IMG/VR virus record: IMGVR_UViG_3300034279_000305
Coordinates: 1 to 64,000 of that record
Length of the DNA: 64,000 nt
Origin: a virus
Reading direction: 5' to 3' (one strand)
A program made the position numbers and the translations under genes. This document shows, one piece after another, positions 1 to 64,000 of the stretch. Under the pieces are notes generated by a model. The model did not search any database, was not told the DNA's origin, and saw only the letters and a list, made by a program, of their open reading frames with translations. Positions within the stretch are counted from its first letter, which is position 1, and each line of letters begins with the position of its first letter.

Positions 1-1962
1 CTCTCCTTGCCAGCACTTCTTTAAGTCGCTGGCAAACTTTTTAGCAACTTCCCATTTACCTTCGCGATACAGTTGCAAGAACTTATCATGTTGGAGATGC
101 CCTGCTGCATCAAAGAACGGAAATGCCGTATATATTCTGGCAGGTTCTGTCTTACCTTTAACTGCGATCAGGTCAAGTTCTACTACTTGGTATACATCCC
201 CAACCAATTCGGCAGTTTGCGGTCCGAGGACGAGTTTGACGCCATAAGGTTTGGACTGACCTTCGAGGCGAGCAGCCAAATTAACCCCATCGCCCAAGCA
301 AGTATAATCAAAACGCTGGTCGCTGCCCATATTACCAACAACCACAGTGGCAGTGTTAATGCCAAGACCCATACCGAAAGCGGGAATGCCTTCGCTTTTA
401 ACTTCTTCATTGAAAGTCTCCAAATCTTTGAGCATTTGAAAGGCAGTTTGAACCGCATCTAAAGCATGTTTGTTATTATCTAACGGTGCATTCCAGAATG
501 CCATCTGAGCATCACCAATATACTTATCTAGTGTACCCTTGTTCTCAAGGATTGCTCTTGTCATCACTGTCATATAGCGGTTCATAATCTTAGTAAGACC
601 TTGAACATCTTCGCCATAGTGTTCGGAGATTGTAGTAAAACCGCGAACGTCTGTGAACATGATCGACAGTTCTCGAGAGTCACCACCAAGTGTCAGAAGT
701 TCTGGTTGTCTTTGTAACTGAGCAACGAGATCTGGTGACAGATAGGTTCCGAACTGTTTCTTAATTTGCTGCTTCTGTAGATATTCAGAAATATACTTTG
801 CAGTAAAGATGTGAATATAGATAAGAGCAATAGCAAATATGTTAAATGTTACATCGAACAGAATACCTTTGCTTGCGAACAGATACACAGGCAGATAGAA
901 ATATCCACCGAGAATCGCAGCAATATAAATTATAGAGAATTTAAAACGAGAAAGAATGATCAATGCCAGAGCAAGACAAAGAAAAGCAGCAAGATCCGCA
1001 AGTTGACTCCAAACAGGAATCGACACAGAGTCTCCATTTATCAGAGTTTCAAGAATACTCGCCTGAAGGACGTGGGGATGTTGCGCACCTGATGGAGTCG
1101 CTACAGGGTTCGCAATTCCAGCAGCAGTTACGCCAAGAATTACAATTTTCCCATCAAGACGAGGAATATCAGAACCTAATTCAACAGATGGAAATACGTA
1201 ATTGGGATTGATGAACGTTCTTCCATATTCGTCTGTCTTAATGGTTTCAAAAGAAGGAATTCGTAATGCCTCAACTCCCGTCTGATTTATCTTCGCTTGA
1301 TATGACGGATCTCCAGCAGCAACACGCAGCATCTCTAGAGCAAATGCGGGATAGTATTCGCCAGATGATTGCGCTAGAAGAGGAACTCGCCTTACGACCC
1401 CATCTGTTTCGGGTAAAGTCGATGTTATCCCAACACCGACAGCGGCTTCTTGAAGAACTGAGATATTACTTAGAACGCATGGATATTGAGGAAGAAATTC
1501 AGTTGGTTCTCCATCGCCGACTACGGCAACGCCTGTTCTCCGAATTGTCGCACTTGCCCGTGAACAAGAGTCACTTACCGTCTGACTAAGAACAACTGGA
1601 TACTGATTTAAGGTATCCGCAAGAACTCGATCAGTCCCCATCCGATCAGACTCAGGCATAAGTATAGTGCTACCAACAAGAGTAGCCCCTCTGCCATAAA
1701 TATCGCCAATAATTTTAGCGTGGACTTCGCGAGGGAAAGGCCACTGTCCATATTTTTCAATTGCTTTCTCCCCAATATTAACAGTTACAATTTGTTCGGA
1801 TTGTGTCGGCGAACCGAGCATCAAATAATCATAAAACTTCAATCTTGTGGATTCAACCAAGTATGGGTTTGCTAGTTTTACTGTTAACAATACCGCAAAA
1901 GTAATCAGTGCCAACCAAGGCGAGAGTAGAACTTTTTTAGTTTTTTGTATAAGAGTATCCAT
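1..1962 (-). CDS. CHASE2-domain membrane class III adenylate cyclase (partial, C-terminus beyond window)
   Basis: The frame is open from an ATG at 1962 to the window edge (654 codons visible). It has an N-terminal membrane helix (about 15-31), a CHASE2-like extracytoplasmic sensor region (about 35-310), two or three helices (about 320-385) and a class III nucleotide cyclase domain (about 430-615). Both metal-binding Asp are present (D438 in FTDVRGF, D484 in KYIGD), as are the transition-state Asn and Arg (N561, R565). K480 and T554 suit ATP, so adenylate cyclase is the better guess. CHASE2 cyclases are bacterial inner-membrane sensors that make cAMP. The start overlaps the preceding curlin-like gene by 26 bases. 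In bacteria CHASE2 cyclases often sit beside FecR-domain genes, as here. No frameshift was seen. Confidence 0.9.
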   Translation of the reverse strand, partial: MDTLIQKTKKVLLSPWLALITFAVLLTVKLANPYLVESTRLKFYDYLMLGSPTQSEQIVTVNIGEKAIEKYGQWPFPREVHAKIIGDIYGRGATLVGSTILMPESDRMGTDRVLADTLNQYPVVLSQTVSDSCSRASATIRRTGVAVVGDGEPTEFLPQYPCVLSNISVLQEAAVGVGITSTLPETDGVVRRVPLLAQSSGEYYPAFALEMLRVAAGDPSYQAKINQTGVEALRIPSFETIKTDEYGRTFINPNYVFPSVELGSDIPRLDGKIVILGVTAAGIANPVATPSGAQHPHVLQASILETLINGDSVSIPVWSQLADLAAFLCLALALIILSRFKFSIIYIAAILGGYFYLPVYLFASKGILFDVTFNIFAIALIYIHIFTAKYISEYLQKQQIKKQFGTYLSPDLVAQLQRQPELLTLGGDSRELSIMFTDVRGFTTISEHYGEDVQGLTKIMNRYMTVMTRAILENKGTLDKYIGDAQMAFWNAPLDNNKHALDAVQTAFQMLKDLETFNEEVKSEGIPAFGMGLGINTATVVVGNMGSDQRFDYTCLGDGVNLAARLEGQSKPYGVKLVLGPQTAELVGDVYQVVELDLIAVKGKTEPARIYTAFPFFDAAGHLQHDKFLQLYREGKWEVAKKFASDLKKCWQGE

Positions 1963-3391
1963 TACATGGTCCAGTCGTGCATGTTATTTCCATTTTCGCA
2001 GAGTCGGCAGTGGTCAAGTTATTTTGCGTGACAGTTACACCAATTCCAGGACTATTTAGTAAAAGTTGAAATTGCTTTGCAGAAGCACCTAATTGAGTAA
2101 CAGATGCAGTAGCGCCACCAAACGGTGCGCTGATATCCAGAAAATGGTTACCAGTCCCTTGTTGCAAGGTACTGATATTATTAGAGTTTCCTAAAGCATT
2201 GATAAACAACGATTTTCCTCCAGCATCTTTTTGTTGCGCTGAGATTTGATTGCCAAGTCCATTGGTAATAATCTCGGCGTATTTACTGCCTTGTTGTTGC
2301 GTCAACGACACTACGTTGTTATTACCTGTAACGGAAACTTCTGCTAAGTTCTTACCAATTGGAGTTGTCGCTGTTCCCTGATTAATAGTTACGCTGTTGC
2401 TGTTGCCGTTAATCGTCATTGCTTGTGCGCCATTCACACCACGAATTTGATTCTGCTTCGAGAACTGTTCAACGTAAACAGAATTACTAGAACCAGTTAC
2501 ATTGATGTAGATAGAGTTTTGTGTAATCGCATTTGTTTGATTAATCTTCAATGATTGGTTCGCGCTGATAGAAGCGAGAGGATATGTTGGAGTAGGAGGA
2601 GCAGGTGGAGGAGGTGGTGGCGCAGAAGAACCAGCATTCGGTTGAACTGGAGTAAATGCTGTTCCATTCAGTGAAGTTGTTCCTTGCATCTGATCAATGA
2701 AAAGAATTGGCGACAATGCAGTATCGCCTAGATTGAATGAGGCAAATCCCAGAAGATAGTTTCCGTCAGCAGGAACTGTGAAGACTGCGACTTGCCAACC
2801 AGTGGCACCGTAAGATCCCACAGAATAATTTCCAGTTCCTTGATTGGTGAATCCCAGAAGCGCGAAGTTTTGAGTTTGCCCGTTGATTGTCGGAGTACCA
2901 TTACCACCAGTAACAGTGATCATCGATCCATCATTGTATGGAACATAATCGGTTGAGACATACTGCCAAGCATAAGTGTATGTTGTACCTGCTTGAAGAA
3001 ACACTGTTCTACTAATAGAAGTCGCATTGGTAGGATACATGCTACCATTAGAGTAAATAGTATTTCTAATTGATGTAATTGTAGAACCTGACAACCCCAA
3101 AGTAGTCATGGCGCCATCAAATCCAGGAGAACCATTTCCTGCCTGTAGCGATACCATGTAAGATCCATACGGAGTTACTGTCCAGCACTTACCGCCACCT
3201 GGACAATAGTTAGTCATACCAGTTGTTACTTGAACACCAGAACCACTATCACTCCACGAAGTTCTTGTGGCAGTTGAACCGTTACTAACAGTCCAACCAG
3301 TATAGTTACCATTTTCGAAACCGTAGTTCGTTACCTGTGCGAACGCTGGTATCGTAAAGAATAGTAAAAATAGAGCAATTAGTTTTTTCAT
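1937..3391 (-). CDS. Secreted curlin-repeat protein with N-terminal beta domain
   Basis: This 484-residue protein starts with a clear signal peptide ending AFAQ. Residues 20-240 look like a beta-rich, Gly/Ser/Thr-rich extracellular domain of unrecognised family. A proline linker (run of P near residue 260) leads to a C-terminal region of curlin-like Asn/Gln repeats (patterns such as GNSNSV, GNNNVV and GNSNNI spaced about 22-25 residues), as in CsgA/CsgB amyloid subunits. It is probably exported through the CsgG pore encoded nearby and carries an extra adhesive or binding head. Its ATG overlaps the FecR gene stop (ATGA). Two Cys near the C-terminus are unusual for curlins. Function is inferred from repeats and context. 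Confidence 0.8.
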   Translation of the reverse strand: MKKLIALFLLFFTIPAFAQVTNYGFENGNYTGWTVSNGSTATRTSWSDSGSGVQVTTGMTNYCPGGGKCWTVTPYGSYMVSLQAGNGSPGFDGAMTTLGLSGSTITSIRNTIYSNGSMYPTNATSISRTVFLQAGTTYTYAWQYVSTDYVPYNDGSMITVTGGNGTPTINGQTQNFALLGFTNQGTGNYSVGSYGATGWQVAVFTVPADGNYLLGFASFNLGDTALSPILFIDQMQGTTSLNGTAFTPVQPNAGSSAPPPPPPAPPTPTYPLASISANQSLKINQTNAITQNSIYINVTGSSNSVYVEQFSKQNQIRGVNGAQAMTINGNSNSVTINQGTATTPIGKNLAEVSVTGNNNVVSLTQQQGSKYAEIITNGLGNQISAQQKDAGGKSLFINALGNSNNISTLQQGTGNHFLDISAPFGGATASVTQLGASAKQFQLLLNSPGIGVTVTQNNLTTADSAKMEITCTTGPCNGYSYTKN

Positions 3392-4533
3392 CTTGCACCT
3401 GTTTCTTGCATCACAGTTATATTACCTTGTGGTCTACCAGTTCCCGATGTTGTCCACTTATCGTCTACAAAGTTGTAAACATCTATCAAACCATTTTGAA
3501 CAGATACAACTTGCGCTTCGTTACCTTTCTCCAACCAGATAGTAACTGCCTGTTGTCTGTCTTCTGACAGTCGAGTATATACCCAACCGACCTGAACGTT
3601 CTTCTTGAATGTTGGTGATACATTAGTATAGACGGTTTCTGCTGGAATACTACCTTCATTATATTCAGCAAAAACTTCTAGTAGTTCTTGTGGTGTTGCT
3701 GCTCGACGCATCGACACAGCAACTTGTTCTGTATTATCATTCGTACCTGCATCGGGATCCTTATTGTCATCCGATGCTGCTTTTGCTGGGTTAGTGAATT
3801 TCTTTAAACTATCTCTGGCAAGTTGTAGTAAACTCTGACCATCATCTGTTTCCAACGGAACAATTTGAACATTGTTGTCTAATGTCTTAATCAAAGGATT
3901 GATGACTACTGGTGGAGCAGGAGGAGCAAAGTTATTTTCTACGACTGTTGCTTGGAATGGTTGGTTCAACGTAACTACACCAGATGCAGTAATAACTTCA
4001 ATCATACCCGTCGGACATTGAGCAGTTTGTTTTGTGATGTCTAATTCGTTATAACATTCGGGAACCAGCACGACCGTAGAACGACCTGCTTCATCAACCG
4101 ACATAACGAAGTCTGTGCCACGAACTGCGATAGTAGCAGTCGGTGTGCGAATGTTTACGCCTCGTGGGTTTGTTTTCGCGACTTTACCTGATGCGTATCT
4201 GACGGTGCCAAGTGCGACCCGAAGTCCAAGTTTGCCCTTCGTCTTCCCTCCCCCATCATACACAAAGTCGTCCACAAGAAGTCGCGAGTTTTCTGTAATA
4301 TTAACCGTAGTCGAGTCATTAAATGTAATCCTAAATCTGCCTTGACTGTTTGTTGAAACAGTGTCCATCTTTTGAACTCGTGCACCCTTAGATGCAACTG
4401 TAGTCTTGGCGCCACGCTTAATAGCACCGCCTCCTCTGAAATCTGTTATCGACCCAATATCCGCAAAGGCAGGAGTCGATAACAGAAATATCAGTAGAAG
4501 ATTAGTGACCAGTTTTGATATTAAACGTGCCAT
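3388..4533 (-). CDS. FecR-domain periplasmic protein
   Basis: It has a signal peptide (ending PAFA) followed by a FecR-type domain (about residues 25-150). The domain holds the family's typical order: a short beta entry, a stretch like GRFRITFNDSTTVNI, then RTPTATIAVRGTDF. The rest (about 200-380) is unassigned, with an Ala/Pro segment. I chose ATG 4533; an in-frame GTG lies 12 bases upstream. It overlaps the upstream curlin-like gene by 32 bases. FecR-domain proteins occur beside CHASE2 cyclases and surface-fibre systems in bacteria; the domain can act in ligand or signal relay. Its role here, perhaps signalling to the cyclase or binding the fibre, is inference. Confidence 0.85.
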   Translation of the reverse strand: MARLISKLVTNLLLIFLLSTPAFADIGSITDFRGGGAIKRGAKTTVASKGARVQKMDTVSTNSQGRFRITFNDSTTVNITENSRLLVDDFVYDGGGKTKGKLGLRVALGTVRYASGKVAKTNPRGVNIRTPTATIAVRGTDFVMSVDEAGRSTVVLVPECYNELDITKQTAQCPTGMIEVITASGVVTLNQPFQATVVENNFAPPAPPVVINPLIKTLDNNVQIVPLETDDGQSLLQLARDSLKKFTNPAKAASDDNKDPDAGTNDNTEQVAVSMRRAATPQELLEVFAEYNEGSIPAETVYTNVSPTFKKNVQVGWVYTRLSEDRQQAVTIWLEKGNEAQVVSVQNGLIDVYNFVDDKWTTSGTGRPQGNITVMQETGAR

Positions 4534-5275
4534 TTGATCCCACACTATTAATATTGATCACAGTTTCAGATGCACCATACTGTTGTGTTGTTACAGTGTT
4601 TAGCGAACCTGTCAGATTTACATATAGTGAGTGACCGAATGTTCCACCGAGATCGGTTTGTGTAACATCAAAGTCATTATAGTTGCCTGTCACCAGAATA
4701 GTTTGTGACGCATTTGGTGATAGTGCATCCATGTTGATTGTGTTATTGTTACCGTTGAAATCCATAGAGTTACGGATATTAGCACCCGAACCACGGAAAA
4801 CAAACGAGTTGTTATTACCAGTGAACTTGGCATTCATGTCGAGTTGATTACATGAGGAGTCAGTAACTTCAGTTCCGCAACGAATAGTAGCAGTGTTCAA
4901 ATCGCCAATTTGACGAATTGTTACATCGGCGATTCCTTGGGCTCCTGTATCGGATACGACACCCATATAAAGTTGGTTTCCATTGCCTGTCTGTATTGCG
5001 ATAACGCTCTGGTTATCACCACGTAGGTAAATAGGATCAAGAGTAGAACCGATAACGTTAGCAGTACCAGTTTGAACGATGTTAACATCTACGTTACCCC
5101 CTTCTTGATCGATATATACCTTATTTGTTGTTGCAACAGTATTCGCCTCTGTTTCGTTTGGTGAAGTTGTTACGATTGCTGGAGGAGTTGGTGCTGTTGG
5201 CAGCACGGTTTGTGCAATCACAGATGTTCCATAACAAAGAGCAGCGCCAACTAATAAAAACTTACTTAGTTTCAT
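4502..5275 (-). CDS. Curlin-repeat fibre subunit (CsgA/CsgB-like)
   Basis: This is a 257-residue secreted protein. The start at 5275 follows an AAGGAAA ribosome site, and the signal peptide ends VIAQ. A short Pro/Thr linker is followed by repeated Asn-rich beta units (GNGNQL, GNNNSF, GNNNTI, GNYNDF, GSLNTV) at roughly 22-30 residue spacing, the pattern of amyloid curlins. No second domain is visible, so it is the likelier main fibre subunit or nucleator. It overlaps the csgG stop by 14 bases, so the genes are probably translated together. The spacing is less regular than in E. coli CsgA and a disulfide-capable CGTEV...C pair is present. Confidence 0.82.
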   Translation of the reverse strand: MKLSKFLLVGAALCYGTSVIAQTVLPTAPTPPAIVTTSPNETEANTVATTNKVYIDQEGGNVDVNIVQTGTANVIGSTLDPIYLRGDNQSVIAIQTGNGNQLYMGVVSDTGAQGIADVTIRQIGDLNTATIRCGTEVTDSSCNQLDMNAKFTGNNNSFVFRGSGANIRNSMDFNGNNNTINMDALSPNASQTILVTGNYNDFDVTQTDLGGTFGHSLYVNLTGSLNTVTTQQYGASETVININSVGSNGTFNIKTGH

Positions 5276-6086
5276 TTGTTGTTTCCTTTTGTTTGAATCT
5301 CCATAGATTCTTAGTTTCACCATCCTTGATCAACTCAACAACGGCCGTTTCTATGGCTGAACGGATCGCATAACTACCTGCTTCATTACTTGTTTGTTGT
5401 CCATCAAATTCAAACGCTTTAGTCGCCATATCGAAGAATGTGAAAGCAGTTACCCCCTCGGAAGTAGAGAGAACAGTTTTCTCTACAGTAACCGAATTGA
5501 GGACTTCACCAGTTTGGACAGAAACTAGGCGAAGACTAACTGTAACTTGGTCTTGTGTGTATTGCTGGTATGGACCGACGCCAAGGAATCTAGCACCAGT
5601 ACCACCAGTTTTAATATTCGAGTTATAATCAATGATACCACCTTCTATGATGATACCTGCAACCTTTAGCGGTGGAAGAGGTTCAGCACCTTCTCCAGAA
5701 ATCTGTTCGCGCATCTGGCGAACAAGTTGACGTTCTTTAATCAGCGAATCGATACCAACACGCTCAACAGGAATAAACCACTTACCATTACCTGTGTCTT
5801 GTAGAGTCTTAATCAGATATGCGTCTGCACCCTGAGTTACCGCAGTCGAGAAACTTGCAAGAGTTGAAGATGGTTTACGTTGACCAGTTCTATCGGTGAA
5901 CGAATATAATGCGATAGGAATTGGTTGTCCGTCTAACTCAGGAAGATCCTTGAACAACTTTGGATTAGCAAAACGTTTGACTTCTGCGTCATCTCTGAAC
6001 AGATATGATTGGTTGGCAGTAGGATGAAGTGCGCCAACACAACCAGAAAGGACGAGCAAAAGCGGAAGGAGAATTAACTTTTTCAT
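5262..6086 (-). CDS. csgG: CsgG-like curli secretion pore lipoprotein
   Basis: This 274-residue protein is close to E. coli CsgG in length (277). It has a type II signal peptide with lipobox LSGC (lipidated Cys16) and CsgG-family segments such as IALYSFTDRTGQRKPS, the GIIIEGGIIDYNSN strand and the C-terminal AIRSAIETAVVELI helix. CsgG forms a nonameric outer-membrane channel that exports curlin subunits. It sits 9 bases after csgF. CsgG-like genes are known in some marine T4-type phages, but here cognate fibre-subunit candidates follow directly. Confidence 0.93.
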   Translation of the reverse strand: MKKLILLPLLLVLSGCVGALHPTANQSYLFRDDAEVKRFANPKLFKDLPELDGQPIPIALYSFTDRTGQRKPSSTLASFSTAVTQGADAYLIKTLQDTGNGKWFIPVERVGIDSLIKERQLVRQMREQISGEGAEPLPPLKVAGIIIEGGIIDYNSNIKTGGTGARFLGVGPYQQYTQDQVTVSLRLVSVQTGEVLNSVTVEKTVLSTSEGVTAFTFFDMATKAFEFDGQQTSNEAGSYAIRSAIETAVVELIKDGETKNLWRFKQKETTNETK

Positions 6087-6095
6087 AACGTCTCC

Positions 6096-6545
6096 TTAGA
6101 ATGCGAATGTAGCAATAGGAACGACAACAACCGTAGTGTTACCATTCTTATCAACAACTGTCAGTCTAACTTCGGTTCCAGTCTTGACGTAACTTACGGA
6201 GTTACCGTCGAGGTTGAATGTCCCTGCACTGGCATTTCCACCTTCTGCGAACAGATTGTTCGAAAGTTGCGTAGCAAGTTGGGCATATACCTGAGAGGTA
6301 AACAGCGCCATGAATTTAGCGAGTGGCGTATTAGATGCCTCTGCTCTTGCTAGTGCTGCCTTTGCTGCCTCAGCATCTTTAATTGCCTGTTCACGCGAAC
6401 GCTCTTGCGAGTCGATTGATTGCACGTGTGAAGACCACCCATAACCAGTAAAGGAAGGTGATTTAAATTGTTGGACAATAGGATCTGCGTATACTGGACT
6501 ACTTAGACTTAGTAGTGCCAGGAGCATCGTCGCTCGTTTTAGCAT
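6096..6545 (-). CDS. csgF: CsgF-like curli assembly factor
   Basis: This 149-residue protein has a signal peptide (ending VYA). The mature N-terminus contains QQFKSPSFTGYG, matching the conserved CsgF segment that plugs the CsgG pore (E. coli QFRNPNFGG). The C-terminal half has the expected short beta strands (VRLTVVDKNGNTTVVVV). CsgF couples the secretion pore to fibre nucleation at the cell surface. It is the first gene of the curli-type module; no good sigma70 or TATAAATA promoter is evident in the 68 bases upstream. An Ala-rich helical insert (about 55-85) is longer than in E. coli. Confidence 0.88.
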   Translation of the reverse strand: MLKRATMLLALLSLSSPVYADPIVQQFKSPSFTGYGWSSHVQSIDSQERSREQAIKDAEAAKAALARAEASNTPLAKFMALFTSQVYAQLATQLSNNLFAEGGNASAGTFNLDGNSVSYVKTGTEVRLTVVDKNGNTTVVVVPIATFAF

Positions 6546-6613
6546 CTTTCTCTTCCTTTTTGTTTTTGTTGTCAGAAGAAAAATTTAAATCAAAGGAAAA
6601 TACTTTAAGGATC

Positions 6614-6880
6614 TCAATCTTTAGATTTAGTGTCATTACTGTGATCCTCTTTTATTTGCAAAACTACACTCACCTTCTGGTTTAATCTAATCAAATCGTT
6701 GTCGAGCATACGAACACGATCAATCAACGCAATCAAAATTACGTTTGTCTCACCAATCAACGGCATCAATTTATCAGTTACGAACTTATAAATGAACCAA
6801 ACAAAATATCCCATACCGACAGATGCGACGATTGGGAATCCATATTGTTTAACTAGTTCTGCTACAATTGATGGATCCAT
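6614..6880 (-). CDS. Small one-helix membrane protein, paralogue of next gene
   Basis: This is an 88-residue protein with one N-terminal transmembrane helix (about 13-33, after YGFPIVAS) and a cytosolic helical tail with a charged end. It resembles the adjacent 95-residue product in layout (xxFPI, glycine-rich helix, then ID/LDNRVR...D.IR), which suggests a tandem duplication. The layout recalls small holin-associated (BhlA/UviB-like) phage proteins, but no family can be proved. Its start overlaps the upstream stop (TAATG). Confidence 0.75.
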   Translation of the reverse strand: MDPSIVAELVKQYGFPIVASVGMGYFVWFIYKFVTDKLMPLIGETNVILIALIDRVRMLDNDLIRLNQKVSVVLQIKEDHSNDTKSKD

Positions 6881-7167
6881 TAATCTTTCCGAGCATCGTT
6901 CTTCCCGTCTGCTCGTGCGATTCTGTCTAGATCTGGTTTAAGACCCAAGGCGGAACTAACAACTGCATCAACGCGAATAATATCATGGTTCATTGTCTTG
7001 ACTCGGTTGTCGAGTCCCATAATAATACCCTGCATTCCCTTGAGTGCTTTAACAACGCTCTCGAGAATGTAGTTGATAACAAAATATACGAAGACACCCG
7101 CAAGTAAAGCACCTGCGATTGGGAATCCCACATCTCCGATCAATTTAAATATAGCATCGTATGTCAT
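6880..7167 (-). CDS. Small one-helix membrane protein (holin-accessory-like)
   Basis: This is a 95-residue protein with one strong membrane helix (about 13-38) following VGFPIAG, then a coiled helical tail (MGLDNRVKTMNHDIIR). It is a paralogue of the downstream gene. There is a TATAAATA late-promoter box 6 bases upstream of the ATG and no good ribosome site, so the transcript would have almost no leader. The role is unknown; late timing and membrane form are compatible with lysis or envelope function. Confidence 0.75.
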   Translation of the reverse strand: MTYDAIFKLIGDVGFPIAGALLAGVFVYFVINYILESVVKALKGMQGIIMGLDNRVKTMNHDIIRVDAVVSSALGLKPDLDRIARADGKNDARKD

Positions 7168-7172
7168 ACGAT

Positions 7173-7180
7173 TATTTATA
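7173..7180 (-). promoter_or_regulatory. T4-type late promoter box TATAAATA
   Basis: Exact TATAAATA on the minus strand, 6 bases before the ATG at 7167. A TTGACA at 7197-7202 lies 16-17 bases further upstream, so a sigma70-type reading is also possible. Confidence 0.6.
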
Positions 7181-7185
7181 AGAAG

Positions 7186-8301
7186 TTATCTTATAATGTC
7201 AATTTTTCCAATTGAGTCAGCATTCCAAACCTCTAAGTCGCGTCGTAAACGACCTTCTGCAACCAGATTATCATATCTAGACGTTGCCTTACGCTTCCAC
7301 CACGAAATAATATTATCCATATAATGTTTATCAAAGTTTTGTCCAGGAATTAACTTATCCTGCTTACCGAGAATAACTTCTTTGGAATTTTCATACCCGT
7401 ATGTTGAAATATAGAAACGTTTCTTAGTAGTAATGTCTTTATTTAGTTTGAGAGCATCGCAGAATACAGAATAGTATTCGGAGTCATGTTCTTTCAGGGA
7501 TTTACTGATGATGCTATTCATCTTATTCTGCATCTTCATCTTATATGATGCTACACCGTCGCGACCAAACAATGGCGCTCCGCCGTTTTTCTCGTAGAAC
7601 CATTCCATGGTCTCATCCCAGAAATCGTCTGAGAAAGAGAGAACAAAATTACTAAGAGTGTCGCCTGTATAACGAATGAACGGTTTTAGTCCATCATACT
7701 GAGATGCTTGCTTGATGCTGCCATATAATGAAGTGGTTTCAAATAGACAAGTGTCCATGTTATACTTCTTGTTAAACATCTCGCGAAACTCGTGCGAGGT
7801 GCAAAGAAGTGCAAGAAGTTTACCACCCAGATAATTAAATCCGAACGGTTGAGCAGGAACAATGATGAAACCCATCACCGCATGCTTGTTGAACGATTTT
7901 AGATCGGGAACTTGCCCGAACCATTCATTGCGTGGACGTGAATTGATAAAGGGACTGGCGACGCGACAGAATCCTACGTGCTTACCCGTATTCTTTTCTC
8001 TTACGATAAACTTGATTTCCTTCCCGAACGAATTTTCATTACAAAAGGAAGAAGTGATTTCTACCATTGTCGAGAATTCGCTCGGGGAAGGTTCATAGAT
8101 CTCAAGATCCATGTCTTCAGGGTGCATATTAAAGTCGGAGAACAAATTGTTCTCGGGTTCAAACCCTGGAAGAGAGTGTGGAAGGGTTTTTAACCGCTCC
8201 AGTTTTTTCATGCGCATGTGGTCGTCAATACGACCATAATTTGACATGTAGTCAACGAATCGTTTTGCGATGTATTCTGCGTCGTGTTTTTCTAATATCA
8301 T
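7186..8301 (-). CDS. DUF4338/DruA-like protein, function unknown
   Basis: This is a 371-residue soluble protein. The middle part (about 105-235) has the layout of the DUF4338 (DruA) family: a strand ending in GFCRVASP, then RPRNEWFG, a core VMGFIIVPAQPFGFNYLGGKLLAL, and ETTSLYGS. That family is known from the Druantia defence system, but the biochemistry is unclear and this match is from memory of motifs only. It lies at the downstream end of the probable DNA-modification locus and has its own promoter at 8308-8336, whose predicted start site coincides with the ATG. Confidence 0.55.
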   Translation of the reverse strand: MILEKHDAEYIAKRFVDYMSNYGRIDDHMRMKKLERLKTLPHSLPGFEPENNLFSDFNMHPEDMDLEIYEPSPSEFSTMVEITSSFCNENSFGKEIKFIVREKNTGKHVGFCRVASPFINSRPRNEWFGQVPDLKSFNKHAVMGFIIVPAQPFGFNYLGGKLLALLCTSHEFREMFNKKYNMDTCLFETTSLYGSIKQASQYDGLKPFIRYTGDTLSNFVLSFSDDFWDETMEWFYEKNGGAPLFGRDGVASYKMKMQNKMNSIISKSLKEHDSEYYSVFCDALKLNKDITTKKRFYISTYGYENSKEVILGKQDKLIPGQNFDKHYMDNIISWWKRKATSRYDNLVAEGRLRRDLEVWNADSIGKIDIIR

Positions 8302-8844
8302 TTAACCAGTATAAAGCATTTTTTTGATAAAGTCAATGATTTTTTGCTGATCATCAAAAGATTCATTAAGAAACTCGGTCATTTCCATCTGAAGAACGAA
8401 GTTGGAACGAATGTTATTGATTTTACTTTCGCGACCCTTCAACCAAGTCTCGTCTTGGTTACTACCACGTTCTGCGTAGCGAACATTTCGAGTTTCCTTC
8501 GTGGTTTGTAGATAAACGATACTGGTGTCATACTTATCGACACATTCCTCTAGGAATGAACCTGTGCAAAGACGATCGCCCTCGAAAAGAACAATATCTG
8601 TAGCAGCGCGAGATGCAAGAAACTTCACTGCCTCTGGTTGAACTGCCATCGACATCTTGTCAGTGCCACCGAAGACTTCACCTTCTTCATACTTACCCAG
8701 AACGTAAATGTTGTCCTTGTTATGATAGGGAACCAACTTTACATCAGTCTTCACTTCACGGGAAATGCCAACCTCGTCTAGCAAACGCTTCATAAGGGTA
8801 GACTTACCGCTTCCAGGTTCACCGAAAATTGCAATTACTTTCAT
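8302..8844 (-). CDS. P-loop nucleotide/DNA-base kinase-like protein
   Basis: This 180-residue protein is a single-domain P-loop NTPase: Walker A GEPGSGKST at residues 8-16, a Walker B-like strand ending VLFEGDRL near 97-104, and a C-terminal Arg-rich lid region (ETRNVRYAERGSNQ). The fold suits a small-molecule or DNA-base kinase. In thymine-hypermodifying phages a P-loop kinase phosphorylates 5-hydroxymethyluracil in DNA next to amino-acid-transfer enzymes, and this gene overlaps such a candidate (ATGA). That specific function is inference from context. Confidence 0.75.
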   Translation of the reverse strand: MKVIAIFGEPGSGKSTLMKRLLDEVGISREVKTDVKLVPYHNKDNIYVLGKYEEGEVFGGTDKMSMAVQPEAVKFLASRAATDIVLFEGDRLCTGSFLEECVDKYDTSIVYLQTTKETRNVRYAERGSNQDETWLKGRESKINNIRSNFVLQMEMTEFLNESFDDQQKIIDFIKKMLYTG

Positions 8845-9842
8845 CCAAATAAATCCTCTAATCCAACTGATTTCTGTTCAACATCGAACATCCAATTCAT
8901 TCTATCTAGTGTTCCAGATCGAACGTATTCACCACACTTGTCCTTATTAACACCATATCGCGAAAGCAGTCGAGAGTCAAGTGTTTCTTCGCGAGATTGC
9001 CATAAAACATTCCACTCAATACCATACCAACCGTCTGCTGCTACCTTATTGATCTCGTCTGCTTGACGATCTAGATAAAAACCTAGATATCGCGACGACC
9101 TTTCTCGGAAGATTTTCTTGAACGAGCAAAGACAGGTTTCCATAGTAAATGCGTCGAACTGTGGTGCAAGAGTTGGATACCGATGACGCAATTCATCCAG
9201 AATCGACTGAGACTCAGCTTCCAACCACTGGTATTCTTTCGGGGTGAGTTTACCATTAATCCATTCTTCCTTATTAAGAGCATAACAGAGACCATTGCGG
9301 TGCGACTTGCTACCTGAATAGTCATTCAGCATTAGACTGGTAGGTTCAATCTTAATTCCTGCAGTATGCTTTAGATGCTGCATATAGAACCAAGTCGTAT
9401 AACGACCGAACTTGTGATAATTGGTATTGATAACCTTCCAAAGATTATCGAAGTTTTGCTGTTCATTATCGCCGTAGTGAGATTCTAGAACTTCACGCTG
9501 CGATTTCTTGCCCATAAACTTCTGATACGACTCGAACATAGAAGGCAAATGCCCTTTATTGTATTTCGTATCTGTTTGATAACGAAGTCTTTTATAGTTT
9601 TCGTTATTCCACCATGTAATACGGTCTACAGTCGCAAGTTCGTAGTCTGGGAACTCATTCTTGAGCACCCAAGATGTTGGAAGGTAATAGGTGTTACCGT
9701 ATAACCAGCACAACCAAATACGTTCTTCGTCATTGTGTTCATATCGCTTATTGAGGTAGTTGGTCTGCCAGACCGAAGGATCGCAATCCTTGTGACTAAC
9801 AGACCAAGCATACCAGCGAATGAACAATTCGCGATTATTCAT
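8841..9842 (-). CDS. Putative amino-acid:DNA transferase-like (ADDT) protein
   Basis: This is a 333-residue helical protein rich in Trp and Tyr. The core FGRYTTWFYMQHL, followed by a SGSKSHRNGL segment, resembles the HhH-glycosylase-related ADDT / thymine-pyrophosphorylase proteins predicted to attach amino groups to phosphorylated hydroxymethyl bases in DNA. The assignment is by motif memory and context (kinase downstream, ParB-fusion upstream, TET-like oxygenase nearby). The C-terminus ends GLEDLFG, a possible sliding-clamp tail shared with three other proteins here. Both gene junctions are ATGA overlaps, which implies coupled translation. Confidence 0.55.
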   Translation of the reverse strand: MNNRELFIRWYAWSVSHKDCDPSVWQTNYLNKRYEHNDEERIWLCWLYGNTYYLPTSWVLKNEFPDYELATVDRITWWNNENYKRLRYQTDTKYNKGHLPSMFESYQKFMGKKSQREVLESHYGDNEQQNFDNLWKVINTNYHKFGRYTTWFYMQHLKHTAGIKIEPTSLMLNDYSGSKSHRNGLCYALNKEEWINGKLTPKEYQWLEAESQSILDELRHRYPTLAPQFDAFTMETCLCSFKKIFRERSSRYLGFYLDRQADEINKVAADGWYGIEWNVLWQSREETLDSRLLSRYGVNKDKCGEYVRSGTLDRMNWMFDVEQKSVGLEDLFG

Positions 9843-11380
9843 TCAACATAATCTTCTGCAGCAATCCACTCACCAGTTTCCTCGTCATGATACGAGTCGG
9901 TTTTTTTATCGTAATAGTGCGTAATCTTACCATCATCATATATTGGAGTAATGGTATTGCACTCGTCGTATGCTGGAATTTCCATATCAATTTCTGTCAT
10001 CATGTTTTTGGTAAATGAATCTAAAAGAATAATTTTAAGATTACATCTAGGATTCATTCTTTTAACTGATGCAGTTAGTTTTTTAAAATATGTATCCCAA
10101 TTCTCATAATCTGTTAATCCAGCGTGATGCGTAATGATTACACCATCCCAGATATCCGCCTGTCCCATCTTATTTAGAACACCACCAACACCAGCATTAT
10201 AAATCGCACCAGAGGTTACTGTAATACTGGCATGATTAGGATACTTCAAGTCAATTTCTTTTTGAATGTGAGTTAGATCAGTTTTAGAGTATATCTGGTA
10301 ATTCATCTCAGCAATTGCCTGATCAGTTTTAATTCGCTCAATCGCCTTCTTCAAATTAGATGAAATGACTGCCCGTGTCCAAACAGGATCGAATTGATGC
10401 GTTACGCTTAACTTAAACTTATCGCTCTGCAGTAAAGTAAATTTATCGTCGTCAAGATCCTTGAGTTTCTTCGCATAACTCTGGATGATTGCACGCTGGC
10501 AGTCAGCAGGTGTATTCCCCTTCTTCTTAAATGGTTTATGATTTGCTAGGTTTCCGTAATAATCGATTGTGCAATCATCGTCATCAAAATCACTGCTATT
10601 GATATAGATGACGGGTGCGCTAATCCAACCTGCATCAAGCGCCGCACGAGAAGTATGGTTCCCATCAATAATTAATTTTGTTCCGTCTGGATATACGACA
10701 ACAACAATCGGTTGAACATGTTTTCTCGCCTCAGCAGGATCAGACCGCATCTGGGTTGCAATTTCATCAACATGTGCAGGATCATACAATTCTGCACGAA
10801 CCTGATTGTGTCCAAATTCTGCAATTACGGTAATGGGTTCTTCAATTGTCGTATAATAACCGTTCTTAACCAACTTGAGAATTTTCTTAGCAAGTTTTGT
10901 ATTAGCAAGAGCAAAAACATCAACAGGTTTCGGTGCAGGTTCAATACCATTGATCCAATCGATACCAACCTTAGAATGTTCGACAGTAATTATGGACATA
11001 TCTAAAATACCTCCATCACCACCACCACCATTACTGGAGTTATACCACATATCATTACGACGAGCATCAGCAGATTTTAGTAGATACCGCTCAAGGATAA
11101 TAGCAATTCTGGCAGAACCAAAATAAAGAATTGTTCTACGAAGATGACCTAATGACCATGCTCGTTGAAGTTCTGGATTTTTAGAAGAGAAAATATATCC
11201 ATCATCAACATCTGCGCTCTTACGAAATCCGATATAACGCTTGCCAGTTACAAAGTCATACCAACCATAAACATATCCTTTGGTCTTAGCAGAAATTGTA
11301 GATAATAGTTCTTCTATCTCATAATCACAATCGTCAAAACTAGAAACTTCCTTGATTTGCGGGGTGCGTGTCATTGCCAT
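9839..11380 (-). CDS. GIY-YIG / ParB-like fusion protein
   Basis: This is a 513-residue multidomain protein. Residues about 33-115 form a GIY-YIG-like domain (GYVYGWYDF...KRYIGF). Residues about 183-262 form a ParB/Srx-like domain (HNQVRAELYD, then LIIDGNHTSRAALDAG). The C-terminal 200 residues are unassigned and end in an acidic tail. ParB-like domains are recurrent partners in phage DNA-base modification loci, where they may bind or process nucleotide or protein substrates. The gene heads a three-gene unit behind the promoter at 11413-11441. Whether the GIY-YIG part cuts DNA is not shown. Confidence 0.7.
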   Translation of the reverse strand: MAMTRTPQIKEVSSFDDCDYEIEELLSTISAKTKGYVYGWYDFVTGKRYIGFRKSADVDDGYIFSSKNPELQRAWSLGHLRRTILYFGSARIAIILERYLLKSADARRNDMWYNSSNGGGGDGGILDMSIITVEHSKVGIDWINGIEPAPKPVDVFALANTKLAKKILKLVKNGYYTTIEEPITVIAEFGHNQVRAELYDPAHVDEIATQMRSDPAEARKHVQPIVVVVYPDGTKLIIDGNHTSRAALDAGWISAPVIYINSSDFDDDDCTIDYYGNLANHKPFKKKGNTPADCQRAIIQSYAKKLKDLDDDKFTLLQSDKFKLSVTHQFDPVWTRAVISSNLKKAIERIKTDQAIAEMNYQIYSKTDLTHIQKEIDLKYPNHASITVTSGAIYNAGVGGVLNKMGQADIWDGVIITHHAGLTDYENWDTYFKKLTASVKRMNPRCNLKIILLDSFTKNMMTEIDMEIPAYDECNTITPIYDDGKITHYYDKKTDSYHDEETGEWIAAEDYVE

Positions 11381-11412
11381 AATATAAAAAATCCTTCATA
11401 ATTTAGACAACC

Positions 11413-11441
11413 ATTATACTAAACTTTAGGGGAAAAGTAAA
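11413..11441 (-). promoter_or_regulatory. sigma70-like promoter for the 11380 gene unit
   Basis: -35 TTTACT (11436-11441), 17-base spacer, -10 TATAAT (11413-11418). It overlaps the end of the GNAT gene and precedes a leader with a GAAGGA ribosome site. Confidence 0.75.
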
Positions 11442-11971
11442 GGGTTTTCTTCAAGTTTCGCAAATACTTTTACGCATCCGCCTTTACCCTTTCTAAACAC
11501 TGCTTTGTTAATGACAGTATCGTTGATGTCATACAGACCATCTTGGTAGGTTGGACCGTTGAGTTTGAACATGGACAGTTGACTGCCTGATTTCTGCTCA
11601 CCGAGGAAAGTAAATCCACATTTCTCGTAGAATTGGACTGCATCTGCTTCTGCAGAAACTCGGAAGTATGCAGCGTTGTATCGATGCGCCTCAGCAATAG
11701 CAAAGTCACACAACGTCCTGCCAACACCCTTACCACGCGAGGCATAGAATGTGTGAAGTAACTGCAGGTTGGCAATGATGGGAGTTCGCTTAGAGAATGA
11801 TACGATGATAGCGCCGAGAAGATTATCATCTTCCCAGACGCCCATACAGTTATCCCAGAGTTCTTGCATGTCTGCCTTTGCGACAAAAGTCTTTGCAAAG
11901 GAATCTTGCTTCTGAGTTGTAATGTGTTTACTAAATTCTTCGCGACTGGTTCGACGCAACCTAGACAACAT
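11426..11971 (-). CDS. GNAT-family N-acetyltransferase
   Basis: This is a 181-residue protein with a GNAT core: a strand with AIIVSF, an acetyl-CoA pyrophosphate loop (SRGKGVGRTLC, about residues 80-90), and the terminal motif FYEKCGFTFLGE. I place the start at 11971, overlapping the amidoligase stop by 11 bases; an upstream in-frame start would run far into that gene. GNAT, amidoligase and class II amidotransferase genes are known to cluster in systems that build or modify peptide- or amino-acid-like groups. Here acylation of a DNA-base adduct is possible but unproven. Confidence 0.8.
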   Translation of the reverse strand: MLSRLRRTSREEFSKHITTQKQDSFAKTFVAKADMQELWDNCMGVWEDDNLLGAIIVSFSKRTPIIANLQLLHTFYASRGKGVGRTLCDFAIAEAHRYNAAYFRVSAEADAVQFYEKCGFTFLGEQKSGSQLSMFKLNGPTYQDGLYDINDTVINKAVFRKGKGGCVKVFAKLEENPLLFP

Positions 11972-12848
11972 CGTGGAATTCTCGCTTCTTCTCACCGCGA
12001 GACTTGTCATACTTGGTATTAATCCAACCAGCGTATTCGTTAAGATCCCAGATGAATGGAGGGAAGTCAAAGTCGTAGTAATCTAGGATTTCCCTTACAC
12101 TCGCCCAACTGCCATTCAATGCAGCATCAATAAACGCAGTCGCGAACTTGAACTGATCTTCAATCTGCTTACGATCGGTAGTTGAACGGAAGCAACGGAA
12201 CTCAATCGTACCAGTATGCTTCATGCAATACATGTTGATCGCATAACGGAAAGGACGACCCATGGAAACGCCATCTTTACCTGCTGCATGCATCTTAATA
12301 AACGAATCGAAGTCAGTTGCAAGGTTAGCAATGTTATCACACATGTAATCAGGCATCTCACGACCACCGTCAAACTTGAGATATGTCGTAGCACCCTTTG
12401 CTGACTTCATACCACCACCATCGCGGAACTGATAACACGCTTCAATAGTGTCTTTCTGGTTTGCCTTGATAAACGCAGTAAGACGCTTCAGTGCATCAAT
12501 GTCATCTTTCAGACCTGGAACAAAAACGTGAAGGTGTCCATGGTTGACGCAGGATGCAGTTGGTTCGTTGCCGAAATCGACAAACAACTCATGAATTTGC
12601 ATGATGCGATCAACCTGCTCCTCCCACGTGCGAGTTGGTTTGGTATTAATCTCGCCACCAAAAGGAGGTTCCACCCCCAATGGGTCACACGCGACAAAAC
12701 GATACGGTTTGTGAATGTTTACAATGTCAGTTTCCGCAAACTCCCATGCACCAAGTTCTTCTGGAATCTCAACACGACGATCTATGTCCCCCCACTCAAT
12801 TTCGTACCCATAAGTGAAGTCTTCAGTATCATATTTCATATTTACCAT
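11961..12848 (-). CDS. Amidoligase (glutamine-synthetase-fold COOH-NH2 ligase)
   Basis: This is a 295-residue protein of the phage/bacterial amidoligase family: N-terminal GYEIEWGD, a mid EINTKPTRTWEEQ, the HGHLHVFVP strand (about residues 103-111), and the IEFRCFRST strand (about 215-223), giving the acidic and basic residues expected around an ATP/metal site. Such enzymes join carboxyl to amino groups. The ATG follows AAGGAC and overlaps the amidotransferase gene by 20 bases. With the neighbouring glutaminase-type enzyme it could use ammonia or an amino acid to form an amide. The substrate is unknown. Confidence 0.8.
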   Translation of the reverse strand: MVNMKYDTEDFTYGYEIEWGDIDRRVEIPEELGAWEFAETDIVNIHKPYRFVACDPLGVEPPFGGEINTKPTRTWEEQVDRIMQIHELFVDFGNEPTASCVNHGHLHVFVPGLKDDIDALKRLTAFIKANQKDTIEACYQFRDGGGMKSAKGATTYLKFDGGREMPDYMCDNIANLATDFDSFIKMHAAGKDGVSMGRPFRYAINMYCMKHTGTIEFRCFRSTTDRKQIEDQFKFATAFIDAALNGSWASVREILDYYDFDFPPFIWDLNEYAGWINTKYDKSRGEKKREFHDVV

Positions 12849-13524
12849 ATTGCAAGTCCTTATTATTAGTATTTACTGCTGTTTCAGTAATTTCACCATC
12901 AGAAACAGTATAAACTATATTCATGTCACAGTCAATAGTTTTTTCTACACCTGCACGATTAAAAATATCATGAGTAGAAGCAACAATTACGCCATTTTCA
13001 GTTCTATACTGTGTAAGTGGGCGTTTACCATTGCGGTAGAAGCGAAAAATCTTGTCAGAATGAACTTCACACGCTGAAATTGACGCATCAGGCCAACGTT
13101 CAAGTGGATTTTCACCATTTTCAACGGTTTTTAGCAAAAGTTCGCTGTCATTTCGGGTTTCAGTCGCGTAAGAACTAATTTTTGACCAATTTTCGGGTAA
13201 TTCTTGTGTAATTACACCGTTATGCACGATTGCAACCTTGTCAGTGAACAATGGTTGGTTAAATTCTAGGTCTGAAGTGCTATAACGACAGTGTGCAACC
13301 ATATAAAGGTTGCCATCTTCATTCAACATGCTATACATGTCAATGCCAGCAAGGAATTCATCCGCTGGAAGTGGTGCTTTGATGGTAAAGATTGTGTTTT
13401 TGCGAACAAACGACACACCTGTTGCGTGTAACCCCCGAATACGAGACTCGGAGATAACACGCTTCAGAAGCATCATGTCTTCAGCGTTGGGATTTTGAAG
13501 AAATGCGCCGACAACACCGCACAT
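12829..13524 (-). CDS. Class II glutamine amidotransferase
   Basis: This is a 231-residue Ntn-hydrolase domain protein. The start gives MCGVVGAF, so Cys2 would be the N-terminal nucleophile after Met removal. RGLHATGVSF, AHCRYSTS, VHNGVIT and RNDSELL match class II glutaminases (PurF/GlmS type), which release ammonia from glutamine. There is no synthase domain, so a partner must use the ammonia; the overlapping amidoligase is the natural candidate. The start overlaps the TET/JBP gene stop (TAATG). Confidence 0.88.
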   Translation of the reverse strand: MCGVVGAFLQNPNAEDMMLLKRVISESRIRGLHATGVSFVRKNTIFTIKAPLPADEFLAGIDMYSMLNEDGNLYMVAHCRYSTSDLEFNQPLFTDKVAIVHNGVITQELPENWSKISSYATETRNDSELLLKTVENGENPLERWPDASISACEVHSDKIFRFYRNGKRPLTQYRTENGVIVASTHDIFNRAGVEKTIDCDMNIVYTVSDGEITETAVNTNNKDLQYGKYEI

Positions 13525-14861
13525 TAGAACAAATCCTCTAGTGAAGACTCCACCTTGAACGCTGCAGGGTGGAACTTTTCTACAATTTCACGACCCATCT
13601 TACCTTCGAGGTATTCATACCACTCAGGTTCGTCCCACATTCCAGGCGAAACGCCATTCCAGAGTGGGCGATAGAACTTGTGGTTGCGATCCATTCGACG
13701 ATCGGTTACAAACTGTTCGCGAGTCTGCTCATATTCCCATGGTCCAAGATCTAGCATTGCTTCGCGGAAATAGCAAACCAACGAAATGCGTTCAGCATCT
13801 GGAGTATCTAGAACAATCTCAGTATTAGCATGCATAATCTCGTGATTGTTAACAAGCAAAAGATCTCCTGGACGAACGTTCACTGCCATACGATATTCTG
13901 GGAATACCAGATAACCACCAGTATAGTTACCCTTACCAACTACCAGAAGATTCGACAATCCGCTATCTAGATCGCCAGCATCTCGGTGACACGCAGTGCG
14001 GAAAGTCTTGTTGACAGTAATGGTGGTAAACACTGTCTCGGGAACGAGGAAGCGAGGGTCCAACTTGTCTGCCGCTGCTCGTTGATTACCCCAACGCCAC
14101 GGTAGGAGTTCCTTAAAACCTCTGTCTAGAGACTGGAGGAACGGGAACGAAAGAGCAAACTTCTCTGGTTCGTCACGAGTATACGAAGTAGCACGACCGA
14201 AGGGAATACGAGGATAACGGTCGAACCAACCAGCAACGCCAGAGAATACTGACTTCGCATAGTTAGTCTGCGAAACCCACTTAGTGGCAATCATCTTCGC
14301 TTCTTCTGCGCACTGCTCCTTGGTCTTATTATGAAGACCGTCGACCCACTTATCGAACCAACCGAAGTATTCGGGATATGTCTTACAGACCTGACTGCGC
14401 AACCAGACCTGTCCTCGAGTCTCGTCCTCGGTAGAACGACCTGCGCCTTCATACTTCTTACGGATAGACTCAATGGAAAGGTCGTCAATCAAACGTCCAT
14501 CGGTATTCATCAGGAAGTCTAGAACCTCGAGTTCGTAACTGGTAACCCAATCACGCCCACCACGACCCTCTACGCCAAGAAGTTCTCCGCGAGGTCCAGC
14601 AGCGAGTCCACGATTCTGGGATTCTTTTGCTGCCTCGCGGAGACCGATGTATGCGGAATCTCGTTCTTCCTGCGTAAACCAGTTCTTACGAAACTTGAAC
14701 GCAATACGCTGTTCGTCGCCAAGACTTGGAGAACCGAATACCGATTCCATGTAGCAGTCTGTGTCTTCATTAATAACAATGTCATAATGACTGTCATCAA
14801 CATATTGACCGAGCAAATGCTCACAGTCAAGTTTAGACTCAGCAACAATAATTTTTACCAT
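13524..14861 (-). CDS. TET/JBP-family 2OG-Fe(II) dioxygenase (5-methylpyrimidine oxidase)
   Basis: This is a 445-residue protein whose C-terminal half (about 275-370) matches the TET/JBP dioxygenase core: ITVNKTFRTACHRDAGD with iron ligands H292 and D294, GGYLVFPEY, then NHEIMHANTE supplying the distal His (probably H344) and R358 (ERISLV) for 2-oxoglutarate. These enzymes oxidise the methyl of thymine or 5-methylcytosine in DNA to hydroxymethyl. The N-terminal 270 residues are specific to phage members or unassigned. It leads a four-gene coupled unit under a promoter at 14911-14939 and ends SSLEDLF, like a clamp-binding tail. The target base is not decided by sequence alone. Confidence 0.88.
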   Translation of the reverse strand: MVKIIVAESKLDCEHLLGQYVDDSHYDIVINEDTDCYMESVFGSPSLGDEQRIAFKFRKNWFTQEERDSAYIGLREAAKESQNRGLAAGPRGELLGVEGRGGRDWVTSYELEVLDFLMNTDGRLIDDLSIESIRKKYEGAGRSTEDETRGQVWLRSQVCKTYPEYFGWFDKWVDGLHNKTKEQCAEEAKMIATKWVSQTNYAKSVFSGVAGWFDRYPRIPFGRATSYTRDEPEKFALSFPFLQSLDRGFKELLPWRWGNQRAAADKLDPRFLVPETVFTTITVNKTFRTACHRDAGDLDSGLSNLLVVGKGNYTGGYLVFPEYRMAVNVRPGDLLLVNNHEIMHANTEIVLDTPDAERISLVCYFREAMLDLGPWEYEQTREQFVTDRRMDRNHKFYRPLWNGVSPGMWDEPEWYEYLEGKMGREIVEKFHPAAFKVESSLEDLF

Positions 14862-14910
14862 AATATCTCCAAAACTTTTCTTACATTATATGTAGGCAAC
14901 TTTAAATACT

Positions 14911-14939
14911 ACTATACTAGATTTCTCGACAAATGTCAA
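14911..14939 (-). promoter_or_regulatory. sigma70-like promoter for TET-amidotransferase unit
   Basis: -35 TTGACA (14934-14939), 17-base spacer, -10 TATAGT (14911-14916). The leader ends with a GGAG ribosome site before the ATG at 14861. Confidence 0.8.
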
Positions 14940-15496
14940 GTCTTTTTCAGCACATCGTCAAAAGAAATCGGCGTGTAGTTAATCTGCTCCACGCATACAC
15001 ACAGGTAGCGAGGGTCTGGTTCGGTAACAAGTCCAGTCATGTAACCATGAACCATGTTGGTTCTTGTATGCATGATCCGATTACCATGCAGGTGACCGTG
15101 GACGTTGCGCTTGAACCGCTCACCTACACAGTCTGGGTGAAGAGGAATATGAGACAGGATGAACTGATCCACAAACACGCGAACGCCATGAATCTGCTCG
15201 AACCCTGCCCCATAATAATCCTTATCCTTGTAAATGTCATGATTTCCACGGATAAGGATTTTCCGCCCATTCAGACGCTTCACTGTTTCCAGATGGCGTC
15301 GGGCGATTACTACATCCCCAAGATGATACACTGTATCTTGCGGACGAACTGTCTTGTTCCAGTTGTCTACCATTGCCTCGTCCATCTCCTCGGTGGAGGT
15401 GAAAGGACGGAGAGGACTACCATCCTCTAGGGTAAACTTTTCCCATGTGCTGGTATGTCCAAAATGGGTATCACTGATTAGAAATCTAGCTGGCAT
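14936..15496 (-). CDS. Calcineurin-like metallophosphoesterase
   Basis: This is a 186-residue protein with the full set of metallophosphoesterase motifs: SDTHFGH (residues 8-14), HLGDVV, RGNHD, SHIPLH and HGHLHG. These bind two metal ions. Small members of this family hydrolyse phosphomono- or diesters; the substrate here is unknown. Its start overlaps the preceding 49-residue gene by 11 bases. Similar phosphoesterases are common early genes of T4-type phages. Confidence 0.9.
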   Translation of the reverse strand: MPARFLISDTHFGHTSTWEKFTLEDGSPLRPFTSTEEMDEAMVDNWNKTVRPQDTVYHLGDVVIARRHLETVKRLNGRKILIRGNHDIYKDKDYYGAGFEQIHGVRVFVDQFILSHIPLHPDCVGERFKRNVHGHLHGNRIMHTRTNMVHGYMTGLVTEPDPRYLCVCVEQINYTPISFDDVLKKT

Positions 15497-15635
15497 TTTG
15501 CTTTCCGTTGTATATTCGTGTTGCTTCTACACTGAGCGACAATACGGCAGTTGCATTGATACGACAAGCGATGTTCAAAACAATCCACTTAGCGATGTAT
15601 GCAGTGATACGTTCTTTGCGACTTAAATTCATCAT
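15486..15635 (-). CDS. Small hypothetical protein (49 aa)
   Basis: A GGAGG ribosome site lies 4 bases before the ATG, which overlaps the metallopeptidase stop (ATGA). The product starts MMNLSRKERI and has a hydrophobic helix (about 16-37), possibly membrane-associated. I do not recognise a family. Confidence 0.6.
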   Translation of the reverse strand: MMNLSRKERITAYIAKWIVLNIACRINATAVLSLSVEATRIYNGKQNAS

Positions 15636-16102
15636 GCTGCCTCCTGTGCTGCACACCACTTGTGATAAAGACCGACTTCGCGACCATATGCCTCGATCTC
15701 CCAAGGAGAATCGAAATAGGCATCTTCCTTGCCCTTTGGTTTCCAGATTTGACCCATCCACTTGCTGTAGATTTTGAGACCACCACGAGCAGCGACCGCA
15801 TGACCAGTCGCGAGTTCGTTCTTCGCGTGTTGCTTGACGTGAACCATCTCGTGACCAAGAACCTTGATCATTTCATTCACGTCTTGGTTCTTGAGACCGA
15901 TCGTGAACCAGCGAGGGTTCTTCGTGCCGTCCTCATCGACGCACTCACCTTCGAGGTCAAAGTTTTTCCAAACTTCGATATCTAGTGTCAGATTTTGAAC
16001 CATACGAGGGTCCATCAGTTGCGCTGCAAAAAACTCTGCTGCTTTAATCAACTTCGCTTTCTCGGCGCGACGACCAATCATTCCCGTTACTGTGATATTC
16101 AT
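15632..16102 (-). CDS. Zincin metallopeptidase-like protein (HExxH)
   Basis: This is a 156-residue protein with an HEMVHVKQH zinc site (H84, E85, H88) in a SprT/M48-like helical setting. A late Glu in the WEIEAYGREVG helix could be the third ligand. The start at 16102 follows AAGGAATTG. It is probably a minimal gluzincin or a related metal-dependent protein that acts on a host or phage protein; the substrate is unknown. It has its own promoter. Confidence 0.8.
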   Translation of the reverse strand: MNITVTGMIGRRAEKAKLIKAAEFFAAQLMDPRMVQNLTLDIEVWKNFDLEGECVDEDGTKNPRWFTIGLKNQDVNEMIKVLGHEMVHVKQHAKNELATGHAVAARGGLKIYSKWMGQIWKPKGKEDAYFDSPWEIEAYGREVGLYHKWCAAQEAA

Positions 16103-16130
16103 ATTCAATTCCTTCATAACCAATACAGAC

Positions 16131-16159
16131 AGTATACCCCAAAACGCAACAGAAGTCAA
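16131..16159 (-). promoter_or_regulatory. sigma70-like promoter
   Basis: -35 TTGACT (16154-16159), 17-base spacer ending GGGG, -10 TATACT (16131-16136). It drives the metallopeptidase gene. Confidence 0.85.
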
Positions 16160-16365
16160 GCCCCTATTAGGTCGTCGAGCACAATATTAATTATTTCTTC
16201 GAAGTCATCATCAGGGTGAAGGCGAGTTCCTGCCCAGACATTCATCATAAGTCCATCAACATATTCACGGAGTTCTTCACCATGAGTACCAGAGACGCAT
16301 TCATAGATGTAGTCAAAGGCATCAGGTGCAATGGCGAGAGCATCAAGTATTTTTTGTTCAGTCAT
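16156..16365 (-). CDS. Small acidic hypothetical protein (69 aa)
   Basis: Start at 16365 after AAGGAAATTG, with its own promoter immediately upstream. It is acidic and helical (EELREYVDGL, FEEIINIVLDDL). No family recognised. It is typical of small early phage regulators or inhibitors. Confidence 0.7.
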   Translation of the reverse strand: MTEQKILDALAIAPDAFDYIYECVSGTHGEELREYVDGLMMNVWAGTRLHPDDDFEEIINIVLDDLIGA

Positions 16366-16392
16366 ATCAATTTCCTTTTTTATCATATACAC

Positions 16393-16421
16393 AGTATACC
16401 CCAAAACAAGGCAGAAGTCAA
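16393..16421 (-). promoter_or_regulatory. sigma70-like promoter
   Basis: -35 TTGACT (16416-16421), 17-base spacer ending GGGG, -10 TATACT (16393-16398). It is nearly identical to the one at 16131. Confidence 0.85.
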
Positions 16422-16443
16422 GCCCTCATTTGTCTTTTTTCAA

Positions 16444-17196
16444 TTATATTTTGTCCAAAAAACGAGAAGCAACCACTTCGTTCCACTCTCTCCCTGGATG
16501 CATCAGGTCTCGACCCTCAATGCGATTGATCGTTAAATCACCACTAACATTCTCCATTGGCATCTCTATTAGCGGAACGCCAATGCTATTACAGATGGTC
16601 TGAACCCCCATCACGTTCTTCAACTGATTCATCTCTGCGTTAGCAGGGTGCGACAACCAACCATGGTAAAATTCGTTAATCTTGGCAGTAACAGAATCTG
16701 GTAGATACGATGCATTCGGCATAATATTCAGAATATGGTTATCCAACACGATTTCCATCCTCCCTACTTTGGGTGTTAGCATCATAACATACTTCGGACG
16801 CAATAGTGGAATCCAGTGGTGTGCCAAACGAAAACACGTATCCGACGACCCCGCTCCTATACCAAGGTTATAATGACGAAGTCCAAGGCTACTCGCTACT
16901 TTATACGTCCAACTACTTTCTAGATCTACACCTATCCCTGCAGTAAGGGAACACCCAAGGAAAAGCACAGAGTCGTTCGGTTCGTAAGTAAACTCCTCAG
17001 ACCGAAACCCATCTTTATTGAATGTGTAAGAAATACTGTCTCGCGTCCATCCATACTCCTCTAGCAATGCTCGTTTTGCTGGGTCTGCCATGTTGGCATC
17101 AAAACGGTCTTCAGAGTCAGACTGACTCCACTTTACCGTCTTGCCTGCATGTCCGAGGTTTATACTATACCAACTTTGTCCGTAACTCTTAGTCAT
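16444..17196 (-). CDS. SGNH/GDSL-like hydrolase
   Basis: This is a 250-residue protein with an SGNH layout: block I FLGCSLTAGIGV (Ser nucleophile, near residue 83), block II-like LGIGAGSSDT, and a C-terminal DLMHPGREW (Asp/His of the triad). Such enzymes are esterases or acetylhydrolases of sugars or lipids. The TET-locus-style promoters do not precede it; it starts one base after the sulfotransferase-like stop. Together with the 138-residue SGNH protein at 20653 it suggests surface-glycan or adduct deacylation. Confidence 0.75.
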   Translation of the reverse strand: MTKSYGQSWYSINLGHAGKTVKWSQSDSEDRFDANMADPAKRALLEEYGWTRDSISYTFNKDGFRSEEFTYEPNDSVLFLGCSLTAGIGVDLESSWTYKVASSLGLRHYNLGIGAGSSDTCFRLAHHWIPLLRPKYVMMLTPKVGRMEIVLDNHILNIMPNASYLPDSVTAKINEFYHGWLSHPANAEMNQLKNVMGVQTICNSIGVPLIEMPMENVSGDLTINRIEGRDLMHPGREWNEVVASRFLDKI

Positions 17197-17730
17197 TTAA
17201 CTCTTCCATTGTTTCCATTCTTCTACTGGAACCCTCTCCCGAGTTGCCATCAATTGGTTATAAACCTCAACGCATCGTTCCAAGTCCTGTAGAGTGTATA
17301 CCGAATTCTCTACATAAACATCTGCTGCAGTTGTAGTATAGTGTCGTGTATTCGTTCGAACAGACTGCTTCTGCATAGTATCTATCCTAGGAATATACTG
17401 CTCGAGGTCATAGAAATCTATAATACGAAAATTAACATCGATAAAGTCAATGGTAAGAAATCTATTTACTTTTAGATTATGTAGATACGGTGCAGAATGT
17501 CGAGCAAACTCCTCGAGTCGTAACTTCGGTGGTCCATTGCATAAGAATGGCATAGAGGAAACAACACGGTCTATAGGGTTACGAAGAACCAATATGGGAT
17601 TGTGGTGCAGCATCCAGTCGCGCATACCAAACCCGTGTGGTGTTTCCTGTTTAAAGTAGTTAAACATGTTGGTAGACCCACAGCGAAGGTTTGCCATGAC
17701 AGCACAATTACGATTGCAATGGATAAACAT
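17197..17730 (-). CDS. Sulfotransferase-like protein (paralogue 1)
   Basis: This is a 177-residue protein. It opens with a strand then RCGSTNM, resembling the PAPS 5'-phosphosulfate loop (RSGST) of sulfotransferases, and has VLRNPIDRVVSS, matching the 3'-phosphate-binding motif (RxPxxRxxS). It is short for the family (usually 250 or more), so acceptor parts are reduced. It is a clear paralogue of 19498-19992, sharing FRIIDFYDLEQYIPR. Sulfation of a sugar or small molecule is the likely chemistry. Confidence 0.7.
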   Translation of the reverse strand: MFIHCNRNCAVMANLRCGSTNMFNYFKQETPHGFGMRDWMLHHNPILVLRNPIDRVVSSMPFLCNGPPKLRLEEFARHSAPYLHNLKVNRFLTIDFIDVNFRIIDFYDLEQYIPRIDTMQKQSVRTNTRHYTTTAADVYVENSVYTLQDLERCVEVYNQLMATRERVPVEEWKQWKS

Positions 17731-17934
17731 GTTGAACCTTTTAGAGTCCTAATCTGGCCGCAAAAAAATTAATTCGGCATTATATAGGAAAGTGTGTAGC
17801 GGGAGAGGGAAGTGTTTTTGATCGAAGACTGAGACGATGTTGAAGCAAGTGGGCGCTTAACCCCTCGTGCGGCTCGGGTACCTTGTCCAACTTTCCATAG
17901 CTCACTTTCTCTGGAGAGAGTACTGCTACCTCAC

Positions 17935-18177
17935 TTACACGCCACGTGGGACGCGAAGGAGGCGCATGACGTCTTTGTCAAGATAGTCACCCAGAGCAGT
18001 CCACTGACGGAAAGCGACACACTCGGTCATTCGAGCAGCGCAACGGTCGATGTTGGCACAACCTTCGCAGGGAACATCACGTGTGTTCTCTGGGGTGTTC
18101 AGGGGAAGGAGGGCATTCGCCGACCGACCCTTGAGGTAATCTTGTTCACAACCAACGGAGAAATATTCGGTATTCAT
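17935..18177 (-). CDS. Cys-rich small protein (80 aa)
   Basis: Five Cys (one near residue 10, then CEGCANIDRC and TECV) suggest a metal (zinc or iron-sulfur) site. The spacing resembles short iron-sulfur or zinc-binding phage proteins, but no family is certain. It has its own promoter. Bases 17731-17934 downstream hold no gene; I see only a TATAAT-like box near 17796 and an A/T-rich stretch. Confidence 0.65.
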   Translation of the reverse strand: MNTEYFSVGCEQDYLKGRSANALLPLNTPENTRDVPCEGCANIDRCAARMTECVAFRQWTALGDYLDKDVMRLLRVPRGV

Positions 18178-18206
18178 AATAACTTTTCCTTTTTAACTAT
18201 ACTACC

Positions 18207-18235
18207 AGTATACCCTATTTTTGGGATAAAGTCAA
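18207..18235 (-). promoter_or_regulatory. sigma70-like promoter
   Basis: -35 TTGACT (18230-18235), 17-base spacer, -10 TATACT (18207-18212). Confidence 0.85.
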
Positions 18236-18239
18236 CAAC

Positions 18240-18392
18240 TCATTTGCCTTTTCCTGAATTAATTTCAATTATCCTGTCCCAATTGATATTGTACGGTAAT
18301 TTCATGTCGCGGAACTCAATGAGTTGTGCTACCTTGTCTTCCGCTTGTTGAAATATCTTGTAAACGTCTGCTAGTGTGTATTCGTAAGCCAT
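18240..18392 (-). CDS. Small hypothetical protein (50 aa)
   Basis: ATG at 18392 after AAAGG; stop at 18240. It begins MAYEYTLADVYKIF and is helical with a basic end. A dedicated promoter (18426-18454) supports expression. No family recognised. Confidence 0.65.
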   Translation of the reverse strand: MAYEYTLADVYKIFQQAEDKVAQLIEFRDMKLPYNINWDRIIEINSGKGK

Positions 18393-18425
18393 AATTTAAA
18401 CCTTTCTTTCAAAGACGACATAGTC

Positions 18426-18454
18426 AGTATACCTCGATTTGCTGTGGAAGTCAA
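18426..18454 (-). promoter_or_regulatory. sigma70-like promoter
   Basis: -35 TTGACT (18449-18454), 17-base spacer, -10 TATACT (18426-18431). Confidence 0.85.
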
Positions 18455-18474
18455 CACTTTTCTTCATCTTATTA

Positions 18475-18511
18475 CAAATAAAATGATCCCCCTGCCATTG
18501 CTGACAGAGGG
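18475..18511 (-). terminator. Rho-independent terminator-like hairpin
   Basis: On the minus strand a 10-bp stem (CCCTCTGTCA with TGGCAGGGGG, two G-T pairs) closes a GCAA tetraloop and is followed by a T-rich tail (ATCATTTTATTTG). It lies 40 bases after the stop at 18551. Confidence 0.75.
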
Positions 18512-18550
18512 ACCATGGGGTGCACAGAGAGGAAAAGGAAAGGAAACTCC

Positions 18551-18832
18551 CTATGCAGCAAACTCTTGGTCGACCCACTCTTGGCGACGAGCATCAGCAC
18601 GTTTGTTGTATGCATTCGCTTCGACCTGCTGATTGGTGAAGTCGACGATGTGGGTCAGTTCGTCCACACCCTTGTCTGCGATGTCCGCGAGACATGCAGA
18701 GAGATACCCGAGAACGAAGGAGTTGTTGCCATCACCGAGAGTGCGGAGATTGACGAACAACTGGTCGACCAGATCCTTGGTGGAGTAGACACGAGTCACA
18801 GCAGGGTGGCAGTAGTTTACAGAATCAGTCAT
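18551..18832 (-). CDS. Hypothetical protein (93 aa)
   Basis: This is a soluble, mostly helical protein (LVDQLFVNLRTLG, QQVEANAYNKRADARRQEW). It starts 2 bases after the preceding stop and is followed by a strong terminator. No family recognised. Confidence 0.7.
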   Translation of the reverse strand: MTDSVNYCHPAVTRVYSTKDLVDQLFVNLRTLGDGNNSFVLGYLSACLADIADKGVDELTHIVDFTNQQVEANAYNKRADARRQEWVDQEFAA

Positions 18833-18834
18833 AA

Positions 18835-19059
18835 TTACATGCTCCAGTAGGTTTCAGAGGAAGGATCGCAAGCGAGAGGAGTATTGACAGGGATCTTTAC
18901 TTCCTTGCCAGACATCAGCGAGGTGACGGTCTTGGTGGTAAATTGTCCCAGATAGAACGCTTCAGCGAGAGCATCGCGCTTCAGACGGTGGGCATTGACC
19001 ATTTCATTGCCATTCTTCATCACGAGGTAGACGCCATTCATTTTTTCAACGGTAAACAT
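18835..19059 (-). CDS. Hypothetical protein (74 aa)
   Basis: Start at 19059 after AAGGAACTTG. It opens with a beta hairpin (MFTVEKMNGVYLVMKNG) followed by a helix. No family recognised. It has its own promoter at 19087-19115. Confidence 0.7.
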   Translation of the reverse strand: MFTVEKMNGVYLVMKNGNEMVNAHRLKRDALAEAFYLGQFTTKTVTSLMSGKEVKIPVNTPLACDPSSETYWSM

Positions 19060-19086
19060 AATCAAGTTCCTTTTCTTAGTATTACC

Positions 19087-19115
19087 ATTCTACCCCAAAA
19101 CGTGCCAGAAGTCAA
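19087..19115 (-). promoter_or_regulatory. sigma70-like promoter (TAGAAT type)
   Basis: -35 TTGACT (19110-19115), 17-base spacer ending GGGG, -10 TAGAAT (19087-19092). Confidence 0.8.
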
Positions 19116-19282
19116 CACTTTTCTTGCTTCCCGACAACTTTTTTTTGTGCGGGTGTCGCGGTCAGTGGCGAAGTGTGAGTGGACTAAGACGAACCTCGAC
19201 ACACCCCGACACGCCCCATTTCACTCCATTCGATTCAAGAACAGGACTATGCGTAATTTACACTAAATGTTAGTGAAAATCA

Positions 19283-19501
19283 CTAACTTACTCCAAACAG
19301 TTCATCTAATGCTATTTGCTTCTCACTAGGAATTCTTTCTATTGGGTATCTATTCCCTGCAGGAAATCCGATATATGCATTCAGTTTATTGAGAGTGTTT
19401 CTCTCTTCCACCCATGCCTGCATCTTATCATCATCATTTAGCATATCATACGTCCAGTCGTCAATACGCTTCTGTAAATCATCAAATGTTCTAGCAGTCA
19501 T
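19283..19501 (-). CDS. Small protein with ALDELFG C-terminal tail (72 aa)
   Basis: ATG 19501 overlaps the sulfotransferase-like stop (ATGA). It is helical and charged, ending QIALDELFGVS. The tail matches that of the 21216 gene (TALDKLFGVK), although the bodies differ, and resembles short sliding-clamp binding peptides. No other domain recognised. Confidence 0.7.
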   Translation of the reverse strand: MTARTFDDLQKRIDDWTYDMLNDDDKMQAWVEERNTLNKLNAYIGFPAGNRYPIERIPSEKQIALDELFGVS

Positions 19502-19992
19502 TCTGTTAGATCTTTCCATTCTTGCACGGATATTCTCTCTTTGGTTCTCATAAATTCGTTATAGATTTTTAGTTCTTCTCGCAGATCCTCCAGAGAATAT
19601 ACATCGTTTGGTACATGCACATCCTCTACTACTGCGGTATCATCTATCCGAGTGTTCGTTCTGGGAGACTGAGACAGTTTACTTCTTGGAATATACTGCT
19701 CGAGATCGTAGAAGTCAATGATTCGGAAGTTGCATCCTAATAGATTATGCATATATGGACGAGAGTGCAGGATATAGATGGTGTTCGGGAAGGATTTGGA
19801 GAGTGGGAGAGAGGATTTCACTCGATCTAGAGGATTGCGAAGGACTACTACAGGATTATGGTGCTCCTTCCAGTTGTCTATAGTGTATTCAGTTGAAGTA
19901 TATGGAGCAATTCCGAAGTAGTGATACATGTTTGTGTGTCCGCAGCGAGTTTCTGCCATCACAGCAAAGGTGTCCGTGCAGAACAGGAACAT
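19498..19992 (-). CDS. Sulfotransferase-like protein (paralogue 2)
   Basis: This is a 164-residue protein with RCGHTNM at the nucleotide loop and VLRNPLDRVKSS as the 3'-phosphate motif. It aligns end to end with the 17197 gene, including CNFRIIDFYDLEQYIPR and a C-terminal helix ending VQEWKDL. The loop Ser is replaced by His (GHT against GST), which could change activity. It starts one base after the methyltransferase stop. Confidence 0.7.
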   Translation of the reverse strand: MFLFCTDTFAVMAETRCGHTNMYHYFGIAPYTSTEYTIDNWKEHHNPVVVLRNPLDRVKSSLPLSKSFPNTIYILHSRPYMHNLLGCNFRIIDFYDLEQYIPRSKLSQSPRTNTRIDDTAVVEDVHVPNDVYSLEDLREELKIYNEFMRTKERISVQEWKDLTE

Positions 19993-19993
19993 A

Positions 19994-20524
19994 TCAGTCT
20001 ATTACAAATGACCAGAGAGATGTTCCAGAGTAGAACGTCGCCTGTTTGCCCAGCATTTCTTCTAGTCGGTTTACATTCAATTTTACGTCTGGGAACATGC
20101 TCAGATAGTCATGTCCGCACAGTAGACCACCACTCTTTAGATTCTTTAGTGCAAACTGGATAATCTCCCAGTCATTGGGATTCTTATGTGCTGCATCGAT
20201 AAAGAATATATCTGCAGGTTTGTCTACGTATCTCGAGTATGGGAAGTATGGGCAGAGGTTTAGAATGGGAGTGATGTTGGGGATATCCTTGGTGTTCTCT
20301 TGGAACTGCGGATAGAAATCTGCACCCGTAGATGGATCATAGAATGCATCCACGCAATATACATTCACGGAGGGATCGCAGGACTTTGCCCACGCGATTG
20401 CACTGCGTCCATACAGACTGCCGACCTCTACGATGACTCCATTCTCTGGGACTGCACTCGCCCATCTCTCGATGCAGCGGAGTTCACTCTCATTCATGTG
20501 TCCGTCAATTGTCGTATCATACAT
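19994..20524 (-). CDS. Class I SAM-dependent methyltransferase-like protein
   Basis: This is a 176-residue Rossmann protein. Motif I is VEVGSLYGRSAIAWA (about residues 32-46), an acidic loop CVDAFYD follows, then IFFIDAAHKNPNDW and a GGLLCGHDY strand, like the Methyltransf_24/CmcI-type group acting on small molecules or sugars. It lies among sulfotransferase-like and SGNH genes, so glycan decoration is a possible pathway. Its start overlaps the 44-residue gene upstream. Confidence 0.75.
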   Translation of the reverse strand: MYDTTIDGHMNESELRCIERWASAVPENGVIVEVGSLYGRSAIAWAKSCDPSVNVYCVDAFYDPSTGADFYPQFQENTKDIPNITPILNLCPYFPYSRYVDKPADIFFIDAAHKNPNDWEIIQFALKNLKSGGLLCGHDYLSMFPDVKLNVNRLEEMLGKQATFYSGTSLWSFVID

Positions 20525-20651
20525 TCTTCAACGCCTCCTCTGCTATATTTGCACAGGTGTATCCGTGTCCATGTCCGTGTGAGTGTCCAAATCTCTCGAT
20601 ACGCTCGAGCGCATCTTTGTATCGCTGGAGAGTCTTTTCCGTCTCATTCAT
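20517..20651 (-). CDS. Small His-rich hypothetical protein (44 aa)
   Basis: ATG 20651, stop overlapping the methyltransferase start. It contains a His/Gly run (FGHSHGHGHGY) that could bind metal ions, between helical ends. Coupled position on both sides supports it; there is no family. Confidence 0.55.
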   Translation of the reverse strand: MNETEKTLQRYKDALERIERFGHSHGHGHGYTCANIAEEALKNV

Positions 20652-20652
20652 G

Positions 20653-21069
20653 TCAGATACCAGACTTCTTTACCAGATCCTTGTATCCACGCCACGATGG
20701 ATGGATTTTGTCAGGTTGGACGTAGGAAGTAGAGATAGTGACATCATTGTATTGTGCAGCAATCTGCTTTACGATGGCATTTACCTTGGGTTTACAGAAT
20801 CCGCTGTTACATGGAGGCATAATCCATACGACCTTCACGGAGCGAATACGATATCGAATCTTCTGTAGTTCTTTGAAGGTATTCACACCGTTGTGGTCGT
20901 TGGTGCCCAGACTGATTACTACAGTCTTTGCCTCGAGTGGAGTGCTACCCCAGCGTTTGTTCCACTGCCAGGTGTTGAATCCACCCTTGGAGTAGGATAC
21001 GCACTCAGTGGGTGCAAACATCTTGGTGCCAACTGCGATACTGTCACCCATAATTAAACATTCTAACAT
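20653..21069 (-). CDS. SGNH hydrolase family protein (short)
   Basis: This is a 138-residue minimal SGNH fold: block I MGDSIAVG (Ser near residue 10), block III ISLGTNDHNG, and C-terminal DKIHPSWRG (Asp/His). It is about 40 residues shorter than usual family members but holds all catalytic blocks. It is probably an esterase or deacetylase; the substrate is unknown. An AAGGAAATATATT leader precedes the ATG. Confidence 0.82.
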   Translation of the reverse strand: MLECLIMGDSIAVGTKMFAPTECVSYSKGGFNTWQWNKRWGSTPLEAKTVVISLGTNDHNGVNTFKELQKIRYRIRSVKVVWIMPPCNSGFCKPKVNAIVKQIAAQYNDVTISTSYVQPDKIHPSWRGYKDLVKKSGI

Positions 21070-21081
21070 AATATATTTCCT

Positions 21082-21216
21082 TTAAAAATGATACTCAACC
21101 CAGTAGTAGGCAGTCTTGCCACTAGACCATGTTACCTTGCTGCCGCGATATCGTTTATACGGAACCAGCGGTGATTCAGTTGGTAGTGGTAGTTTCTTCC
21201 ACTCTTTCTCTGTCAT
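21082..21216 (-). CDS. Small basic hypothetical protein (44 aa)
   Basis: ATG 21216 overlaps the upstream stop (TAATG). It is basic and aromatic (MTEKEWKKLP to YYWVEYHF). No family recognised. Confidence 0.55.
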   Translation of the reverse strand: MTEKEWKKLPLPTESPLVPYKRYRGSKVTWSSGKTAYYWVEYHF

Positions 21217-21398
21217 TATTTTACTCCGAACAGTTTGTCTAATGCAGTCTGCTTGTATGTGTCTGCCATGTGCGCATTGAGCGCATCACCTAGATTTTCA
21301 GTGTATTCATCGAGGATGACATAATCTGCCGACCTACCTTGGATATGGTGCGACTGATTCTTGTAATTCACCCATGGATCATCATCATAGTGTCCCAT
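21216..21398 (-). CDS. Small protein with ALDKLFG C-terminal tail (60 aa)
   Basis: TAATG overlaps on both sides place it firmly in the operon. The body is acidic and ends TALDKLFGVK, nearly the same tail as the 19283 gene. A clamp-binding peptide is possible; there is no other domain. Confidence 0.65.
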   Translation of the reverse strand: MGHYDDDPWVNYKNQSHHIQGRSADYVILDEYTENLGDALNAHMADTYKQTALDKLFGVK

Positions 21399-21685
21399 TA
21401 GATGCTCTGACTGTCACGGTTTTCGTTCATGCGCTTGATGTCAGCAGCACGTTGCTTCTTGAGTTCTTCCGCAGTGGCAACTGCATTCTTCTGCGTGTCA
21501 TATTCAACCAGTTCAGCACTGGTCATGTTGGACTGTAGATCTGCAATGATAGACTGGAATCGTTGGACTTCGCTGCTCGTAGGAGCATAGCGAGTGACCG
21601 ACTCGAGTCGAGTCTCGGCGAGTCTCAACTTATCGAATGCATTAAACGTTTCGGCAGTTTTGGTGTTAATCATAATATCAGGCAT
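21398..21685 (-). CDS. Coiled-coil hypothetical protein (95 aa)
   Basis: This is a helical protein with heptad-like stretches (FDKLRLAETRLESV, EELKKQRAADIKRMNENR). It has an AGGAAACTAG ribosome site and a promoter at 21718-21746. No family recognised. Confidence 0.7.
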   Translation of the reverse strand: MPDIMINTKTAETFNAFDKLRLAETRLESVTRYAPTSSEVQRFQSIIADLQSNMTSAELVEYDTQKNAVATAEELKKQRAADIKRMNENRDSQSI

Positions 21686-21717
21686 AATCTAGTTTCCTAT
21701 TCAATCTTAGAATTACC

Positions 21718-21746
21718 ATTCTACCCTATAATTGGGCAGAAGTCAA
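21718..21746 (-). promoter_or_regulatory. sigma70-like promoter (TAGAAT type)
   Basis: -35 TTGACT (21741-21746), 17-base spacer, -10 TAGAAT (21718-21723). Confidence 0.8.
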
Positions 21747-21755
21747 TAGTTTTCT

Positions 21756-21998
21756 TCACGTAATGTCAATCTGCACACGCTCAACTTCTGCCCATGGGTC
21801 GCTGTGGTTGAACATACCATCTTGGTCGAAGTAGTGTGTTTGCATTTCGAGTTGAACCTTTACAACACGCATTATCCCATTGTCATCTGTCTTGACATAT
21901 TCCACCACACGGAATTCCTGCCTCTCGGGCATAATGATGGGAATCGGCGGGAGTTGGACAGGTGGTTGGTATGCCCGACGCAGAGGTCTTTGAGTCAT
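21756..21998 (-). CDS. Hypothetical protein (80 aa)
   Basis: It has a proline-rich start (YQPPVQLPPIPI) then a beta-rich body. It starts in an ATGA overlap with the 21995 gene. No family recognised. Confidence 0.65.
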   Translation of the reverse strand: MTQRPLRRAYQPPVQLPPIPIIMPERQEFRVVEYVKTDDNGIMRVVKVQLEMQTHYFDQDGMFNHSDPWAEVERVQIDIT

Positions 21999-22372
21999 CG
22001 CTTGTTCTTCCTTTGTTGTTCAATGAAATCTTTGTTACCGACCCATGTGTATGCCTTGTAACGAACAGAGTTGTCTGCGTGGTCCATCTGTTTGGTGAAC
22101 GAGAAATGTCCATCTTCCATCATCTTCTCTGCCAACTTACCAGCAAGTTCTTTCTTGAGATAATTTTGCAAATCTCCCTCAGACATACCAGATGCGAGAA
22201 TCCAATCAAGATCATACTTCATGGTATAGTCTAGCAGTTCTCCAGATAGATTATAATCGTATTTGATCGGAGCAGCAGTGATTGATCCGCCCGAGATGCC
22301 ACTAGACGGAATACGAAGACTGTCCCAGTCCATTGGTCTGAAATTGCTATTGTTATTGTCAATAATTGCCAT
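21995..22372 (-). CDS. Hypothetical protein (125 aa)
   Basis: A disordered Asn/Ser-rich start is followed by helices (LQNYLKKELAGKLAEKM) and an aromatic beta end. It overlaps both neighbours at start and stop. No family recognised. Confidence 0.65.
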   Translation of the reverse strand: MAIIDNNNSNFRPMDWDSLRIPSSGISGGSITAAPIKYDYNLSGELLDYTMKYDLDWILASGMSEGDLQNYLKKELAGKLAEKMMEDGHFSFTKQMDHADNSVRYKAYTWVGNKDFIEQQRKNKR

Positions 22373-22545
22373 TATTCTTCAACCCATTCAATCTGGTGTG
22401 ATGCTACCACTCGCTTGTGGATATTACCACCATCGTCCTCCAGAACAAGTGTCACTGCGGTAGAGTTTACCCGATTGTTCAATGCATGCACGAAATATAC
22501 CTTGCCTACATCTTCCCAATCGTCACTATTAATCTTGCATCTCAT
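22372..22545 (-). CDS. Small hypothetical protein (57 aa)
   Basis: ATG 22545, stop in a TAATG overlap with the 21995 gene. It is mostly beta (VYFVHAL, AVTLVLEDDGG, KRVVASHQIEWVEE), perhaps a small barrel. No family recognised. Confidence 0.6.
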   Translation of the reverse strand: MRCKINSDDWEDVGKVYFVHALNNRVNSTAVTLVLEDDGGNIHKRVVASHQIEWVEE

Positions 22546-22705
22546 GTTCTGCCTCCGTATCTACAATATGCAACAGATTAGGTGCAGACGAGGCAAAGAA
22601 TGCTCGATTAAACTGTTGATTGATTGCTGTGTAGTCTGATGATTTTTGTCGCACTACATACTCACTGCGACTGTCATCTGTCCATCTACGTAACTCATAC
22701 CTCAT
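22529..22705 (-). CDS. Small hypothetical protein (58 aa)
   Basis: Start MRYELRRW in an ATGA overlap with the nucleotidyltransferase-like gene; it overlaps the next gene by 17 bases. No family recognised. Confidence 0.55.
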   Translation of the reverse strand: MRYELRRWTDDSRSEYVVRQKSSDYTAINQQFNRAFFASSAPNLLHIVDTEAEHEMQD

Positions 22706-23283
22706 TGGAAACTCCATCCTCTATCAGTAAATTTCTCTATTCTCTTTGTACTTAAATGGTTTGCATGCTTTGGATTCTTAATCAGCGTCTTGCTCTTGAT
22801 AGCATCGTACTGCTGACGAGAGATAAACAACTGCTGCGTTACCATATCGAAGTATGGCATACAATGCACAAAGTCGAAAGTCTCGCGTTGTTCCTTACCA
22901 GTCATGGTGATTACCTGCAGTCCATTCTTGAACGTAATTGCATTGGGAGTAACTAACTTACCCTTCACCTTTATCTCTGCTATGTATCCAGGAGTAACTC
23001 CTGCGACCTCGTTGAGAGTCGGAGTGTCGCTCATTACGAACCTCTCGGCAGCCTGAGCAGTCACAAAATCCTTTAGGTAGACGTCCCAGTCATGGACTTC
23101 TTCATATAGGAATAGAGACGCGAAACATCCACCAGTCAAGATAGATTCTTTGAAATATGGATAGGTATCGGTTGGTAGGTCGGATAGTAGTTCGCGCAGT
23201 TTCTTCTGCGCGATATCCTTCACGGACTCGATTTCTTTACGTTCAGCGTCAGAGAATGTAGCGATCAAAATAATTTCCTTCAT
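22702..23283 (-). CDS. Nucleotidyltransferase-fold protein
   Basis: This is a 193-residue protein with GGCFASLFLYEEVHDWDVYL (about residues 51-70), the GG...S / DxD signature of polymerase-beta-type nucleotidyltransferases. A later FDFVHCMPYFD segment may supply the third acidic residue. It is a family seen in T4-type phages without a known target. Its promoter at 23295-23323 leaves a leader of only about 5 bases and no ribosome site. Confidence 0.7.
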   Translation of the reverse strand: MKEIILIATFSDAERKEIESVKDIAQKKLRELLSDLPTDTYPYFKESILTGGCFASLFLYEEVHDWDVYLKDFVTAQAAERFVMSDTPTLNEVAGVTPGYIAEIKVKGKLVTPNAITFKNGLQVITMTGKEQRETFDFVHCMPYFDMVTQQLFISRQQYDAIKSKTLIKNPKHANHLSTKRIEKFTDRGWSFQ

Positions 23284-23294
23284 AATATAAACAC

Positions 23295-23323
23295 ATTCTA
23301 CCGTAAATTGGTGGAAAAGTCAA
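23295..23323 (-). promoter_or_regulatory. sigma70-like promoter (TAGAAT type)
   Basis: -35 TTGACT (23318-23323), 17-base spacer, -10 TAGAAT (23295-23300). Confidence 0.8.
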
Positions 23324-24759
23324 GCGATATTTGGAATAAATCCGAACGTAGATGTTTCTTTTTTGATTGTCGCTGGGATGAGTGCATCTACCAGACTGTT
23401 CATATTGAACACCTGCGGAGCGATGAGTGTGATGACATCACACGCAGTAAATGGATTCTGCCCAGACAGAATCTTGACGATCTTGTCGATGCAGTTAAAT
23501 ACAGTGCCGACGATTGGGATTGCCTTGACAAATCCAGGAGCAGCATCGATGAGAGCATGTATCTGTGCAATCAAACTACCGCGGAAAATGCGTCGCGCCT
23601 TGTCGATGTAGTAATCGAAGGCATCCTCCAGTTGGTGGAACAGATATTCCTTACCGAAGTGCACCTTGTTCTTCTTGAGTTCAGTCGATATATCGCTTAT
23701 GCCAATCATACTACCGACGCTACCGAGAAATGGTATACTGATGCCAAGCACTGTATTGATGCCATCATCCAATAGACTCTGCGCTGATAATATCTTGTCG
23801 TTGATCTGTTGCTGCGCTTCTTCCTTCGCAATCTCGGATAGATTACCGTCAGCAATGGACTCTGCTAATGTCTTTGCGCTGGTAATCTGACTGGCGACAG
23901 ATGTCTTAATAGAATCAAGAGATGCCTTGATGGCAGTCTCGATAGCAATTGTTGGATCGACACCACTTAGCACTGCCTTGATTGCAGTACCAATAACTGG
24001 GATATTCTCTAGCAGACCGACGATTGCATTGATAGCACTACCAATCCAGTCGTTGAGAGTCTTATTCAACCAGTCTTGTGCCTTCTGCCATACCTCTTCC
24101 GCAGTCATCTCTGGAACATTAACGCCAAGTTTACCATCAAATCGATACGACAATCCAAGGATAGATGCTGCTGATGTAATGTTGCTGGCAATTGCTGCCT
24201 TGATGGTAGCATTACCAGATGGCGTGAACATGTCACCAACTACAGCGCCTGGAGCAAATGGTAGTGGTATATCGAGGGGTGTTGGTATACCGAGAACACC
24301 GATGATCTCAGTCAGAATCTCGACAACCTTCTTCTTGAAGAATTGCTCGATGTTCTTGTGGATCTCTCGTGCCCGATACTTTGCCTCCATCTCTTTCGAG
24401 TGCAGGACAGAAAATGGTCGGGGAGATAGGAATGATTGGATTTGGTCGATTAACTCCTCGACCTGCATCATTTTGTCCAGCACATCCAGCACTTGCTCTG
24501 GTGCCAAACGCTCGAGTGCAGTTGTCAGGTTTGCAGCATCAACAGAACTGATGTATCCCTTCGTTCTGATTATAGTACGCTTCTGGTTAGAGATGTCATC
24601 CTCCGCAGCGTTCATTGCTGTTGCCAACTGGGATTTTATCTGTCCTGGAAGTTGCGAGACGCCTCGGAAATACTCGTTTAGATTTCCGAGCGACAAATCT
24701 CCTCCTGCACCTGCACAGTCGAGATTAGATACGATGGGGAGTTGGATCGTTACTGTCAT
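23320..24759 (-). CDS. Large helical hypothetical protein (479 aa)
   Basis: It is mainly alpha-helical with many amphipathic and hydrophobic stretches (IGSAINAIVGLLENIPVIGTAI, PGFVKAIPIVGTVFNCI) and repeated Ala/Ile-rich helices. It has no signal peptide. The composition suggests a virion-internal or membrane-interacting protein rather than an enzyme, but I recognise no family. It is out of place in size among short early-type genes. Confidence 0.7.
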   Translation of the reverse strand: MTVTIQLPIVSNLDCAGAGGDLSLGNLNEYFRGVSQLPGQIKSQLATAMNAAEDDISNQKRTIIRTKGYISSVDAANLTTALERLAPEQVLDVLDKMMQVEELIDQIQSFLSPRPFSVLHSKEMEAKYRAREIHKNIEQFFKKKVVEILTEIIGVLGIPTPLDIPLPFAPGAVVGDMFTPSGNATIKAAIASNITSAASILGLSYRFDGKLGVNVPEMTAEEVWQKAQDWLNKTLNDWIGSAINAIVGLLENIPVIGTAIKAVLSGVDPTIAIETAIKASLDSIKTSVASQITSAKTLAESIADGNLSEIAKEEAQQQINDKILSAQSLLDDGINTVLGISIPFLGSVGSMIGISDISTELKKNKVHFGKEYLFHQLEDAFDYYIDKARRIFRGSLIAQIHALIDAAPGFVKAIPIVGTVFNCIDKIVKILSGQNPFTACDVITLIAPQVFNMNSLVDALIPATIKKETSTFGFIPNIA

Positions 24760-24768
24760 AAGAGATAT

Positions 24769-24975
24769 TTATTCCTTATTCATAAGACTCTTATGTATTT
24801 CCGCCATACGAATTATGAGATTGGCAACAGCAAGTACGAAGCAGATAGGAAGCATCGCAAAGAAGTTGGTCTGTCCAATTGCAGTACCAACGATAATGAA
24901 GTGTGCAGCAGCAATTCCTAGCGCGAGTAGGACTGCGTCTGCCACAACCTTCATGGATAGATTAACAAACATCAT
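24769..24975 (-). CDS. Small two-helix membrane protein (68 aa)
   Basis: Two transmembrane helices (about 8-28 and 36-56) with a short charged C-terminal tail (HKSLMNKE). It starts in an ATGA overlap with the upstream gene. Function unknown. Confidence 0.65.
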   Translation of the reverse strand: MMFVNLSMKVVADAVLLALGIAAAHFIIVGTAIGQTNFFAMLPICFVLAVANLIIRMAEIHKSLMNKE

Positions 24976-25511
24976 CGACCGACCAATATATCTAAACCAC
25001 GCTCCTGCCAGTTATCGCAGATATCGTTCGAGTGTTCCCAGAGCATATCGTAATACTCGTCGCTGTCCTCTTCCAGTTCCTCGAGAGCAGGAACCTCGCG
25101 TCGAATCATTGCTTCGATTTGGTCAGAGTCTAAGGATGAACCAGTGTCTCCGAGAGCAGTGAAAATGTGGTATCCAATGAAGTTCGGACACTCATCCTCG
25201 TATTCGATCTCGAGTCTTGCATCAGGATCGATTGCGATAATCTGGTCTGCCATCCACTGAACAAAATGTTGCGGCCAGTCCCATGCGCTAACTACACGCA
25301 CGCAATTGTCCCATACCGTGTCAACATAGCAATACTTAGATCCGATGTTTTCCAGCATCCAGTCCCAAGTGATGTCTTCCTTGGCGACATCGAACAATGA
25401 GGTTACTGATGCGTGCGGATCAGTATCTATCTTGGCAAACCACTGATTGACAAGATCCATTGCCTGTTCGTTGCAAACGAAAGCAATTCTAGTAGTAACA
25501 TTATTCGCCAT
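24972..25511 (-). CDS. YubB/DUF1281-like hypothetical protein
   Basis: This is a 179-residue acidic protein whose opening (MANNVTTRIAFVCN) and Trp-rich middle (WDWPQHFVQWMADQI) resemble YubB/DUF1281 ferredoxin-like proteins found on plasmids and phages. Function unknown. It has a CTCC-complement GGAG ribosome site and its own promoter. Confidence 0.6.
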   Translation of the reverse strand: MANNVTTRIAFVCNEQAMDLVNQWFAKIDTDPHASVTSLFDVAKEDITWDWMLENIGSKYCYVDTVWDNCVRVVSAWDWPQHFVQWMADQIIAIDPDARLEIEYEDECPNFIGYHIFTALGDTGSSLDSDQIEAMIRREVPALEELEEDSDEYYDMLWEHSNDICDNWQERGLDILVGR

Positions 25512-25536
25512 AACAATCTCCTTATCGTATACACAC

Positions 25537-25565
25537 AGTATACTTCATTTCAGGAGAATTGTCAA
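25537..25565 (-). promoter_or_regulatory. sigma70-like promoter
   Basis: -35 TTGACA (25560-25565), 17-base spacer, -10 TATACT (25537-25542). It overlaps the stop of the 25562 gene. Confidence 0.85.
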
Positions 25566-26221
25566 GCCATTTTTGAGTAATTTTGTGAAGTTTTTTTGAA
25601 GCATGCCCATGCTGCTTCTTGGAACTCGTCTGTCATATGAGAGGAGAGTCCATACTTATCGACTGCGATAGAGATATCTTTATACTTAATCTCGCACCAG
25701 CGCCATACATTGTCCTTGACATATGCATCGTAGTATTCGTTGTCAATCACGTAGTCGTGTGCCATGATAATATCGTCTGTCTTCAGAATACGAGAAAACA
25801 GATTAAACTCAGCAGGTTTATTACCGCCATCGCATAGCACGAGAGTCTGTCCATCACTCTGAATGTAGTCAAAGATGCGATCCAGATCCTCGAATGCATC
25901 CATTACTCGAACATCGACACCTCTGTTGCGCAGTCGATCTGCATGTTGAGTTTCTCTAATGTCATATGTGATGATTGGGGTATCACGGACCTCTGCACCG
26001 TTGGTAAAAATGATGTCTGTAAGTGCAAGTGTGAGTCCACCCTTTGCAGTACCAATCTCTAGGACGCGAGTGATGTTCTCTTGTGCAAATAGTTTATCAA
26101 ATGCAGCGTAGAAGTTCTTGTTCTGTTGCGTGAAGATACCATTATAGATGCCACCACCCCATTGGTGCTTCCAGTTGGGAAACTCTGATTCGAATGCTTC
26201 TTTGGGAATTTCAAACGCCAT
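25562..26221 (-). CDS. Rossmann-fold methyltransferase-like protein (CmcI-like)
   Basis: This is a 219-residue protein with motif I VLEIGTAKGGLTLALT (about residues 53-68), an acidic strand TYDIRE, and a TLVLCDGGNKPAEF strand, giving the layout of the cephalosporin-hydroxylase/CmcI-like SAM group. The substrate is unknown. It begins one base into the preceding 2OG oxygenase stop (shared T), so the two are probably coupled. Confidence 0.7.
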   Translation of the reverse strand: MAFEIPKEAFESEFPNWKHQWGGGIYNGIFTQQNKNFYAAFDKLFAQENITRVLEIGTAKGGLTLALTDIIFTNGAEVRDTPIITYDIRETQHADRLRNRGVDVRVMDAFEDLDRIFDYIQSDGQTLVLCDGGNKPAEFNLFSRILKTDDIIMAHDYVIDNEYYDAYVKDNVWRWCEIKYKDISIAVDKYGLSSHMTDEFQEAAWACFKKTSQNYSKMA

Positions 26222-26787
26222 CAGAATCCTCCATATGACCAGTGGACGGTGGAGTAACGAATACCCGACGTTAGTTCATCCACTTGGTGTCTAATATATG
26301 AGGGAAATACTAATAGATCCCCCTGATCAAAATCGAATGATGCTCGTTTCTCGTCCACTGTCAATGCAAATTTACCACCTTCGAAGGAACCACGATCAGA
26401 GAGCAGCACGATTGCGCTGATTTTTCTAACTGGTCGAGAAACGTGGTTGGCATAATTTGTCGGGTAGATAATGTCGTGGTGCATCTTAAATTTACCACCA
26501 GCATTGTAACGAATGAAGTTGTTCTCACTACAATGCTCGAAAATATTGATGTTCCACATCTCTTCGTTGAGTTGTGCAACTGCTTGTTTAACTTTAAGAC
26601 AATATGGATTTGTAGGATTAATCATGCACTGCTCAGAGGTGCGTGCATCGTTGACTCCAGAATTATATCCACCAGTGGTTTGACTTGGGGCGAGAGGTTT
26701 CTCGAGTTGCTCTTTAATAAACTCTTCTGCCTCTTGCTTCATATAACCACGCCAGATAAAGGCAGGACCAATTCTCTCAAATGCCAT
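26221..26787 (-). CDS. 2OG-Fe(II) oxygenase (prolyl hydroxylase-like)
   Basis: This is a 188-residue protein with the full facial triad: HHD (H103, D105) and H167 in RHQVDEL, with R177 (GIRYS) for 2-oxoglutarate. FEGGKFAL and GDLLVFPSY are typical of the PiuC/P4H group, common in cyanophages and other marine T4-type phages. It probably hydroxylates a protein residue or small molecule; the target is unknown. Confidence 0.88.
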   Translation of the reverse strand: MAFERIGPAFIWRGYMKQEAEEFIKEQLEKPLAPSQTTGGYNSGVNDARTSEQCMINPTNPYCLKVKQAVAQLNEEMWNINIFEHCSENNFIRYNAGGKFKMHHDIIYPTNYANHVSRPVRKISAIVLLSDRGSFEGGKFALTVDEKRASFDFDQGDLLVFPSYIRHQVDELTSGIRYSTVHWSYGGF

Positions 26788-27110
26788 CAGTAATATATTC
26801 CCTTGAATGCTTCTACTGGAATCTCTCCTTTAGGAATGCGATCATTCACATCGTGTTCCAGGGTGTCCAGTGCGTATTGTGTAATAGATGCTGCCCATTT
26901 TTGTTTATCTCCCAAGGCAGAGGTCAAAATATTTTTGGAGATAACTTGGAGGAATGAACCGATAGCAATTAGATCCTGTGGATCATCGCAATACTGGATA
27001 GATTCACAGATAAAATCGTCAATTTCCTCTATCATAACATGTATTTTCTCTCTCTTCTCAGAGACAGTTAAACGTCGATGCTGACGAGATGGTATGTTTT
27101 CTTCGTTCAT
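26787..27110 (-). CDS. Conserved phage hypothetical protein (107 aa)
   Basis: This is a helical protein with an Arg-rich start (SRQHRRLTVSEKREK) and an acidic/helical middle. It resembles small proteins of marine T4-type phages, but I know no function. The stop overlaps the oxygenase start. Confidence 0.65.
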   Translation of the reverse strand: MNEENIPSRQHRRLTVSEKREKIHVMIEEIDDFICESIQYCDDPQDLIAIGSFLQVISKNILTSALGDKQKWAASITQYALDTLEHDVNDRIPKGEIPVEAFKGIYY

Positions 27111-27121
27111 GCATCTATTTA

Positions 27122-27301
27122 TTACCCGTCAATACGACCCAATCTGTGAATCAGGTTAGAGATAATTGCCACATCTGGATGCGGGTCTCGTTCGCTGACA
27201 CCTTCTGTTCGCATGCACTCGATAAGATACGAGTGCAATGCACGCTTAATTACTGGATAATCTGTTGGTGCGAATGTTCCACCTTTTGCTTCTTTAACCA
27301 T
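27122..27301 (-). CDS. Small hypothetical protein (59 aa)
   Basis: Start MVKEAKGG in a TAATG overlap with the 27301 gene. It is helical and ends NLIHRLGRIDG. No family recognised. Confidence 0.6.
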   Translation of the reverse strand: MVKEAKGGTFAPTDYPVIKRALHSYLIECMRTEGVSERDPHPDVAIISNLIHRLGRIDG

Positions 27302-27852
27302 TAGTCCCATAGTCCTCTAAAGTAGACACCAAACAGACGGGTGCCATTGTCAATACGCTTGTTATGTGCCTTCCATCCCTCAACATTGAGGACACCATTT
27401 TTGAAGTAAATATCATCGTTACCATCTTCCACCATCTGTTCGAATGTCCATATCATTTCATCCATGACCCAGTCCCAACGCTTGTGCCAGTTGCTGTCAG
27501 TTTCAAACTCATGTCCTGGATCTTCGGAGGCAGCAAAGCGAAGTTCTTCTGGAACATCTTCATCTGCCACGGCAGGTGAACCATGCTTGGTTGCCTTGAG
27601 TTGCTTTAACATAGGAAGAATAATCATAGCAAGAGTATCGTCCATACTCCATGTGTCATATGGGTCGATACGAATCTCGACTTTCCTCTTATTGAAAAAA
27701 TATGCGGATATTTCGGTAATTGGTGTATGCTTATCCAACCATTCTCCGAATGCAAAAACTGCATCATCGTCCTTGTCTTTCCAGAACAGAATCTTTTCTG
27801 CAATCTGGTATGGACCGAACCAACGTGGATATGGACCAATGTTAATCTTCAC
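27301..27852 (-). CDS. Conserved T4-type phage protein (183 aa)
   Basis: The opening MKINIGPYPRWFGPYQIAEKILFW is typical of a family widely found in T4-type cyanophages and relatives; function unknown. It is rich in Trp, Asp and Glu (WHKRWDWVMDEMIWTFEQMVEDG). There is no catalytic signature. Its stop overlaps the next start. Confidence 0.75.
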   Translation of the reverse strand: MKINIGPYPRWFGPYQIAEKILFWKDKDDDAVFAFGEWLDKHTPITEISAYFFNKRKVEIRIDPYDTWSMDDTLAMIILPMLKQLKATKHGSPAVADEDVPEELRFAASEDPGHEFETDSNWHKRWDWVMDEMIWTFEQMVEDGNDDIYFKNGVLNVEGWKAHNKRIDNGTRLFGVYFRGLWD

Positions 27853-28036
27853 GAGAATTCTTCGAAAGTTCAGTTAGATACGGATCTTGTCCCCAGTCAA
27901 GTGGAATATCCATACCATCGAGTGATTGTGCGATCTTGGTGATGCCATAAACTGCTAGTGCGGCAACACCAAACACTGCAACATAGGGAATCGCTTCAAT
28001 TGCCTTGTCCTTTAAATCATCCTTGGTCATTGCCAT
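27842..28036 (-). CDS. Small membrane protein (64 aa)
   Basis: ATG 28036 after CCAGGAATTG. It has one transmembrane helix (about 16-36, YVAVFGVAALAVYGI) and an acidic C-terminal tail. Function unknown. Confidence 0.65.
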   Translation of the reverse strand: MAMTKDDLKDKAIEAIPYVAVFGVAALAVYGITKIAQSLDGMDIPLDWGQDPYLTELSKNSRED

Positions 28037-28298
28037 CAATTCCTGGAAATATAGTGCTAATGCGGGACAAACCGTAATCTTCTAGTTGCTTGTCAGTGCA
28101 ATACCATGACAGTATAACATCAACTGCATCGATATGCTTCTGAAGTTCGACGTTTTCTGCCTCCTGATCATCCCAGTTAAACACACCACTACCACCAATC
28201 ATAAGATCATTAACCCATGACTGGCGACAACGAATCAGTTCGTCTGCGACAATGCGGTCGACCTGCTCTATATCAAGTTCTACAGTATACTTACTCAT
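28017..28298 (-). CDS. Conserved phage hypothetical protein (93 aa)
   Basis: It starts MSKYTVELDIEQVD, followed by WVNDLMIG and DDQEAENVELQKHIDAVD helices. It is like small proteins in other marine T4-type phages. It overlaps both neighbours. Function unknown. Confidence 0.65.
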   Translation of the reverse strand: MSKYTVELDIEQVDRIVADELIRCRQSWVNDLMIGGSGVFNWDDQEAENVELQKHIDAVDVILSWYCTDKQLEDYGLSRISTIFPGIDGNDQG

Positions 28299-28686
28299 CT
28301 TCATTTACCTTCTTATAACGATTGAGAGACCCATCTGCTTCGACTACCATAATCTCGCCAAGATTTTGTGCCATTATACGTTGCTCGCCTTCTGCTACGA
28401 TGTGTTCACGTTCGCGCAGAGTGCGCATGACTGCATTGGCAATACCGAACTTGTTGCGCCCAGTGTCCATAGCATTCTGCGCTGCCTCTGCGCATTCTTT
28501 GTAGACGTCGTCGGGTAAAGACCACGAGATATCCATCGCATTACCAAAATCACCTACGCGACGCAGATACTCCTGCCCACCATCTACTGAAACAGCACCA
28601 CACGTGCATGTAACAAAATCGTGGCGATGCTTGGAGACGATCTTATCCCCGCAACTCAAACATAATACTGCATTCTGAACAATCAT
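28291..28686 (-). CDS. Zinc-ribbon-like phage protein (131 aa)
   Basis: N-terminal CLSCGD and CTCGAVSVDGGQEYLRRVG (residues about 9-45) suggest a small metal-binding ribbon, followed by helices (REREHIVAEGEQRIM). This resembles a conserved phage family of unknown function. The start forms an ATGA overlap with the SWIM gene. Confidence 0.65.
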   Translation of the reverse strand: MIVQNAVLCLSCGDKIVSKHRHDFVTCTCGAVSVDGGQEYLRRVGDFGNAMDISWSLPDDVYKECAEAAQNAMDTGRNKFGIANAVMRTLREREHIVAEGEQRIMAQNLGEIMVVEADGSLNRYKKVNEDE

Positions 28687-28910
28687 GATGAAACTTTCTT
28701 ATGGACCATAGTAATGTGCTTACACTTATTATGGAAATTGAACCCCGTGCAATCACAAACCCATCCACTCGGAGTCATAGTGGTATGGTAAGTCTTACCC
28801 TTGCAGTTGGTATAAGGCCAAGCGAATCCAACTAGATGGTGTTCATTACTGAAGTTGATACCAGCAAGAGCAACGGGACGTCGATATGGACTAACACCTG
28901 CAACATTCAT
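28683..28910 (-). CDS. SWIM-type zinc-finger protein (75 aa)
   Basis: The C-terminal WVCDCTGFNFHNKCKHI fits the SWIM pattern C-x-C-xn-C-x-H, a zinc motif that can bind DNA or protein. The N-terminal half is beta-rich. No further domain. It may be a small regulator or recruitment factor. Confidence 0.75.
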   Translation of the reverse strand: MNVAGVSPYRRPVALAGINFSNEHHLVGFAWPYTNCKGKTYHTTMTPSGWVCDCTGFNFHNKCKHITMVHKKVSS

Positions 28911-29038
28911 GGGAACATTTCCTTATCATTTAGCATTTCGTCACGCTCTTCAGCAGTAACCTTATTAGACACTATACCATATATGGTGACAGAAATCAAT
29001 AGAATTACCAAAATAAAAAGAATATTATCACTGTCCAT
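28907..29038 (-). CDS. Small membrane protein (43 aa)
   Basis: ATG 29038; stop in an ATGA overlap with the SWIM gene. One helix (NILFILVILLISVTIYGIV) and an acidic tail. A good promoter lies inside the frame, so part of this stretch may instead be regulatory. Confidence 0.5.
   Translation of the reverse strand: MDSDNILFILVILLISVTIYGIVSNKVTAEERDEMLNDKEMFP
28971..28999 (-). promoter_or_regulatory. sigma70-like promoter inside small ORF
   Basis: -35 TTGATT (28994-28999), 17-base spacer, -10 TATAGT (28971-28976), aimed at the SWIM gene. Confidence 0.6.
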
Positions 29039-29303
29039 AATTAATCACATTCACGAAATCAAGTTTCTGGTCTTCATCCCAGTCTTTAAGATAGACATTA
29101 TCCTCGTCAAACATACGAAGATATTCTGCGCTAGTAATCTCACGAGTGGATGAAATCATCTCGTCGAGATGGAGTTGTGAGAACTCTTTGAAGTCATCGC
29201 CTACGCACATCGTTACCTCATCCTTAGCATCGGATGCACTGTTTGCCTCAACGACATATCGCATACGGAATACGCTAACTGTTTCTACAAGATATTTTGG
29301 CAT
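29028..29303 (-). CDS. Hypothetical protein (91 aa)
   Basis: It opens with MPKYLVETVSVFRMRYVVEANS, a beta-hairpin start seen in small phage proteins with DUF-type ferredoxin-like folds. It is acidic, and ends LDFVNVINYGQ. Function unknown. Confidence 0.65.
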   Translation of the reverse strand: MPKYLVETVSVFRMRYVVEANSASDAKDEVTMCVGDDFKEFSQLHLDEMISSTREITSAEYLRMFDEDNVYLKDWDEDQKLDFVNVINYGQ

Positions 29304-29791
29304 TAGTCCAACTTTCCATCATATGTGCGCAACCATGGTTGCCCAGCGTTTACATTAATCTCTCGTTCTGTCTCGAAAAGCATCACACCTGCCTCTTGGA
29401 ACATCTCACGAGTGACATCCCAATTGAATCCTTCGCCTTCGCGATTTGGTTTGTAACTGACTACCTTCGAAATACCATTTTGGATAATCGACTTAGCACA
29501 CTCGTTACAAGGAAGGAGAGGCACATACATCGTGCAACCTTCTACGCTATGTGGTGCATTGTCAAGAGCATTGCGTTCAGCGTGACAAACAAACAGATGT
29601 TTAGTTGGGCGATCTTCATAACGCTTGACATCATCTTTAACTCCTCGAGGGAAACCATTGTATCCCATAGAGACGACACGCTTCTTATCATCTACGATGA
29701 CTGCGCCTACTTTCGTGCGAGGGTCGTGTGACCACTCAGCGACGTGCTCGGCGAGGTCAAGAAATCGTTGTGACCATTTACTCACTATCAT
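29303..29791 (-). CDS. dCMP deaminase (deoxycytidylate deaminase)
   Basis: This is a 162-residue zinc deaminase from the ATG at 29791: HAE (H70, E72) and PCNEC (C95, C98) are the catalytic and zinc residues. SHDPRTKVGA and GYNGFPRG match dCMP deaminases. The enzyme makes dUMP from dCMP, feeding ThyX (encoded at 52054) for dTMP. An earlier in-frame start would lie inside the 29778 gene, so I prefer the inner ATG. Confidence 0.9.
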   Translation of the reverse strand: MIVSKWSQRFLDLAEHVAEWSHDPRTKVGAVIVDDKKRVVSMGYNGFPRGVKDDVKRYEDRPTKHLFVCHAERNALDNAPHSVEGCTMYVPLLPCNECAKSIIQNGISKVVSYKPNREGEGFNWDVTREMFQEAGVMLFETEREINVNAGQPWLRTYDGKLD

Positions 29792-30014
29792 CTTCCCCGA
29801 CGAAATCGTAGGGAACATCTTCGTCCTGCTTACGACCCATATAGTGGTCATCGCTTACGCAATAGAACTGTGCCTGTAGTTGACTATTGATAATGGTGCG
29901 AGTGACATCACCAGCAAAAGCAACGCATTGCTCTTTGTTTGCAGACTCGTAGACATCCTTTGCTACGAACTCACCCTCAGTGGTAAAAAGGAATACAATC
30001 AACCAATAACTCAT
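29778..30014 (-). CDS. Hypothetical protein (78 aa)
   Basis: A hydrophobic N-terminal strand or helix (MSYWLIVFLFTTEG) is followed by a helix with two Cys and an acidic tail. It may be secreted or membrane-attached, but the signal is weak. It overlaps the deaminase start by 14 bases. Confidence 0.6.
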   Translation of the reverse strand: MSYWLIVFLFTTEGEFVAKDVYESANKEQCVAFAGDVTRTIINSQLQAQFYCVSDDHYMGRKQDEDVPYDFVGEDDSE

Positions 30015-30244
30015 ACTATAACTCCCACAAGCAAAATACCAACGACGAAAGCATTTACTGCAATCAACGCTTTATCCTTCATAGCGAACCCAGCATAACC
30101 CCAGAGACCAGCACCAGCGATAGAGACCAGAAGATCTACTGTGTGATAATCAAATGCGCGACAGGTCGCAGCGACGACGACACATGCAGTTCCTGCCCAT
30201 TTCACGGTTTCAAGGAACACGTTCTTTTTTACAACTTCACTCAT
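30011..30244 (-). CDS. Small multi-helix membrane protein (77 aa)
   Basis: Three hydrophobic stretches (about 15-28, 35-55, 58-77) predict two or three membrane helices. ATGA overlaps on both sides. Function unknown. Confidence 0.65.
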   Translation of the reverse strand: MSEVVKKNVFLETVKWAGTACVVVAATCRAFDYHTVDLLVSIAGAGLWGYAGFAMKDKALIAVNAFVVGILLVGVIV

Positions 30245-30447
30245 GCGAATTCATCATCCTTCAAAACCATCACGCCACCAACAAGCATCATCAGAAAACC
30301 AACAATCATCTGGACGCCGAAAGCAACTGCGCTTGGGGGATCCCCCGCAACACAGTCAGCAGCAGCGCGACATTCGACGTAGAAATCTTCAGCGCCGATC
30401 GTACCAGCAACGAGGAGAAAACCAGCGAGGAGCAAAATATATTTCAT
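30241..30447 (-). CDS. Small membrane protein with signal-like N-terminus (68 aa)
   Basis: A signal-like first helix (KYILLLAGFLLVAGTIGA), a short loop with two Cys that could form a disulfide, then a second helix (VGFLMMLVGGVMV). First gene behind the promoter at 30475. Function unknown. Confidence 0.65.
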   Translation of the reverse strand: MKYILLLAGFLLVAGTIGAEDFYVECRAAADCVAGDPPSAVAFGVQMIVGFLMMLVGGVMVLKDDEFA

Positions 30448-30474
30448 AACAAATTCCTTTTCAAACTATAACTC

Positions 30475-30503
30475 ATTCTACCCTAAAACGGAGATAAAGT
30501 CAA
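30475..30503 (-). promoter_or_regulatory. sigma70-like promoter (TAGAAT type)
   Basis: -35 TTGACT (30498-30503), 17-base spacer, -10 TAGAAT (30475-30480). Confidence 0.8.
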
Positions 30504-30820
30504 GCTTTAATTTCATCAAAACCAAACGTAGCACAACGGAACAGTTTTCCGTCTACCTCGAGGATGTCGCCTACTGACATCGAGGAGCAGGGACCGAGTT
30601 TCTCAACCGTAGCACCTTCCCAAAGATTCATGGCAGCGAATGCTTCTTCCATGTCAGCGGTATCAACGTTAGCAACGTGGGTATAATACTGGAAGTTCTC
30701 TGCCTTGAAGGGGACGGCAAACGAACGGGTGAAGTATGCCTGGATGCGGTCGCTAGTTTCGCCGTTGTTAACAGCAGTGATTTCAGCATCAGTCAGTTGA
30801 ATTTGGTAAACCTTAATCAT
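30500..30820 (-). CDS. Conserved phage hypothetical protein (106 aa)
   Basis: Start MIKVYQIQLT at 30820 after AAGGAATTG. The pattern YTHVANVDTADMEEAFAAMN followed by MSVGDILEVDGKLFRCATFGF is shared with small phage/plasmid YodL-like proteins. Function unknown. Confidence 0.65.
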   Translation of the reverse strand: MIKVYQIQLTDAEITAVNNGETSDRIQAYFTRSFAVPFKAENFQYYTHVANVDTADMEEAFAAMNLWEGATVEKLGPCSSMSVGDILEVDGKLFRCATFGFDEIKA

Positions 30821-30846
30821 TTTCAATTCCTTTTCTTATTGTTACC

Positions 30847-30875
30847 ATTCTACCCCAAAACGTGGTAAAAGTCAA
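30847..30875 (-). promoter_or_regulatory. sigma70-like promoter (TAGAAT type)
   Basis: -35 TTGACT (30870-30875), 17-base spacer ending GGGG, -10 TAGAAT (30847-30852). Confidence 0.8.
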
Positions 30876-30908
30876 GCCCCTAAATGAAAATAATTGCTTT
30901 TTTTTGAT

Positions 30909-31430
30909 TTAAATTTTAAATTGGGCGAGGCAATCATCGTAAGATTCTCGCATTCCTCCTACTTGGAAGAATATCCTTTGTGCTTTGTTATCTGGCAACC
31001 CATGCACGATGGAGGTGTTGATCAGTGTCGCTTCGCTGGAATAATCATAGTTGCAGACCTCGACGTCATTCTCATACCAGACGATAGGAGCATGAAACGT
31101 TACAAGAGGTATGGATATTACTGCAGTTCTAGTGTCAGTGTGTTGCGGGAGTTTGCCCTCTACAAAGGATACCTGACTCCACTGGTATACGTGATTCGGA
31201 TCACTATACGGAGATTCTGGGACAAATAGGTCACTAATCTTCTTGAAGAGTTGGTGTTCTCTGTAGTCTTCAGTTGCATCTCGGAGAAAATATTGAGAGT
31301 ATTGTTCAATCGTATGACCCTGGACTACGTAATGATATGCCTGCGACTGATAGTTGTGTGACAGAAAATTCATAAATCTCCAATCAGTGCTGTCTAGTGC
31401 CAACCCGAGTGGTTTATAATAAGGGTACAT
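30909..31430 (-). CDS. 2OG-Fe(II) hydroxylase-like protein
   Basis: This is a 173-residue protein with a cupin-type oxygenase signature: LPQHTDTR (His/Asp iron ligands, about residues 95-99) and SIVHGLPDNKAQRIFFQV (distal His and Arg). It looks like a short aspartyl/asparaginyl hydroxylase or phytanoyl-type enzyme. It ends the 30.9-37.4 kb cassette; the neighbour at 31432 is another oxygenase of similar type. Substrate unknown. Confidence 0.72.
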   Translation of the reverse strand: MYPYYKPLGLALDSTDWRFMNFLSHNYQSQAYHYVVQGHTIEQYSQYFLRDATEDYREHQLFKKISDLFVPESPYSDPNHVYQWSQVSFVEGKLPQHTDTRTAVISIPLVTFHAPIVWYENDVEVCNYDYSSEATLINTSIVHGLPDNKAQRIFFQVGGMRESYDDCLAQFKI

Positions 31431-31431
31431 G

Positions 31432-32073
31432 CTAATATACTCTCATCTTTTTGATAAATTCTTTCATAGTCTCATAGTCAGAAGAAGCCTTAACATTCAA
31501 CACCAACATGGTGCAGTCATCGACATATGAGAACAAAGAATGTGCTTTGGTGGTATTCATAAAATACGTGGTCCCTTCTCTCAGTTGCACAACCTTACCA
31601 TCAAAAATCCAAGACATGCTTGACGAGTGAAAATTGTAGAATGGTACGACGATTCTAAACATGTCATTAGGCAGACCGAAATTGTGGTCTCTGTGTGGCG
31701 GGAAAAAACCACCCTTGTCTAACCGCAGGAAATGTGACCGACCCAAGTCTTCTCCGAAAAAATTTAACAGTTCATTTACTTCAGGTATCTCGCATGACAA
31801 AGGTGTGCGAGTTTTAAAATCAGAATCACGATGTATTATACCAGTTTCGTTATAATATTCTCCCAAACTTTCAAGATCCGGAACACCTGAGTATCCGCCA
31901 TCTAAACTGGTCATCGATAATCCGTAACGATTGTACCCCTGTTTATATGTGTTGTATTGCTTCCATTCTGGATGCCCGAGAATAAGATCTCTATACTTGT
32001 TTACGGGAATATTTGGAAATCCCAGTTCTATTATATCTCCATATGAGATTACGAATTCAGTTAGTGGGTTCAT
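31432..32073 (-). CDS. Aspartyl/asparaginyl hydroxylase-like oxygenase
   Basis: This is a 213-residue protein with FFPPHRDHN (HxD iron ligands, about residues 124-132), RIVVPFYN, and KAHSLFSYVDDCTMLVLNV (distal His), the beta-hydroxylase layout (Asp_Arg_Hydrox type). It probably hydroxylates an amino-acid side chain or small substrate. It sits one base from both neighbours in a cassette with radical SAM enzymes. Confidence 0.78.
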   Translation of the reverse strand: MNPLTEFVISYGDIIELGFPNIPVNKYRDLILGHPEWKQYNTYKQGYNRYGLSMTSLDGGYSGVPDLESLGEYYNETGIIHRDSDFKTRTPLSCEIPEVNELLNFFGEDLGRSHFLRLDKGGFFPPHRDHNFGLPNDMFRIVVPFYNFHSSSMSWIFDGKVVQLREGTTYFMNTTKAHSLFSYVDDCTMLVLNVKASSDYETMKEFIKKMRVY

Positions 32074-32754
32074 TTAATTAGTTCCTGGATCTATTTTGCC
32101 GAGTTGATCAAACGCCCACTGTCTTTCCCTACAATGGTAGCACCTGCCGCATCTGCCATATGTTTGCTGCGTGCAAGTATGAGATATCTCAAGCAATCTT
32201 TCGGTACCATGCATAAAATGTAAATCAATTGTATGCGATTTCATCAATTCATTGAACGGCATGCCCAGATATTCCGGAAATGGATTTGTATCTACTCTAT
32301 ACGGTTTTTCTTCTGGAGTAAGGATCAACTCGGACGTTTCTCTATTGTCCGCTAGATAAACAAACAGTTTCCCACCCGCTGCATATTCGTCGAATACTGC
32401 ACGAACGCTTTGTTGAATTTGTTGTGAGTGGTGTAGTTCTTGGACGTTTTCTGCACCAAAAATAGTAGGCGCAGGTAAGTTTATATCCAGCATCTCATTT
32501 ATGGCAGCGACTATTCCAGGCGAGTGCACCTCTGCACCATCTGTCTTGGGCACCGTAAAGATATACTTTATTTCATCGACACTACGACCCTTCTTGATCA
32601 ATTCTGAACAAATCATATACAATAAAATAGAACTGTCTGCCCCGCTACTCAACATAATCGCAAGGTGTCGGTTTTCGGGTAAAGGTAAAACGAAAGAACG
32701 TCTATCCTCCGTCGGTCCACAAGTAAATACTGAGAAAAAAGAAGTATCAATCAT
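32074..32754 (-). CDS. PP-loop ATP pyrophosphatase-like (QueC-like) protein
   Basis: This is a 226-residue protein with the PP-loop LSSGADSS (residues 35-42) that binds ATP for adenylating a substrate, and a C-terminal zinc cluster CGRCYHCRERQWAF (plus an earlier Cys), the layout of QueC (7-cyano-7-deazaguanine synthase). There are no QueD, QueE or FolE genes in this window, so deazaguanine synthesis cannot be claimed; another amide/nitrile or thiolation chemistry is possible. Confidence 0.7.
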   Translation of the reverse strand: MIDTSFFSVFTCGPTEDRRSFVLPLPENRHLAIMLSSGADSSILLYMICSELIKKGRSVDEIKYIFTVPKTDGAEVHSPGIVAAINEMLDINLPAPTIFGAENVQELHHSQQIQQSVRAVFDEYAAGGKLFVYLADNRETSELILTPEEKPYRVDTNPFPEYLGMPFNELMKSHTIDLHFMHGTERLLEISHTCTQQTYGRCGRCYHCRERQWAFDQLGKIDPGTN

Positions 32755-32809
32755 GCGGTTTCTCCCCGCAATTGCTGGAATTTGTCAACTTTAGCATTAC
32801 ATTTTTTCC

Positions 32810-34429
32810 TTATGTTTCAACATAATCTAACTTTTTCTTTTTATAATCTTCAATGAATGCAACTTTCGTATACTCCGAGGGACGAATACCGCCAAGTTGT
32901 CGAAACGATTTCATCATATCCTCATCAGTTTTTCCATCTACATACCAATCATCCATTCTCCAATGGTCGACTCCGTAATCTAAATAAGAATCATTCGCCC
33001 AGAAATTTTTGATGACCCATAGCACAACGTCCCTTTCTGTCAACCCTGTATTACTTTGCCATCTATTAAATAGGACTGATTCATCCATGTGTCGCATAAA
33101 CAATCTTACCTGATTTTTCATCTCGGGTTCAATCTGATTACTCTGGAATATAGGTAGTAATTCAGGATCATCCTCTGACAATTGATGCCCCTTGATGTCT
33201 ATTAATTTATATCCCTGTTTTTCGTACTGCGTTGACAATACGCTAGGACTGGTATTCTCTAACGTATTACTAGGAATAACCAATGGATGTATAAGTACGT
33301 TGTTGGTTTTCCAGTGTTCTTCGCACCATTTTAGAGTCTCACCCATTGTCTCTTCTGTGTCATACGGTAGTCCTGCGATGAGACTGATTGAACCTCTGTA
33401 ATACCCATTATGCTTTAGAAAGTATGCTTTGGTATCTAGAAGTACTTGTTTAATTTTATCGCTGTCCATACCCTTACCGATTGCAGCAGCACTTGGGCGA
33501 TTAAATGATTCTATACCATAAAATTGTCCGTTAAACTGCATGCGAGCTAAATGCTCTATGTCGCCTGGACGAGTGTGTAACAGATCGGCACGAATATAAC
33601 CGCCAAACAATGGTTTGAAGGAAAACTTTTCAACTTTATCTGCATATTTGATTATCTTATTGGTATAATCATTGAAAGTTTCATCTGCAATAGAATATCT
33701 GTATAACCCCCAGTTGTCATAATTTCGTATAAGATTGTCGCTAAAATCTTCTGCATCACGAGTATGATCATCCTTTACTCCCAGTACAGGATACGTGCAG
33801 AATGAACATTTGAACCGACACCCTCTGGATGTTTCTATGGTTGTATGCTCAAATGGTTGCATGAAATCACGGTTTTCATAATCAACAGATAAATTACGCA
33901 TAGGAAATGCAGGATAGTGTGCAATAGCATCGACAACTTTTCTCTTGTCCCCCTCCTTGTTAATGACTTCTTCTGTCCACTTAGCAGTGCCTTTCAAAAT
34001 CTCAAGCATGGCATGTTCACCATATCCTGTTACCATGTAGTCAGCAGGAATTAAATGTATGTTATGAAACTGCGTTGATCCAGTAATGATAGTAACGTCT
34101 GGATAAGTTTGCTTCAACCATGTAAAACAGCGATATAATGTCTCTGTGTTCATTCTAAACAATGCACCCAATCCAACAAATTTGAACGACGGTGACATTC
34201 GTGAACGTATCAACTGTTGAAATTCGCGAAATGTCCAAGAAGGAGCAAAATCAACAACCTCGACAGAGAGACCATTTTGACGCAAGAATGATGCAATTCT
34301 GTGCGCTCCTGCGCTTCGGCGAACGGAACTATAACTGATTGTTGCATCCTGCCGACGAAAACCCTTACTGTCCGTTGAAGGAGTTTCATCTATATTGATC
34401 ATACCACCAAAGATAATGCCATCAAGCAT
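32810..34429 (-). CDS. B12-binding-type radical SAM enzyme
   Basis: This is a 539-residue protein from the ATG at 34429 (GAGGTGG site just before). An N-terminal region like a B12-binding Rossmann domain (about 40-145, without a clear DxHxxG) precedes a radical SAM core with RGCRFKCSFC (three Cys for the 4Fe-4S cluster, about residues 204-211), then YGIESFNR and GLPYDTEET. This class includes methylases and ring-forming enzymes acting on unactivated carbons. The substrate is unknown; the cassette context suggests a small-molecule or peptide product. Confidence 0.82.
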   Translation of the reverse strand: MLDGIIFGGMINIDETPSTDSKGFRRQDATISYSSVRRSAGAHRIASFLRQNGLSVEVVDFAPSWTFREFQQLIRSRMSPSFKFVGLGALFRMNTETLYRCFTWLKQTYPDVTIITGSTQFHNIHLIPADYMVTGYGEHAMLEILKGTAKWTEEVINKEGDKRKVVDAIAHYPAFPMRNLSVDYENRDFMQPFEHTTIETSRGCRFKCSFCTYPVLGVKDDHTRDAEDFSDNLIRNYDNWGLYRYSIADETFNDYTNKIIKYADKVEKFSFKPLFGGYIRADLLHTRPGDIEHLARMQFNGQFYGIESFNRPSAAAIGKGMDSDKIKQVLLDTKAYFLKHNGYYRGSISLIAGLPYDTEETMGETLKWCEEHWKTNNVLIHPLVIPSNTLENTSPSVLSTQYEKQGYKLIDIKGHQLSEDDPELLPIFQSNQIEPEMKNQVRLFMRHMDESVLFNRWQSNTGLTERDVVLWVIKNFWANDSYLDYGVDHWRMDDWYVDGKTDEDMMKSFRQLGGIRPSEYTKVAFIEDYKKKKLDYVET

Positions 34430-35051
34430 CAATCCACCTCGCATCTTCTAGAATTTTCTTAAACTGTTCTTTATAGTGTTCATTCCAAATCATATACAAC
34501 ATCCATTGTTTTGTATAGTTAATTTTAAACGGTCCATTGTCGGGTAATGTATATGGGTGTATTCTGAAGTTTGGTTTTCCAAAATGCTTCCCGTCCTCGT
34601 AGTAATACTTAGGATAATTCACAGGATCGTTTATTGCCAGATATCTAAGTAATCTCTTGTTAAATTCATTGGCAGTATTGATTGCTCCATACCTTCCTGC
34701 TTCGATGCTACGATCTATTGCTATCGTATGAATGTCACCGTGTGCTCTTGCGAGTTGCATTCCTGGAATAGTATAACTACGCGAACTCAAATGTGTCATG
34801 TGAGAATCTATGTTCGATTCATGATATCCACCTCCACAAAGTATTTTACCATCTCTTCGGTAGAGAATATATCCATTTCCAAGTCCATCATATCTCTTTT
34901 GAACATACAACGCATGTAGAAACGAAGATCGAGTATTCTCCCAATTAACGGGACTCATGTTTGTTGCTCCAGGTCTTGTATCATCTATTGCATGGTTACA
35001 GAATGGCAACAACTGATCAATGGGATATGTGCTGTCTATCTGTTCAAACAT
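34422..35051 (-). CDS. GNAT-like hypothetical protein
   Basis: This is a 209-residue protein. YILYRRDGKILCGGGYHES and the later HTIAIDRSIEAGRYGAINTANEFNKRLLRYL recall strand 4 and the CoA-loop helix of GNAT acyltransferases, but the CoA motif is not clear. The rest is aromatic-rich and unassigned. Its start shares TAATG with the upstream radical SAM gene. Confidence 0.5.
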   Translation of the reverse strand: MFEQIDSTYPIDQLLPFCNHAIDDTRPGATNMSPVNWENTRSSFLHALYVQKRYDGLGNGYILYRRDGKILCGGGYHESNIDSHMTHLSSRSYTIPGMQLARAHGDIHTIAIDRSIEAGRYGAINTANEFNKRLLRYLAINDPVNYPKYYYEDGKHFGKPNFRIHPYTLPDNGPFKINYTKQWMLYMIWNEHYKEQFKKILEDARWIDA

Positions 35052-36055
35052 TACCCAATCTCCGCATAATGACATTTTCTACAAATCTCATCTCTGGCGC
35101 GAACGATTACCTCAGCATGTGTTTCGGACACCCATATATCACTCAGAGAAGATTTCGAAAGGTCTCCGAAAACATACTCCATGTTGTAATCATTGCAGCA
35201 AAGAAAAGTTTCTCCCAAAGAATTTATATGAATCCATTCAGTAGTTCTATCCGTCTTAACATCTTCAAATCCCCGACAACCTATGACAGTGCCAGTTTTT
35301 AATCTCTCTTCGATCGAAGGTTGGTTTGAAATTAAAGACGACAACAATCCTGCTCTATCATGCAGCACGTATTCCTTGTATGGGATGAAGTTCTTAAACT
35401 TTCTCTTGGCAAATTTGTACGCCTGGAAACGTTCTCCCTTTACTGGATGCATATCAATTTGCAGGTTATTTAATTCCTCGCCTCTGTGAATGTCATTATC
35501 CCAGACCTTATCGTCGACCCCATTAATCAGTATGATCAAATTATCAAAGTCTGCCAGTTCTGTATCTGCATATTCTAAATTTGCTATCAATCTATCGTAT
35601 TGATTGACATGCAACCCAGAACGACTTGCCCAAGTTTCTGGTTCGAATGATGGGATGTTCAGTATAATCTCAGAGATAACATCCTTATTAGACTTGATCA
35701 TGTCTATCTTTTTGGGAGTAAGATTAATCCCATTGCTGAAAATGGTAGTGGTGAAGTTATACTTGCGAAGTAACTCCAGAAATTCTTCGAGATACCTATA
35801 CAATAACACCTCACCGTAGTGTGCAGTGTAGATGTTTCTCATTGAGAGAGATACAACTCCACTCTCGTCGTTACGATGCGATGCCAAATCGGCAAGAATC
35901 TTTTCTACTAGATCTAGAGGCATGTGCACCCTTGTTCGCTCAGGCTGTGGGATATATTTTACTGGACAATACCAGCATGCAGCATTACAGAACCCAAACA
36001 AGTCAAGTTGGACGTGTTGGATCTTTATGTCCCGTAAGTTCTGTAAAAGATTCAT
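35051..36055 (-). CDS. Radical SAM/SPASM-like enzyme
   Basis: This is a 334-residue protein. The radical SAM motif FCNAACWYCP (C23, C27, C30) opens a TIM-barrel-like core, and the C-terminal third has further Cys (IGCRGFE, FLCCNDYN, CRKCH), which fits SPASM auxiliary iron-sulfur clusters. SPASM enzymes modify peptides or sugars. The neighbouring Coq4 and glycosyltransferase genes do not reveal the substrate. Start in an ATGA overlap with Coq4. Confidence 0.85.
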   Translation of the reverse strand: MNLLQNLRDIKIQHVQLDLFGFCNAACWYCPVKYIPQPERTRVHMPLDLVEKILADLASHRNDESGVVSLSMRNIYTAHYGEVLLYRYLEEFLELLRKYNFTTTIFSNGINLTPKKIDMIKSNKDVISEIILNIPSFEPETWASRSGLHVNQYDRLIANLEYADTELADFDNLIILINGVDDKVWDNDIHRGEELNNLQIDMHPVKGERFQAYKFAKRKFKNFIPYKEYVLHDRAGLLSSLISNQPSIEERLKTGTVIGCRGFEDVKTDRTTEWIHINSLGETFLCCNDYNMEYVFGDLSKSSLSDIWVSETHAEVIVRARDEICRKCHYAEIG

Positions 36056-36696
36056 GATATAATATTAAGACGAATTCGTGCTTCTTCTAAATCTTCATTA
36101 AACAGGTCATCATAATTTTCTGCAAGTAAGAACTTAGCATTCTTCCCTCGTAGATATGCATGTTGGACCATCGACAGATTTTTGTATGTAAGACCATACT
36201 TCAACAAACCAAGCAGACATATCGCGATCCAACCAATTGATTTTGTTTGTGCAAACGAAAATGCAGCAAGGCAAATTTCGCCTGTATCATTTGCAGGATA
36301 TCCTGTCAATGTATGCCAAGTGTCATGTGTGTCGCGATATCTGCGTGCCATCCAATTATACGGATGTTTCGCTTCGATCCATTTACTGTTGTTTGATTTT
36401 CTCCTGCTGAGTTTCAGCAGGATTTCTTGGTTTGGAAATAGTTTGTGGCATTCTCTACCAACAGACCCTTCTGGTCTCTCGGAAAGTGTCGGGAAATACT
36501 CGGAAATTTCTTCAGAGGAGTATGCTATCTCACCACCCGATTCAGTCTTCATTAACTGATCGAGACTCCAGCGTAATGATGGAGGATTTAATGCATGAAG
36601 GATCTCGAAAATGAAAATTGTATTCGCAGGATTTCTACGAAGTTTCTTAAATGCTTTGTATGCACGAAGATAGTCAATTTTGTATTCTAGACTCAT
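36052..36696 (-). CDS. coq4: Coq4-family protein
   Basis: This is a 214-residue protein. RDTHDTWHTLTGYPANDTGE gives the Coq4 metal motif HDxxH-x11-E (H124, D125, H128, E140), followed by the family's AFSFAQTKSIGW helix. Coq4 scaffolds ubiquinone biosynthesis and has been linked to oxidative decarboxylation of the ring. Its presence in a phage cassette with radical SAM and 2OG enzymes is unusual. Whether it acts on quinones here is unknown. Confidence 0.82.
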   Translation of the reverse strand: MSLEYKIDYLRAYKAFKKLRRNPANTIFIFEILHALNPPSLRWSLDQLMKTESGGEIAYSSEEISEYFPTLSERPEGSVGRECHKLFPNQEILLKLSRRKSNNSKWIEAKHPYNWMARRYRDTHDTWHTLTGYPANDTGEICLAAFSFAQTKSIGWIAICLLGLLKYGLTYKNLSMVQHAYLRGKNAKFLLAENYDDLFNEDLEEARIRLNIIS

Positions 36697-37432
36697 TTAC
36701 AATAACCTTCAATTCGCGAAGCACTTTCTTAATTTCAATTGGATTACTTAGGAAGGCATAGAAGTTTCCACTATCTTCCAAGTCATAGACATATAGATGC
36801 TCATCAGTAAGAACATAGTTTATGTCTGGATTATAGTATAATTTATATGATGCTACGACATCCTCTGAACCGAGAAATGTCTCGTCGAAATTGAAGGAAT
36901 TGACAACTTTGTTAGAATACAGTAACATTCTATTTTGCAGAAGATTTGCCGCCAAAAATTTACCAAGTTCGATTAGGCGTAATCCATGCGAACCTTTTAC
37001 GTTCGCGAACTTGTAGATATCAGCGCTGTTGAAGAATGCATTACCAGTGGTATTATTTCCATTATATGTCATAACTCCATCAATCAAACCAACCACATCA
37101 ACATCGGGATTATCGTCCACGATCGTAGCGAGTTTGCTCAATGCATCAGGAGCGAGATAATCATCAGCATCGACTTGCATATAATAGTCATGCGGGCGAG
37201 ATCGGAAAATCTCTAGAACAGAATTCTTTCCCCTCGCAGGTGTCCCGTTAGATTCAGTTACCAGAAACTCTACATTGTATTCCTCTGCAACAGATCTCGC
37301 TTGCTCTACAAATGAAAAATCGAGAGTGTTACATACCACAACCACATCACTGGTTTGAGGTAGAACACTCTCGATACAACGTTTTAATTTTTCAACATCC
37401 CTTGAAGTAAGGAGTGCAACCAATATGTTCAT
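36674..37432 (-). CDS. Family 2 glycosyltransferase
   Basis: This is a 252-residue GT-A protein. ILVALLTSRDVEKLKRCIESVL opens the nucleotide-sugar fold, and VDADDYLAPDALSKL gives the DxD metal motif (D88, D90). A later FLGSEDVVASYKL helix fits the acceptor side. It transfers a sugar from a nucleotide donor. It is coupled to coq4 (23-base overlap) and to the 37429 gene (ATGA). Confidence 0.87.
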   Translation of the reverse strand: MNILVALLTSRDVEKLKRCIESVLPQTSDVVVVCNTLDFSFVEQARSVAEEYNVEFLVTESNGTPARGKNSVLEIFRSRPHDYYMQVDADDYLAPDALSKLATIVDDNPDVDVVGLIDGVMTYNGNNTTGNAFFNSADIYKFANVKGSHGLRLIELGKFLAANLLQNRMLLYSNKVVNSFNFDETFLGSEDVVASYKLYYNPDINYVLTDEHLYVYDLEDSGNFYAFLSNPIEIKKVLRELKVIVNESRIQN

Positions 37433-37746
37433 CCGATCAATGAACCTCCTGCTTTCTTCTTCGCCTTGGCAACTGCCTCTTGCGTCTTGACAGTCTTATG
37501 GTCTTTTTTACCATAGTCTTTGGCAAGGGGACTGTTGGGATTCGCGTCTGCAATTTTCGACATCACTTCCTTGAAGTGGTCTGGTGGTTTGACGCCATCA
37601 CCTACACCACCGATAATATTCGGTGCAGTTATACCTTGGATAAGGTGTGGATTTTTCTCTAGAAACTCTTGTAATGCGTCAAATGAACCCCAGAAATCAT
37701 CCTGAGGTTCACGTGTCTCTGCATCTAAAACTGTATATAAGGGCAT
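37429..37746 (-). CDS. Conserved phage protein (105 aa)
   Basis: The start MPLYTVLDAETREPQDDFWGSFDALQEF and the middle FKEVMSKIADANPNSPLAKDYGKK are typical of a small conserved T4-type phage family related to FmdB-like proteins but without the zinc Cys. The C-terminus is Lys-rich. Function unknown. Confidence 0.7.
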   Translation of the reverse strand: MPLYTVLDAETREPQDDFWGSFDALQEFLEKNPHLIQGITAPNIIGGVGDGVKPPDHFKEVMSKIADANPNSPLAKDYGKKDHKTVKTQEAVAKAKKKAGGSLIG

Positions 37747-37774
37747 TGTTATCGCTCTCTAATTAATACCAAAA

Positions 37775-37850
37775 TGGTACGGAGTGACGGGCTCGAACCG
37801 CCGACATTCTGCGTGTAAAGCAGACGCTCTACCAACTGAGCTAACCCCGC
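37775..37850 (-). tRNA. tRNA-Val (TAC)
   Basis: Complete cloverleaf with encoded CCA; loop TTTACAC. The acceptor overlaps the stop of the DUF458 gene by 10 bases. Confidence 0.92.
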
Positions 37851-38278
37851 ACAACGTGGTCCGCTGCATGGGTGGCAGCGAACGAATCAGGTTTGACCTT
37901 GGCATCAATACCAGTCGAACCCTTAACGTATCCCAGTGCTTCTTTCACTGCGATATTACTCTTATACCTTGGATTTGGATTTAAGTCAAGGTGTATTTCC
38001 AATTTTCTTTGACCAACTACGTCTAAAATTGCAGTTGCTGCTTCAATAGCAAATCCTGCTTCAGTAATTAGACGTTGACGTAGATTGCCAAAGTCGCGCA
38101 TCTCTACGTTTCTAGAGAATAAATTACCACCATGCTTAGAATCCTTGTGGAGAATAATAACAGTGGAATACTTAGCAAACCAAAGACCGTTGCGTTTGAA
38201 TCGAATGGAGTCCGCACCTACATAAACAGATGACGTCTCGCTTGAATTTAGAATTGCTTGTCTTGCTTCATCATACAT
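37841..38278 (-). CDS. RNase H-like DUF458 family protein
   Basis: This is a 145-residue protein. SVYVGADSIRFKR, LHKDSKHGGNLFSRNVEMRDFG, EIHLDLNP and the C-terminal KPDSFAATHAADHVVR match YkuK/DUF458, an RNase H-fold family with acidic catalytic positions. Role unproven, perhaps RNA processing. It sits inside the tRNA array between tRNA-Val and tRNA-Trp, and its stop lies inside tRNA-Val. Confidence 0.8.
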   Translation of the reverse strand: MYDEARQAILNSSETSSVYVGADSIRFKRNGLWFAKYSTVIILHKDSKHGGNLFSRNVEMRDFGNLRQRLITEAGFAIEAATAILDVVGQRKLEIHLDLNPNPRYKSNIAVKEALGYVKGSTGIDAKVKPDSFAATHAADHVVRG

Positions 38279-38296
38279 AGGTCACCTATTGAAAAT

Positions 38297-38373
38297 TGGC
38301 GGCGGGTGGTAGGAATTGAACCTACTTCTCAAGGTTTTGGAGACCCGTGGATTACCGTTTTCCCTCACCCCCG
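38297..38373 (-). tRNA. tRNA-Trp (CCA), atypical acceptor
   Basis: The loop CTCCAAA gives anticodon CCA, and the T-arm and 3' CCA are normal. The acceptor strands (CGGGGGTG and CACCCGCC) have two mismatches and one nucleotide extra, and the base after the acceptor is A instead of T8. It may be degenerate. Confidence 0.65.
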
Positions 38374-38387
38374 TAATACTTATAAAA

Positions 38388-38464
<77 letters not shown>

Positions 38465-38525
38465 AAAGTCAAGTCGCACTGTGACGCCTGACCCCGTACT
38501 GCCCAGAAAAACAGTACGTCGTATA

Positions 38526-38607
38526 TGGTACCCAAGATAGGATTCGAACCTACATCTTACTTCCAGTTACCTTTGGCTCCGTTCGTAGCGGAGAGGGATA
38601 CTTGGGC
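38526..38607 (-). tRNA. Aberrant tRNA-like gene (possible Arg ACG, no D-arm)
   Basis: Perfect acceptor (GCCCAAG/CTTGGGT), normal T-arm and encoded CCA. Between acceptor and a 5-bp hairpin with loop CTACGAA (anticodon ACG, T33) there are only 7 bases, so no D-arm. A 23-base segment with a D-loop-like AAGGTAAC follows the hairpin. Confidence 0.5.
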
Positions 38608-38612
38608 AAAAA

Positions 38613-38687
38613 TGGAGCGGGAGATCGGGATCGAACCGACGACGAACAGCTTGGAAGGCTGACACTCTACCACTGAGTTACACCCGC
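38613..38687 (-). tRNA. tRNA-Gly (TCC)
   Basis: Canonical, loop CTTCCAA, CCA encoded. Confidence 0.93.
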
Positions 38688-38695
38688 ATTAAACT

Positions 38696-38703
38696 TATTT
38701 ATA
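38696..38703 (-). promoter_or_regulatory. TATAAATA box between tRNA genes
   Basis: Exact late-promoter octamer on the minus strand in the 17-base spacer before tRNA-Gly. Confidence 0.45.
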
Positions 38704-38704
38704 T

Positions 38705-38781
38705 TGGCGACTCGTACGGGACTTGAACCCGTGGCCTCTAGCGTGACAGGCTAGCGATCTAACCAACTGATCTAACGAGCC
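38705..38781 (-). tRNA. tRNA-Asp (GTC)
   Basis: Canonical, loop CTGTCAC, CCA encoded. Confidence 0.93.
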
Positions 38782-38786
38782 TAAAC

Positions 38787-38872
38787 TGGTGGACAGGGTT
38801 GGATTCGAACCAACGTAGCATTACTGCGGCAGATTTACAGTCTGCTGGTATTAACCACTCACCCACCTATCC
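38787..38872 (-). tRNA. tRNA-Tyr (GTA)
   Basis: 86 bases with a long variable arm, loop CTGTAAA, CCA encoded. Confidence 0.93.
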
Positions 38873-38877
38873 AAAAA

Positions 38878-38954
38878 TGGTGCTCCCGAACGGATTCGAA
38901 CCGCTGACACGTGGTTCTTCAAACCACTGCTCTACCAACTGAGCTACAGGAGCA
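38878..38954 (-). tRNA. tRNA-Phe (GAA)
   Basis: Canonical, loop TTGAAGA, CCA encoded. Confidence 0.93.
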
Positions 38955-38959
38955 TATAA

Positions 38960-39042
38960 TGGTACGCCTAGAGGGACTCGAACCCCCACGCTTTCGCACT
39001 GGTACCTAAAACCAGCGTGTCTACCAATTCCACCATAGGCGC
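38960..39042 (-). tRNA. tRNA-Leu (TAG)
   Basis: Class II with variable arm, loop TTTAGGT, CCA encoded. Confidence 0.92.
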
Positions 39043-39052
39043 ATAAAAGAGT

Positions 39053-39165
39053 GACCACCTAAGTGTGCCTTGATTGCTTACTTCGCGACGTTGCAATCTT
39101 CCCATGTGAAGAAATATATTGCAAATTATTTCCGCACAACTTCTCGAGGTTCAGCATAGGTGGTC
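39053..39165 (-). ncRNA. Structured RNA candidate in tRNA array
   Basis: A 9-bp closing stem (GACCACCTA with TAGGTGGTC) encloses about 95 bases that hold a second hairpin, TTGCAAT...ATTGCAA, with an inner CTTC/GAAG stem. There is no tRNA T-arm or CCA and no convincing frame. It could be a small RNA or a processed spacer. Confidence 0.4.
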
Positions 39166-39170
39166 TATAT

Positions 39171-39246
39171 TGGTGGAGAATAACGGGATCGAACCGTTCA
39201 CCTTCTGCGTGCAAGGCAGACGCTCTACCGAATGAGCTAATTCCCC
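39171..39246 (-). tRNA. tRNA-Ala (TGC)
   Basis: Canonical, loop CTTGCAC, CCA encoded. Confidence 0.93.
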
Positions 39247-39249
39247 GAA

Positions 39250-39333
39250 TCTATAAAGCGAAGTGGGAGGATTCAGTTGTACCTCCATGACCCAGTCAAT
39301 TACTATCTGTAATCTCGGTCAACGACTCGTTAC
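39250..39333 (-). other. Noncoding, hairpin-rich spacer
   Basis: No gene. It holds the hairpin ATTAC-AGATA-GTAAT, a flanking TGACC/GGGTCA pair and a GGAGG/CCTCC pair, which together could fold like a small multibranched RNA. Confidence 0.35.
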
Positions 39334-39407
39334 TGGTTAAGAGGAGTACCACTCCCCGAGTCTACATTATCCCCACTGACGAGGGGATTATTCAGTCACA
39401 CTTCTTA
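39334..39407 (-). tRNA. Possible degenerate tRNA-like element
   Basis: 74 bases with acceptor TAAGAAG against CCTCTTA (one mismatch), discriminator A and CCA, and a strong central stem ATCCCC/GGGGAT with an 8-base loop. The T-arm is abnormal (GGAGT-GGT-ACTCC) and the D-arm unclear. Anticodon not assignable. Confidence 0.35.
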
Positions 39408-39430
39408 CGCCGACCGTCGCCAGCGATATT

Positions 39431-39509
39431 TGGTTGCAGAGGTTGGATTTGAACCAACGATTTCCGGCTTATGAGACCAGCGAGGACGACCAGACTCCTC
39501 TACTCCGCG
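39431..39509 (-). tRNA. Initiator tRNA-fMet (CAT)
   Basis: Loop CTCATAA gives CAT. The acceptor has the initiator hallmark C1 opposite A72 (CGCGGAG with CTCTGCA), with CCA encoded. The anticodon stem has two G-C pairs next to the loop end (GG/CC), not the usual three. Confidence 0.8.
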
Positions 39510-39515
39510 ATAAAC

Positions 39516-39591
39516 TGGCTCCCTAAGATGGATTCGAACCACCGACCAATTGATTAACAGTCAACTGCGCTACCGCTGCGCCATTAGGGAA
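39516..39591 (-). tRNA. tRNA-Asn (GTT)
   Basis: Canonical, loop TGTTAAT, CCA encoded. Confidence 0.93.
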
Positions 39592-39597
39592 TAAGAA

Positions 39598-39673
<76 letters not shown>

Positions 39674-39748
39674 AAAACTTATTTAAAGAACACACTATAT
39701 GCCTATTGACACGCATCTTAAGCGGGACTCACAATAATGTGCTCATTA

Positions 39749-39770
39749 AATAAGTCTCGAAAGACTTATT
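39749..39770 (-). other. Perfect 9-bp hairpin with TTCG loop
   Basis: Minus strand AATAAGTCT-TTCG-AGACTTATT. A UUCG tetraloop is very stable. It lies in the leader of the tRNA transcript, so it may be a processing or stability element; no T-run follows on the minus strand. Confidence 0.6.
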
Positions 39771-39801
39771 TTATTATAACAATGTCAAAGAGCAGGAACT
39801 T

Positions 39802-39809
39802 TATTTATA
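39802..39809 (-). promoter_or_regulatory. TATAAATA late-promoter box
   Basis: Exact octamer directly downstream of the sigma70 -10 box at 39811, giving a tandem early/late control point for tRNAs from 39673 down. Confidence 0.6.
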
Positions 39810-39810
39810 C

Positions 39811-39839
39811 ATTCTACTACAATTTTTGTAGAAAGTCAA
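39811..39839 (-). promoter_or_regulatory. sigma70-like promoter for tRNA array
   Basis: -35 TTGACT (39834-39839), 17-base spacer, -10 TAGAAT (39811-39816). Confidence 0.8.
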
Positions 39840-39868
39840 CACTTATTTTCATTTTTACCAAAATAATT

Positions 39869-39944
39869 TGGTAGGGTCGGTGGGACTCGAACCCACACTG
39901 GAGGGATTTTAAGTCCCTTGTCTCTGCCTTTGGACTACGACCCC
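39869..39944 (-). tRNA. tRNA with TAA anticodon (Leu codon UUA) but short variable loop
   Basis: 76 bases, loop CTTAAAA gives anticodon TAA, CCA encoded, all arms present. The variable loop has only 5 bases, unlike the class II arm expected of bacterial tRNA-Leu, so charging identity is uncertain. Confidence 0.8.
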
Positions 39945-39945
39945 A

Positions 39946-40023
39946 TGGGGTGGAAGACGGGACTCGAACCCGCGACATTCGGCATCACAAGCCGACGCTC
40001 TAACCAACTGAGCTACAACCACC
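39946..40023 (-). tRNA. tRNA-His (GTG)
   Basis: Loop TTGTGAT, extra G at -1 opposite C73, CCA encoded. Two adjacent T-T mismatches (5-68, 6-67) in the acceptor. Confidence 0.88.
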
Positions 40024-40024
40024 A

Positions 40025-40113
40025 TGGCGGAACATCAGGGAGTCGAACCCTGTCTACCCTTTACAGGTAGTACGCATTAGCAGTGCGCTGCATTACCGTC
40101 CTGCCCATGTTCC
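40025..40113 (-). tRNA. tRNA-Ser (GCT)
   Basis: 89 bases with class II arm, anticodon GCT, CCA encoded. Confidence 0.92.
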
Positions 40114-40118
40114 AAACC

Positions 40119-40197
40119 TGGAGCGCCGAGTCGGATTCGAACCGACGACTGGAAGGATTTGCAGTCCTTTGCATTTGACCACTCTGCCATCGGCGCT
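40119..40197 (-). tRNA. tRNA-Cys (GCA)
   Basis: Loop CTGCAAA, CCA encoded, long D-loop region. Confidence 0.9.
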
Positions 40198-40269
40198 TGG
40201 TACCAGCAGTAGGTAACGCTCCTACCAAACCAACCTTATGAGAGTCGGTCGGACACTTATCCTGCTGGC
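40198..40269 (-). tRNA. Aberrant tRNA-like gene (CAT anticodon)
   Basis: 72 bases directly abutting tRNA-Cys. Perfect acceptor (GCCAGCA/TGCTGGT) and CCA; anticodon loop CTCATAA. Bases 8-9 appear missing, the D-stem has 3 bp (GGA/TCC), and the T-loop reads AGCGTTA instead of TTCRANN. Confidence 0.55.
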
Positions 40270-40271
40270 AT

Positions 40272-40348
40272 TGGTGCGTCTAGTAGGCTCCGACCCTACG
40301 ACCTCACGGTTATCAGCCGTGTGCTCTACCAACTGAGCTATAGACGCA
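40272..40348 (-). tRNA. tRNA-Ile (GAT)
   Basis: Loop CTGATAA, CCA encoded. The T-loop GTCGGAG differs from the usual TTCRANN. Confidence 0.88.
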
Positions 40349-40354
40349 TTAACT

Positions 40355-40549
40355 CTACTTCGAATCTGCCTGCGGAGTTACTGCCGCATCTAGAGGTTTT
40401 TCTGCTGCTTCTTCTGTTGCATTTGCTGTAGCAAGTGCTTCATCTGCTGCAGGACCAGCAGCTTCTGCAACTGATGGCGTTTCTGCGCTGGGAGCACATG
40501 CTGCTGTAAGTGCTACAACTGCTGCTGCCATAAAAGTCTTGATATTCAT
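40355..40549 (-). CDS. Small Ala-rich lipoprotein
   Basis: This is a 64-residue protein with a lipoprotein signal (lipobox LTAAC, Cys18) and an Ala/Glu/Pro-rich mature part without structure motifs. It lies alone among tRNAs after a 77-base leader. It might be an envelope or spanin-like lipoprotein, but no partner is seen. Bases 40550-40626 hold no gene. Confidence 0.7.
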   Translation of the reverse strand: MNIKTFMAAAVVALTAACAPSAETPSVAEAAGPAADEALATANATEEAAEKPLDAAVTPQADSK

Positions 40550-40626
40550 ATTATTACTTCCTTCGTTAATAGAGTTTGAGAGACTAACCGTGATCTCTCG
40601 CGTGCTTATTAAGTAGCAACCCTAAC

Positions 40627-40702
40627 TGGTGGACACTCTGGGGCTTGAACCCAGGACCTACAGGTTAAAAGCCCGTTGCTCTACCTACTGAGCTAAGTGT
40701 CC
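40627..40702 (-). tRNA. tRNA-Lys (TTT)
   Basis: Canonical, loop CTTTTAA, CCA encoded. Confidence 0.93.
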
Positions 40703-40707
40703 GAAAC

Positions 40708-40783
40708 TGGTAGACCCTGTTGGATTCGAACCAACGACCTGCGGATTAAGAGTCCGATGCTCTACCGACTGAGCTAAGGGTCC
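40708..40783 (-). tRNA. tRNA-Lys (CTT)
   Basis: Canonical, loop CTCTTAA, CCA encoded. Second Lys isoacceptor. Confidence 0.92.
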
Positions 40784-40789
40784 ATAAAC

Positions 40790-40865
40790 TGGTAGACGAG
40801 GAGGGACTCGAACCCCCAACCAAACCGTTATGAGCGGTCGGCTCTAACCATTGAGCTACTCGTCT
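40790..40865 (-). tRNA. tRNA with CAT anticodon (elongator Met or lysidine-type Ile)
   Basis: Canonical, loop CTCATAA, CCA encoded. Acceptor starts A1-T72, unlike the initiator. Met and k2C-Ile cannot be told apart from sequence here. Confidence 0.9.
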
Positions 40866-41064
40866 AGATGTAGATTCGATGCTCGAAATCCGGATTCACA
40901 TGAGCGCCAACTACTTGACGCACGATGTAATAATAATCGATGAACCGATCACCGTCACGAGTATACACACCATGGGCATTCCGTGCTTCATCTTCCGACG
41001 CATACACGCCAAGGAGCACAGAACCTGCCATATCGAACTCACCTAGTAATGCAAAAACTTCCAT
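40864..41064 (-). CDS. Small hypothetical protein (66 aa)
   Basis: It starts MEVFALLGEFDMAGSVLLGVYASEDEAR, a beta-hairpin then helix pattern found in small phage proteins. Its stop overlaps tRNA-CAT by 2 bases. Own promoter at 41092. Function unknown. Confidence 0.7.
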   Translation of the reverse strand: MEVFALLGEFDMAGSVLLGVYASEDEARNAHGVYTRDGDRFIDYYYIVRQVVGAHVNPDFEHRIYI

Positions 41065-41091
41065 AACAATTTCCTTTCAAACTATACACAC

Positions 41092-41120
41092 AGTATACCC
41101 CAGATTTAAGAAAAAGTCAA
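41092..41120 (-). promoter_or_regulatory. sigma70-like promoter
   Basis: -35 TTGACT (41115-41120), 17-base spacer, -10 TATACT (41092-41097). Confidence 0.85.
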
Positions 41121-41152
41121 GCCCCTATTTTGCATTTTATCAAATTATTTTT

Positions 41153-41229
41153 TGGTGACCCCTACGGGATTCGAACCCGTGATCTTCGCCGTGAAAGGGC
41201 GATGTCCTAGACCGCTAGACGAAGGGGCC
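41153..41229 (-). tRNA. tRNA-Glu (TTC)
   Basis: Canonical, loop CTTTCAC, CCA encoded. Confidence 0.93.
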
Positions 41230-41231
41230 AA

Positions 41232-41320
<89 letters not shown>

Positions 41321-41326
41321 TAAACG

Positions 41327-41563
41327 TTAGAGACCAATCGCGGTACGATATGTCTCTAGAATCATATCTTCTTCTTGCCGAATATGCGCTTCCTTTTTAC
41401 GGAGACGAATAATCTGGCGAGTCGCTTTAGCATCGTAACCTTCGCCTTTCAACTCAGAATAGACTTCCTTACGATCTGCCTTCCTAGCATCAAGATCCGC
41501 TTCGATATTTTCGATGCGCTCGATGAAGAGGCGATACTTATCAACTGCAATAATGTCACTCAT
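41327..41563 (-). CDS. GapR-like DNA-binding protein (DUF2312)
   Basis: This is a 78-residue protein. YRLFIERIENIEADLDARKADR then VYSELKGEGYDAKATRQIIRLRKKE matches the GapR-like family, a coiled-coil tetramer that clamps overtwisted DNA ahead of replication and transcription in Alphaproteobacteria. A phage copy might assist topoisomerases on phage DNA or replace host GapR. The family is largely alphaproteobacterial, so it hints at the host. Confidence 0.88.
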   Translation of the reverse strand: MSDIIAVDKYRLFIERIENIEADLDARKADRKEVYSELKGEGYDAKATRQIIRLRKKEAHIRQEEDMILETYRTAIGL

Positions 41564-41580
41564 AATATTCTCCTACAAAA

Positions 41581-41656
41581 TGGATGCCCCGTCAGGTCTC
41601 GAACCTGAACTCTTCTGAATCAAAATCAGACGTGTTGCCAATTACACCACGGGGCA
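41581..41656 (-). tRNA. tRNA-Gln (TTG)
   Basis: Canonical, loop TTTTGAT, CCA encoded. First tRNA of the array in transcription order. Confidence 0.93.
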
Positions 41657-41676
41657 AGAACCTCAATAACAAAACC

Positions 41677-41705
41677 AATATACTATAGATTTATAAAATA
41701 GTCAA
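41677..41705 (-). promoter_or_regulatory. sigma70-like promoter for tRNA array start
   Basis: -35 TTGACT (41700-41705), 17-base spacer, -10 TATATT (41677-41682), just upstream of tRNA-Gln. Confidence 0.75.
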
Positions 41706-41719
41706 CACTTTTCTTCAAA

Positions 41720-42214
41720 CTATTTGTATGGGTCGTAATTTCTTCCCCATAACCATCCACTCGGTAGACTGAACGATCTTGGGTCGACCAGATGCGTCTT
41801 ACCACTAGGTTCAACACACCACCTTCGCACCCGCATACTTTGCATAAGACTCATCTTGCGACGAGTCTCGTAGGAGTGCCTCCGATTATACATCGGATTA
41901 TTCTCTCCCCGACGAGTTCCCTTCATCGTCCTGCTAATCTTTGCTCGATGCTCGTCTGACAATCCATTGGCATTTGGGTTTTTACTACCCTTCTTTGCCT
42001 CGGCAATTTTCTCTCTGCCTTCTGGAGTGTGCAATCTATTTCGTCGGCGAGTTACCTTGTCAACGACTTTAGAGATCTTTTGTTGCTTAGAAGCAGTTTC
42101 GCGAATCAACTCAATGTTGGTTGTCTGTAGAATCAGTTCGCGAGGTTTTGGGACGATTGTTGGATCTTTTACGATCCACAGTTCCGTTTTATGTTGAAAG
42201 AGGTAAAACCTCAT
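41720..42214 (-). CDS. NUMOD3-repeat DNA-binding protein
   Basis: This is a 164-residue basic protein with two or three NUMOD3-type units (HTPEGREKIAEAKKG, LSDEHRAKISRTMKG, YETRRKMSLMQ with a GENNPMYNRRH link). NUMOD3 is the DNA-binding module of many homing endonucleases. I see no GIY-YIG or HNH catalytic part, so it is either a remnant of a homing enzyme or a pure DNA-binding protein. It overlaps the end of speD by 26 bases. Confidence 0.75.
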   Translation of the reverse strand: MRFYLFQHKTELWIVKDPTIVPKPRELILQTTNIELIRETASKQQKISKVVDKVTRRRNRLHTPEGREKIAEAKKGSKNPNANGLSDEHRAKISRTMKGTRRGENNPMYNRRHSYETRRKMSLMQSMRVRRWCVEPSGKTHLVDPRSFSLPSGWLWGRNYDPYK

Positions 42215-42599
42215 TTACAATGCCTTTATCAATCAACGTCAAATCATGTTCCCGATCAATGTATTTAAACTCTACATGGTCTGGATCAAATTCCTGTAGC
42301 GCCTCGAAGACATCCTTCGTATTTAGCGCCGAGCACGTATACACATCCAGTTGCATGAGAGCAGGAGAAACCTCATCCCAAACATGCATAGCAATATGCG
42401 ATGTTTCGATAATAGTAACTGCAGTCAAACCACGATTGCCTTCCATGTCACTGTAAACAGCATATGGACCCATTAGTATCTTCATACCAATTTTATCAAC
42501 CAGAGTCTTCATCCAGTCCTGGATTGCCTCTGCGCATTGTGGTGGATTCTTCAATTCAGCTCTGATAATCAGATGTTTATGCTCAAGAATTTGCCCCAT
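42189..42599 (-). CDS. speD: S-adenosylmethionine decarboxylase-like (SpeD)
   Basis: This is a 136-residue protein with the class I SpeD signature: ETSHIAMHVWDE, where S67 would become the pyruvoyl cofactor after self-cleavage, and DVYTC with the catalytic Cys (C89). The enzyme makes decarboxylated SAM for spermidine synthesis. SpeD occurs in several marine T4-type phages. A TATAAATA box lies 35 bases upstream and AAGGA precedes the ATG. Confidence 0.9.
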   Translation of the reverse strand: MGQILEHKHLIIRAELKNPPQCAEAIQDWMKTLVDKIGMKILMGPYAVYSDMEGNRGLTAVTIIETSHIAMHVWDEVSPALMQLDVYTCSALNTKDVFEALQEFDPDHVEFKYIDREHDLTLIDKGIVNEVLPLST

Positions 42600-42633
42600 C
42601 GATGTTCCTTCTTCGTAGGTGCTGGAAAGATCT

Positions 42634-42641
42634 TATTTATA
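42634..42641 (-). promoter_or_regulatory. TATAAATA late-promoter box for speD
   Basis: Exact octamer on the minus strand, overlapping the end of the 42637 gene and 35 bases before the speD ATG. Confidence 0.6.
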
Positions 42642-43137
42642 AGACCGACAAAGACTTTTTTGCTCGAGACTGCTTCTTAACCTCTGGTTTCTTCCATCCA
42701 GGAAGGAATGATTCTAGCACATCTGCTAATGTAGGATACTTATCGAGGAGTTTCTGGTCCTTGACAAGATCGAGCAGTTCTACCTCAGTAGCTACTACGC
42801 CCTGACAGATCTGCATCCAGAGTTCTTCCCTACGCCACTGACCGAGATTCTTTGCGCTTCCATCTGGTAGCAGAGTTAGAAGACGACGAAACTCCTGTGT
42901 GATGGTGGTGTCGCCCATATTTTCGGGGAGACCTTCATCCTTAAAGGGAGTCTTACCTTCTGGTAGATTCCATGGACCTTGTTCGTAACCCACACCCCAT
43001 GCAATAAATCGCATAAGAATAGAGTTGCCGACTGAGATTGCACCAACACGTGCGGAAAGTTCTTCTGTTGTTTTTGCTTCAACTGCCCAGTCAAGAGCCT
43101 CGTTGATTTGCCTAAATTTCTTGGGTACTATTGCCAT
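42637..43137 (-). CDS. Conserved T4-type phage protein (DUF6433-like)
   Basis: This is a 166-residue helical protein. TITQEFRRLLTLLPDGSAKNLGQWRREELWMQICQGV and LLDLVKDQKLLDKYPTLADVL match a family conserved in marine T4-type phages next to RNase H. Function unknown. The C-terminus is basic (KKQSRAKKSLSVL). It starts one base from the rnh stop. Confidence 0.75.
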   Translation of the reverse strand: MAIVPKKFRQINEALDWAVEAKTTEELSARVGAISVGNSILMRFIAWGVGYEQGPWNLPEGKTPFKDEGLPENMGDTTITQEFRRLLTLLPDGSAKNLGQWRREELWMQICQGVVATEVELLDLVKDQKLLDKYPTLADVLESFLPGWKKPEVKKQSRAKKSLSVL

Positions 43138-44019
43138 TTAAAATTCATCCACTAGTTCAATCAATTGTGTCATACGATTAGCGATAAAGTAGTTCAATAG
43201 ACCAGAACGGTCGCCACCCTTCTGCATCTCGTAACTATCTATAATACTTTCCTTAATATCTTCAGGAATTCTTGATAGATCAACCAGTTCGCGGTTGCGC
43301 TGGTAGTTGCGCCACATTTCATCACTGTTGATAAACTCTTCTGGTTTCTGAGTTTTCCATTCAGCGAGTTTATCTTTACGAATAGGACGCTGACGGTCAC
43401 CATTGATGAAAGTGTCATCACAGGAAAGGATATTCGGAACACCGTCACCCTTATCGCCCATGATAATATGTTCCATGAGCACTGCTTCAGGTGATTCCTT
43501 CAACTTACAGAACTTCTTTTGAACAGGAGCATACTGTTTAACATTGTTCCACTTCTGCAGTTGCTGGAAGTCATGGTCACCAGAAAGAATAAGGAAAGGT
43601 TCAGCACTAGGCATGAGACCATCAGTGTTCATAGTCTGACTATACTCGGCGAGCACTGCGATAACATCATCTGCCTCAGCACCATCAACGTCGATTACAG
43701 GATAAGGGAAATGCTCTGTGAGTTCGGAGCGAACAAGGTGTAGCGCCTCGAAGATAGAGTTCCAGTCGAATCCACTTTCATCACGCGACTTCTTACGGTT
43801 TGCCTTGTAGTTCGGGAAATACTGACGACGCCAGTAGTGACGATTGTCACAGGCGATAACCATATCGCCAAACTCAGGACCAAACTTCTTACGATATGAC
43901 CGAAGCGCATTGATAATCATGTGACGAACGAGAGGGATGTTTACCTCAACGTCACGACGACCCGCCAAATTTGCCATCAGACTGCTGATTGCAGTCTGGT
44001 TATAATCTACAACAATCAC
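43138..44019 (-). CDS. rnh: T4 RNase H-like 5' nuclease (FEN family)
   Basis: This is a 293-residue protein with FEN-type acidic clusters: MIVVDYNQ (residue 5), VIACDNRHYWRR, DVDGAEADDVIAVLAE (about 111-126), LSGDHDFQQL and MGDKGDGVPN. T4 RNase H removes RNA primers from Okazaki fragments. Close to T4 length (305). Placed with other replication genes; start in an ATGA overlap with the 44016 gene. Confidence 0.93.
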   Translation of the reverse strand: MIVVDYNQTAISSLMANLAGRRDVEVNIPLVRHMIINALRSYRKKFGPEFGDMVIACDNRHYWRRQYFPNYKANRKKSRDESGFDWNSIFEALHLVRSELTEHFPYPVIDVDGAEADDVIAVLAEYSQTMNTDGLMPSAEPFLILSGDHDFQQLQKWNNVKQYAPVQKKFCKLKESPEAVLMEHIIMGDKGDGVPNILSCDDTFINGDRQRPIRKDKLAEWKTQKPEEFINSDEMWRNYQRNRELVDLSRIPEDIKESIIDSYEMQKGGDRSGLLNYFIANRMTQLIELVDEF

Positions 44020-44366
44020 GTTTCATCATTCCCATCATTTAATTTTGTATCAAGTGCATTACGAATATCAGTTAGTAGATACGTTTCAGGCGTATCAATC
44101 CCACGTTGACGCAAGAACATCCCATATACCAGAACAGAAATTACTGCTGCATCAGCATAGAAACTATCGTGTTTTGTAATGCCAAACTTCTCAGTGCAAA
44201 CCTTGGTGATTCCTGCCATGACTGATCGACCTGCACGTTCGGCGTCTTGATACGAGTTGTAGTCATCAATACCTTCGAGGAAGTATGTAAGAGATTCCTT
44301 ATCTGGATTTGTATCTTCGAACTTCTTCTTAGGATTAAGAAAAGTCACGTTATCATTATCGCTCAT
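44016..44366 (-). CDS. Hypothetical protein (116 aa)
   Basis: Start MSDNDNVTFLNPKKKF; a helical middle (AVISVLVYGMFLRQRG). It is like a small conserved protein next to rnh in marine T4-type phages. Stop overlaps rnh (ATGA); start overlaps the 44366 stop. Function unknown. Confidence 0.7.
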   Translation of the reverse strand: MSDNDNVTFLNPKKKFEDTNPDKESLTYFLEGIDDYNSYQDAERAGRSVMAGITKVCTEKFGITKHDSFYADAAVISVLVYGMFLRQRGIDTPETYLLTDIRNALDTKLNDGNDET

Positions 44367-45487
44367 CAAAACACTTTCAAAATTAATGTAGTCGGAGTCA
44401 GTCGCGCACGAACAGGTGCAGGCTTACTCTTAACGGCTGAGTACCATTTAGTCAAGTCTTTTTTCGCCAGTTCAGCAAATTCTTTTACTTGAGTCTCTGG
44501 TTTACGTAGCAACCGTGAGTTAGAGAAGTTCTCATCAAATCCTACAAGACTTGCACCCTTGACAGTAATGCTACCACTGACTGGGTTATAGTACTTGGAG
44601 ATCTTTCGAGTCTTGGTGTCGAAAGTCCACACTTCACTACAGTTTAGCAGATTGATAGGTTCGACACTGGCGATACCAAGTGCAGTATCTTCCTTGAGGA
44701 ACTTTAGGTTCTGGACCAATTTGGTCTTATCCTTTGGTTTCTTCTTACGAACCTTAGCAACCTGCTTGCTGACATGCGACTTTTTAAGATCGTTGACATA
44801 GGATTCGAGCAACTTGACGATATCCTTGACAATCTTCATACCAGACAGATGTTCGTAACTCTCGAGCAACTGCGATTGCATGTCAGTCAGTTTTGCCTTG
44901 GGTATACGACGAACTTCTACCAATTCAGCAAACTCGGCGAGGATAGGTTGAATCTTTTCGACGCACTCAAGGTAATGTCTGTCTGCCATACGATATGGCA
45001 TAAGAATTTGTGCTATATTCTTTACATCTTCGCCAATGACCAGATTCTCGATCTCGTCATTAACATCAGATACAATGAAGTGACCTGCAATCAACGGTTT
45101 CTTTGCAACCTTGACTACAGGTTCTGGAGAGGTGTCATCCTCTTCGAGTTTGGTACGCTTATTGAAAGTTTCCTCGACCTTCTCCCAGATACGAGAGGTA
45201 TCTCTGTCGTTAAGAGGGAACCCACGCATAGCGATACGAGCTGAATTAGCATAGGTGCGTGGAAGCAACTTGTCAGGAATCTTACTGAGAGTTTTCAGTT
45301 TATCCCTATCACCCTTGAACCAGTCGCTCAAGAATGCACGACAATCCTTAGCATCCACGATGTAATTATACCAAGAGAGAGCATTACCAAACTCTGCCTG
45401 ATAGTTTACAGGTTCGTAGTCGGCAACCCAAATGGGTTCGACACCAACGAATTTCGATTCAGCAATAGGGACTTTCAACTTATGCAT
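44366..45487 (-). CDS. Conserved T4-type phage hypothetical protein (373 aa)
   Basis: Three parts can be seen: an N-terminal 110 residues with Trp/Tyr-rich motifs (ALSWYNYIVDAKDCRAFLSDWF), a helical coiled middle with a basic KKKPKDKTK stretch, and a beta-rich end (KISKYYNPVSGSITVKGASLVGF). It resembles a conserved marine T4-type phage protein of unknown function. Own promoter at 45516. Confidence 0.75.
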   Translation of the reverse strand: MHKLKVPIAESKFVGVEPIWVADYEPVNYQAEFGNALSWYNYIVDAKDCRAFLSDWFKGDRDKLKTLSKIPDKLLPRTYANSARIAMRGFPLNDRDTSRIWEKVEETFNKRTKLEEDDTSPEPVVKVAKKPLIAGHFIVSDVNDEIENLVIGEDVKNIAQILMPYRMADRHYLECVEKIQPILAEFAELVEVRRIPKAKLTDMQSQLLESYEHLSGMKIVKDIVKLLESYVNDLKKSHVSKQVAKVRKKKPKDKTKLVQNLKFLKEDTALGIASVEPINLLNCSEVWTFDTKTRKISKYYNPVSGSITVKGASLVGFDENFSNSRLLRKPETQVKEFAELAKKDLTKWYSAVKSKPAPVRARLTPTTLILKVF

Positions 45488-45515
45488 GGGTTCACCTCAT
45501 CAAATTTATAGATTA

Positions 45516-45544
45516 CTTATACCGCATTTCTGCAGAAAAGTCAA
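45516..45544 (-). promoter_or_regulatory. sigma70-like promoter
   Basis: -35 TTGACT (45539-45544), 17-base spacer, -10 TATAAG (45516-45521). It overlaps the stop of the 45541 gene. Confidence 0.75.
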
Positions 45545-45792
45545 GCCATAAATTTGACATTTGTGATAGTATCATATCTGAAAGAGCGCCAAGCAGACTT
45601 TTCAGTATCCCAGACAGGTAGAACATCAGGGTTTACCACCTTACTTTCAGCAGGAGTTGTTTTCTTCTCGGGCACTACGCTTTCCTGCAGAGTACATTTG
45701 ATGACTCGAACATCACCATTAAGTTTTGTGAACGTCACTTCGGCGTTCATCTTCTTAAGATTCTTTACGAGCATTTCACGGTCAATTTCCAT
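45541..45792 (-). CDS. SH3-barrel phage protein (DUF2693-like)
   Basis: This is an 83-residue protein. VTFTKLNGDVRVIKCTLQ followed by VWDTEKSAWRSFRYDTITNVKF matches the DUF2693 family found across T4-type phages; a small beta-barrel of unknown function. Its coding end overlaps the next promoter. Confidence 0.75.
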   Translation of the reverse strand: MEIDREMLVKNLKKMNAEVTFTKLNGDVRVIKCTLQESVVPEKKTTPAESKVVNPDVLPVWDTEKSAWRSFRYDTITNVKFMA

Positions 45793-45794
45793 AA

Positions 45795-46793
45795 TCACAT
45801 TTTCCTTACATTATTTTCGTCTATAATAATTTTACCATCTCTCCAAGATTTTCTGGGAGGATCTGGTGCGGGTATATCGTGGGTTGATAGATTATTTTTT
45901 TCCATAGCGAAGAAATCAGTGGGGTTTTCTACTACCACCTCAATTTTCTTCTTTGGTTTATGCTTCTTAACAACCTTCTTCGGTGCCACTGTTGGTGGAG
46001 TTGGATCAACCTCATCAACAGCGACAAAGTCTACTATACCCGCTTCTTCCTTTTTAGTCAAGCTTAAAATTGAAATATTTGCTGCAATAACCAAAAGAAT
46101 TGCCAGAGGGTCGAATACGAAGATAAGAACAATAATCATCAAGCGCACTGCTTTGTCGATAGTAGCAGTATCGCCACTACCGTAGAACAGTTCTGCGATA
46201 TATTTTATCGGACCTACTTCTGCTTCGAGTTTGAGATTTTCTGTTTTGAGCGGTATGAGATCAGTCTCAATAGTCTCAATGTCTGCAGTCGCACTCTCAA
46301 TTTCTTTATTGAGAGACGCACGTTCCCGTTTCTGTCTGTTTCGAATGAAATTAGCATCGAGCACATCCTCTGCAGTAGTGAGTCTGTCCAAAGTATCCAA
46401 AGATGTTTGCGCATTTTTGAGTCTCCTTTCTGCAGATGTTTTCTTGCTCTCGAGTTGTTCTATCTTAATTTGCGTGGAACCGCCAACAGTGCTATGTTCG
46501 ATGTGCGCTCCACTTAGATAACCGAATACGCCAATACTTGTGATAAATGATAATACCACAATCGCGATTGTGAAATATGTTTTCAACAGTTTGTTTGCGG
46601 TTTTCCAATTCCTATACACCCAACTCGCAGTAACGAGTTTAGCAAATTCTAAAGATCCACCCATCGCTGCAACAGCAATAGGGGATGCGGGGAAAATCGC
46701 CATCAAACCTAATATCGAAAAGTAACCAGCAACTGATGTAATCGCCAGCGCTGCCAACATTAATAGTGCTATGAATAGCATCCAGGTCTCCAA
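45795..46793 (-). CDS. Membrane protein with large coiled coil (332 aa)
   Basis: Three N-terminal membrane helices (about 5-25, 30-52, 70-92), a long coiled coil (about 110-190), a further helix (about 215-240) and a Pro/Lys-rich cytosolic tail. A conserved marine phage family; function unknown, perhaps an envelope-remodelling protein. It overlaps the GIY-YIG gene by 25 bases. Confidence 0.75.
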   Translation of the reverse strand: METWMLFIALLMLAALAITSVAGYFSILGLMAIFPASPIAVAAMGGSLEFAKLVTASWVYRNWKTANKLLKTYFTIAIVVLSFITSIGVFGYLSGAHIEHSTVGGSTQIKIEQLESKKTSAERRLKNAQTSLDTLDRLTTAEDVLDANFIRNRQKRERASLNKEIESATADIETIETDLIPLKTENLKLEAEVGPIKYIAELFYGSGDTATIDKAVRLMIIVLIFVFDPLAILLVIAANISILSLTKKEEAGIVDFVAVDEVDPTPPTVAPKKVVKKHKPKKKIEVVVENPTDFFAMEKNNLSTHDIPAPDPPRKSWRDGKIIIDENNVRKM

Positions 46794-47116
46794 TCAGGTA
46801 ATTTTAATTCTTTCAAGTGATCAAGTCTCAGACGCACATTCCACATTTGATTGATGCATCTGTCGTCGAGTCTATGCTCCCATTGCAGGATATGTTCAAC
46901 TGCTTTGGCATGCGATTTGCTGTCGTATTCAGCGACAACTTCCTTGCGCATTTCGCCTTCATAGTTAGTCACATAAGAGGAACTTCCGAAGTATGTTTCG
47001 AAAAGTTTCTCTGTCTTACATGAATACCCAATATAAAATTTGCCGTCGTCGAAGTAAGTGCAATATACTCTATGCACCTTCTTCGGCAACGGCTTACGTT
47101 TTTTTCTAATTACCAT
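46769..47116 (-). CDS. GIY-YIG-like nuclease domain protein
   Basis: This is a 115-residue protein. VYCTYFDDGKFYIGYSCKTEKLFETYFGSSSY has the GIY-YIG-like strands (here VYC...YIGYS) with the following aromatic block. No separate DNA-binding module. It may be a free-standing endonuclease or a host-DNA cutter; the basic N-terminus (RKKRKPLPKK) would bind nucleic acid. Confidence 0.75.
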   Translation of the reverse strand: MVIRKKRKPLPKKVHRVYCTYFDDGKFYIGYSCKTEKLFETYFGSSSYVTNYEGEMRKEVVAEYDSKSHAKAVEHILQWEHRLDDRCINQMWNVRLRLDHLKELKLPDWRPGCYS

Positions 47117-47139
47117 AATCTACTCCGTAAGTAGACTAT

Positions 47140-47298
47140 TTATTCGCTTTCTTGATCGGAATCGAAATCATATTCTTCTTGATCGATCCCTTCGCCGCAG
47201 AAAGGACAGTACAACACTCTATAATATTTACCGTCCATATCATGCTCTACAGAGAATAGAGCATTACAACTAGAACATTCGTGCTCCTCGTCAAGCAT
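47140..47298 (-). CDS. Small zinc-ribbon protein (52 aa)
   Basis: ATG 47298. Two CxxC pairs (CSSC, CPFC) 23 residues apart predict a zinc ribbon, with an acidic C-terminus. Typical small phage ribbon protein; function unknown. Confidence 0.7.
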   Translation of the reverse strand: MLDEEHECSSCNALFSVEHDMDGKYYRVLYCPFCGEGIDQEEYDFDSDQESE

Positions 47299-47303
47299 GT
47301 AAA

Positions 47304-47606
47304 TTACACATCAGTAATAGTTGTAGTAGATATAATACCAACGGAATTATGATATTCGTCCATTGCACCACCTAGATTACCCGAGGCAACAAATGCTTCA
47401 AACTCTTCAGCGACTGCATCATCTGTGAACGTATATTCTAATACCTGGACATACATATCATTCAGGATATCGAAATGAAATGTAACAGTATCTCTATTAT
47501 TTTCTAACCATTCATCCAATAAAGAATTCTGCGGGGGATTGGTCTGAAAATACCACAAAGTTTGATGTGACGGTCTAGTATTTGTAATAGTAAGTTTCTT
47601 CGCCAT
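47304..47606 (-). CDS. Hypothetical protein (100 aa)
   Basis: Start MAKKLTITNTR at 47606 after AAGGAAACTATC. Acidic alpha/beta protein. A longer in-frame start would lie in nrdB. Function unknown. Confidence 0.7.
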   Translation of the reverse strand: MAKKLTITNTRPSHQTLWYFQTNPPQNSLLDEWLENNRDTVTFHFDILNDMYVQVLEYTFTDDAVAEEFEAFVASGNLGGAMDEYHNSVGIISTTTITDV

Positions 47607-47629
47607 GATAGTTTCCTTCTCGTTTAAAT

Positions 47630-48604
47630 TTATGCTGCCACACCCCAAACATCATCCCACTTGCCTGATAGTGCACCCTTGGCATAGTCGGTAGCACGAT
47701 TTTCAAAGAAGTTGGTGTGTGTTGGTGCGTTGATCATTTCCTCGACCCAAGGCAGAGGATTTTTCTTAATCTTAAAGATACCCTTGAGACCGAGACTAAT
47801 TAGTCGACGGTCACAAATATAACGGATATACTTCTTTACATCTGCAGATGTGAGATCTTGCATCTCACCCATCTCGAATGAAAGATCAATAAACTTATCT
47901 TCCAGTTCTACCATTTTCTCGGCGATGGTATAGATACTGGACTTCAATTCATCGTTCCAGAGTTCGCGATTTTCCTCGACATAAGTGCGGAACAACTTGA
48001 TCATCGACTCAGCATGCATCGTCTCATCAACGATTGACCAAGTAACAATCTGTCCCATTCCCTTCATCTTTCCGTGACGAGGGAAGTTGAGGAGCATAAT
48101 GAAGGATGAGAACAGTTGCATACCCTCAGTGAATGCACTAAATGCAGCGATATTGGTCGCGACCGATTCAGGTGTTCCATTTGCATTCGACAAATCCGTA
48201 AAGTAGTCGTGCTTTGCTCGCATTGAGTCGTATTCAAGGAATTCTTGATATGTCGTTTCTGGCATACCCAGAGTTTCAATAAGGTGAGAATACGCTGCAA
48301 CATGTAGTGCCTCCCTTGCCGCAAATCCCATCAACATCATACGAATTTCAGGTTGAGGGAAATACGGTAGATAGTTCTTCACATAACCGCCAGCAACATC
48401 GATGTCACCCTGTGTGAAGAAGCGGAAAATGTTAGTCAGAAAGTGTTTTTCACCATCGGTAAGACGCTTCTTCCAGTCTTGCACGTCTTCGACCATTGGC
48501 ACCTCAGTATGCAACCAATGTGACTGCTCATGCTTTAACCAAGCATCATACGCCCAAGGATAGTTGAACGGTTTGAAATACGATCTTTCACTCATTAATG
48601 TCAT
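47630..48604 (-). CDS. nrdB: Ribonucleotide reductase class I small subunit
   Basis: This is a 324-residue protein with the di-iron ligand helices: FTQGDIDVAGGY, AAREALHVAAYS, FTEGMQLFSS and SIVDETMHAE. It carries the radical cofactor for NrdA (encoded at 48999), reducing ribonucleotides to deoxyribonucleotides. It starts in an ATGA overlap with the small basic gene; an inner ATG at 48595 is possible. Confidence 0.95.
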   Translation of the reverse strand: MTLMSERSYFKPFNYPWAYDAWLKHEQSHWLHTEVPMVEDVQDWKKRLTDGEKHFLTNIFRFFTQGDIDVAGGYVKNYLPYFPQPEIRMMLMGFAAREALHVAAYSHLIETLGMPETTYQEFLEYDSMRAKHDYFTDLSNANGTPESVATNIAAFSAFTEGMQLFSSFIMLLNFPRHGKMKGMGQIVTWSIVDETMHAESMIKLFRTYVEENRELWNDELKSSIYTIAEKMVELEDKFIDLSFEMGEMQDLTSADVKKYIRYICDRRLISLGLKGIFKIKKNPLPWVEEMINAPTHTNFFENRATDYAKGALSGKWDDVWGVAA

Positions 48605-48759
48605 GGACGACCCTGACCCCTATACTTTTTGAAGTTTTGCTTTTTATTTTTATTCATTGTGCTGGTTTTAATCTTCCCATTACCAATCGAAGTACCTCTC
48701 TTATGAGTTTCGTTGATGCTGTTTTTCGTTGTCCCAGTAGACTTGCTGCCTTTTGCCAT
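48601..48759 (-). CDS. Small basic hypothetical protein (52 aa)
   Basis: ATG 48759 in a TAATG overlap with glutaredoxin; stop overlaps nrdB. It is Lys/Asn/Gly-rich and starts MAKGSKSTGTTKNS. The position between nrdB and glutaredoxin is like that in other marine T4-type phages. Function unknown. Confidence 0.65.
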   Translation of the reverse strand: MAKGSKSTGTTKNSINETHKRGTSIGNGKIKTSTMNKNKKQNFKKYRGQGRP

Positions 48760-48995
48760 TAATTATTCTCCGCCCATTTGATTAAACCATCATAACCACC
48801 GACGTGATGTCCATTAATCCAAATTTGCGGAACAGTTGTCACCCCAGGAACTGCGGCAACTACATCTTCCCATAATACATCTTCACCCACCACACTTTCA
48901 ATATACTGAATTTCCATACCAGTCATGAATTCCTTTGCCAATACGCAATAGGGGCAATCAGGTTTGGTATAAATCTCTGCAAAAAATTGTGTCAT
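48759..48995 (-). CDS. Glutaredoxin
   Basis: This is a 78-residue protein with CPYC (C14, C17) and the cis-Pro TTVPQIWINGHHVGGYDGL, giving a complete glutaredoxin fold (T4 NrdC type). It recycles the disulfide of ribonucleotide reductase. Lies between nrdA and nrdB. Confidence 0.93.
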   Translation of the reverse strand: MTQFFAEIYTKPDCPYCVLAKEFMTGMEIQYIESVVGEDVLWEDVVAAVPGVTTVPQIWINGHHVGGYDGLIKWAENN

Positions 48996-48998
48996 TTC

Positions 48999-50801
48999 TT
49001 ATCCTTCGCATGCAACACAGGTGTCACCTTCGATCATTGCTTTGAAGTCGAGTTCTTTAATTACTTCTCGTTCAATACGCTTTGATACCTTATCTGCCTT
49101 ACCAATCTTCTCGGAACGGCAATAGTATAGAGTCTTCAAACCTTGCTTCCATGCAAGATAATGGACTGCATGAATATATTTGATATTTGCATCAGGACGG
49201 AAGAATAGATTGAGGGACTGTGCCTGATCAATAAACTTCTGTCTGTCTGCTGCATGTTCAATAACCCAACGCTGATCGATTTCCATCGAGGTTTTGTAGA
49301 CACTCTTAGTAATATCGTCCATCCATGTAAGGTGCTGCACCGAACCATCGTTGGCGATAATCGAGGACCAAACCTCGTCATACCAACCAGCAGGTCTGCC
49401 GAATGCCGCTTCTTCTAGAATAATCGCGTCAAGATATTTATTCTTATTCAAAAATGAACCCGATAGTGTATCTTGACGATATGCATTTGCTCGCCATGGT
49501 TCAATCGACGGACTAGTATTACCCATGATGATTGACGACGATGCGTTTGGAGCAATTGCCTGCATATGTGAGAAACGACGACCAGTGCCAGCAGCATCAG
49601 GTGCTTCGCCACGCTCTGTTCCAAGTTCTAGATTCGCAGTATCTAGACGATTCTTGATTAGTTTGAACATTCGCATGTTCGTTCCCTTAGCGACTGCCGA
49701 CTCCCACGCAATACCCTTGCGCTGAAGATAAGCATGGAAACCTAGTGCACCGATACCAATAGAACGTTCGCGCTTTGCTGAATAGATCGCACGAGCAACC
49801 TGCTTCGGAGCATTGTCAATAAAGTATTGTAACACGTTATCTAGCATTTCCGCCATGTCCTTGAGGAACAACGGATCTTTCGACCATGCATCATAGTATT
49901 CTAGATTAACGGACGAGAGGCAGCAAACCGCAGTACGCTTCCTATCCGTTGGAAGAATGATTTCTGAACAGAGATTTGACTGATGAATCTTTAGACCAAG
50001 ATCCTTCTGGAACTGCGGCATTGCACGATTAGACGTATCAATAAAGTGTAGGTATGGTTCACCTGTCATCATACGAAGTTCGAGAATCTTCTGCCAAAGT
50101 TCCTTCGCTGAAACTGTGTCGCGGATTTCACCCGATTTCGGATCGGTAAGGTTCCAACTGTCGTCGGCATCCTTGTCCGTCATACAACGCTCAACGATTT
50201 CCATAAACGCATCCGAGATGTTGATCCCATGGTGCAGGTTCAGTGCACGCATGTTGGGATCACCCGTCGGTTTGCGCATCTCTAGAAATAACCCAACATC
50301 AGGGTGAGAAATATCCAGATAAGCAGCATAAGAACCACGACGAGTGCGACCTTGACGGTAAGCCATACTAGAAGCATCATAAGTGCGAAGGTGAGGCATA
50401 ACGCCAGTAGACTTATCATCTGCGGCGCGAATGCCAAAACCAATACCAACGCCGCCACCAAGCATAGACAACCAGTTAGTTTCTGAAAGATTTTCAACTA
50501 GACCCTCCGCAGTATCGTCAATGAAGTTTAGAAAACATGAGATTGGCATACCACGCTTCGACCGACCAAACGAGAGGATCGGAGTGGCATATGACAACCA
50601 GTGCTTTGACGCATATTCGTATAGACGCTGCGCATGTTCAGGATTAGAACCGAACGTCTTTGAAACAAAAGCGAACCGATGTTGTGGAGACGTTTCGTCG
50701 TCCTTCATATATGATTCTTGAAGTCGCTGAATACCTAGTTTGTCAAACAGGGAGTCCCGTGATAGGTCAATTTCAATATCCAGATAATTCTCTCTTGCCA
50801 T
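48999..50801 (-). CDS. nrdA: Ribonucleotide reductase class I large subunit
   Basis: This is a 600-residue protein. NLCSEI (active-site Cys), CCLSSVNLEYY, the radical-site stretch IAPNASSS...GNTSPSIEP and the C-terminal CVAC pair are canonical. It is shorter than E. coli NrdA (761) and starts directly at the catalytic fold, so the ATP-cone regulatory domain is missing, as in many phages. It makes dNDPs with NrdB. Confidence 0.95.
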   Translation of the reverse strand: MARENYLDIEIDLSRDSLFDKLGIQRLQESYMKDDETSPQHRFAFVSKTFGSNPEHAQRLYEYASKHWLSYATPILSFGRSKRGMPISCFLNFIDDTAEGLVENLSETNWLSMLGGGVGIGFGIRAADDKSTGVMPHLRTYDASSMAYRQGRTRRGSYAAYLDISHPDVGLFLEMRKPTGDPNMRALNLHHGINISDAFMEIVERCMTDKDADDSWNLTDPKSGEIRDTVSAKELWQKILELRMMTGEPYLHFIDTSNRAMPQFQKDLGLKIHQSNLCSEIILPTDRKRTAVCCLSSVNLEYYDAWSKDPLFLKDMAEMLDNVLQYFIDNAPKQVARAIYSAKRERSIGIGALGFHAYLQRKGIAWESAVAKGTNMRMFKLIKNRLDTANLELGTERGEAPDAAGTGRRFSHMQAIAPNASSSIIMGNTSPSIEPWRANAYRQDTLSGSFLNKNKYLDAIILEEAAFGRPAGWYDEVWSSIIANDGSVQHLTWMDDITKSVYKTSMEIDQRWVIEHAADRQKFIDQAQSLNLFFRPDANIKYIHAVHYLAWKQGLKTLYYCRSEKIGKADKVSKRIEREVIKELDFKAMIEGDTCVACEG

Positions 50802-51344
50802 TTATAGTCCCTGTTCCTTCAACACTTTTTCGATGTCTGGTTTGAAATATGATTCTGGTTTCAGAATCTTACCATCCTCGCGCTTTTTAATCTTACCATT
50901 ATCAGAAACCTTGCTCATGTTAGAAGCACGCACTTCTTTCCACACTTCTTCAAAGTTGATACCAAGAGTTGCAAACAATCCTTGAACAACCCAGACTAGA
51001 TCGGCACCACCGTCAGCAATGTCTCCAATATGACGACGAAGAAACCCATCGCAAAGTTCGCGGTATTCTTCATCGATTAGATTAATATATAGGCTTGCTT
51101 GCGCCATATTATCATCATTTAGATGAGGTTTTACACCAACATATTGATCCGCTGCGGACATAAATTCAGTAACGTCTTCTTGATAATTCATAGTATTTTC
51201 TTTCATTAGTGTAAAACTTCCATCTTCATTGGCAACCCACGTGATAGTATCACCTTCTTTCCATTGCAGTTTTTCGAAACCTTCCCAAACAATATAGTGC
51301 TCGTCTGCGAAAGGATCGTATTCAACTTTAATAGTATCACTCAT
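50802..51344 (-). CDS. MazG-like pyrophosphohydrolase with short N-terminal barrel
   Basis: This is a 180-residue protein. Residues about 60-180 are MazG/PRA-PH-like (INLIDEEYRELCDGF, HIGDIADGGADLVWVVQGLF, RASNMSKV), with the metal-binding E/D positions. The N-terminal 50 residues (EYDPFADEHYIVW...WKEGDTITWV) look like a small AbrB-like barrel. It would hydrolyse NTPs or (p)ppGpp-like nucleotides. The ATGA junction to the epimerase gene implies coupling. Confidence 0.8.
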   Translation of the reverse strand: MSDTIKVEYDPFADEHYIVWEGFEKLQWKEGDTITWVANEDGSFTLMKENTMNYQEDVTEFMSAADQYVGVKPHLNDDNMAQASLYINLIDEEYRELCDGFLRRHIGDIADGGADLVWVVQGLFATLGINFEEVWKEVRASNMSKVSDNGKIKKREDGKILKPESYFKPDIEKVLKEQGL

Positions 51345-52057
51345 TTGCGCACCTCTTCAAGAATGTGATATTTAGGTTCCCATCCGAGTCTGCGCATTTC
51401 ATCGATATTGGCATGAGTGACTTCTCTCTCACCAACAACATCTTTGAAAGGAACATCTCGGTATCCATAGGTATCCAAAACTTCACTGACAGAGATCGGT
51501 TCATCCGACCCAATATCTACTATACCCGAATAATTCGGATTAGTCAATAGAATTTCAATCGCAGAGCAAATATCTTCAACATGCGTCCAGTCTCGAAGAT
51601 GTTCTGTTTTATATTCGATTTTATTATTAAGCATCATATCATAGAACATATCAGGGCGACTGTCTGGACCATAAACTGTATGGAATCTCATACCAATTGA
51701 GGTATATGGCGCAAGTTCTTCCATCGCCTTTTTGCTGGTAGCATATGGATTTTTCCACCACTCATAAATTGAGGAGGAAGATGCATAGATTACCTTTACC
51801 CGATTAATCTCTGCCCATCTAAAGATGCGATTCGATGCAGTCACATTAGTTTCCCAATAACCTTCTGGATCGTCCCAACTTTTGCGAACACCAGCGAGTG
51901 CTGCTAGGTGTAGAACAACATCTGGGTTCCCGTAAGACTCTGTCATCTTCCATTCACGAATATCTCCCTCGTATGGAATTACAGTGTGATTCTTAGAAAG
52001 AATACGAAGCGCATTCCTACCGATAAACCCTTCATGTCCAGTTAGTAGAATTCTCAC
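51341..52057 (-). CDS. NAD-dependent epimerase/dehydratase (extended SDR)
   Basis: This is a 238-residue protein with the NAD motif GHEGFIG (residues 7-13), LAALAGVR, and SSSSIYEWWKNPYATSK holding the catalytic Tyr-Lys (YxxxK). It acts on nucleotide sugars. Coupled to thyX on one side (ATGA) and the MazG gene on the other. Short for the family (usually 300 or more), so the C-terminal substrate part is trimmed. Confidence 0.87.
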   Translation of the reverse strand: MRILLTGHEGFIGRNALRILSKNHTVIPYEGDIREWKMTESYGNPDVVLHLAALAGVRKSWDDPEGYWETNVTASNRIFRWAEINRVKVIYASSSSIYEWWKNPYATSKKAMEELAPYTSIGMRFHTVYGPDSRPDMFYDMMLNNKIEYKTEHLRDWTHVEDICSAIEILLTNPNYSGIVDIGSDEPISVSEVLDTYGYRDVPFKDVVGEREVTHANIDEMRRLGWEPKYHILEEVRK

Positions 52058-52752
52058 GGGAGTTTTCTTTCAAACTCTGCTTGTGCTGCCATGCTATCTA
52101 GAGCTGCCTTGACATCAGGGAAGTGATGGGCAATTATATCCCAGCACTGCACTGCAACGATACGGTGTTCCTTTTGAGTCGCCTTATCCATGCGCAACTG
52201 ACAGTAGTGAACCCATGACCGAAGCGAACCTGCCATGATGATAGTTGATTCTGTTAGACCTTCAGGGAGAACAGCACGTGCCTGTTCCTTGGCGATACCA
52301 TTTTCAATTGCCCACTCATAAGCATCTACCGCAGCATGAGTTAAGGTTCGTTGTTTCAAATCCCACTCTCCAGCAAGTTCGCTATCTTCAACTTCTACTG
52401 AGTTCTGTCTGTTCTTGGCATCCTGCAGACGTGCTTCCCGTACAACAAATCCCAGATCCTTGGTTGGATCGGCGTAACGCTGACTGTACTCTTGGAATCT
52501 GAAAGAACTATGCCGCAAAATCTGGCGGGCAATATCTCGTGTTGTTTTAATTTCCATTGCGACATGGACCATCTCCAGTGGTGACCAGTGTTGGTTCTTA
52601 ATAAGATACTGAACCAGTTTAGGTGCTGTTGCGGTGTTGTTTTGGTTTGACGGATTAGATACTCTTGCTGCCCATGCAACAAGTTCATTAGCAGTATTAC
52701 ATTCTGTGTAGGCAGAAGGTTTCGACAGACTTACTAGGTTTACTTCACTCAT
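52054..52752 (-). CDS. thyX: Flavin-dependent thymidylate synthase
   Basis: This is a 232-residue protein. RHSSFRFQEYSQRYA matches the ThyX motif RHRxxSxNExSxRY with usual phage changes, and SLRSWVHYCQLRMDKATQKEHR is the conserved C-terminal segment. It makes dTMP from dUMP using FAD, working after the dCMP deaminase at 29303. Confidence 0.95.
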   Translation of the reverse strand: MSEVNLVSLSKPSAYTECNTANELVAWAARVSNPSNQNNTATAPKLVQYLIKNQHWSPLEMVHVAMEIKTTRDIARQILRHSSFRFQEYSQRYADPTKDLGFVVREARLQDAKNRQNSVEVEDSELAGEWDLKQRTLTHAAVDAYEWAIENGIAKEQARAVLPEGLTESTIIMAGSLRSWVHYCQLRMDKATQKEHRIVAVQCWDIIAHHFPDVKAALDSMAAQAEFERKLP

Positions 52753-52946
52753 TAAATGTTTTCCAATGCTTCCAACTTGTCTTTGTATTCAGCGATATGA
52801 CCAAGTTCTAGTTCAATCGCACCCATGAAGTCAGTATGCTCATGAATTGCCATTGGGTTATTCATCATAACACGCACGTTCATTGCATGCTTTTCAATGT
52901 GTGCTTGAAAATGCTTCCGAAGCACATGTTTAATATCATCTTTCAT
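52752..52946 (-). CDS. Small hypothetical protein (64 aa)
   Basis: It is His-rich and helical (HVLRKHFQAHIEKHAM, IELELGHIAEYKDKL). Ferritin-like helix composition, but too short to assign. TAATG and ATGA overlaps with neighbours. Confidence 0.65.
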   Translation of the reverse strand: MKDDIKHVLRKHFQAHIEKHAMNVRVMMNNPMAIHEHTDFMGAIELELGHIAEYKDKLEALENI

Positions 52947-53488
52947 TCAACTCTCCATGATTTTGTATTCAGTTTAATATTAGTCGGCCAATCACCCTCG
53001 GTAAATGACTTGTCGTGGAACCGTAGTTCATTTGTTGGCATGATACACAGTCTGCCATTGTCTAGTTCTATAAACATAAACTCCTTAGACTGCGATGGAT
53101 GCATACTGTAACCATCGTTCATCGGAATGGCAGTAAACAGATAGCGACCAAACTCTCCAGTGCTCCGTATCTCTGCTCGCTGGGTGTTTAGATAATCATA
53201 ACTGACAACTGAGAATTGATCACCATAACAATCCCATACCTGTGTATCATCAAGTCTCCAAAATGGTTCTGGTTCTACAGAAAATGCCAGAGCATGCGGA
53301 GGAACGCCACGGTAGACTGCACCACATTCCAACATCACATGGCAACCCCATGAATGTCCAGGTTTTGAATGTAATGCAAACCAAACGCAGGGTTCAAAGA
53401 TATAAGGTTCTACATCTTTACGAATGAATGATGATTGCACCCAGCAGTAAATATGATTTGGGATGTTTCCCGATCCAGTATAAAGCAT
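52943..53488 (-). CDS. Conserved phage hypothetical protein (181 aa)
   Basis: It is beta-rich with many aromatic residues (PCVWFALHSKPGHSWGCHVML, YRGVPPHALAF) and a C-terminal WPTNIKLNTKSWRVE. Related proteins occur in cyanophages. Function unknown. Confidence 0.7.
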   Translation of the reverse strand: MLYTGSGNIPNHIYCWVQSSFIRKDVEPYIFEPCVWFALHSKPGHSWGCHVMLECGAVYRGVPPHALAFSVEPEPFWRLDDTQVWDCYGDQFSVVSYDYLNTQRAEIRSTGEFGRYLFTAIPMNDGYSMHPSQSKEFMFIELDNGRLCIMPTNELRFHDKSFTEGDWPTNIKLNTKSWRVE

Positions 53489-53754
53489 TACTCGACTTCA
53501 AATTCTTTGACAGTCTGGAACTGTGCCTTGCTTACGAAACCAATGCCCAATAGATGGTCTACACGGTCAGTTGCATCGGCATAATTTGCATACCTGCCAT
53601 CATCGAACCACCACCATCGGTCGAGACCAAGAAACCAGCGAGGTTCGCGTCGGTATTCGACCAACCACATATCGTCTGTTCGATGAATACGCAACTTTGT
53701 AATTCTGGTATGACGGATTTCTACGCCATATTCATTAGCGACCAATTCGCTCAT
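53488..53754 (-). CDS. Hypothetical protein (88 aa)
   Basis: Start MSELVANEYGVEI in an ATGA overlap with the primase stop. WFLGLDRWWWFDDGRY is strongly aromatic. Function unknown. Confidence 0.65.
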   Translation of the reverse strand: MSELVANEYGVEIRHTRITKLRIHRTDDMWLVEYRREPRWFLGLDRWWWFDDGRYANYADATDRVDHLLGIGFVSKAQFQTVKEFEVE

Positions 53755-54782
53755 ACTTTCCTCCACATGGCATACTTTGCCTTTGCTGATAGACCTTGAA
53801 ACGTATTATCATTTATAATACTCTGGATTTCACCAGAAGTCAATCCATTTTCAATCATTTCATTAATATCTTTTCCTGGAACATCTGGCCAGATGACCAT
53901 CTTATACCCCATATCAATATACTTATTCATCAACTTACCAACGTCTCTGTTTTTAGGTTGGTTGTCGAAAATAATTGTTATTTTTTCTTTCGGTATCGGG
54001 AGTTGGTCGATTTTTCCGAATGACGTTCCAGCACAAGCGATAGAATTATCCAGAAAAAGGGAGTCAAGGGGTCCTTCGACGACGAGTACTTCTTTTGTAG
54101 GATCGATTTGATCCAAACCGAAAATCGATGGTGCATCTTCATCTACCTTAACATTGATATACCGTAATGACTCACCTCTGATTCCACGAAGACTAACAAC
54201 AAGTAGTTTACCAGCGCCATCAAGAAAAGGAATCGCGAGTCTCGGTTCAGTTGTGATGATCGAATCTTTGTATTTAGCATTAAGTTGAACCACGTCTTTA
54301 ACATTAGGAATGAAATACAACCGATCAAAAGCAGAGCGAGGGATTTTGCGGTCAGTAACATATTGGATTACCTCATGATCATCTGGTAGTGTGTCAAGTC
54401 GATCCATAATCGAGTCGAGTAGTTTGGGTTCAGGTTTCTTGGCAAACTTCGGTTCTTCAAACTTGAGAACTGATTCTACAGTCTTGTGTGATGTCTTATT
54501 ATGAGCGCCATCGGCATAACGCTCTACGACATATTGACTATAAAGATTTGAATCGAAGTTCTTCAGGAAGGTTCCGAAGTGATGACTCGCGCCACATTTA
54601 TGGCACTTGTAATACAGATCGTTCTTCCCGCGATAGAAGTATCCTCGCGCCTTGCGCTTATTACGCTGTGAGTCGCCGCAGAGAGGACACCTGCAGTTAT
54701 ATAGATCTTGTGATTTTTTCTTGAAGTTCTCGAGACGATACGAAACCGAATGGAGATACTTGATATCAATATATAAACTCAT
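53751..54782 (-). CDS. 61: T4 gp61-like DNA primase
   Basis: This is a 343-residue protein with an N-terminal zinc ribbon (CRCPLCGD...YKCHKCGA, about residues 30-65), then a Toprim domain with VVEGPLDSLFLDN and IIFDNQPKNRD supplying the metal acids. It makes RNA primers for lagging-strand synthesis with the gp41 helicase. Own promoter at 54789. Confidence 0.93.
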   Translation of the reverse strand: MSLYIDIKYLHSVSYRLENFKKKSQDLYNCRCPLCGDSQRNKRKARGYFYRGKNDLYYKCHKCGASHHFGTFLKNFDSNLYSQYVVERYADGAHNKTSHKTVESVLKFEEPKFAKKPEPKLLDSIMDRLDTLPDDHEVIQYVTDRKIPRSAFDRLYFIPNVKDVVQLNAKYKDSIITTEPRLAIPFLDGAGKLLVVSLRGIRGESLRYINVKVDEDAPSIFGLDQIDPTKEVLVVEGPLDSLFLDNSIACAGTSFGKIDQLPIPKEKITIIFDNQPKNRDVGKLMNKYIDMGYKMVIWPDVPGKDINEMIENGLTSGEIQSIINDNTFQGLSAKAKYAMWRKV

Positions 54783-54788
54783 AATATA

Positions 54789-54817
54789 GTTATACCCGAT
54801 TTCATCGGAGAAGTAAA
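54789..54817 (-). promoter_or_regulatory. sigma70-like promoter for primase
   Basis: -35 TTTACT (54812-54817), 17-base spacer, -10 TATAAC (54789-54794). Confidence 0.65.
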
Positions 54818-54822
54818 GGCTT

Positions 54823-55290
54823 TTATTGAATAAATTTCATAAGCATTGGAAGTATCTTGGTAATGATAGCACCAAGAACGATACCACCACCAATCATAAT
54901 ATACTTGGTTTTTTCCAATTTGTCAATACGATTTTTATGTTTTTCTTCTTCTTTATCAACTGAACCTTTAAGATCCCTGATAGCAGCAAGCATCTTGTCT
55001 TCAGTCGACTGAATTTTTGCCTCGAGTTCACGAGTGGTTGTCGTGATACGCGAATGTAACTCGGCGTTACTTTCCTTGGTTTCTTGTCTATGCACTTCTA
55101 AACTCGTGTAGATATCTTCGTTGACTGTTTCTTGCGCATCGAGTTTGGTGTCATGGACAGCGAGCATCTTATTGATGCAGTTGGAAACATCACCAATCTT
55201 TTCGATGGCAAGGTCGAGACGACTGAACACGACCTGAATTTGCTTCAGATCGTGTTCGATTACCGCGACTTTTGTTTCCAAAGATTCCAA
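54823..55290 (-). CDS. XhlA-like coiled-coil membrane protein
   Basis: This is a 155-residue protein: a long coiled coil (about 5-125) followed by a basic stretch and a single C-terminal transmembrane helix (YIMIGGGIVLGAIITKI). This layout matches haemolysin XhlA-type holin accessory proteins. It is next to the EF-hand protein and endolysin genes, which supports a lysis role. Confidence 0.72.
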   Translation of the reverse strand: MESLETKVAVIEHDLKQIQVVFSRLDLAIEKIGDVSNCINKMLAVHDTKLDAQETVNEDIYTSLEVHRQETKESNAELHSRITTTTRELEAKIQSTEDKMLAAIRDLKGSVDKEEEKHKNRIDKLEKTKYIMIGGGIVLGAIITKILPMLMKFIQ

Positions 55291-55461
55291 TTACTTTGCC
55301 TTTGGTTTACGTGCTTTTTTGACAACTGCTTTAACTTCTTCAAACTTGTCTTCTGCCTTGTCAACTGCTGCAGTAATCTCAGCAAGATCGACCTTGCCAT
55401 CCTTGTTAGTGTCAACAAAACCGAAAAGTTTCTTTAGTGCGTCTTTGATTTGATTAAGCAT
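55291..55461 (-). CDS. EF-hand calcium-binding protein (56 aa)
   Basis: ATG 55461 with GGGGATAAG before it. A single EF-hand loop DTNKDGKVDLAE (Ca ligands at positions 1, 3, 5 and 12) sits between helices, and the C-terminus is Lys-rich. Position between an XhlA-like gene and the endolysin suggests calcium-dependent control of lysis or an envelope role; inference only. Confidence 0.78.
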   Translation of the reverse strand: MLNQIKDALKKLFGFVDTNKDGKVDLAEITAAVDKAEDKFEEVKAVVKKARKPKAK

Positions 55462-55465
55462 ATTC

Positions 55466-56641
55466 TTATCCCCATGCTGCGAATTGTTTGGTTTTCTTAA
55501 TGCGGTCATCTAGACCATGCGTACCACCATTTACACGACGAGTAATCTGACCGATGACTGCATCAGATACACCCTTACCCGCGATTGCGAACAGACCGTT
55601 CTTGTTGAAGAACCATAGTGCTGATTCGAATGCGAGTTCAGTTGCGACGATATCTGGATCTGTTAGAACGTCTGGGCGACCGATGTCTTGGGCGAATTGA
55701 GTGTAGTTGCTCTTACCAGTTAACTGGATCGGACCACGTCCACGGAATTTCCATCCATCACCCGATGACTCTGGACCATTGCCCATACGATTAGCATAGA
55801 CCTTGTTAGCAATCTTCTCTGGTTTGCGAGCATACCCTGCAGTCGATGCGATTGTTGGGAAATACTTCTTGAAGATACCGTTCAGACCCTTGTCTGAGTA
55901 GTTCAGGTTCTCTTGGAATACCTTGAAACCACCCGACTCGTGTGCGCACTGTCCGAAGAAGTGAGCAGCACCAGCTGTCGACAACTTGTAGTAATCTCTT
56001 GCTGCCTTGAATGTTCCTGGACCCCACTTACCATCGGCAGTAATACCGCACTTAGTTTGAAGTGCTGCCATTGGTCCAAGACCAGCAACAGTTGGTGCTT
56101 GGACTGCTGCCTTAGCAACCTGCGCGACTGCTTGAACGGCAGGAGCACCTGCTTCTCTAGTAGTCGATGGATCGAAATCTTTAACAGGAGTATACTTTGT
56201 TCCACCTGCCTTAGACTTGGTAGCAACCAGACGCTGCTTGCGGTTTCCGCCTTCCTTCTTAATGGAAGCATGGACCCAACCAGAGTTCTTATCACCAGCA
56301 GCATAGAATTCTAGGATGACTTGGTCAAACTCTAGATTGTCAGCAACCCAGTCAGCAACCTTCTTATTGTCAACACCCTTTACTTCAAAGTCAATTGCTT
56401 GACCATTAACGTGCTGGGAAGTAGCAGATCCACCAACTGCCTTATTGACAAGTGGTGCACGATACGAAGAGTTGATTGTTACTGGACCAAACTTGGCACG
56501 AACAGGTTCGAGAATCTTTTCACAGCAGTAACGCATGTTCTCAATATGTTCAGCAGTTGGTGTGTTAGGAATGCCAAGACGCTTTGCGGTTGGCGATACA
56601 ATCATTTCTGCGAGAGTAAAATGTTCAGTTAGTTGTGTCAT
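55466..56641 (-). CDS. Two-domain endolysin (peptidase M15 + GH19)
   Basis: This is a 391-residue protein. Residues about 5-130 are an M15-type peptidase (SSYRAPLVNKAVGG, SQHVNGQAIDF with H77 and D84, WVHAS with H124). A short peptidoglycan-binding-like module (about 185-222) follows, then GH19 (about 225-391) with HESGG (E235), GRGPIQLTGKSNY and YANRMGN. It should cut both peptide and glycan bonds. No signal peptide, so it needs a holin. Confidence 0.9.
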   Translation of the reverse strand: MTQLTEHFTLAEMIVSPTAKRLGIPNTPTAEHIENMRYCCEKILEPVRAKFGPVTINSSYRAPLVNKAVGGSATSQHVNGQAIDFEVKGVDNKKVADWVADNLEFDQVILEFYAAGDKNSGWVHASIKKEGGNRKQRLVATKSKAGGTKYTPVKDFDPSTTREAGAPAVQAVAQVAKAAVQAPTVAGLGPMAALQTKCGITADGKWGPGTFKAARDYYKLSTAGAAHFFGQCAHESGGFKVFQENLNYSDKGLNGIFKKYFPTIASTAGYARKPEKIANKVYANRMGNGPESSGDGWKFRGRGPIQLTGKSNYTQFAQDIGRPDVLTDPDIVATELAFESALWFFNKNGLFAIAGKGVSDAVIGQITRRVNGGTHGLDDRIKKTKQFAAWG

Positions 56642-56652
56642 TATCTTACCCC

Positions 56653-57102
56653 TTAAAATGGACCGAAGTCGTCGTCGCTGTCTTTATACTTATCGATAGC
56701 AGCCATTAGTTTGATTTCAGTATCTGCTTCGATCGACTCTGCTTTGGCGTGTTCAGTGTGCGCCTCAGCAAGATGCTTATAGTCAGTCTTACCAAGTTCC
56801 TGAACCTTAACATTTGGATCAAACTCAGTGACCTTCATGCCCATCATCGTTGCAAAAGCACCAACAAAAGCACCAATAATCATCGAGAACGCAGGACCAA
56901 TAATCTTAAAGATCTCATTATTATCGATTAGATCGTTTGGCATGAACATGCCAATAAGGAAGATGAATACAACTGCTAACATGATAGATGCTAGAACAAT
57001 CGTTACCATCTTCATAATGGTAAGTTGGACTTTGCCCTTCTCGAGTTCAAGTTGTTCCAGCGATTCAATCGGTGGTGATGAGAAAAAATTTGACAAATTC
57101 AT
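56653..57102 (-). CDS. Two-helix membrane protein, holin candidate
   Basis: This is a 149-residue protein with two transmembrane helices (about 33-53 and 66-88) joined by a short charged loop, and an acidic C-terminal tail (DKYKDSDDDFGPF). Topology and site next to the endolysin fit a holin. Related proteins occur in marine T4-type phages. No sequence signature proves the role. Confidence 0.65.
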   Translation of the reverse strand: MNLSNFFSSPPIESLEQLELEKGKVQLTIMKMVTIVLASIMLAVVFIFLIGMFMPNDLIDNNEIFKIIGPAFSMIIGAFVGAFATMMGMKVTEFDPNVKVQELGKTDYKHLAEAHTEHAKAESIEADTEIKLMAAIDKYKDSDDDFGPF

Positions 57103-57107
57103 GGGAA

Positions 57108-57647
57108 TTATTTCCTTCTTATAATTTTATTCTTTTTACGCCACTTCTTCTGAGCAGCCTTAGAAACTCCAGGTTCCGCTTGGTTTGGAATACTTGGATT
57201 ATTTATACCGATACCAGCAATAGCACCACCAGCGACGCCCATGCCTTCTTCAGTAACATAGTCTTTAAATGACAACATTGTATTCAATTCCAATTGTTCT
57301 GCAATAGATTTAGTTTCTTCGTGTTCCATTGTCATATAAAGAATTTCTTCTAGGATATCCTCGTCGTATTCGACGTTTTCCTTAACAAGTGCAATAGCAG
57401 CAGCGAAAGAAAGAAACTTACTATTCGCAAATGGAACTTTTTCTATGATTCGCTTCAACTTAAAGACCATACGGTGAAGGAGACTGTATGATTCTCTTTC
57501 TTCTTCCGTTGCAAGATCCTGTTCTCTCTTCAGGACATTACCATGTGCATCGATGATACCGAGACGATATGCATCTGTCTCGGTAAATGAAGTCGTCAAC
57601 ATACGTAAAATGCGGTATGTTATCAGTGCATCGACAAACCTGGCCAT
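57108..57647 (-). CDS. Conserved T4-type phage protein (179 aa)
   Basis: MARFVDALITYRILRMLTTSF followed by a helical core and a Gly/Ala-rich then basic tail (KKWRKKNKIIRRK). A TATAAATA octamer lies inside the coding region near 57198. It is like a conserved marine T4-type protein near structural genes. Function unknown. Confidence 0.7.
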   Translation of the reverse strand: MARFVDALITYRILRMLTTSFTETDAYRLGIIDAHGNVLKREQDLATEEERESYSLLHRMVFKLKRIIEKVPFANSKFLSFAAAIALVKENVEYDEDILEEILYMTMEHEETKSIAEQLELNTMLSFKDYVTEEGMGVAGGAIAGIGINNPSIPNQAEPGVSKAAQKKWRKKNKIIRRK

Positions 57648-58000
57648 TAAATCCCTCTTAACTTGTTAACGATCGTCTGATCCATAAAGACATCTGGTAA
57701 CTCATCTTCTGTCATTCGATTTAAGAACAACAGAAACGGTTTAATCAGAGGCATTAGATCCGAAAGTTTATAGACAATCATATCTGTCGCTGCTTGATTG
57801 AACACATTATATAGAACCAACAAATGATTTATAATAAGACGATCGTTTAAAACATTAGTATTTTGATATCGCGTCAACAATCTTCGAAGATAAACAAACC
57901 GCTTTAAATCTTCCTGTAAATCCGAAATACCAGTGCATCCAGGACTATCATAGTGTTTAATTGCGAACATTAAAAAAGTTTCTTCATTCAATACATTCAT
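57647..58000 (-). CDS. Conserved T4-type phage protein (117 aa, DUF7207-like)
   Basis: MNVLNEETFLMFAIKHYDSPGC, then LKRFVYLRRLLTRYQ and LIINHLLVLYNVFN are hallmarks of a small helical family found across T4-type phages. Function unknown. Coupled to the 57108 gene. Confidence 0.75.
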   Translation of the reverse strand: MNVLNEETFLMFAIKHYDSPGCTGISDLQEDLKRFVYLRRLLTRYQNTNVLNDRLIINHLLVLYNVFNQAATDMIVYKLSDLMPLIKPFLLFLNRMTEDELPDVFMDQTIVNKLRGI

Positions 58001-58001
58001 A

Positions 58002-58454
58002 TTATGTTACCGTTGCTGTGCCTCCAATGAAATACCATCTTCCAGTCAAGCACATCAACGTTGCAGTATCACCCGCTGAATTGAAAACAATTGAAGAATG
58101 ACCAATATTATCATTGATTGTTAGAGCATGACCACCAGTATTACTTGTCATTACAACAACTTTAATCTGCCCGTCAGTTCCATCTACGATAGAAAGAGTC
58201 CCTGCACCATCAGGCGAAGTAATCTTTGTTACCAGTGAAGCGATACTGATGGCGCCAGCAGAAGTCATTGTCTGCACAGCGCCACCAAGAATCAGATCGT
58301 CTTCCAGAACTACAGGAACTGGAATACCACCAAACAGATTAGCAACACTTACCTTGTGATCATATGGAGATGTTGCTGGTTTAACAACATACATCAAGTC
58401 TGTAGCAACAAGCGATGACGCTGTTGTTAGTGCGACAAGTTTGCTATCTGCCAT
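58002..58454 (-). CDS. Virion structural-like protein (150 aa)
   Basis: Beta-rich, with repeated short strands and Gly/Thr loops (GGIPVPVVLEDDLILGGAVQ, SIVDGTDGQIKVVVM, GRWYFIGGTATVT). This resembles phage tail-fibre or decoration-protein fragments. It sits before a larger protein of the same type. Confidence 0.7.
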   Translation of the reverse strand: MADSKLVALTTASSLVATDLMYVVKPATSPYDHKVSVANLFGGIPVPVVLEDDLILGGAVQTMTSAGAISIASLVTKITSPDGAGTLSIVDGTDGQIKVVVMTSNTGGHALTINDNIGHSSIVFNSAGDTATLMCLTGRWYFIGGTATVT

Positions 58455-58457
58455 TTA

Positions 58458-60041
58458 TTAGTCCTCTGGGAACGCAATATCATCAGAAGCATCGCTAGTG
58501 ATGCCGTTCTTCGAAAGTGCAACTAGAACTTCATACTGGATACGACCAGCATGAGCACCAGTTAGAACCTTGCGATGCACCCAACCAGTGTGAGCAACAG
58601 CACCAGATTCTGCCTCATCAATACCTTGGTTTACACCAAGAGCAGCATTAGCAGTCGCAGTAGTTCCTGCAACAATTTCTAGATACTGAGCATTATTACC
58701 AGTTCCGGAAATGTTAACCAGAGTTCCTGCCTTGTAAGTCAGACCAGTTGGAGTACCAGCAGTTGTAACAATTGCACCACCTTCTTCATCTGTTAGCGTG
58801 AACCCTGTCACACTCGGAGATGTTCCAGTTACTGCCGACACCTTATATACTGTTCCAGTTGTGTAACCAGTAATCGAACCAGTGCCACCAAGAGTTCCTG
58901 TAATCTGAACACGGTCACCTGTAGCAAGAGTCGCATTCGCGCAAGTGAATTGACCACCTGTGCCTGAAATAGCAACAGTACCAAGTGTAGTACCAGCAGA
59001 AAGGACTGACGAAGATGCCAGGCGTAATGCGTTAGCACTTAGACCGATAGTAGAAACGTAGTAAGTTGTGTTATCAGTCAGACCACTAGCAGCAGTGCCA
59101 CCGCCATCTTGGTATTTTAGAGCAGCGCCCTGTGCTTGACCGTGCGCAGTATATTGGATGTAGTCGAATGTTGGACTGACTGTGCTTGTTGGTAGAGTTA
59201 GAACAGGACCAGCAACAGTAACTGTTGGAGCAGTTTCATATGACGAACCGTTGTTTGTTACTGCGATTGCAGTAACTACGCCATCCGCGATTGTTGCTGT
59301 TGCTTCAGCATCAGCGCCGCCGCCACCAGAGAACGAAACACCAGGAACTTCAACGTATCCAGCACCACCCTGAATTAGAGCAACTGCCGAAATATAACCA
59401 CCTGTTTGGTCACCATGGATTTCGTCGCTTCTTACACCGAATACTTGTGTTGATTCGAAGTCAGTTGTCGCAACAGAAGAAACAAAGGTTGGTTTCTCGT
59501 GGATTCTATAACTCTCATCATCAGCAAATGCAGTCAGAGTCGTACCTGGATTCGCGTTAATTACAGTAGCAAGTGTATCGCTAGTAACTGCGATTACAAT
59601 CATTTCCTGATTGCCACCCGTTGCCGAAGCGCGAACAATGTCACCGACAAACAGTTCTTCAGTAAATATGGTGCTGTTAGTACCCGTTAGAGTTCCACGA
59701 CCAAATGCAAGTGGTAGTGTGAATGTATGTGAAGTGCCAATACCATCGGTTGATGCGATTGTGGTTGGGAAATTGTGCAGTGCATCCGCCTCTGTAGCAG
59801 CAACCATGAAAGTGTTTGCTGTTACATTAGTAACATAGTATGTGTTACCAGATGTTAGACCAACGACCGAAGTTCCTCCGCCGTTTGAATAAACAACAGG
59901 ATCACCAAGTTGGAATGGATGACCTGCTGAAGTATAAACGCCAGCAGCGTGACCTGTGGCGCCATTGAATGTGATAGATGGCGCAGTAAGAGTTACCGTA
60001 CCATCTGATGATTTATTATCTGATTTACCCCATGCGGACAT
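58458..60041 (-). CDS. Virion structural protein with beta repeats (527 aa)
   Basis: Long, beta-strand-rich and acidic, with recurrent units (GNTYYVTNVTANTFMV, DNTYYVSTIGLSANALRL, GTVYKVSAVTG) and Gly/Thr/Ala loops. It is typical of marine phage surface-fibre or neck/tail decoration proteins. The start follows GGGAGACAATTA and overlaps the next gene stop (TAATG). Confidence 0.78.
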   Translation of the reverse strand: MSAWGKSDNKSSDGTVTLTAPSITFNGATGHAAGVYTSAGHPFQLGDPVVYSNGGGTSVVGLTSGNTYYVTNVTANTFMVAATEADALHNFPTTIASTDGIGTSHTFTLPLAFGRGTLTGTNSTIFTEELFVGDIVRASATGGNQEMIVIAVTSDTLATVINANPGTTLTAFADDESYRIHEKPTFVSSVATTDFESTQVFGVRSDEIHGDQTGGYISAVALIQGGAGYVEVPGVSFSGGGGADAEATATIADGVVTAIAVTNNGSSYETAPTVTVAGPVLTLPTSTVSPTFDYIQYTAHGQAQGAALKYQDGGGTAASGLTDNTTYYVSTIGLSANALRLASSSVLSAGTTLGTVAISGTGGQFTCANATLATGDRVQITGTLGGTGSITGYTTGTVYKVSAVTGTSPSVTGFTLTDEEGGAIVTTAGTPTGLTYKAGTLVNISGTGNNAQYLEIVAGTTATANAALGVNQGIDEAESGAVAHTGWVHRKVLTGAHAGRIQYEVLVALSKNGITSDASDDIAFPED

Positions 60042-61309
60042 TAATTGTCTCCCTTTTTAAATTCTTGATCTACGTGGTTGAAAAATTCTTTTCTCTTTTC
60101 TTCACCAAGTTCCGAGGGAGACTTGATGTTATAATGTTCTAGAGCAGCATCGAACTTCATTTTGTATGACTCGTGCATCGACTTTGCTGTATCAATATCT
60201 TCTTTAGTCAGTTTCTTGACTGCCATTGAAATACCCTTATGGCGCTTTGTGAGTTTTTTCTCTAGCGGATTATTTGATTTATATGGAGTCGATGAAGAAA
60301 TCGCTGTTCCATCTTTTATACCGCTTCTATATGATGTGTTGTCAATCGAGTCTTTTGCCTTGTTAATATAGCGACCCATTGTTGCCTTCGAGATCTCATC
60401 GACCTGTTCGACTTCTTCATTAGTTTTTCTTTTCTGAAGAGATTGAAGACCCTTTTCTCTTTTCATGTTATTCATTGAAGCTTTGAATGAAGTTGACTTA
60501 TCTGTCACATAGTCACGAACCTGATCAGATGCCTTGTTGCCGTATGACTTCAGTGTTGCCTTTGAGAGTTCATCGACCTGTTCGACTTCTTCCTTGGTAA
60601 TTTTATCAACTGCTCTCTTGATGCCTGTCTCACGATTCTTACGGAGACGCTCTGCTTTATCATAAGTTGCTTGGTTGAATCTCTTACCGAAGTGTCCTGT
60701 TTCGCTGTCGCCTTGGTATGCAGCAATCTTTGTCAAAGGAACATTCTTTGGTGACATTACATTCTTTGGTTGCTCAGCGCCTGATGCTTTCTTGACATAA
60801 GAACCCATAGTCTTCTTTGACAGTTCGTCGATCTGCTCTTCGTTCACCTCACCTTGGAGATAGTTAGCAGCAGTTGAGATATAATCTTCAGCAAGAGTAA
60901 TCTTCGACTGAACCCACTCAGGAAGATTTGTATCTTCACTCAACGAGTCATGCATACGCTGCGAGTTGGCAATGATTGACTTTAGTTGGGACATTGCCAT
61001 GTCGCCTTCGTAATCATACTCTTGCTTTTCTTTTGCTTCAGTAGCATAAGTCTTAGCACCAGCACGTGCCTTATTAAAGATTGAATCGTCGCCGAGAACA
61101 ATGAACATCATCGAGTTAATGAAGTTTGCCATGACATCACGTTCTGCGCCCTGAAGTGTCATACCACCTTGCACCTTCGCAATTGCCTTACGAAGAACAG
61201 GAATTGTATTTGATGGCATCAGACCAGCACGAACTAGTTGCTGAAGACGACCATCCAAGTCTTGCGATTCAGCAATGATAGTATCTTTAATTGTTTGCTC
61301 TAGACTCAT
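60041..61309 (-). CDS. Repeat-bearing putative head-internal protein (422 aa)
   Basis: Three units of about 20 residues (EEQIDELSKKTMGSYVKKA, EEVEQVDELSKATLKSYG, EEVEQVDEISKATMGRYI) are spread through a helical, Lys/Glu-rich protein. Such units occur in head-internal or prohead proteins of marine T4-type phages. The acidic IDE/VDE sites could be prohead-protease targets. Late promoter at 61334. Confidence 0.75.
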   Translation of the reverse strand: MSLEQTIKDTIIAESQDLDGRLQQLVRAGLMPSNTIPVLRKAIAKVQGGMTLQGAERDVMANFINSMMFIVLGDDSIFNKARAGAKTYATEAKEKQEYDYEGDMAMSQLKSIIANSQRMHDSLSEDTNLPEWVQSKITLAEDYISTAANYLQGEVNEEQIDELSKKTMGSYVKKASGAEQPKNVMSPKNVPLTKIAAYQGDSETGHFGKRFNQATYDKAERLRKNRETGIKRAVDKITKEEVEQVDELSKATLKSYGNKASDQVRDYVTDKSTSFKASMNNMKREKGLQSLQKRKTNEEVEQVDEISKATMGRYINKAKDSIDNTSYRSGIKDGTAISSSTPYKSNNPLEKKLTKRHKGISMAVKKLTKEDIDTAKSMHESYKMKFDAALEHYNIKSPSELGEEKRKEFFNHVDQEFKKGDN

Positions 61310-61333
61310 TTGATATTCCTCTAATCTTTTCTA

Positions 61334-61341
61334 TATTTATA
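61334..61341 (-). promoter_or_regulatory. TATAAATA late-promoter box
   Basis: Exact octamer on the minus strand, 24 bases before the ATG at 61309; the leader holds AGAGGAATATC. Confidence 0.7.
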
Positions 61342-61779
61342 TTATTTAGAGGTTGCCCGTAGCATCCATGCATGTTTAGCATGAACATCGAGACGCTCTT
61401 CAATAAGGTTTACCAGACCGCGATTGCTATCTGCATCCGCCAATTTATGTGCAGCATTTAATGCTTCAATTACCGAGGCATTAGCAGTAATAAGATCTGC
61501 AAGCATTCCTGAGACATCAACACCGTAAATATTTGACTCTTTGATTGTAGTCATAGATGCCAATTCGGTCATATTATACGGAGCATACTCATCGAGTGCT
61601 CGAATCTCTTCCGCAATCTTGTCGATCGTAGCAAATAGTTCTTCGTAAATGCCAGCAAAGAAATCATGCATCTGGGAGAAGTCTTTACCTTCTACATTCC
61701 AGTGAAAACCATGTGCCTTAAAATACATTGCATATGTATTCGCAAGAACCACCTTCATTGATGTCTGTAATTCATCCAT
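61342..61779 (-). CDS. dps: Dps-like ferritin protein
   Basis: This is a 145-residue protein. AHGFHWNVEGKDFSQMHDFFAGIYEELF supplies the Dps intersubunit ferroxidase His/Asp/Glu, and TIDKIAEEIRALDEY continues the second helix. Dps forms 12-mers that store iron and protect DNA from oxidation. Sited in the virion/late block, so it could be packaged or protect phage DNA. Shorter than E. coli Dps (167), lacking the DNA-binding tail. Confidence 0.87.
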   Translation of the reverse strand: MDELQTSMKVVLANTYAMYFKAHGFHWNVEGKDFSQMHDFFAGIYEELFATIDKIAEEIRALDEYAPYNMTELASMTTIKESNIYGVDVSGMLADLITANASVIEALNAAHKLADADSNRGLVNLIEERLDVHAKHAWMLRATSK

Positions 61780-61780
61780 A

Positions 61781-62146
61781 TCAACAATTCCATTTACGTA
61801 GTGCTAGTGCCTTGCGAGTCGGACGACCCTTCTCATCTTTCATTGGACCTTCTACACCAGACATTCTAGCACAGAAAGACTTGCGACGATTCGCTGCTTT
61901 ACTACCTGCCTTCAACTTAGAGGGAGGAGTGGTTACAGGTGCCTTTAGATTACCACCAGACTGTCTGTTATAGTAGTCACGACCTTTTTGTGTGAGTCCG
62001 CCAGTAGAGGACTTATGTCCCTTACCATCAACTGCTGCCTCTTTAATGCACGAACCTTGTGCACACGGTTTAGTTCCTGGTTTGCGTTTGTAACCAGTCC
62101 AACAGGTGCATTCCTTTTCGGCAAGATAATCAAAAAACGAAAGCAT
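61781..62146 (-). CDS. Conserved phage protein (DUF6321-like, 121 aa)
   Basis: CTCWTGYKRKPGTKPCAQGSC, GLTQKGRDYYNRQSGGNLKAPV and SFCARMSGVEGPMKDEKGRP are hallmarks of a small basic family in marine phages with clustered Cys. Probably binds nucleic acid or metal; function unknown. Stop/start neighbours overlap. Confidence 0.75.
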   Translation of the reverse strand: MLSFFDYLAEKECTCWTGYKRKPGTKPCAQGSCIKEAAVDGKGHKSSTGGLTQKGRDYYNRQSGGNLKAPVTTPPSKLKAGSKAANRRKSFCARMSGVEGPMKDEKGRPTRKALALRKWNC

Positions 62147-63975
62147 TACTTTTTCTTTCTTTTATTTCTATTGTTGATTCTCTTGCGGTCGATCATACGT
62201 TCTTTTTGTTGAAGGCGAAGGGAAAGTCTACCGACCATTGGCGCCATGCGCTTTACCATTCCTTCAATTCTTGTTTTCTCAGTAGCAGAGAGTGTAGAAC
62301 GGTCACGACCACGGAGGACTCTGCTATAAACCATGTTACGAGCAGCGCGAACAGATCTTGACTTAATACGATCAGGAGTCGCGACACGCTTCAGTGCAAG
62401 GTTTCTTGCCATGTTACGACGTGATTTACTACGCATCATATTGAAACGCTTCTTCAGACGACCTTGTGGAGTAATACCCTCAGCGATATCTTCATCGGAA
62501 TCTTCGTAGTTTAGATCTTCATCGTCATAATAGAAAACTAGATCTTCCCACTCAGAGTTTTCGATCTGGGCAGCAACATCATTTTCGATTGCGACCATAT
62601 CATATTCATCGTGACGATCGTCGCTATTGTAGTCCGTTATATCATCGCGGACTGGTGGAGTTGGATAGTTAGCAGGAGTGATAGAATCTGTGTTAGGTTT
62701 TTCCTGACTGAAGTCAGCAAATTCTTCGTGGATTGCTTTAAGGAAATCTTCATGCGACTTATGTGCACGCTTGATTAATGATTCCTTTTCGATCGACGAC
62801 TTCAGACCATGATACTTGTTCATAAATTTGTCGTGATGGTTAGGAGCAATCTCATGTTCCTTACCATCATAGAACTTTACCTTGGCATTAATCGACTGAG
62901 ACTTATGAAGTTGGTGAACCAGATTCTTTGGTTCATTAGCAGCTGCCTCTTTCGCCTTCGCCTTTTTTCTTGCAATAACTTTTTTAGCACGTGCAATATT
63001 TGCAGGGTCTGACATAGCACGTTGGATTTTTTGTCTAAATTCGTCCCTAGCAGAAACCCCCTTAGCAGAAATTTCCGTCAGAGTTTCTTCGTTAACATGA
63101 CCATCGTGTTCCGAATCAAGACTTTTAAATCCAGACTTAACACCATGATGGAATCCAGTTGCCTGATACCCTTTTTTGAATTTATATGCAGCGCCTTTAT
63201 CAGAAATGTAGTGTAGTTCACCACCCCACCCCTTTAGATGCTTTTTAAACTCTGGTGAGTTGTGATCTTTACTATCGCCCTTGACATGGACAGAGTAGAC
63301 CTTACCTTCGACTTCTTCTGGAAGAATGCTCGACTTAGTTACCTTCGACTTGAACACCTTGTGATCAACGCCAACTCTCTTTGCAGCAACCTTGTGAGCA
63401 TGAGCAGTGTTCTGCGCCTTAACGTGAACAGAACCAGCAGCGACTGCCTTACCAGCATGTTGCTTAGGGAAGTCTACCTTCCACATGCCATGCGCTTCTT
63501 CAGTCTGTGATGCCTTCAGTGCTGCCGCAGTAGGTGCACCCTCAGATCCAGGTTTGCGCATACGCTCACCCGATCCTGCTTTAATGCGCTTACGCTTGGC
63601 ATGAATGTTATCCCACAGTCCACGCTTTTCTTCGAGTTCTGATTCTTCCTTGACAGCATTCTGACGAAGACTCTTGTAACGACGAATAGCAGATTTACGC
63701 TCAGAAGAACCACCAGGAGTTTTTATAAGATCAGCATATGCTTTCTTGATTTCTGGATTAGTCACACCTTCATCAATTTCAACTTCTTCGTGCATCTCTG
63801 GTTTATATTTCTTTTTAAATTCAGAGAATCTGCTAGTGATGTTTTTATCAGTTGGATTGTCAGCAATATGACGACCATGCGCAGAATCAAGGAAGTGCTT
63901 GACCATTACGTTTGGTTTCTTTGCATCAGAAAGATGTCCAGCAGCACCCACTAGTTTCTTAGCATAACGATGCAT
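62146..63975 (-). CDS. Large basic head-internal-like protein (609 aa)
   Basis: Mixed Lys/Arg/Glu-rich protein. It contains acidic pieces (EEVEIDEGV, EESELEEKR, NEETLTEIS), a central YSVHVKGDSKDH repeat-like area, and a conserved C-terminal basic domain (about 480-609: TPQGRLKKRFNMMRSKSRRN, RVLRGRDRSTLSATEKTR). This domain recurs in large marine T4-type phages. It is probably packaged with or around DNA; function unknown. 25 bases remain upstream to the window end. Confidence 0.75.
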   Translation of the reverse strand: MHRYAKKLVGAAGHLSDAKKPNVMVKHFLDSAHGRHIADNPTDKNITSRFSEFKKKYKPEMHEEVEIDEGVTNPEIKKAYADLIKTPGGSSERKSAIRRYKSLRQNAVKEESELEEKRGLWDNIHAKRKRIKAGSGERMRKPGSEGAPTAAALKASQTEEAHGMWKVDFPKQHAGKAVAAGSVHVKAQNTAHAHKVAAKRVGVDHKVFKSKVTKSSILPEEVEGKVYSVHVKGDSKDHNSPEFKKHLKGWGGELHYISDKGAAYKFKKGYQATGFHHGVKSGFKSLDSEHDGHVNEETLTEISAKGVSARDEFRQKIQRAMSDPANIARAKKVIARKKAKAKEAAANEPKNLVHQLHKSQSINAKVKFYDGKEHEIAPNHHDKFMNKYHGLKSSIEKESLIKRAHKSHEDFLKAIHEEFADFSQEKPNTDSITPANYPTPPVRDDITDYNSDDRHDEYDMVAIENDVAAQIENSEWEDLVFYYDDEDLNYEDSDEDIAEGITPQGRLKKRFNMMRSKSRRNMARNLALKRVATPDRIKSRSVRAARNMVYSRVLRGRDRSTLSATEKTRIEGMVKRMAPMVGRLSLRLQQKERMIDRKRINNRNKRKKK

Positions 63976-64000
63976 GGCAGAATATCTCTTATCTTTCTCA

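Follow-up and report, generated by a model that had tools for sequence, protein, structure and literature searches.

In DNA, 5-hydroxymethyldeoxyuridine (5hmdU) is phosphorylated by a kinase, and an alkylamine is then transferred (PMC6449724). In the 5-hydroxymethyl-dU pathway of Pseudomonas phages M6 and PaMx11, a pyrimidine in DNA receives an amine at its C5-methylene, and M6 makes its 5hmdU before replication by the thymidylate-synthase-type gp58. The tailoring set of M6 reportedly consists of PLP and radical-SAM enzymes. Amide formation on a DNA base is also known: the CmoX/CmoY system of cyanophage S-B43 amidates carboxymethylcytosine in an ATP-dependent manner, one cluster of homologues is predicted to use glutamine-derived ammonia, and ParB genes lie nearby (PMC12783734). 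Caulobacter phage Cr30 and the Melnitz phages carry a TET dioxygenase in their genomes. Phage systems that pair TET with a C5-methyltransferase (C5-MTase) are said to have been described by Burke et al. in 2021, with the active phage TETs acting on 5-methylcytosine (5mC); that study is cited in PMC11404850. The component families discussed here were reportedly predicted to serve base hypermodification by Iyer et al. in 2013. To our knowledge, oxidation of thymine by a viral TET has been predicted but not shown.

The window analysed here, a stretch of viral DNA of 64,000 nt, contains seven intact ORFs without internal stops, which lie contiguously and mostly overlap on the minus strand (Table 1), in the order and at the positions originally predicted. 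The TET and GAT-II genes overlap by 1 nt, GAT-II and amidoligase by 20 nt, and amidoligase and GNAT by 11 nt, the GNAT start being set from homologue lengths and from the overlap with the amidoligase gene. After a gap of 45 nt, the GIY-YIG/ParB and ADDT genes, and likewise the ADDT and kinase genes, overlap by 4 nt. The overlaps and the gap agree with the predicted division into two coupled units, whereas the two promoters proposed for them stand at the level of consensus matches, because shuffled sequences also yield 20.8 +/- 4.6 sigma-70-like sites compared to 32 observed.

Table 1. Genes and promoter-like sites of the locus (positions in the 64,000-nt window).
Feature	Coordinates	Strand	Length (aa)	Support
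Promoter-like site before TET, TTGACA-17-TATAGT	14911..14939	-		11/12 sigma-70-like consensus, best in region; consensus match only
TET/JBP-type Fe(II)/2-oxoglutarate (2OG) dioxygenase	13524..14861	-	445	Tet_JBP 5.6e-23; metal ligands H292, D294, H344; 2OG arginine R358
Class II glutamine amidotransferase domain alone (GAT-II, glutaminase)	12829..13524	-	231	GATase_6 2.4e-9; purF 2e-10; nucleophile Cys2
Amidoligase (glutamine-synthetase/GCS-like carboxylate-amine ligase)	11961..12848	-	295	Amidoligase_2 0.005 (below cut-off); AF2 model
GNAT acetyltransferase	11426..11971	-	about 181	Acetyltransf_10 1.8e-12; reading frame open from 12070, with the ATG at 11971 as probable start
Promoter-like site before GIY-YIG/ParB, TTTACT-17-TATAAT	11413..11441	-		10/12 sigma-70-like consensus; consensus match only
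Probable GIY-YIG + ParB/sulfiredoxin-like fusion	9839..11380	-	513	ParB part vs Noc 3.2e-4 (profile); GIY-YIG motifs
ADDT amino acid:DNA transferase	8841..9842	-	333	PF18724 1.1e-20; AF2 model pLDDT 88
P-loop nucleotide/base kinase	8302..8844	-	180	Ploopntkinase3 1.8e-14; phrog_800 5.2e-18; Walker A GEPGSGKST

Profile searches upheld the TET and ADDT assignments. The TET protein scores 81.4 bits against Tet_JBP (cut-off 34.9), its metal ligands and 2OG arginine are invariant across 38 TET homologues, and human TET2 aligns with it at the HRD and RISLVxY motifs. By sequence it belongs to the Tet_JBP family, with a predicted activity of oxidizing a 5-methylpyrimidine in DNA. The ADDT protein scores 74.9 bits against PF18724 (cut-off 26.2), and its model matches the PaMx11 5-PmdU glycinyltransferase (PDB 8z2m/8z2n) with a probability of 1.00, TM-scores of 0.58/0.66 and an E-value of 0.08; these are its only good-probability PDB matches, with an all-helical fold in common. 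M6 gp51 matches 8z2m at 1.2e-90 and itself matches PF18724, and the hhalign alignment of the window ADDT to gp51 is not significant. In that alignment, the invariant residues E235 and C239 of ADDT fall on the ETVLC motif of M6. The ADDT/aGPT-Pplase2 proteins of the Ackermannviridae (ViI-like) include an ADDT homologue (PF18724) of about 28-29% identity, but tblastn found no TET homologue in these phages.

The kinase falls into phrog_800, which also holds the M6 5hmdU DNA kinase, and its best Pfam model is Ploopntkinase3 rather than HMUDK_HMUD1. Judged by sequence, the two kinases are homologous. The PHROG label “terminase small subunit” was discarded as a misnomer, because the M6 kinase carries it too. 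Compared to M6 and PaMx11, the locus thus has a kinase of the same PHROG and an ADDT of the same Pfam family and fold. It differs in that no thymidylate-synthase-type enzyme was found here, where TET would oxidize the base in situ, and in a tailoring set made up of GAT-II, amidoligase and GNAT.

We propose, with good confidence, that these genes form a phage operon for DNA hypermodification that acts after replication, in which TET, kinase and ADDT are followed by tailoring enzymes and thymine is the likelier base. TET would first convert the 5-methyl group of a pyrimidine in phage DNA, more probably thymine, to 5-hydroxymethyl, giving 5-hydroxymethyluracil in situ; the P-loop kinase would then phosphorylate this hydroxyl in the DNA, and ADDT would put an amino acid, through its amine, in place of the phosphate, in the manner of the PaMx11/M6 glycinyltransferase. 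The evidence for these three steps consists of family membership, fold and the conserved linkage of the genes, and the predicted succession of hydroxylation, phosphorylation and addition of an amino-acid-like group fits the homology at each step, with a glycinyltransferase relative and an M6 kinase homologue in place. For the tailoring, we infer that GAT-II may release ammonia from glutamine, which the amidoligase could use with ATP (or use another amine) to turn a side-chain carboxylate into an amide, while GNAT may acylate an amine; the side chain would end up bulky and carry no free charge. The finished modification would putatively shield the phage DNA from host nucleases.

Among the tailoring enzymes, GAT-II scores 37.7 bits against GATase_6 (cut-off 27), with C2, R80, N102, G103 and D126 invariant across 15 homologues. 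The profile match of the predicted amidoligase stays below the Pfam cut-off, as does the best one among its relatives (3.7e-4). However, the AF2 model (pTM 0.84) has as top fold matches GshF, YbdK, GCS and glutamine synthetases, with probabilities up to 1.00 and TM-scores of only about 0.4. The modelled protein has a glutamine-synthetase/GCS fold, which rules out a false positive of a weak profile. Similar to CmoX/CmoY, the proposed chemistry would use ATP to form an amide on the side chain of a DNA pyrimidine, with ParB genes close by. Unlike here, the carboxymethyl handle of that system comes from a C5-MTase homologue and Cx-SAM, and the CmoY ligase is AMP-forming rather than GS/GCS-like.

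GAT-II, amidoligase and GNAT might instead work off the DNA: their product would be a small, amino-acid-like compound, either an amide or an acylated amine, and ADDT would load it in one piece onto the phosphorylated base. We regard this as possible, if somewhat doubtful. Within the operon, the three genes lie ahead of ADDT and kinase; they are missing from simpler TET-ADDT-kinase phages, and in one variant cassette (L017/L018/L070) GAT-II and a GNAT-like gene come without an amidoligase, all of which would suit a preassembled donor. The same holds for GAT-II/amidoligase pairs in phages without TET: in LUZ24-like Pseudomonas phages, which have no known DNA modification, GAT-II relatives sit next to an amidoligase and an ATP-grasp gene, so that the pair could make a metabolite. 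Against an off-DNA route, CmoY provides an experimental precedent for amide ligation on DNA.

The starting base was approached through gene content. A C5-MTase (PF00145) is absent from 32 of 33 TET-bearing records, including the complete DLP6, Cr30 and C48C1, in a search that recovered the Melnitz methylase as positive control. A thymidylate-synthase-type hydroxymethylase (PF00303) likewise gave no match in 32/33 records, Cr30 being the sole match; for G000, an 87-kb fragment, both absences cover that fragment. With each enzyme missing from nearly all records, thymine oxidized within DNA to 5-hydroxymethyluracil is the likeliest start on sequence grounds.

It appears less likely that the same pathway begins with 5mC, supplied by the host or by an undetected phage methyltransferase and oxidized to 5hmC, with an aminoacyl-cytosine as end product. 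In its favor, the window TET has D297 where NgTET1, CMD1 and TET2 place the Asp/Asn in contact with N4 of 5mC (PMC7854593). Melnitz phages, moreover, line up an HhaI-like methylase, TET, a GIY-YIG/ParB relative and a kinase of the window kinase's family in a row, so a cytosine version of the system exists; ADDT, GAT-II and amidoligase were not found in the 12 kb of Melnitz sequence read. The reported use of 5mC by phage TETs of demonstrated activity points the same way. Against a cytosine start stand the near-complete lack of a C5-MTase in the window TET family, the Arg at position +8 of the window TET compared to Asp in the Melnitz TET, and the phosphomethyl-deoxyuridine substrate of the solved ADDT relative. 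A call between thymine and 5mC from active-site residues was dropped, as D297 is common to 5mC TETs and the window TET family, and the +8 residue varies (Arg also in CMD1, His in TET2 and NgTET1).

The order TET-GATII-amidoligase-GNAT-(GIY-YIG/ParB)-ADDT-kinase repeats in many viral contigs at TET identities down to ~60%, which rules out a chance neighborhood. In other relatives, the slot right after TET is taken by a TET-associated glycosyltransferase (TAGT), a GT-1 gene, or GalE plus UDP-galactopyranose mutase (UGM), and at least seven cassette exchanges are needed on the TET tree. Among 28 dereplicated TET groups (13 with ADDT and 15 without), GAT-II occurs with ADDT in 8/8 groups and never near a TET without ADDT. 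A decoration gene of another class adjoins TET in none of the 13 ADDT-bearing groups, compared to 12 of the 15 ADDT-less ones, one of these being c48, which is counted among the glycosyltransferases here and in the tree although Pfam gives it no identity. As sugar cassettes replace the amino-acid cassette after TET, TET would make the hydroxymethyl handle and the cassette decorate it. The originally predicted order of reactions is thereby supported for the core steps by homology and for the decoration by these sugar cassettes, whereas amidation or acetylation of the side chain in DNA is what we infer from the gene set. It is improbable that TET and ADDT enclose passengers or metabolic genes with no part in DNA modification, held there by phage operon architecture: the weak sequence similarity of the amidoligase and GIY-YIG/ParB proteins and the loss or replacement of the latter would fit, but the strict pairing of GAT-II with ADDT and the order and overlap kept at such low TET identity argue against it.

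The amidoligase/GAT-II/GNAT arm and the cassette swapping appear to be new. The exact gene set was noted at first as not a known one, and no cultured phage of the searched collection combines TET with an amidoligase of this kind. Tentatively, we further suggest that TETs of the window family are thymine-specific oxidases that take the place of the hydroxymethylase acting on nucleotides, their product serving exchangeable decoration cassettes; the cassette here might yield an amidated and/or acylated aminoacyl-methyluracil, an undescribed base, via a glutamine-fed amidoligase on DNA.

Probably, the GIY-YIG/ParB protein acts on DNA by binding or cutting, depending on how that DNA is modified. 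Its predicted fusion nature stands at motif level: Y38, YIG, E97 and N114-GGG are conserved, no GIY-YIG Pfam match was found in the protein, and hhalign aligned this part weakly to a SegD-like GIY-YIG protein (P 0.0057). The ParB part reaches Pfam values of 0.011-0.027, below the cut-off, besides its profile hit to Noc. The gene is swapped for another or missing in some cassettes. A DruA-like neighbor was considered as a Mom homologue and rejected, as hhalign to Mu Mom gave no match.

The modification is a putative disguise of viral DNA, whose decorating genes seem to be traded for sugar-adding ones among related phages. Exchange of amino-acid and sugar cassettes behind one oxidase could enable phages to quickly diversify their DNA armor against restriction and CRISPR, and it offers candidate DNA-modifying enzymes, namely the amidoligase, GNAT, and galactofuranose- and inositol-linked versions. 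Phages with a window-family TET but neither methyltransferase nor hydroxymethylase make thymine oxidation by a viral TET directly testable. Cultured relatives are Cr30 (TET, ADDT and kinase; host C. crescentus CB15), DLP6 and C48C1 (TET). The TET, ADDT and kinase of Cr30 are 44%, 32% and 34% identical to those of the window, and it also lacks a C5-MTase; it differs in having an inositol-1-phosphate synthase, a TAGT-like glycosyltransferase and a thymidylate synthase, and neither GAT-II nor amidoligase was found in the 21 kb read. In DLP6, neither a C5-MTase nor a thymidylate-synthase-type enzyme was found, and ADDT and kinase are absent from the 12 kb downstream of its TET. The DNA of this phage resists restriction (PMC8228603), which, given that gene content, speaks for the TET rather than for the cassette.

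The virus record is 87 kb long, and the window is its leading 64 kb. The seven predicted genes are all intact on the minus strand, in the order TET/JBP dioxygenase (TET), class II glutamine amidotransferase (GAT-II), amidoligase, GNAT, GIY-YIG/ParB, amino acid:DNA transferase (ADDT) and kinase. Consistent with the two coupled units and two promoters originally predicted, neighbouring genes within each putative unit share 1 to 20 nt; the region's top promoter-like site lies directly before TET, and the 45-nt gap between GNAT and GIY-YIG/ParB holds a sigma-70-like site. Profile search placed TET, ADDT, kinase, GNAT and GAT-II over the Pfam cut-offs, upholding the TET and ADDT assignments. The amidoligase fell below its cut-off, and its assignment is carried by the fold: the AlphaFold2 model (pTM 0.84) matches bifunctional glutathione synthetase, YbdK, gamma-glutamylcysteine ligase and glutamine synthetases. 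The TET residues H292, D294, H344 and R358 are kept in 38 homologues, the most divergent of which is 46% identical, and the HRD and RISLVxY motifs align with human TET2. GAT-II, which retains Cys2 and the R/NG/D residues, is a lone glutaminase that needs an ammonia acceptor. The ParB part of GIY-YIG/ParB matches Noc by profile, and the GIY-YIG part was assigned from motifs and a weak alignment.

Structural similarity search of the ADDT model (pLDDT 88) yielded good PDB matches only to 8z2m and 8z2n (probability 1.00, TM-score 0.58 and 0.66, Foldseek E 0.08), the 5-phosphomethyl-2'-deoxyuridine glycinyltransferase of Pseudomonas phage PaMx11. Its relative gp51 of phage M6 matches 8z2m at 1.2e-90 and itself belongs to PF18724 (1.4e-46). 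In addition, the window kinase shares phrog_800 with M6 gp54, named 5-hmdU DNA kinase in Pfam. The fold match and the shared kinase family thus give kinase-then-amino-acid transfer onto a phosphomethyl pyrimidine an experimental grounding for the ADDT/kinase pair, and the phosphorylation followed by amino-acid-like addition that had been predicted appears well founded. M6 obtains its hydroxymethyl group before replication from the thymidylate-synthase-type gp58 (PMC6449724), whereas in the window phage TET would fill this place. The phrog_800 label "terminase small subunit" is a misnomer for a DNA base kinase family, and has been passed on to M6 gp54 and a Cr30 protein.

A single IMG/VR scan turned up 80 loci that carry a window-type TET, and the window gene order recurs in contigs with TET 100% down to ~60% identical. 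In other phages the slot after TET holds a TET-associated glycosyltransferase (Pfam), a GT-1 glycosyltransferase, or GalE plus UDP-galactopyranose mutase. Some of these phages (L011, L013, L062 and L014) are the closest relatives of the window; they have the same DruA-like and curli flank, and their TET, where complete, is 74-80% identical. Among 28 collapsed TET groups, which are not fully independent, GAT-II occurs with ADDT in 8/8 groups. A decoration gene of another class adjoins TET in 0/13 ADDT-bearing versus 12/15 ADDT-less groups (Fisher 1.5e-5, the groups not being fully independent; one of the 12 is counted through c48, which Pfam does not assign to a family). Cr30 and L073 carry a glycosyltransferase additionally elsewhere in the locus. 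The TET tree, a quick one with some long branches, implies no fewer than 7 changes between amino-acid cassettes and those of other kinds, or 12 when three states are told apart. The best explanation for an oxidase whose decorators are exchangeable is that TET produces the hydroxymethyl handle. The genes after TET in L014 and phage C48C1 suggest galactofuranose-decorated DNA; a myo-inositol-1-phosphate synthase within TET-ADDT-kinase loci (Cr30, L031, L037, L072-L074) suggests an inositol-bearing base.

Thymine is the substrate that we moderately favor, because no C5-methyltransferase turned up in 32 of the 33 records that carry TET, among them the complete deposited genomes of Cr30, DLP6 and C48C1, and no thymidylate-synthase-type enzyme in 32/33. 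The same search did find the Melnitz C5-methyltransferase. A cytosine-type substrate (5mC) would agree with TET D297, which motif spacing maps to the position contacting N4 of 5mC in NgTET1, CMD1 and TET2 (PMC7854593), and a cytosine version exists in Melnitz phages, combining C5-methyltransferase and TET with GIY-YIG/ParB and kinase relatives; against a cytosine substrate for the window TET stands the lack of a C5-methyltransferase in those 32 records.

GAT-II, amidoligase and GNAT were never found in the post-TET slot without ADDT. On the simplest reading, they would either amidate and acylate the amino acid once it is on the base, or assemble the donor beforehand. The proposed amidation parallels CmoY, which forms an amide on a DNA pyrimidine, carboxymethylcytosine; one CmoY homologue group is predicted to use glutamine-derived ammonia (PMC12783734). 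GAT-II relatives also adjoin amidoligase in LUZ24-like phages without TET, indicating that the enzymes themselves are not TET-specific.

Iyer et al. reportedly proposed in 2013 that ADDT, Ploopntkinase3, TAGT and phage TET are base-hypermodification parts. The component families are thus known as predicted parts; their combination with amidoligase, GAT-II and GNAT appears new, and no cultured phage of the searched collection has it. Phage DLP6, whose TET is 48% identical to that of the window, has restriction-resistant DNA (PMC8228603), and a search of its genome found neither C5-methyltransferase nor hydroxymethylase. This resistance supports TET-based modification generally, not the window cassette specifically.

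Features flanking the cassette and in related loci
Feature	Location	Strand	Details
Phage-borne curli-like cluster	window 1937-7167	-	FecR 2.6e-13, CsgG 1.5e-52
DruA-like protein	window 7186-8301	-	PF14236 1.2e-11; abuts kinase 3' side, no gap
Radical SAM protein with B12-binding-like domain	window 32810-34444	-
22 tRNA genes, many amino acids	window 37775-41656	-
Post-TET genes, L014	6472-9449		GalE-like epimerase and/or UDP-galactopyranose mutase plus gene of no assigned family, directly after TET
Post-TET genes, L003 (phage C48C1)	13341-15382		as for L014
TET locus, L090 (cultured phage Melnitz-3)	4010-8090		HhaI-like methylase, TET, GIY-YIG/ParB relative and kinase relative, consecutive

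The radical SAM protein is possibly another modification enzyme. The curli-like cluster, kept in close relatives, also encodes a curlin-repeat-like protein, as well as two small proteins that have a stretch of hydrophobic residues at the N-terminus. One depositor named the DruA-like protein "methylcarbamoylase mom"; hhalign against Mu Mom gave nothing. Its gene is kept regardless of which cassette follows TET, and several cyanophages have a homologue, ~50% identical, close to clamp-loader genes.

Follow-up and report, generated by a model that had tools for sequence, protein, structure and literature searches.

The closest described counterparts of the locus analyzed here come from T4-like aquatic phages that carry the same kinds of enzymes. 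As far as the available text of PMC7029224 goes, pelagimyophages carry cassettes of glycosyltransferase and radical SAM genes in hypervariable regions, a fonsimyophage encodes fabF and a stearoyl-CoA desaturase, and the role proposed for the pelagimyophage glycosyltransferases is a change in surface sugars that blocks superinfection; that text describes no Coq4/GNAT/QueC-like unit and proposes no pathway. Pelagibacter phage Mosig EXVC030M, a cultured pelagimyophage, has an analogous gene set in tight runs (MT647606, 52-69 kb), with an FA_desaturase (E = 1.9e-37 against our in-house desaturase profile), TauD and Asp/Arg hydroxylases, a methylase, an acetyltransferase, a nitroreductase and two MoaA-like genes. 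Mosig has a homologue of OX2 (names as in Table 1; 36% identity), while our own profiles found no Coq4, GN, PPL, B12-RSAM or GT2 match in the 16.6 kb examined and do not place the Mosig acetyltransferase among GN relatives. The available part of the Mosig genome announcement does not discuss this gene set, and we found no published description of a phage cassette like the one below.

We analyzed a 64,000-nt window, positions 1-64,000 of IMG/VR record IMGVR_UViG_3300034279_000305 (86,961 bases in total), from a large, uncultured virus that infects bacteria. Eight adjacent enzyme genes occupy positions 30909-37432 on the minus strand (Table 1). All eight ORFs lie where a first-pass annotation had placed them, and its enzyme calls are backed by profiles, folds or motifs (OX1 by motif alone). 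The window also contains curli genes, as do pelagimyophages. Six of the seven cassette junctions overlap or are at most 1 base apart, which agrees with the tight spacing noted in that annotation, but 44 of 89 minus-strand junctions in the rest of the record overlap or are at most 5 bases apart, so that tight packing alone is ordinary for this genome. What goes beyond chance is the gene order kept in other phages.

Table 1. The enzyme cassette and flanking features (positions in the window).
Feature	Position	Strand	Evidence or remark
Small conserved protein	30500..30826	-	no Pfam family; directly downstream of cassette in related phages
OX1, probable 2OG oxygenase	30909..31430	-	motif only: HTD 97-99, H143
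OX2, Asp/Arg-hydroxylase-like 2OG oxygenase	31432..32073	-	PF05118 below cut-off; HRD 127-129, H178
PPL, QueC-fold PP-loop protein	32074..32754	-	QueC (PF06508) 22.1 bits, cut-off 22.0; fold
B12-RSAM, B12-type radical SAM enzyme	32810..34444	-	PF04055 above cut-off, PF02310 below
GN, GNAT-fold protein	34422..35075	-	AlphaFold model; no Pfam family
SPASM radical SAM enzyme	35051..36055	-	PF04055 and PF13186 above cut-off
Coq4-family protein	36052..36696	-	PF05019 58.5 bits, cut-off 22.9; HDxxH-(x)11-E intact
GT2 glycosyltransferase	36674..37432	-	first cassette gene; PF00535 E 6.5e-11; DxD-type motif DAD at residue 88
PHROG 385 protein (named transcriptional regulator)	37429..37746	-	overlaps GT2 start; flanking phage gene
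Array of 22 tRNA genes	37775..41656	-	directly upstream of cassette

Enzyme families of the cassette

Coq4 of ubiquinone biosynthesis, a C1 decarboxylase/hydroxylase, has in common with the phage protein the family profile and HDxxH-(x)11-E, given as the Coq4 metal motif in the available text of PMC8826242; in the accessible parts of PMC8826242 and PMC11495197, prenyl-lipid binding and action on quinone precursors are reported for Coq4 proteins. The phage motif begins at residue 124, with H124, D125, H128 and E140 invariant in six phages. The PF05019 cut-off is passed in 17 of 32 related records, and profile comparison with the PDB recovers Alr8543 (6e12; E = 1.6e-10). Unlike the ubiquinone enzyme, the phage clade adjoins a glycosyltransferase and a GNAT protein, and inspection of the ORF list of the 86,961-base record by eye revealed no further ubiquinone genes.

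GN is recognizable by fold. Acetyltransf_1 matched just one of 19 GN members (E = 0.2), and the GN profile returned chance-like matches only from PDB sequences. The AlphaFold model (pLDDT 92.3) has a GNAT fold, and structure comparison (VIA) gave Z = 12.5 to 3gya over 142 residues (rmsd 2.7), with Z of at least 8 for 608 of 999 chains. GN lacks the canonical GNAT CoA loop (Q/RxxGxG/A, expected after strand 4 and before helix 3); the sole match to this pattern, at residue 61, lies outside that loop.

PPL has the fold, and a form of the PP-loop and four-Cys site, of the QueC family, which includes QueC, Cap9 of type IV CBASS and QatC (available text of PMC13329287 and PMC13279940); structure comparison (VIA) gave Z = 14.3 for Cap9, 13.6 for QueC and 11.8 for QatC. 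Its SSGADS and C-x7-C-x2-C-x2-C motifs are variants of QueC SGGxDS and C(x)8CxxCxxC, the Pfam score barely reaches the cut-off, and its PFx4K and C(x)7C spacing recall Cap9. The substrate and ATP motifs of QueC are given as YPDC, YxQxHxxE and VPxRN, and the substrate residues of Cap9 as YxDC and Y/FxQ(x)5E (both in the available text of PMC13329287) or Y115/D117 (in that of PMC13279940). A search of the PPL sequence for Y.DC, Y.Q.H..E and VP.RN gave zero matches; 7-carboxy-7-deazaguanine is thus an unlikely substrate. QueD (PF01242) occurs in one of 10 records and not in the record of this phage, and with the deazaguanine substrate motifs missing from PPL as well, the canonical QueC/deazaguanine route was rejected. 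Membership in a CBASS or Qat defence system was also rejected (PADLOC QueC E = 6.5e-4; weak pVip matches for the SPASM enzyme; no partner genes noticed).

For OX2, the Asp_Arg_Hydrox score is 20.0 bits against a cut-off of 22.6 (E = 6.5e-4), and the HRD residues and H178 are invariant in five phages. OX1, seen in this phage only, has no Pfam match even at E = 1, and its HxD...H triad consists of H97, D99 and H143. The SPASM enzyme, found solely in records of this phage, has CxxxCxxC at residue 23 and a short SPASM/twitch C-terminus; its nearest solved structure is BtrN (E = 2e-7). In B12-RSAM, CxxxCxxC begins at residue 209 and the Radical_SAM domain scores above the Pfam cut-off, while the B12-binding domain reaches 22.4 bits (cut-off 32.1) and several NCBIfam B12-rSAM models match with E down to 6e-16, all far below their cut-offs.

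Gene order and exchange among related phages

GT2, Coq4 and GN occur in this order, usually as overlapping genes, in 12 distinct phages, this one among them, across which identities fall to 0.29, 0.35 and 0.36, respectively. The first-pass annotation had likened the locus to a biosynthetic gene cluster, a likeness to be abandoned if the gene order were conserved nowhere; since the core order is kept in other phages, that objection fails. The tailoring enzymes and conserved core of that reading stand, but the cluster is not a fixed one: the core is conserved as a unit in 12 phages and the remainder is modular. GT2 and Coq4 are co-inherited (r = 0.85, Mantel p = 0.0005, 12 phages), whereas GN does not follow their descent (r = 0.05 and 0.09), which indicates that the unit recombines; these Mantel figures come from 5 to 12 phages, with each gene aligned once by MAFFT and left unmasked, and in three phages (L039, L057, L060) GT2 as called is overlong at its start, extending into a tRNA gene.

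Downstream, the exchanged genes are B12-RSAM, other radical SAM genes and those for an acyl-CoA desaturase, a sulfotransferase-like protein, a methyltransferase and an AMP-binding ligase, with PPL and a 2OG gene usually present. PPL is found in seven of the 12 trio phages, OX2 in six and B12-RSAM in eight (one copy elsewhere in the record, one 3 kb upstream), and three phages have none of the remaining cassette genes beside the trio. Both radical SAM genes, the position of PPL and the last 2OG gene vary from phage to phage. The ligase gene is carried by L066, a phage without PPL, and L076 and L087 have a UDP-sugar-dehydrogenase-like gene. The PHROG 385 gene is in a different place in L024 and L044. 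Another phage lineage has a solitary Coq4 gene among its structural genes, and in other phages B12-RSAM stands by itself (e.g., beside metK). Names such as sulfotransferase-like, SGNH-like, SDR-like, terminase, sheath, IscU/IscA, metK and UDP-sugar dehydrogenase were assigned by eye from translations, without a Pfam call.

GN, found in 24 phage clusters, is the hub of the association network. Apart from the trio there are 13 more GN clusters, with desaturase, PP-loop or ketoacyl-synthase genes as neighbours. In nine of the 24, GN lies between nrdA and nrdB, an unrelated second location, where some copies are alone and others are accompanied by a desaturase (three) or PPL (two, one with an intervening cytidylyltransferase). 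A desaturase abuts GN in six of the 24 clusters, at four separate places in the GN tree (the nrd clade, L036, L068 and L077), and in L076 GN overlaps a beta-ketoacyl synthase gene. Desaturases of L110, L112 and L120 were called by in-house profile and by-eye reading; that of L026 has no Pfam match and matches solved acyl-CoA desaturases.

Among cultured phages (tblastn, E = 1e-5) there was no match for Coq4, B12-RSAM, SPASM, PPL, GN, OX1 or an nrd-locus GN; there was one match for OX2 and one partial match for GT2, beside which our profiles show no cassette. In a DNA-level search, all of the matches listed (20 of 342 records) were to tRNA regions. Pattern-based scans of 84,980 species with the GN and PPL alignments found no bacterial relatives of these two proteins; such scans need a conserved peptide and may miss relatives.

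A possible shared product and its alternatives

Our preferred reading, to which we assign a probability of about 0.38, is that this modular, apparently phage-specific cassette builds or decorates a single acylated and glycosylated product, most likely something lipid-like in the envelope of the infected host. The core GT2, Coq4 and GN would work with PPL, as an ATP-dependent carboxylate activator, and a 2OG oxygenase. A carboxylic or acyl group may be activated by PPL or, in phages without it, by an ANL ligase, and GN, as an acyltransferase, would transfer this group to an acceptor bearing a sugar added by GT2; Coq4 could trim or hydroxylate a ring or prenyl-like part, and the radical SAM and 2OG enzymes might perform finishing steps. 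Decorations particular to each phage would include B12-type methylation or other radical C-H chemistry, desaturation, sulfation, O-methylation and hydroxylation. An envelope changed in this way could block superinfection.

Several observations argue for a shared pathway: the core order persists in 12 phages at low identity, downstream genes are swapped yet remain of one kind, GN meets the same partners (desaturase and PPL) at the unrelated nrd location, a desaturase adjoins GN at four places in its tree, a ketoacyl synthase does so in L076, and L066, lacking PPL, has a ligase. The Mosig run and the prenyl-lipid binding and quinone-precursor activity reported for Coq4 (available text of PMC8826242 and PMC11495197) point the same way. 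The incomplete presence of PPL, OX2 and B12-RSAM, the single occurrence of Coq4, GN and B12-RSAM, the separate descent of GN and the three phages with a bare trio count against it, and the cassette in the window has no desaturase, synthase or ligase, so the acyl character is drawn from relatives.

The strongest alternative, unlikely but to be taken seriously, is a plastic region, beside the tRNA array of a T4-like genome, that gathers unrelated auxiliary metabolic genes with separate roles, adjacency reflecting exchange between related phages. Cassette members come and go, and GN, Coq4, B12-RSAM and PPL are each found by themselves in other phages; half of the genome's junctions are equally tight, the trio follows a tRNA array in all 11 phages with upstream sequence, and pelagimyophage hypervariable regions hold glycosyltransferase/radical SAM cassettes (available text of PMC7029224). 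Arguments against it are the co-inheritance of GT2 and Coq4, an order fixed down to 29-36% identity, and the recurrence of desaturase and PPL as partners of GN at a second location.

Modification of an envelope glycan (LPS/O-chain-like) with no lipid chemistry is improbable, although GT2, GNAT and BtrN-like radical SAM enzymes are common in sugar tailoring, BtrN is the nearest solved relative of the SPASM enzyme, and two phages have the UDP-sugar-dehydrogenase-like gene named by eye. GT2, GNAT, radical SAM, sulfotransferase and 2OG enzymes would then alter surface sugars to block superinfection, the role suggested for pelagimyophage glycosyltransferases (available text of PMC7029224), which leaves Coq4, the desaturase, the ketoacyl synthase and PPL beside GN unexplained. 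The tRNA array preceding the trio might instead suggest hypermodification of tRNA or another nucleic acid. QueC-fold, radical SAM and 2OG enzymes are known from tRNA modification pathways, but PPL lacks the QueC substrate residues, QueD is found in one of 10 records and not in this one, the nrd-locus GN copies examined have no nearby tRNA gene, and a desaturase and a ketoacyl synthase fit poorly, making this explanation quite improbable. Peptide tailoring elsewhere involves radical SAM/SPASM, GNAT, 2OG and PP-loop enzymes, yet a RiPP cluster making a modified peptide, a product the first-pass annotation had entertained, is highly improbable because the cassette holds no precursor ORF (the eight genes leave 56 of 6524 bases uncovered, and 0 of 174 small ORFs fit) and the conserved small ORFs in its flanks are other phage genes or lie within tRNA arrays.

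Returning to the acylated, glycosylated product, a broader and rather doubtful proposal is that aquatic T4-like phages possess their own combinatorial pathway, so far phage-only, in which a fixed GT2-Coq4-GNAT core is combined with exchangeable enzymes for activation (QueC-fold or ANL) and decoration, each infecting phage producing a particular version of an acylated glycoconjugate. Phages borrow single metabolic genes; a recombining, conserved set of tailoring enzymes, unseen in our bacterial scans for GN and PPL, would mean that they also evolve small-molecule pathways of their own. The new chemistry at stake would comprise a QueC-fold ligase, a GNAT-fold enzyme that lacks the customary CoA loop and a phage branch of Coq4. 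Mosig, cultured and with analogous genes, makes part of this idea testable, and the cassette may represent a new route by which phages remodel the surface of their hosts.

Gene content and conserved order

The window covers bases 1 to 64000 of the 86,961-base IMG/VR virus record. The DNA polymerase shares ~50% identity with its counterparts in T4-like Synechococcus phages, and the phage is therefore a distant relative of these. The first-pass annotation's list of eight cassette genes was correct, with three tentative calls: the B12 domain of the B12-type radical SAM enzyme (B12-RSAM) and the profile of the 2OG-type oxygenase OX2 both score under Pfam cut-offs, and a motif is the sole support for OX1 as a 2OG enzyme. 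The tight cassette junctions carry little weight, since tight spacing is common genome-wide (44 of 89 junctions elsewhere).

That annotation likened the cassette to a biosynthetic gene cluster and proposed looking for its gene order in other phages. Viral contigs were scanned with single proteins and with alignments, identical phages being merged before counting. The order glycosyltransferase (GT2), Coq4-family protein (Coq4) and GNAT-fold protein (GN), here called the trio, recurs in 12 distinct phages including this one, into whose count three further records of the same phage (100% protein identity) were merged. In this phage an inserted SPASM gene separates Coq4 from GN; in the remaining 11 phages GN comes next after Coq4 and the two genes overlap. 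The lowest pairwise identities across trio phages are 0.29 (GT2), 0.35 (Coq4) and 0.36 (GN). Distance matrices agree for GT2 and Coq4 (r 0.85, Mantel p 0.0005, n=12) and for B12-RSAM and the QueC-fold PP-loop protein, PPL (r 0.81, p 0.03, n=5), while the GN matrix disagrees with those of GT2 and Coq4 (r 0.05 and 0.09); GT2 and Coq4 are thus co-inherited, and the remaining genes recombine yet hold position. In the GN tree, the copies that accompany Coq4 group in a single clade (support 94/98), and in a record without Coq4 (G007) a distant GN still lies behind GT2.

Features of the cassette, its relatives and other loci (L-numbers, loci in related viral contigs; G000, this phage's own record)
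Locus	Positions	Strand	Genes
Window, cassette	30909-37432	minus	GT2, Coq4, SPASM radical SAM, GN, B12-RSAM, PPL, OX2, OX1 (transcription order)
L025, after GN			B12-RSAM, PPL, OX2
L028, after GN			B12-RSAM, PPL, OX2; also a sulfotransferase-like gene
L024, after GN			PPL, B12-RSAM, sulfotransferase-like, another radical SAM
L026, after GN			desaturase, radical SAM, PPL, OX2, sulfotransferase-like
L027, after GN			radical SAM, PPL, OX2
L059, after GN			radical SAM, B12-RSAM, SGNH-like, PPL, SDR-like, 2OG
L044, after GN			B12-RSAM, SDR-like, 2OG
L066, after GN			methyltransferase, sulfotransferase-like, AMP-binding ligase, 94-residue protein, OX2
L092 (G007)	6281-8401		GT2, 232-residue protein without Pfam match in Coq4's place, GN
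L069-L075, L110, L112, L117, L120, L122, L123			nrdA-GN-nrdB insertions in T4-like phages; GN at the nrd locus often adjoins desaturase, PPL or nitroreductase
L085	2108-3425		PPL with its two flanking genes
L009	7011-11602		S-adenosylmethionine synthetase (read by eye) near lone B12-radical SAM
Window	1-6545		consecutive CHASE2-cyclase, FecR, curlin-repeat-like, CsgG, CsgF: phage curli secretion set, resembling curli genes reported for pelagimyophages; curlin-repeat protein (match under Pfam cut-off) adjoins CsgG
Window	42189-42599		S-adenosylmethionine decarboxylase family, adjoining tRNA array
G000, beyond window	68353-73092		second run: two GT2-like, 2OG-like, radical SAM (75% identical to that of the L027 cassette)

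Exchanged genes and the partners of GN

Three trio phages (L039, L057, L060) have no exchanged set beside the trio. Among all 12, PPL occurs in 7, OX2 in 6 and B12-RSAM in 8 (6 in the cassette, one ~3 kb upstream in L060 and one elsewhere in the same record in L039). L066 has an AMP-binding ligase where PPL is missing; judged by family, both may be ATP-using carboxylate activators.

GN copies were counted from locus L024 upwards, leaving out window-phage duplicates and a few repeats. The 71 copies, many of which repeat one contig, were grouped at 85% identity into 24 clusters, of which 11 accompany GT2-Coq4, 9 lie between nrdA and nrdB, and 4 fit neither group. In 6 of the 24 a desaturase gene directly adjoins GN, these clusters being spread over four separate parts of the GN tree; PPL lies at most four genes away in 9, two of them nrd-locus clusters remote from the cassette; and L076 has a beta-ketoacyl synthase gene that overlaps GN. 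The same partners joining GN at unrelated places are the best evidence for a functional link, and these recurrent partners point to acyl chemistry. Label shuffling gave desaturase clustering equally low in 143 of 500 shuffles; this is no significance test but fits several independent desaturase gains.

The modified peptide also suggested at first was not borne out, as no gene for a precursor peptide was found in the cassette: only 56 of 6524 cassette bases lie outside the eight genes (55 in one gap), and the 174 small ORFs collected from nine cassette regions include none that falls inside the window cassette. Small ORFs conserved in at least three regions resemble flanking phage genes, their shadows or tRNA-array parts.

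Folds of PPL and GN

The nearest fold neighbour of the PPL structure model (pLDDT 86) is Cap9 (Z 14.3), followed by QueC (13.6), QatC (11.8) and TilS-like MesJ (10.7). The PP-loop, four cysteines and PFx4K are present; YxDC, YxQxHxxE and VPxRN, tied to deazaguanine substrate and catalysis in the accessible text of two papers (PMC13329287, PMC13279940), were not found in the PPL sequence. Among 10 phage records searched for QueD, one contains it; it was not found in the record of this phage. The setting of PPL in L085 raises the question of an iron-sulfur cluster at its four cysteines.

GN matched no Pfam family, and against its relatives Acetyltransf_1 reached even E 0.2 in only 1 of 19. Structure comparison of the confident predicted model (pLDDT 92.3) gives a GNAT fold (Z 12.5 to 3gya); the acyl-homoserine-lactone synthase LasI ranks 22 by Foldseek. 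The usual CoA loop motif was not found between strand 4 and helix 3.

Relatives, possible hotspot and proposed pathway

The sole match to OX2 among 50,697 phage records is in the cultured Pelagibacter phage Mosig EXVC030M (36% identity). The other members of its run are genes for FA_desaturase, an aminotransferase, TauD, a methylase, an acetyltransferase and an Asp/Arg hydroxylase; nitroreductase and MoaA-like genes lie beside this run on the opposite strand. By our own profiles, the Mosig desaturase and OX2 are relatives, and its acetyltransferase is no relative of GN. The accessible part of the Mosig genome announcement does not discuss these genes. The cassette's general kind is partly known, because the accessible text of PMC7029224 mentions pelagimyophage cassettes with radical SAM genes and, for fonsimyophages, fabF together with a stearoyl-CoA desaturase; our literature search found no account of a GT2-Coq4-GN unit.

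Alternatively, the region could be a plastic hotspot beside the tRNA array that collects unrelated auxiliary metabolic genes, each enzyme having its own role. Against a single pathway, another T4-like lineage carries Coq4 on its own, set between terminase-like and tail-sheath-like genes (four contexts: L045, L046, L050, L054), B12-RSAM sits near metK in other phages, and the PPL of L085 is flanked by IscU-like and IscA-like genes. A tRNA array precedes the trio in all 11 phages with upstream sequence (L059, which begins inside GT2, is outside this count), a position that may reflect a hotspot or shared descent. Because of these lone occurrences and this position we retain the hotspot explanation, as an alternative somewhat less probable than our best reading.

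The cassette is a real, conserved and modular enzyme set of T4-like phages that are probably aquatic, judging from relatives rather than from a sample record. Our best, still tentative, reading (probability roughly 0.38), in which we infer the product, its lipid nature and its purpose, is of a phage-specific pathway that would decorate an acylated glycoconjugate in the envelope of the host.
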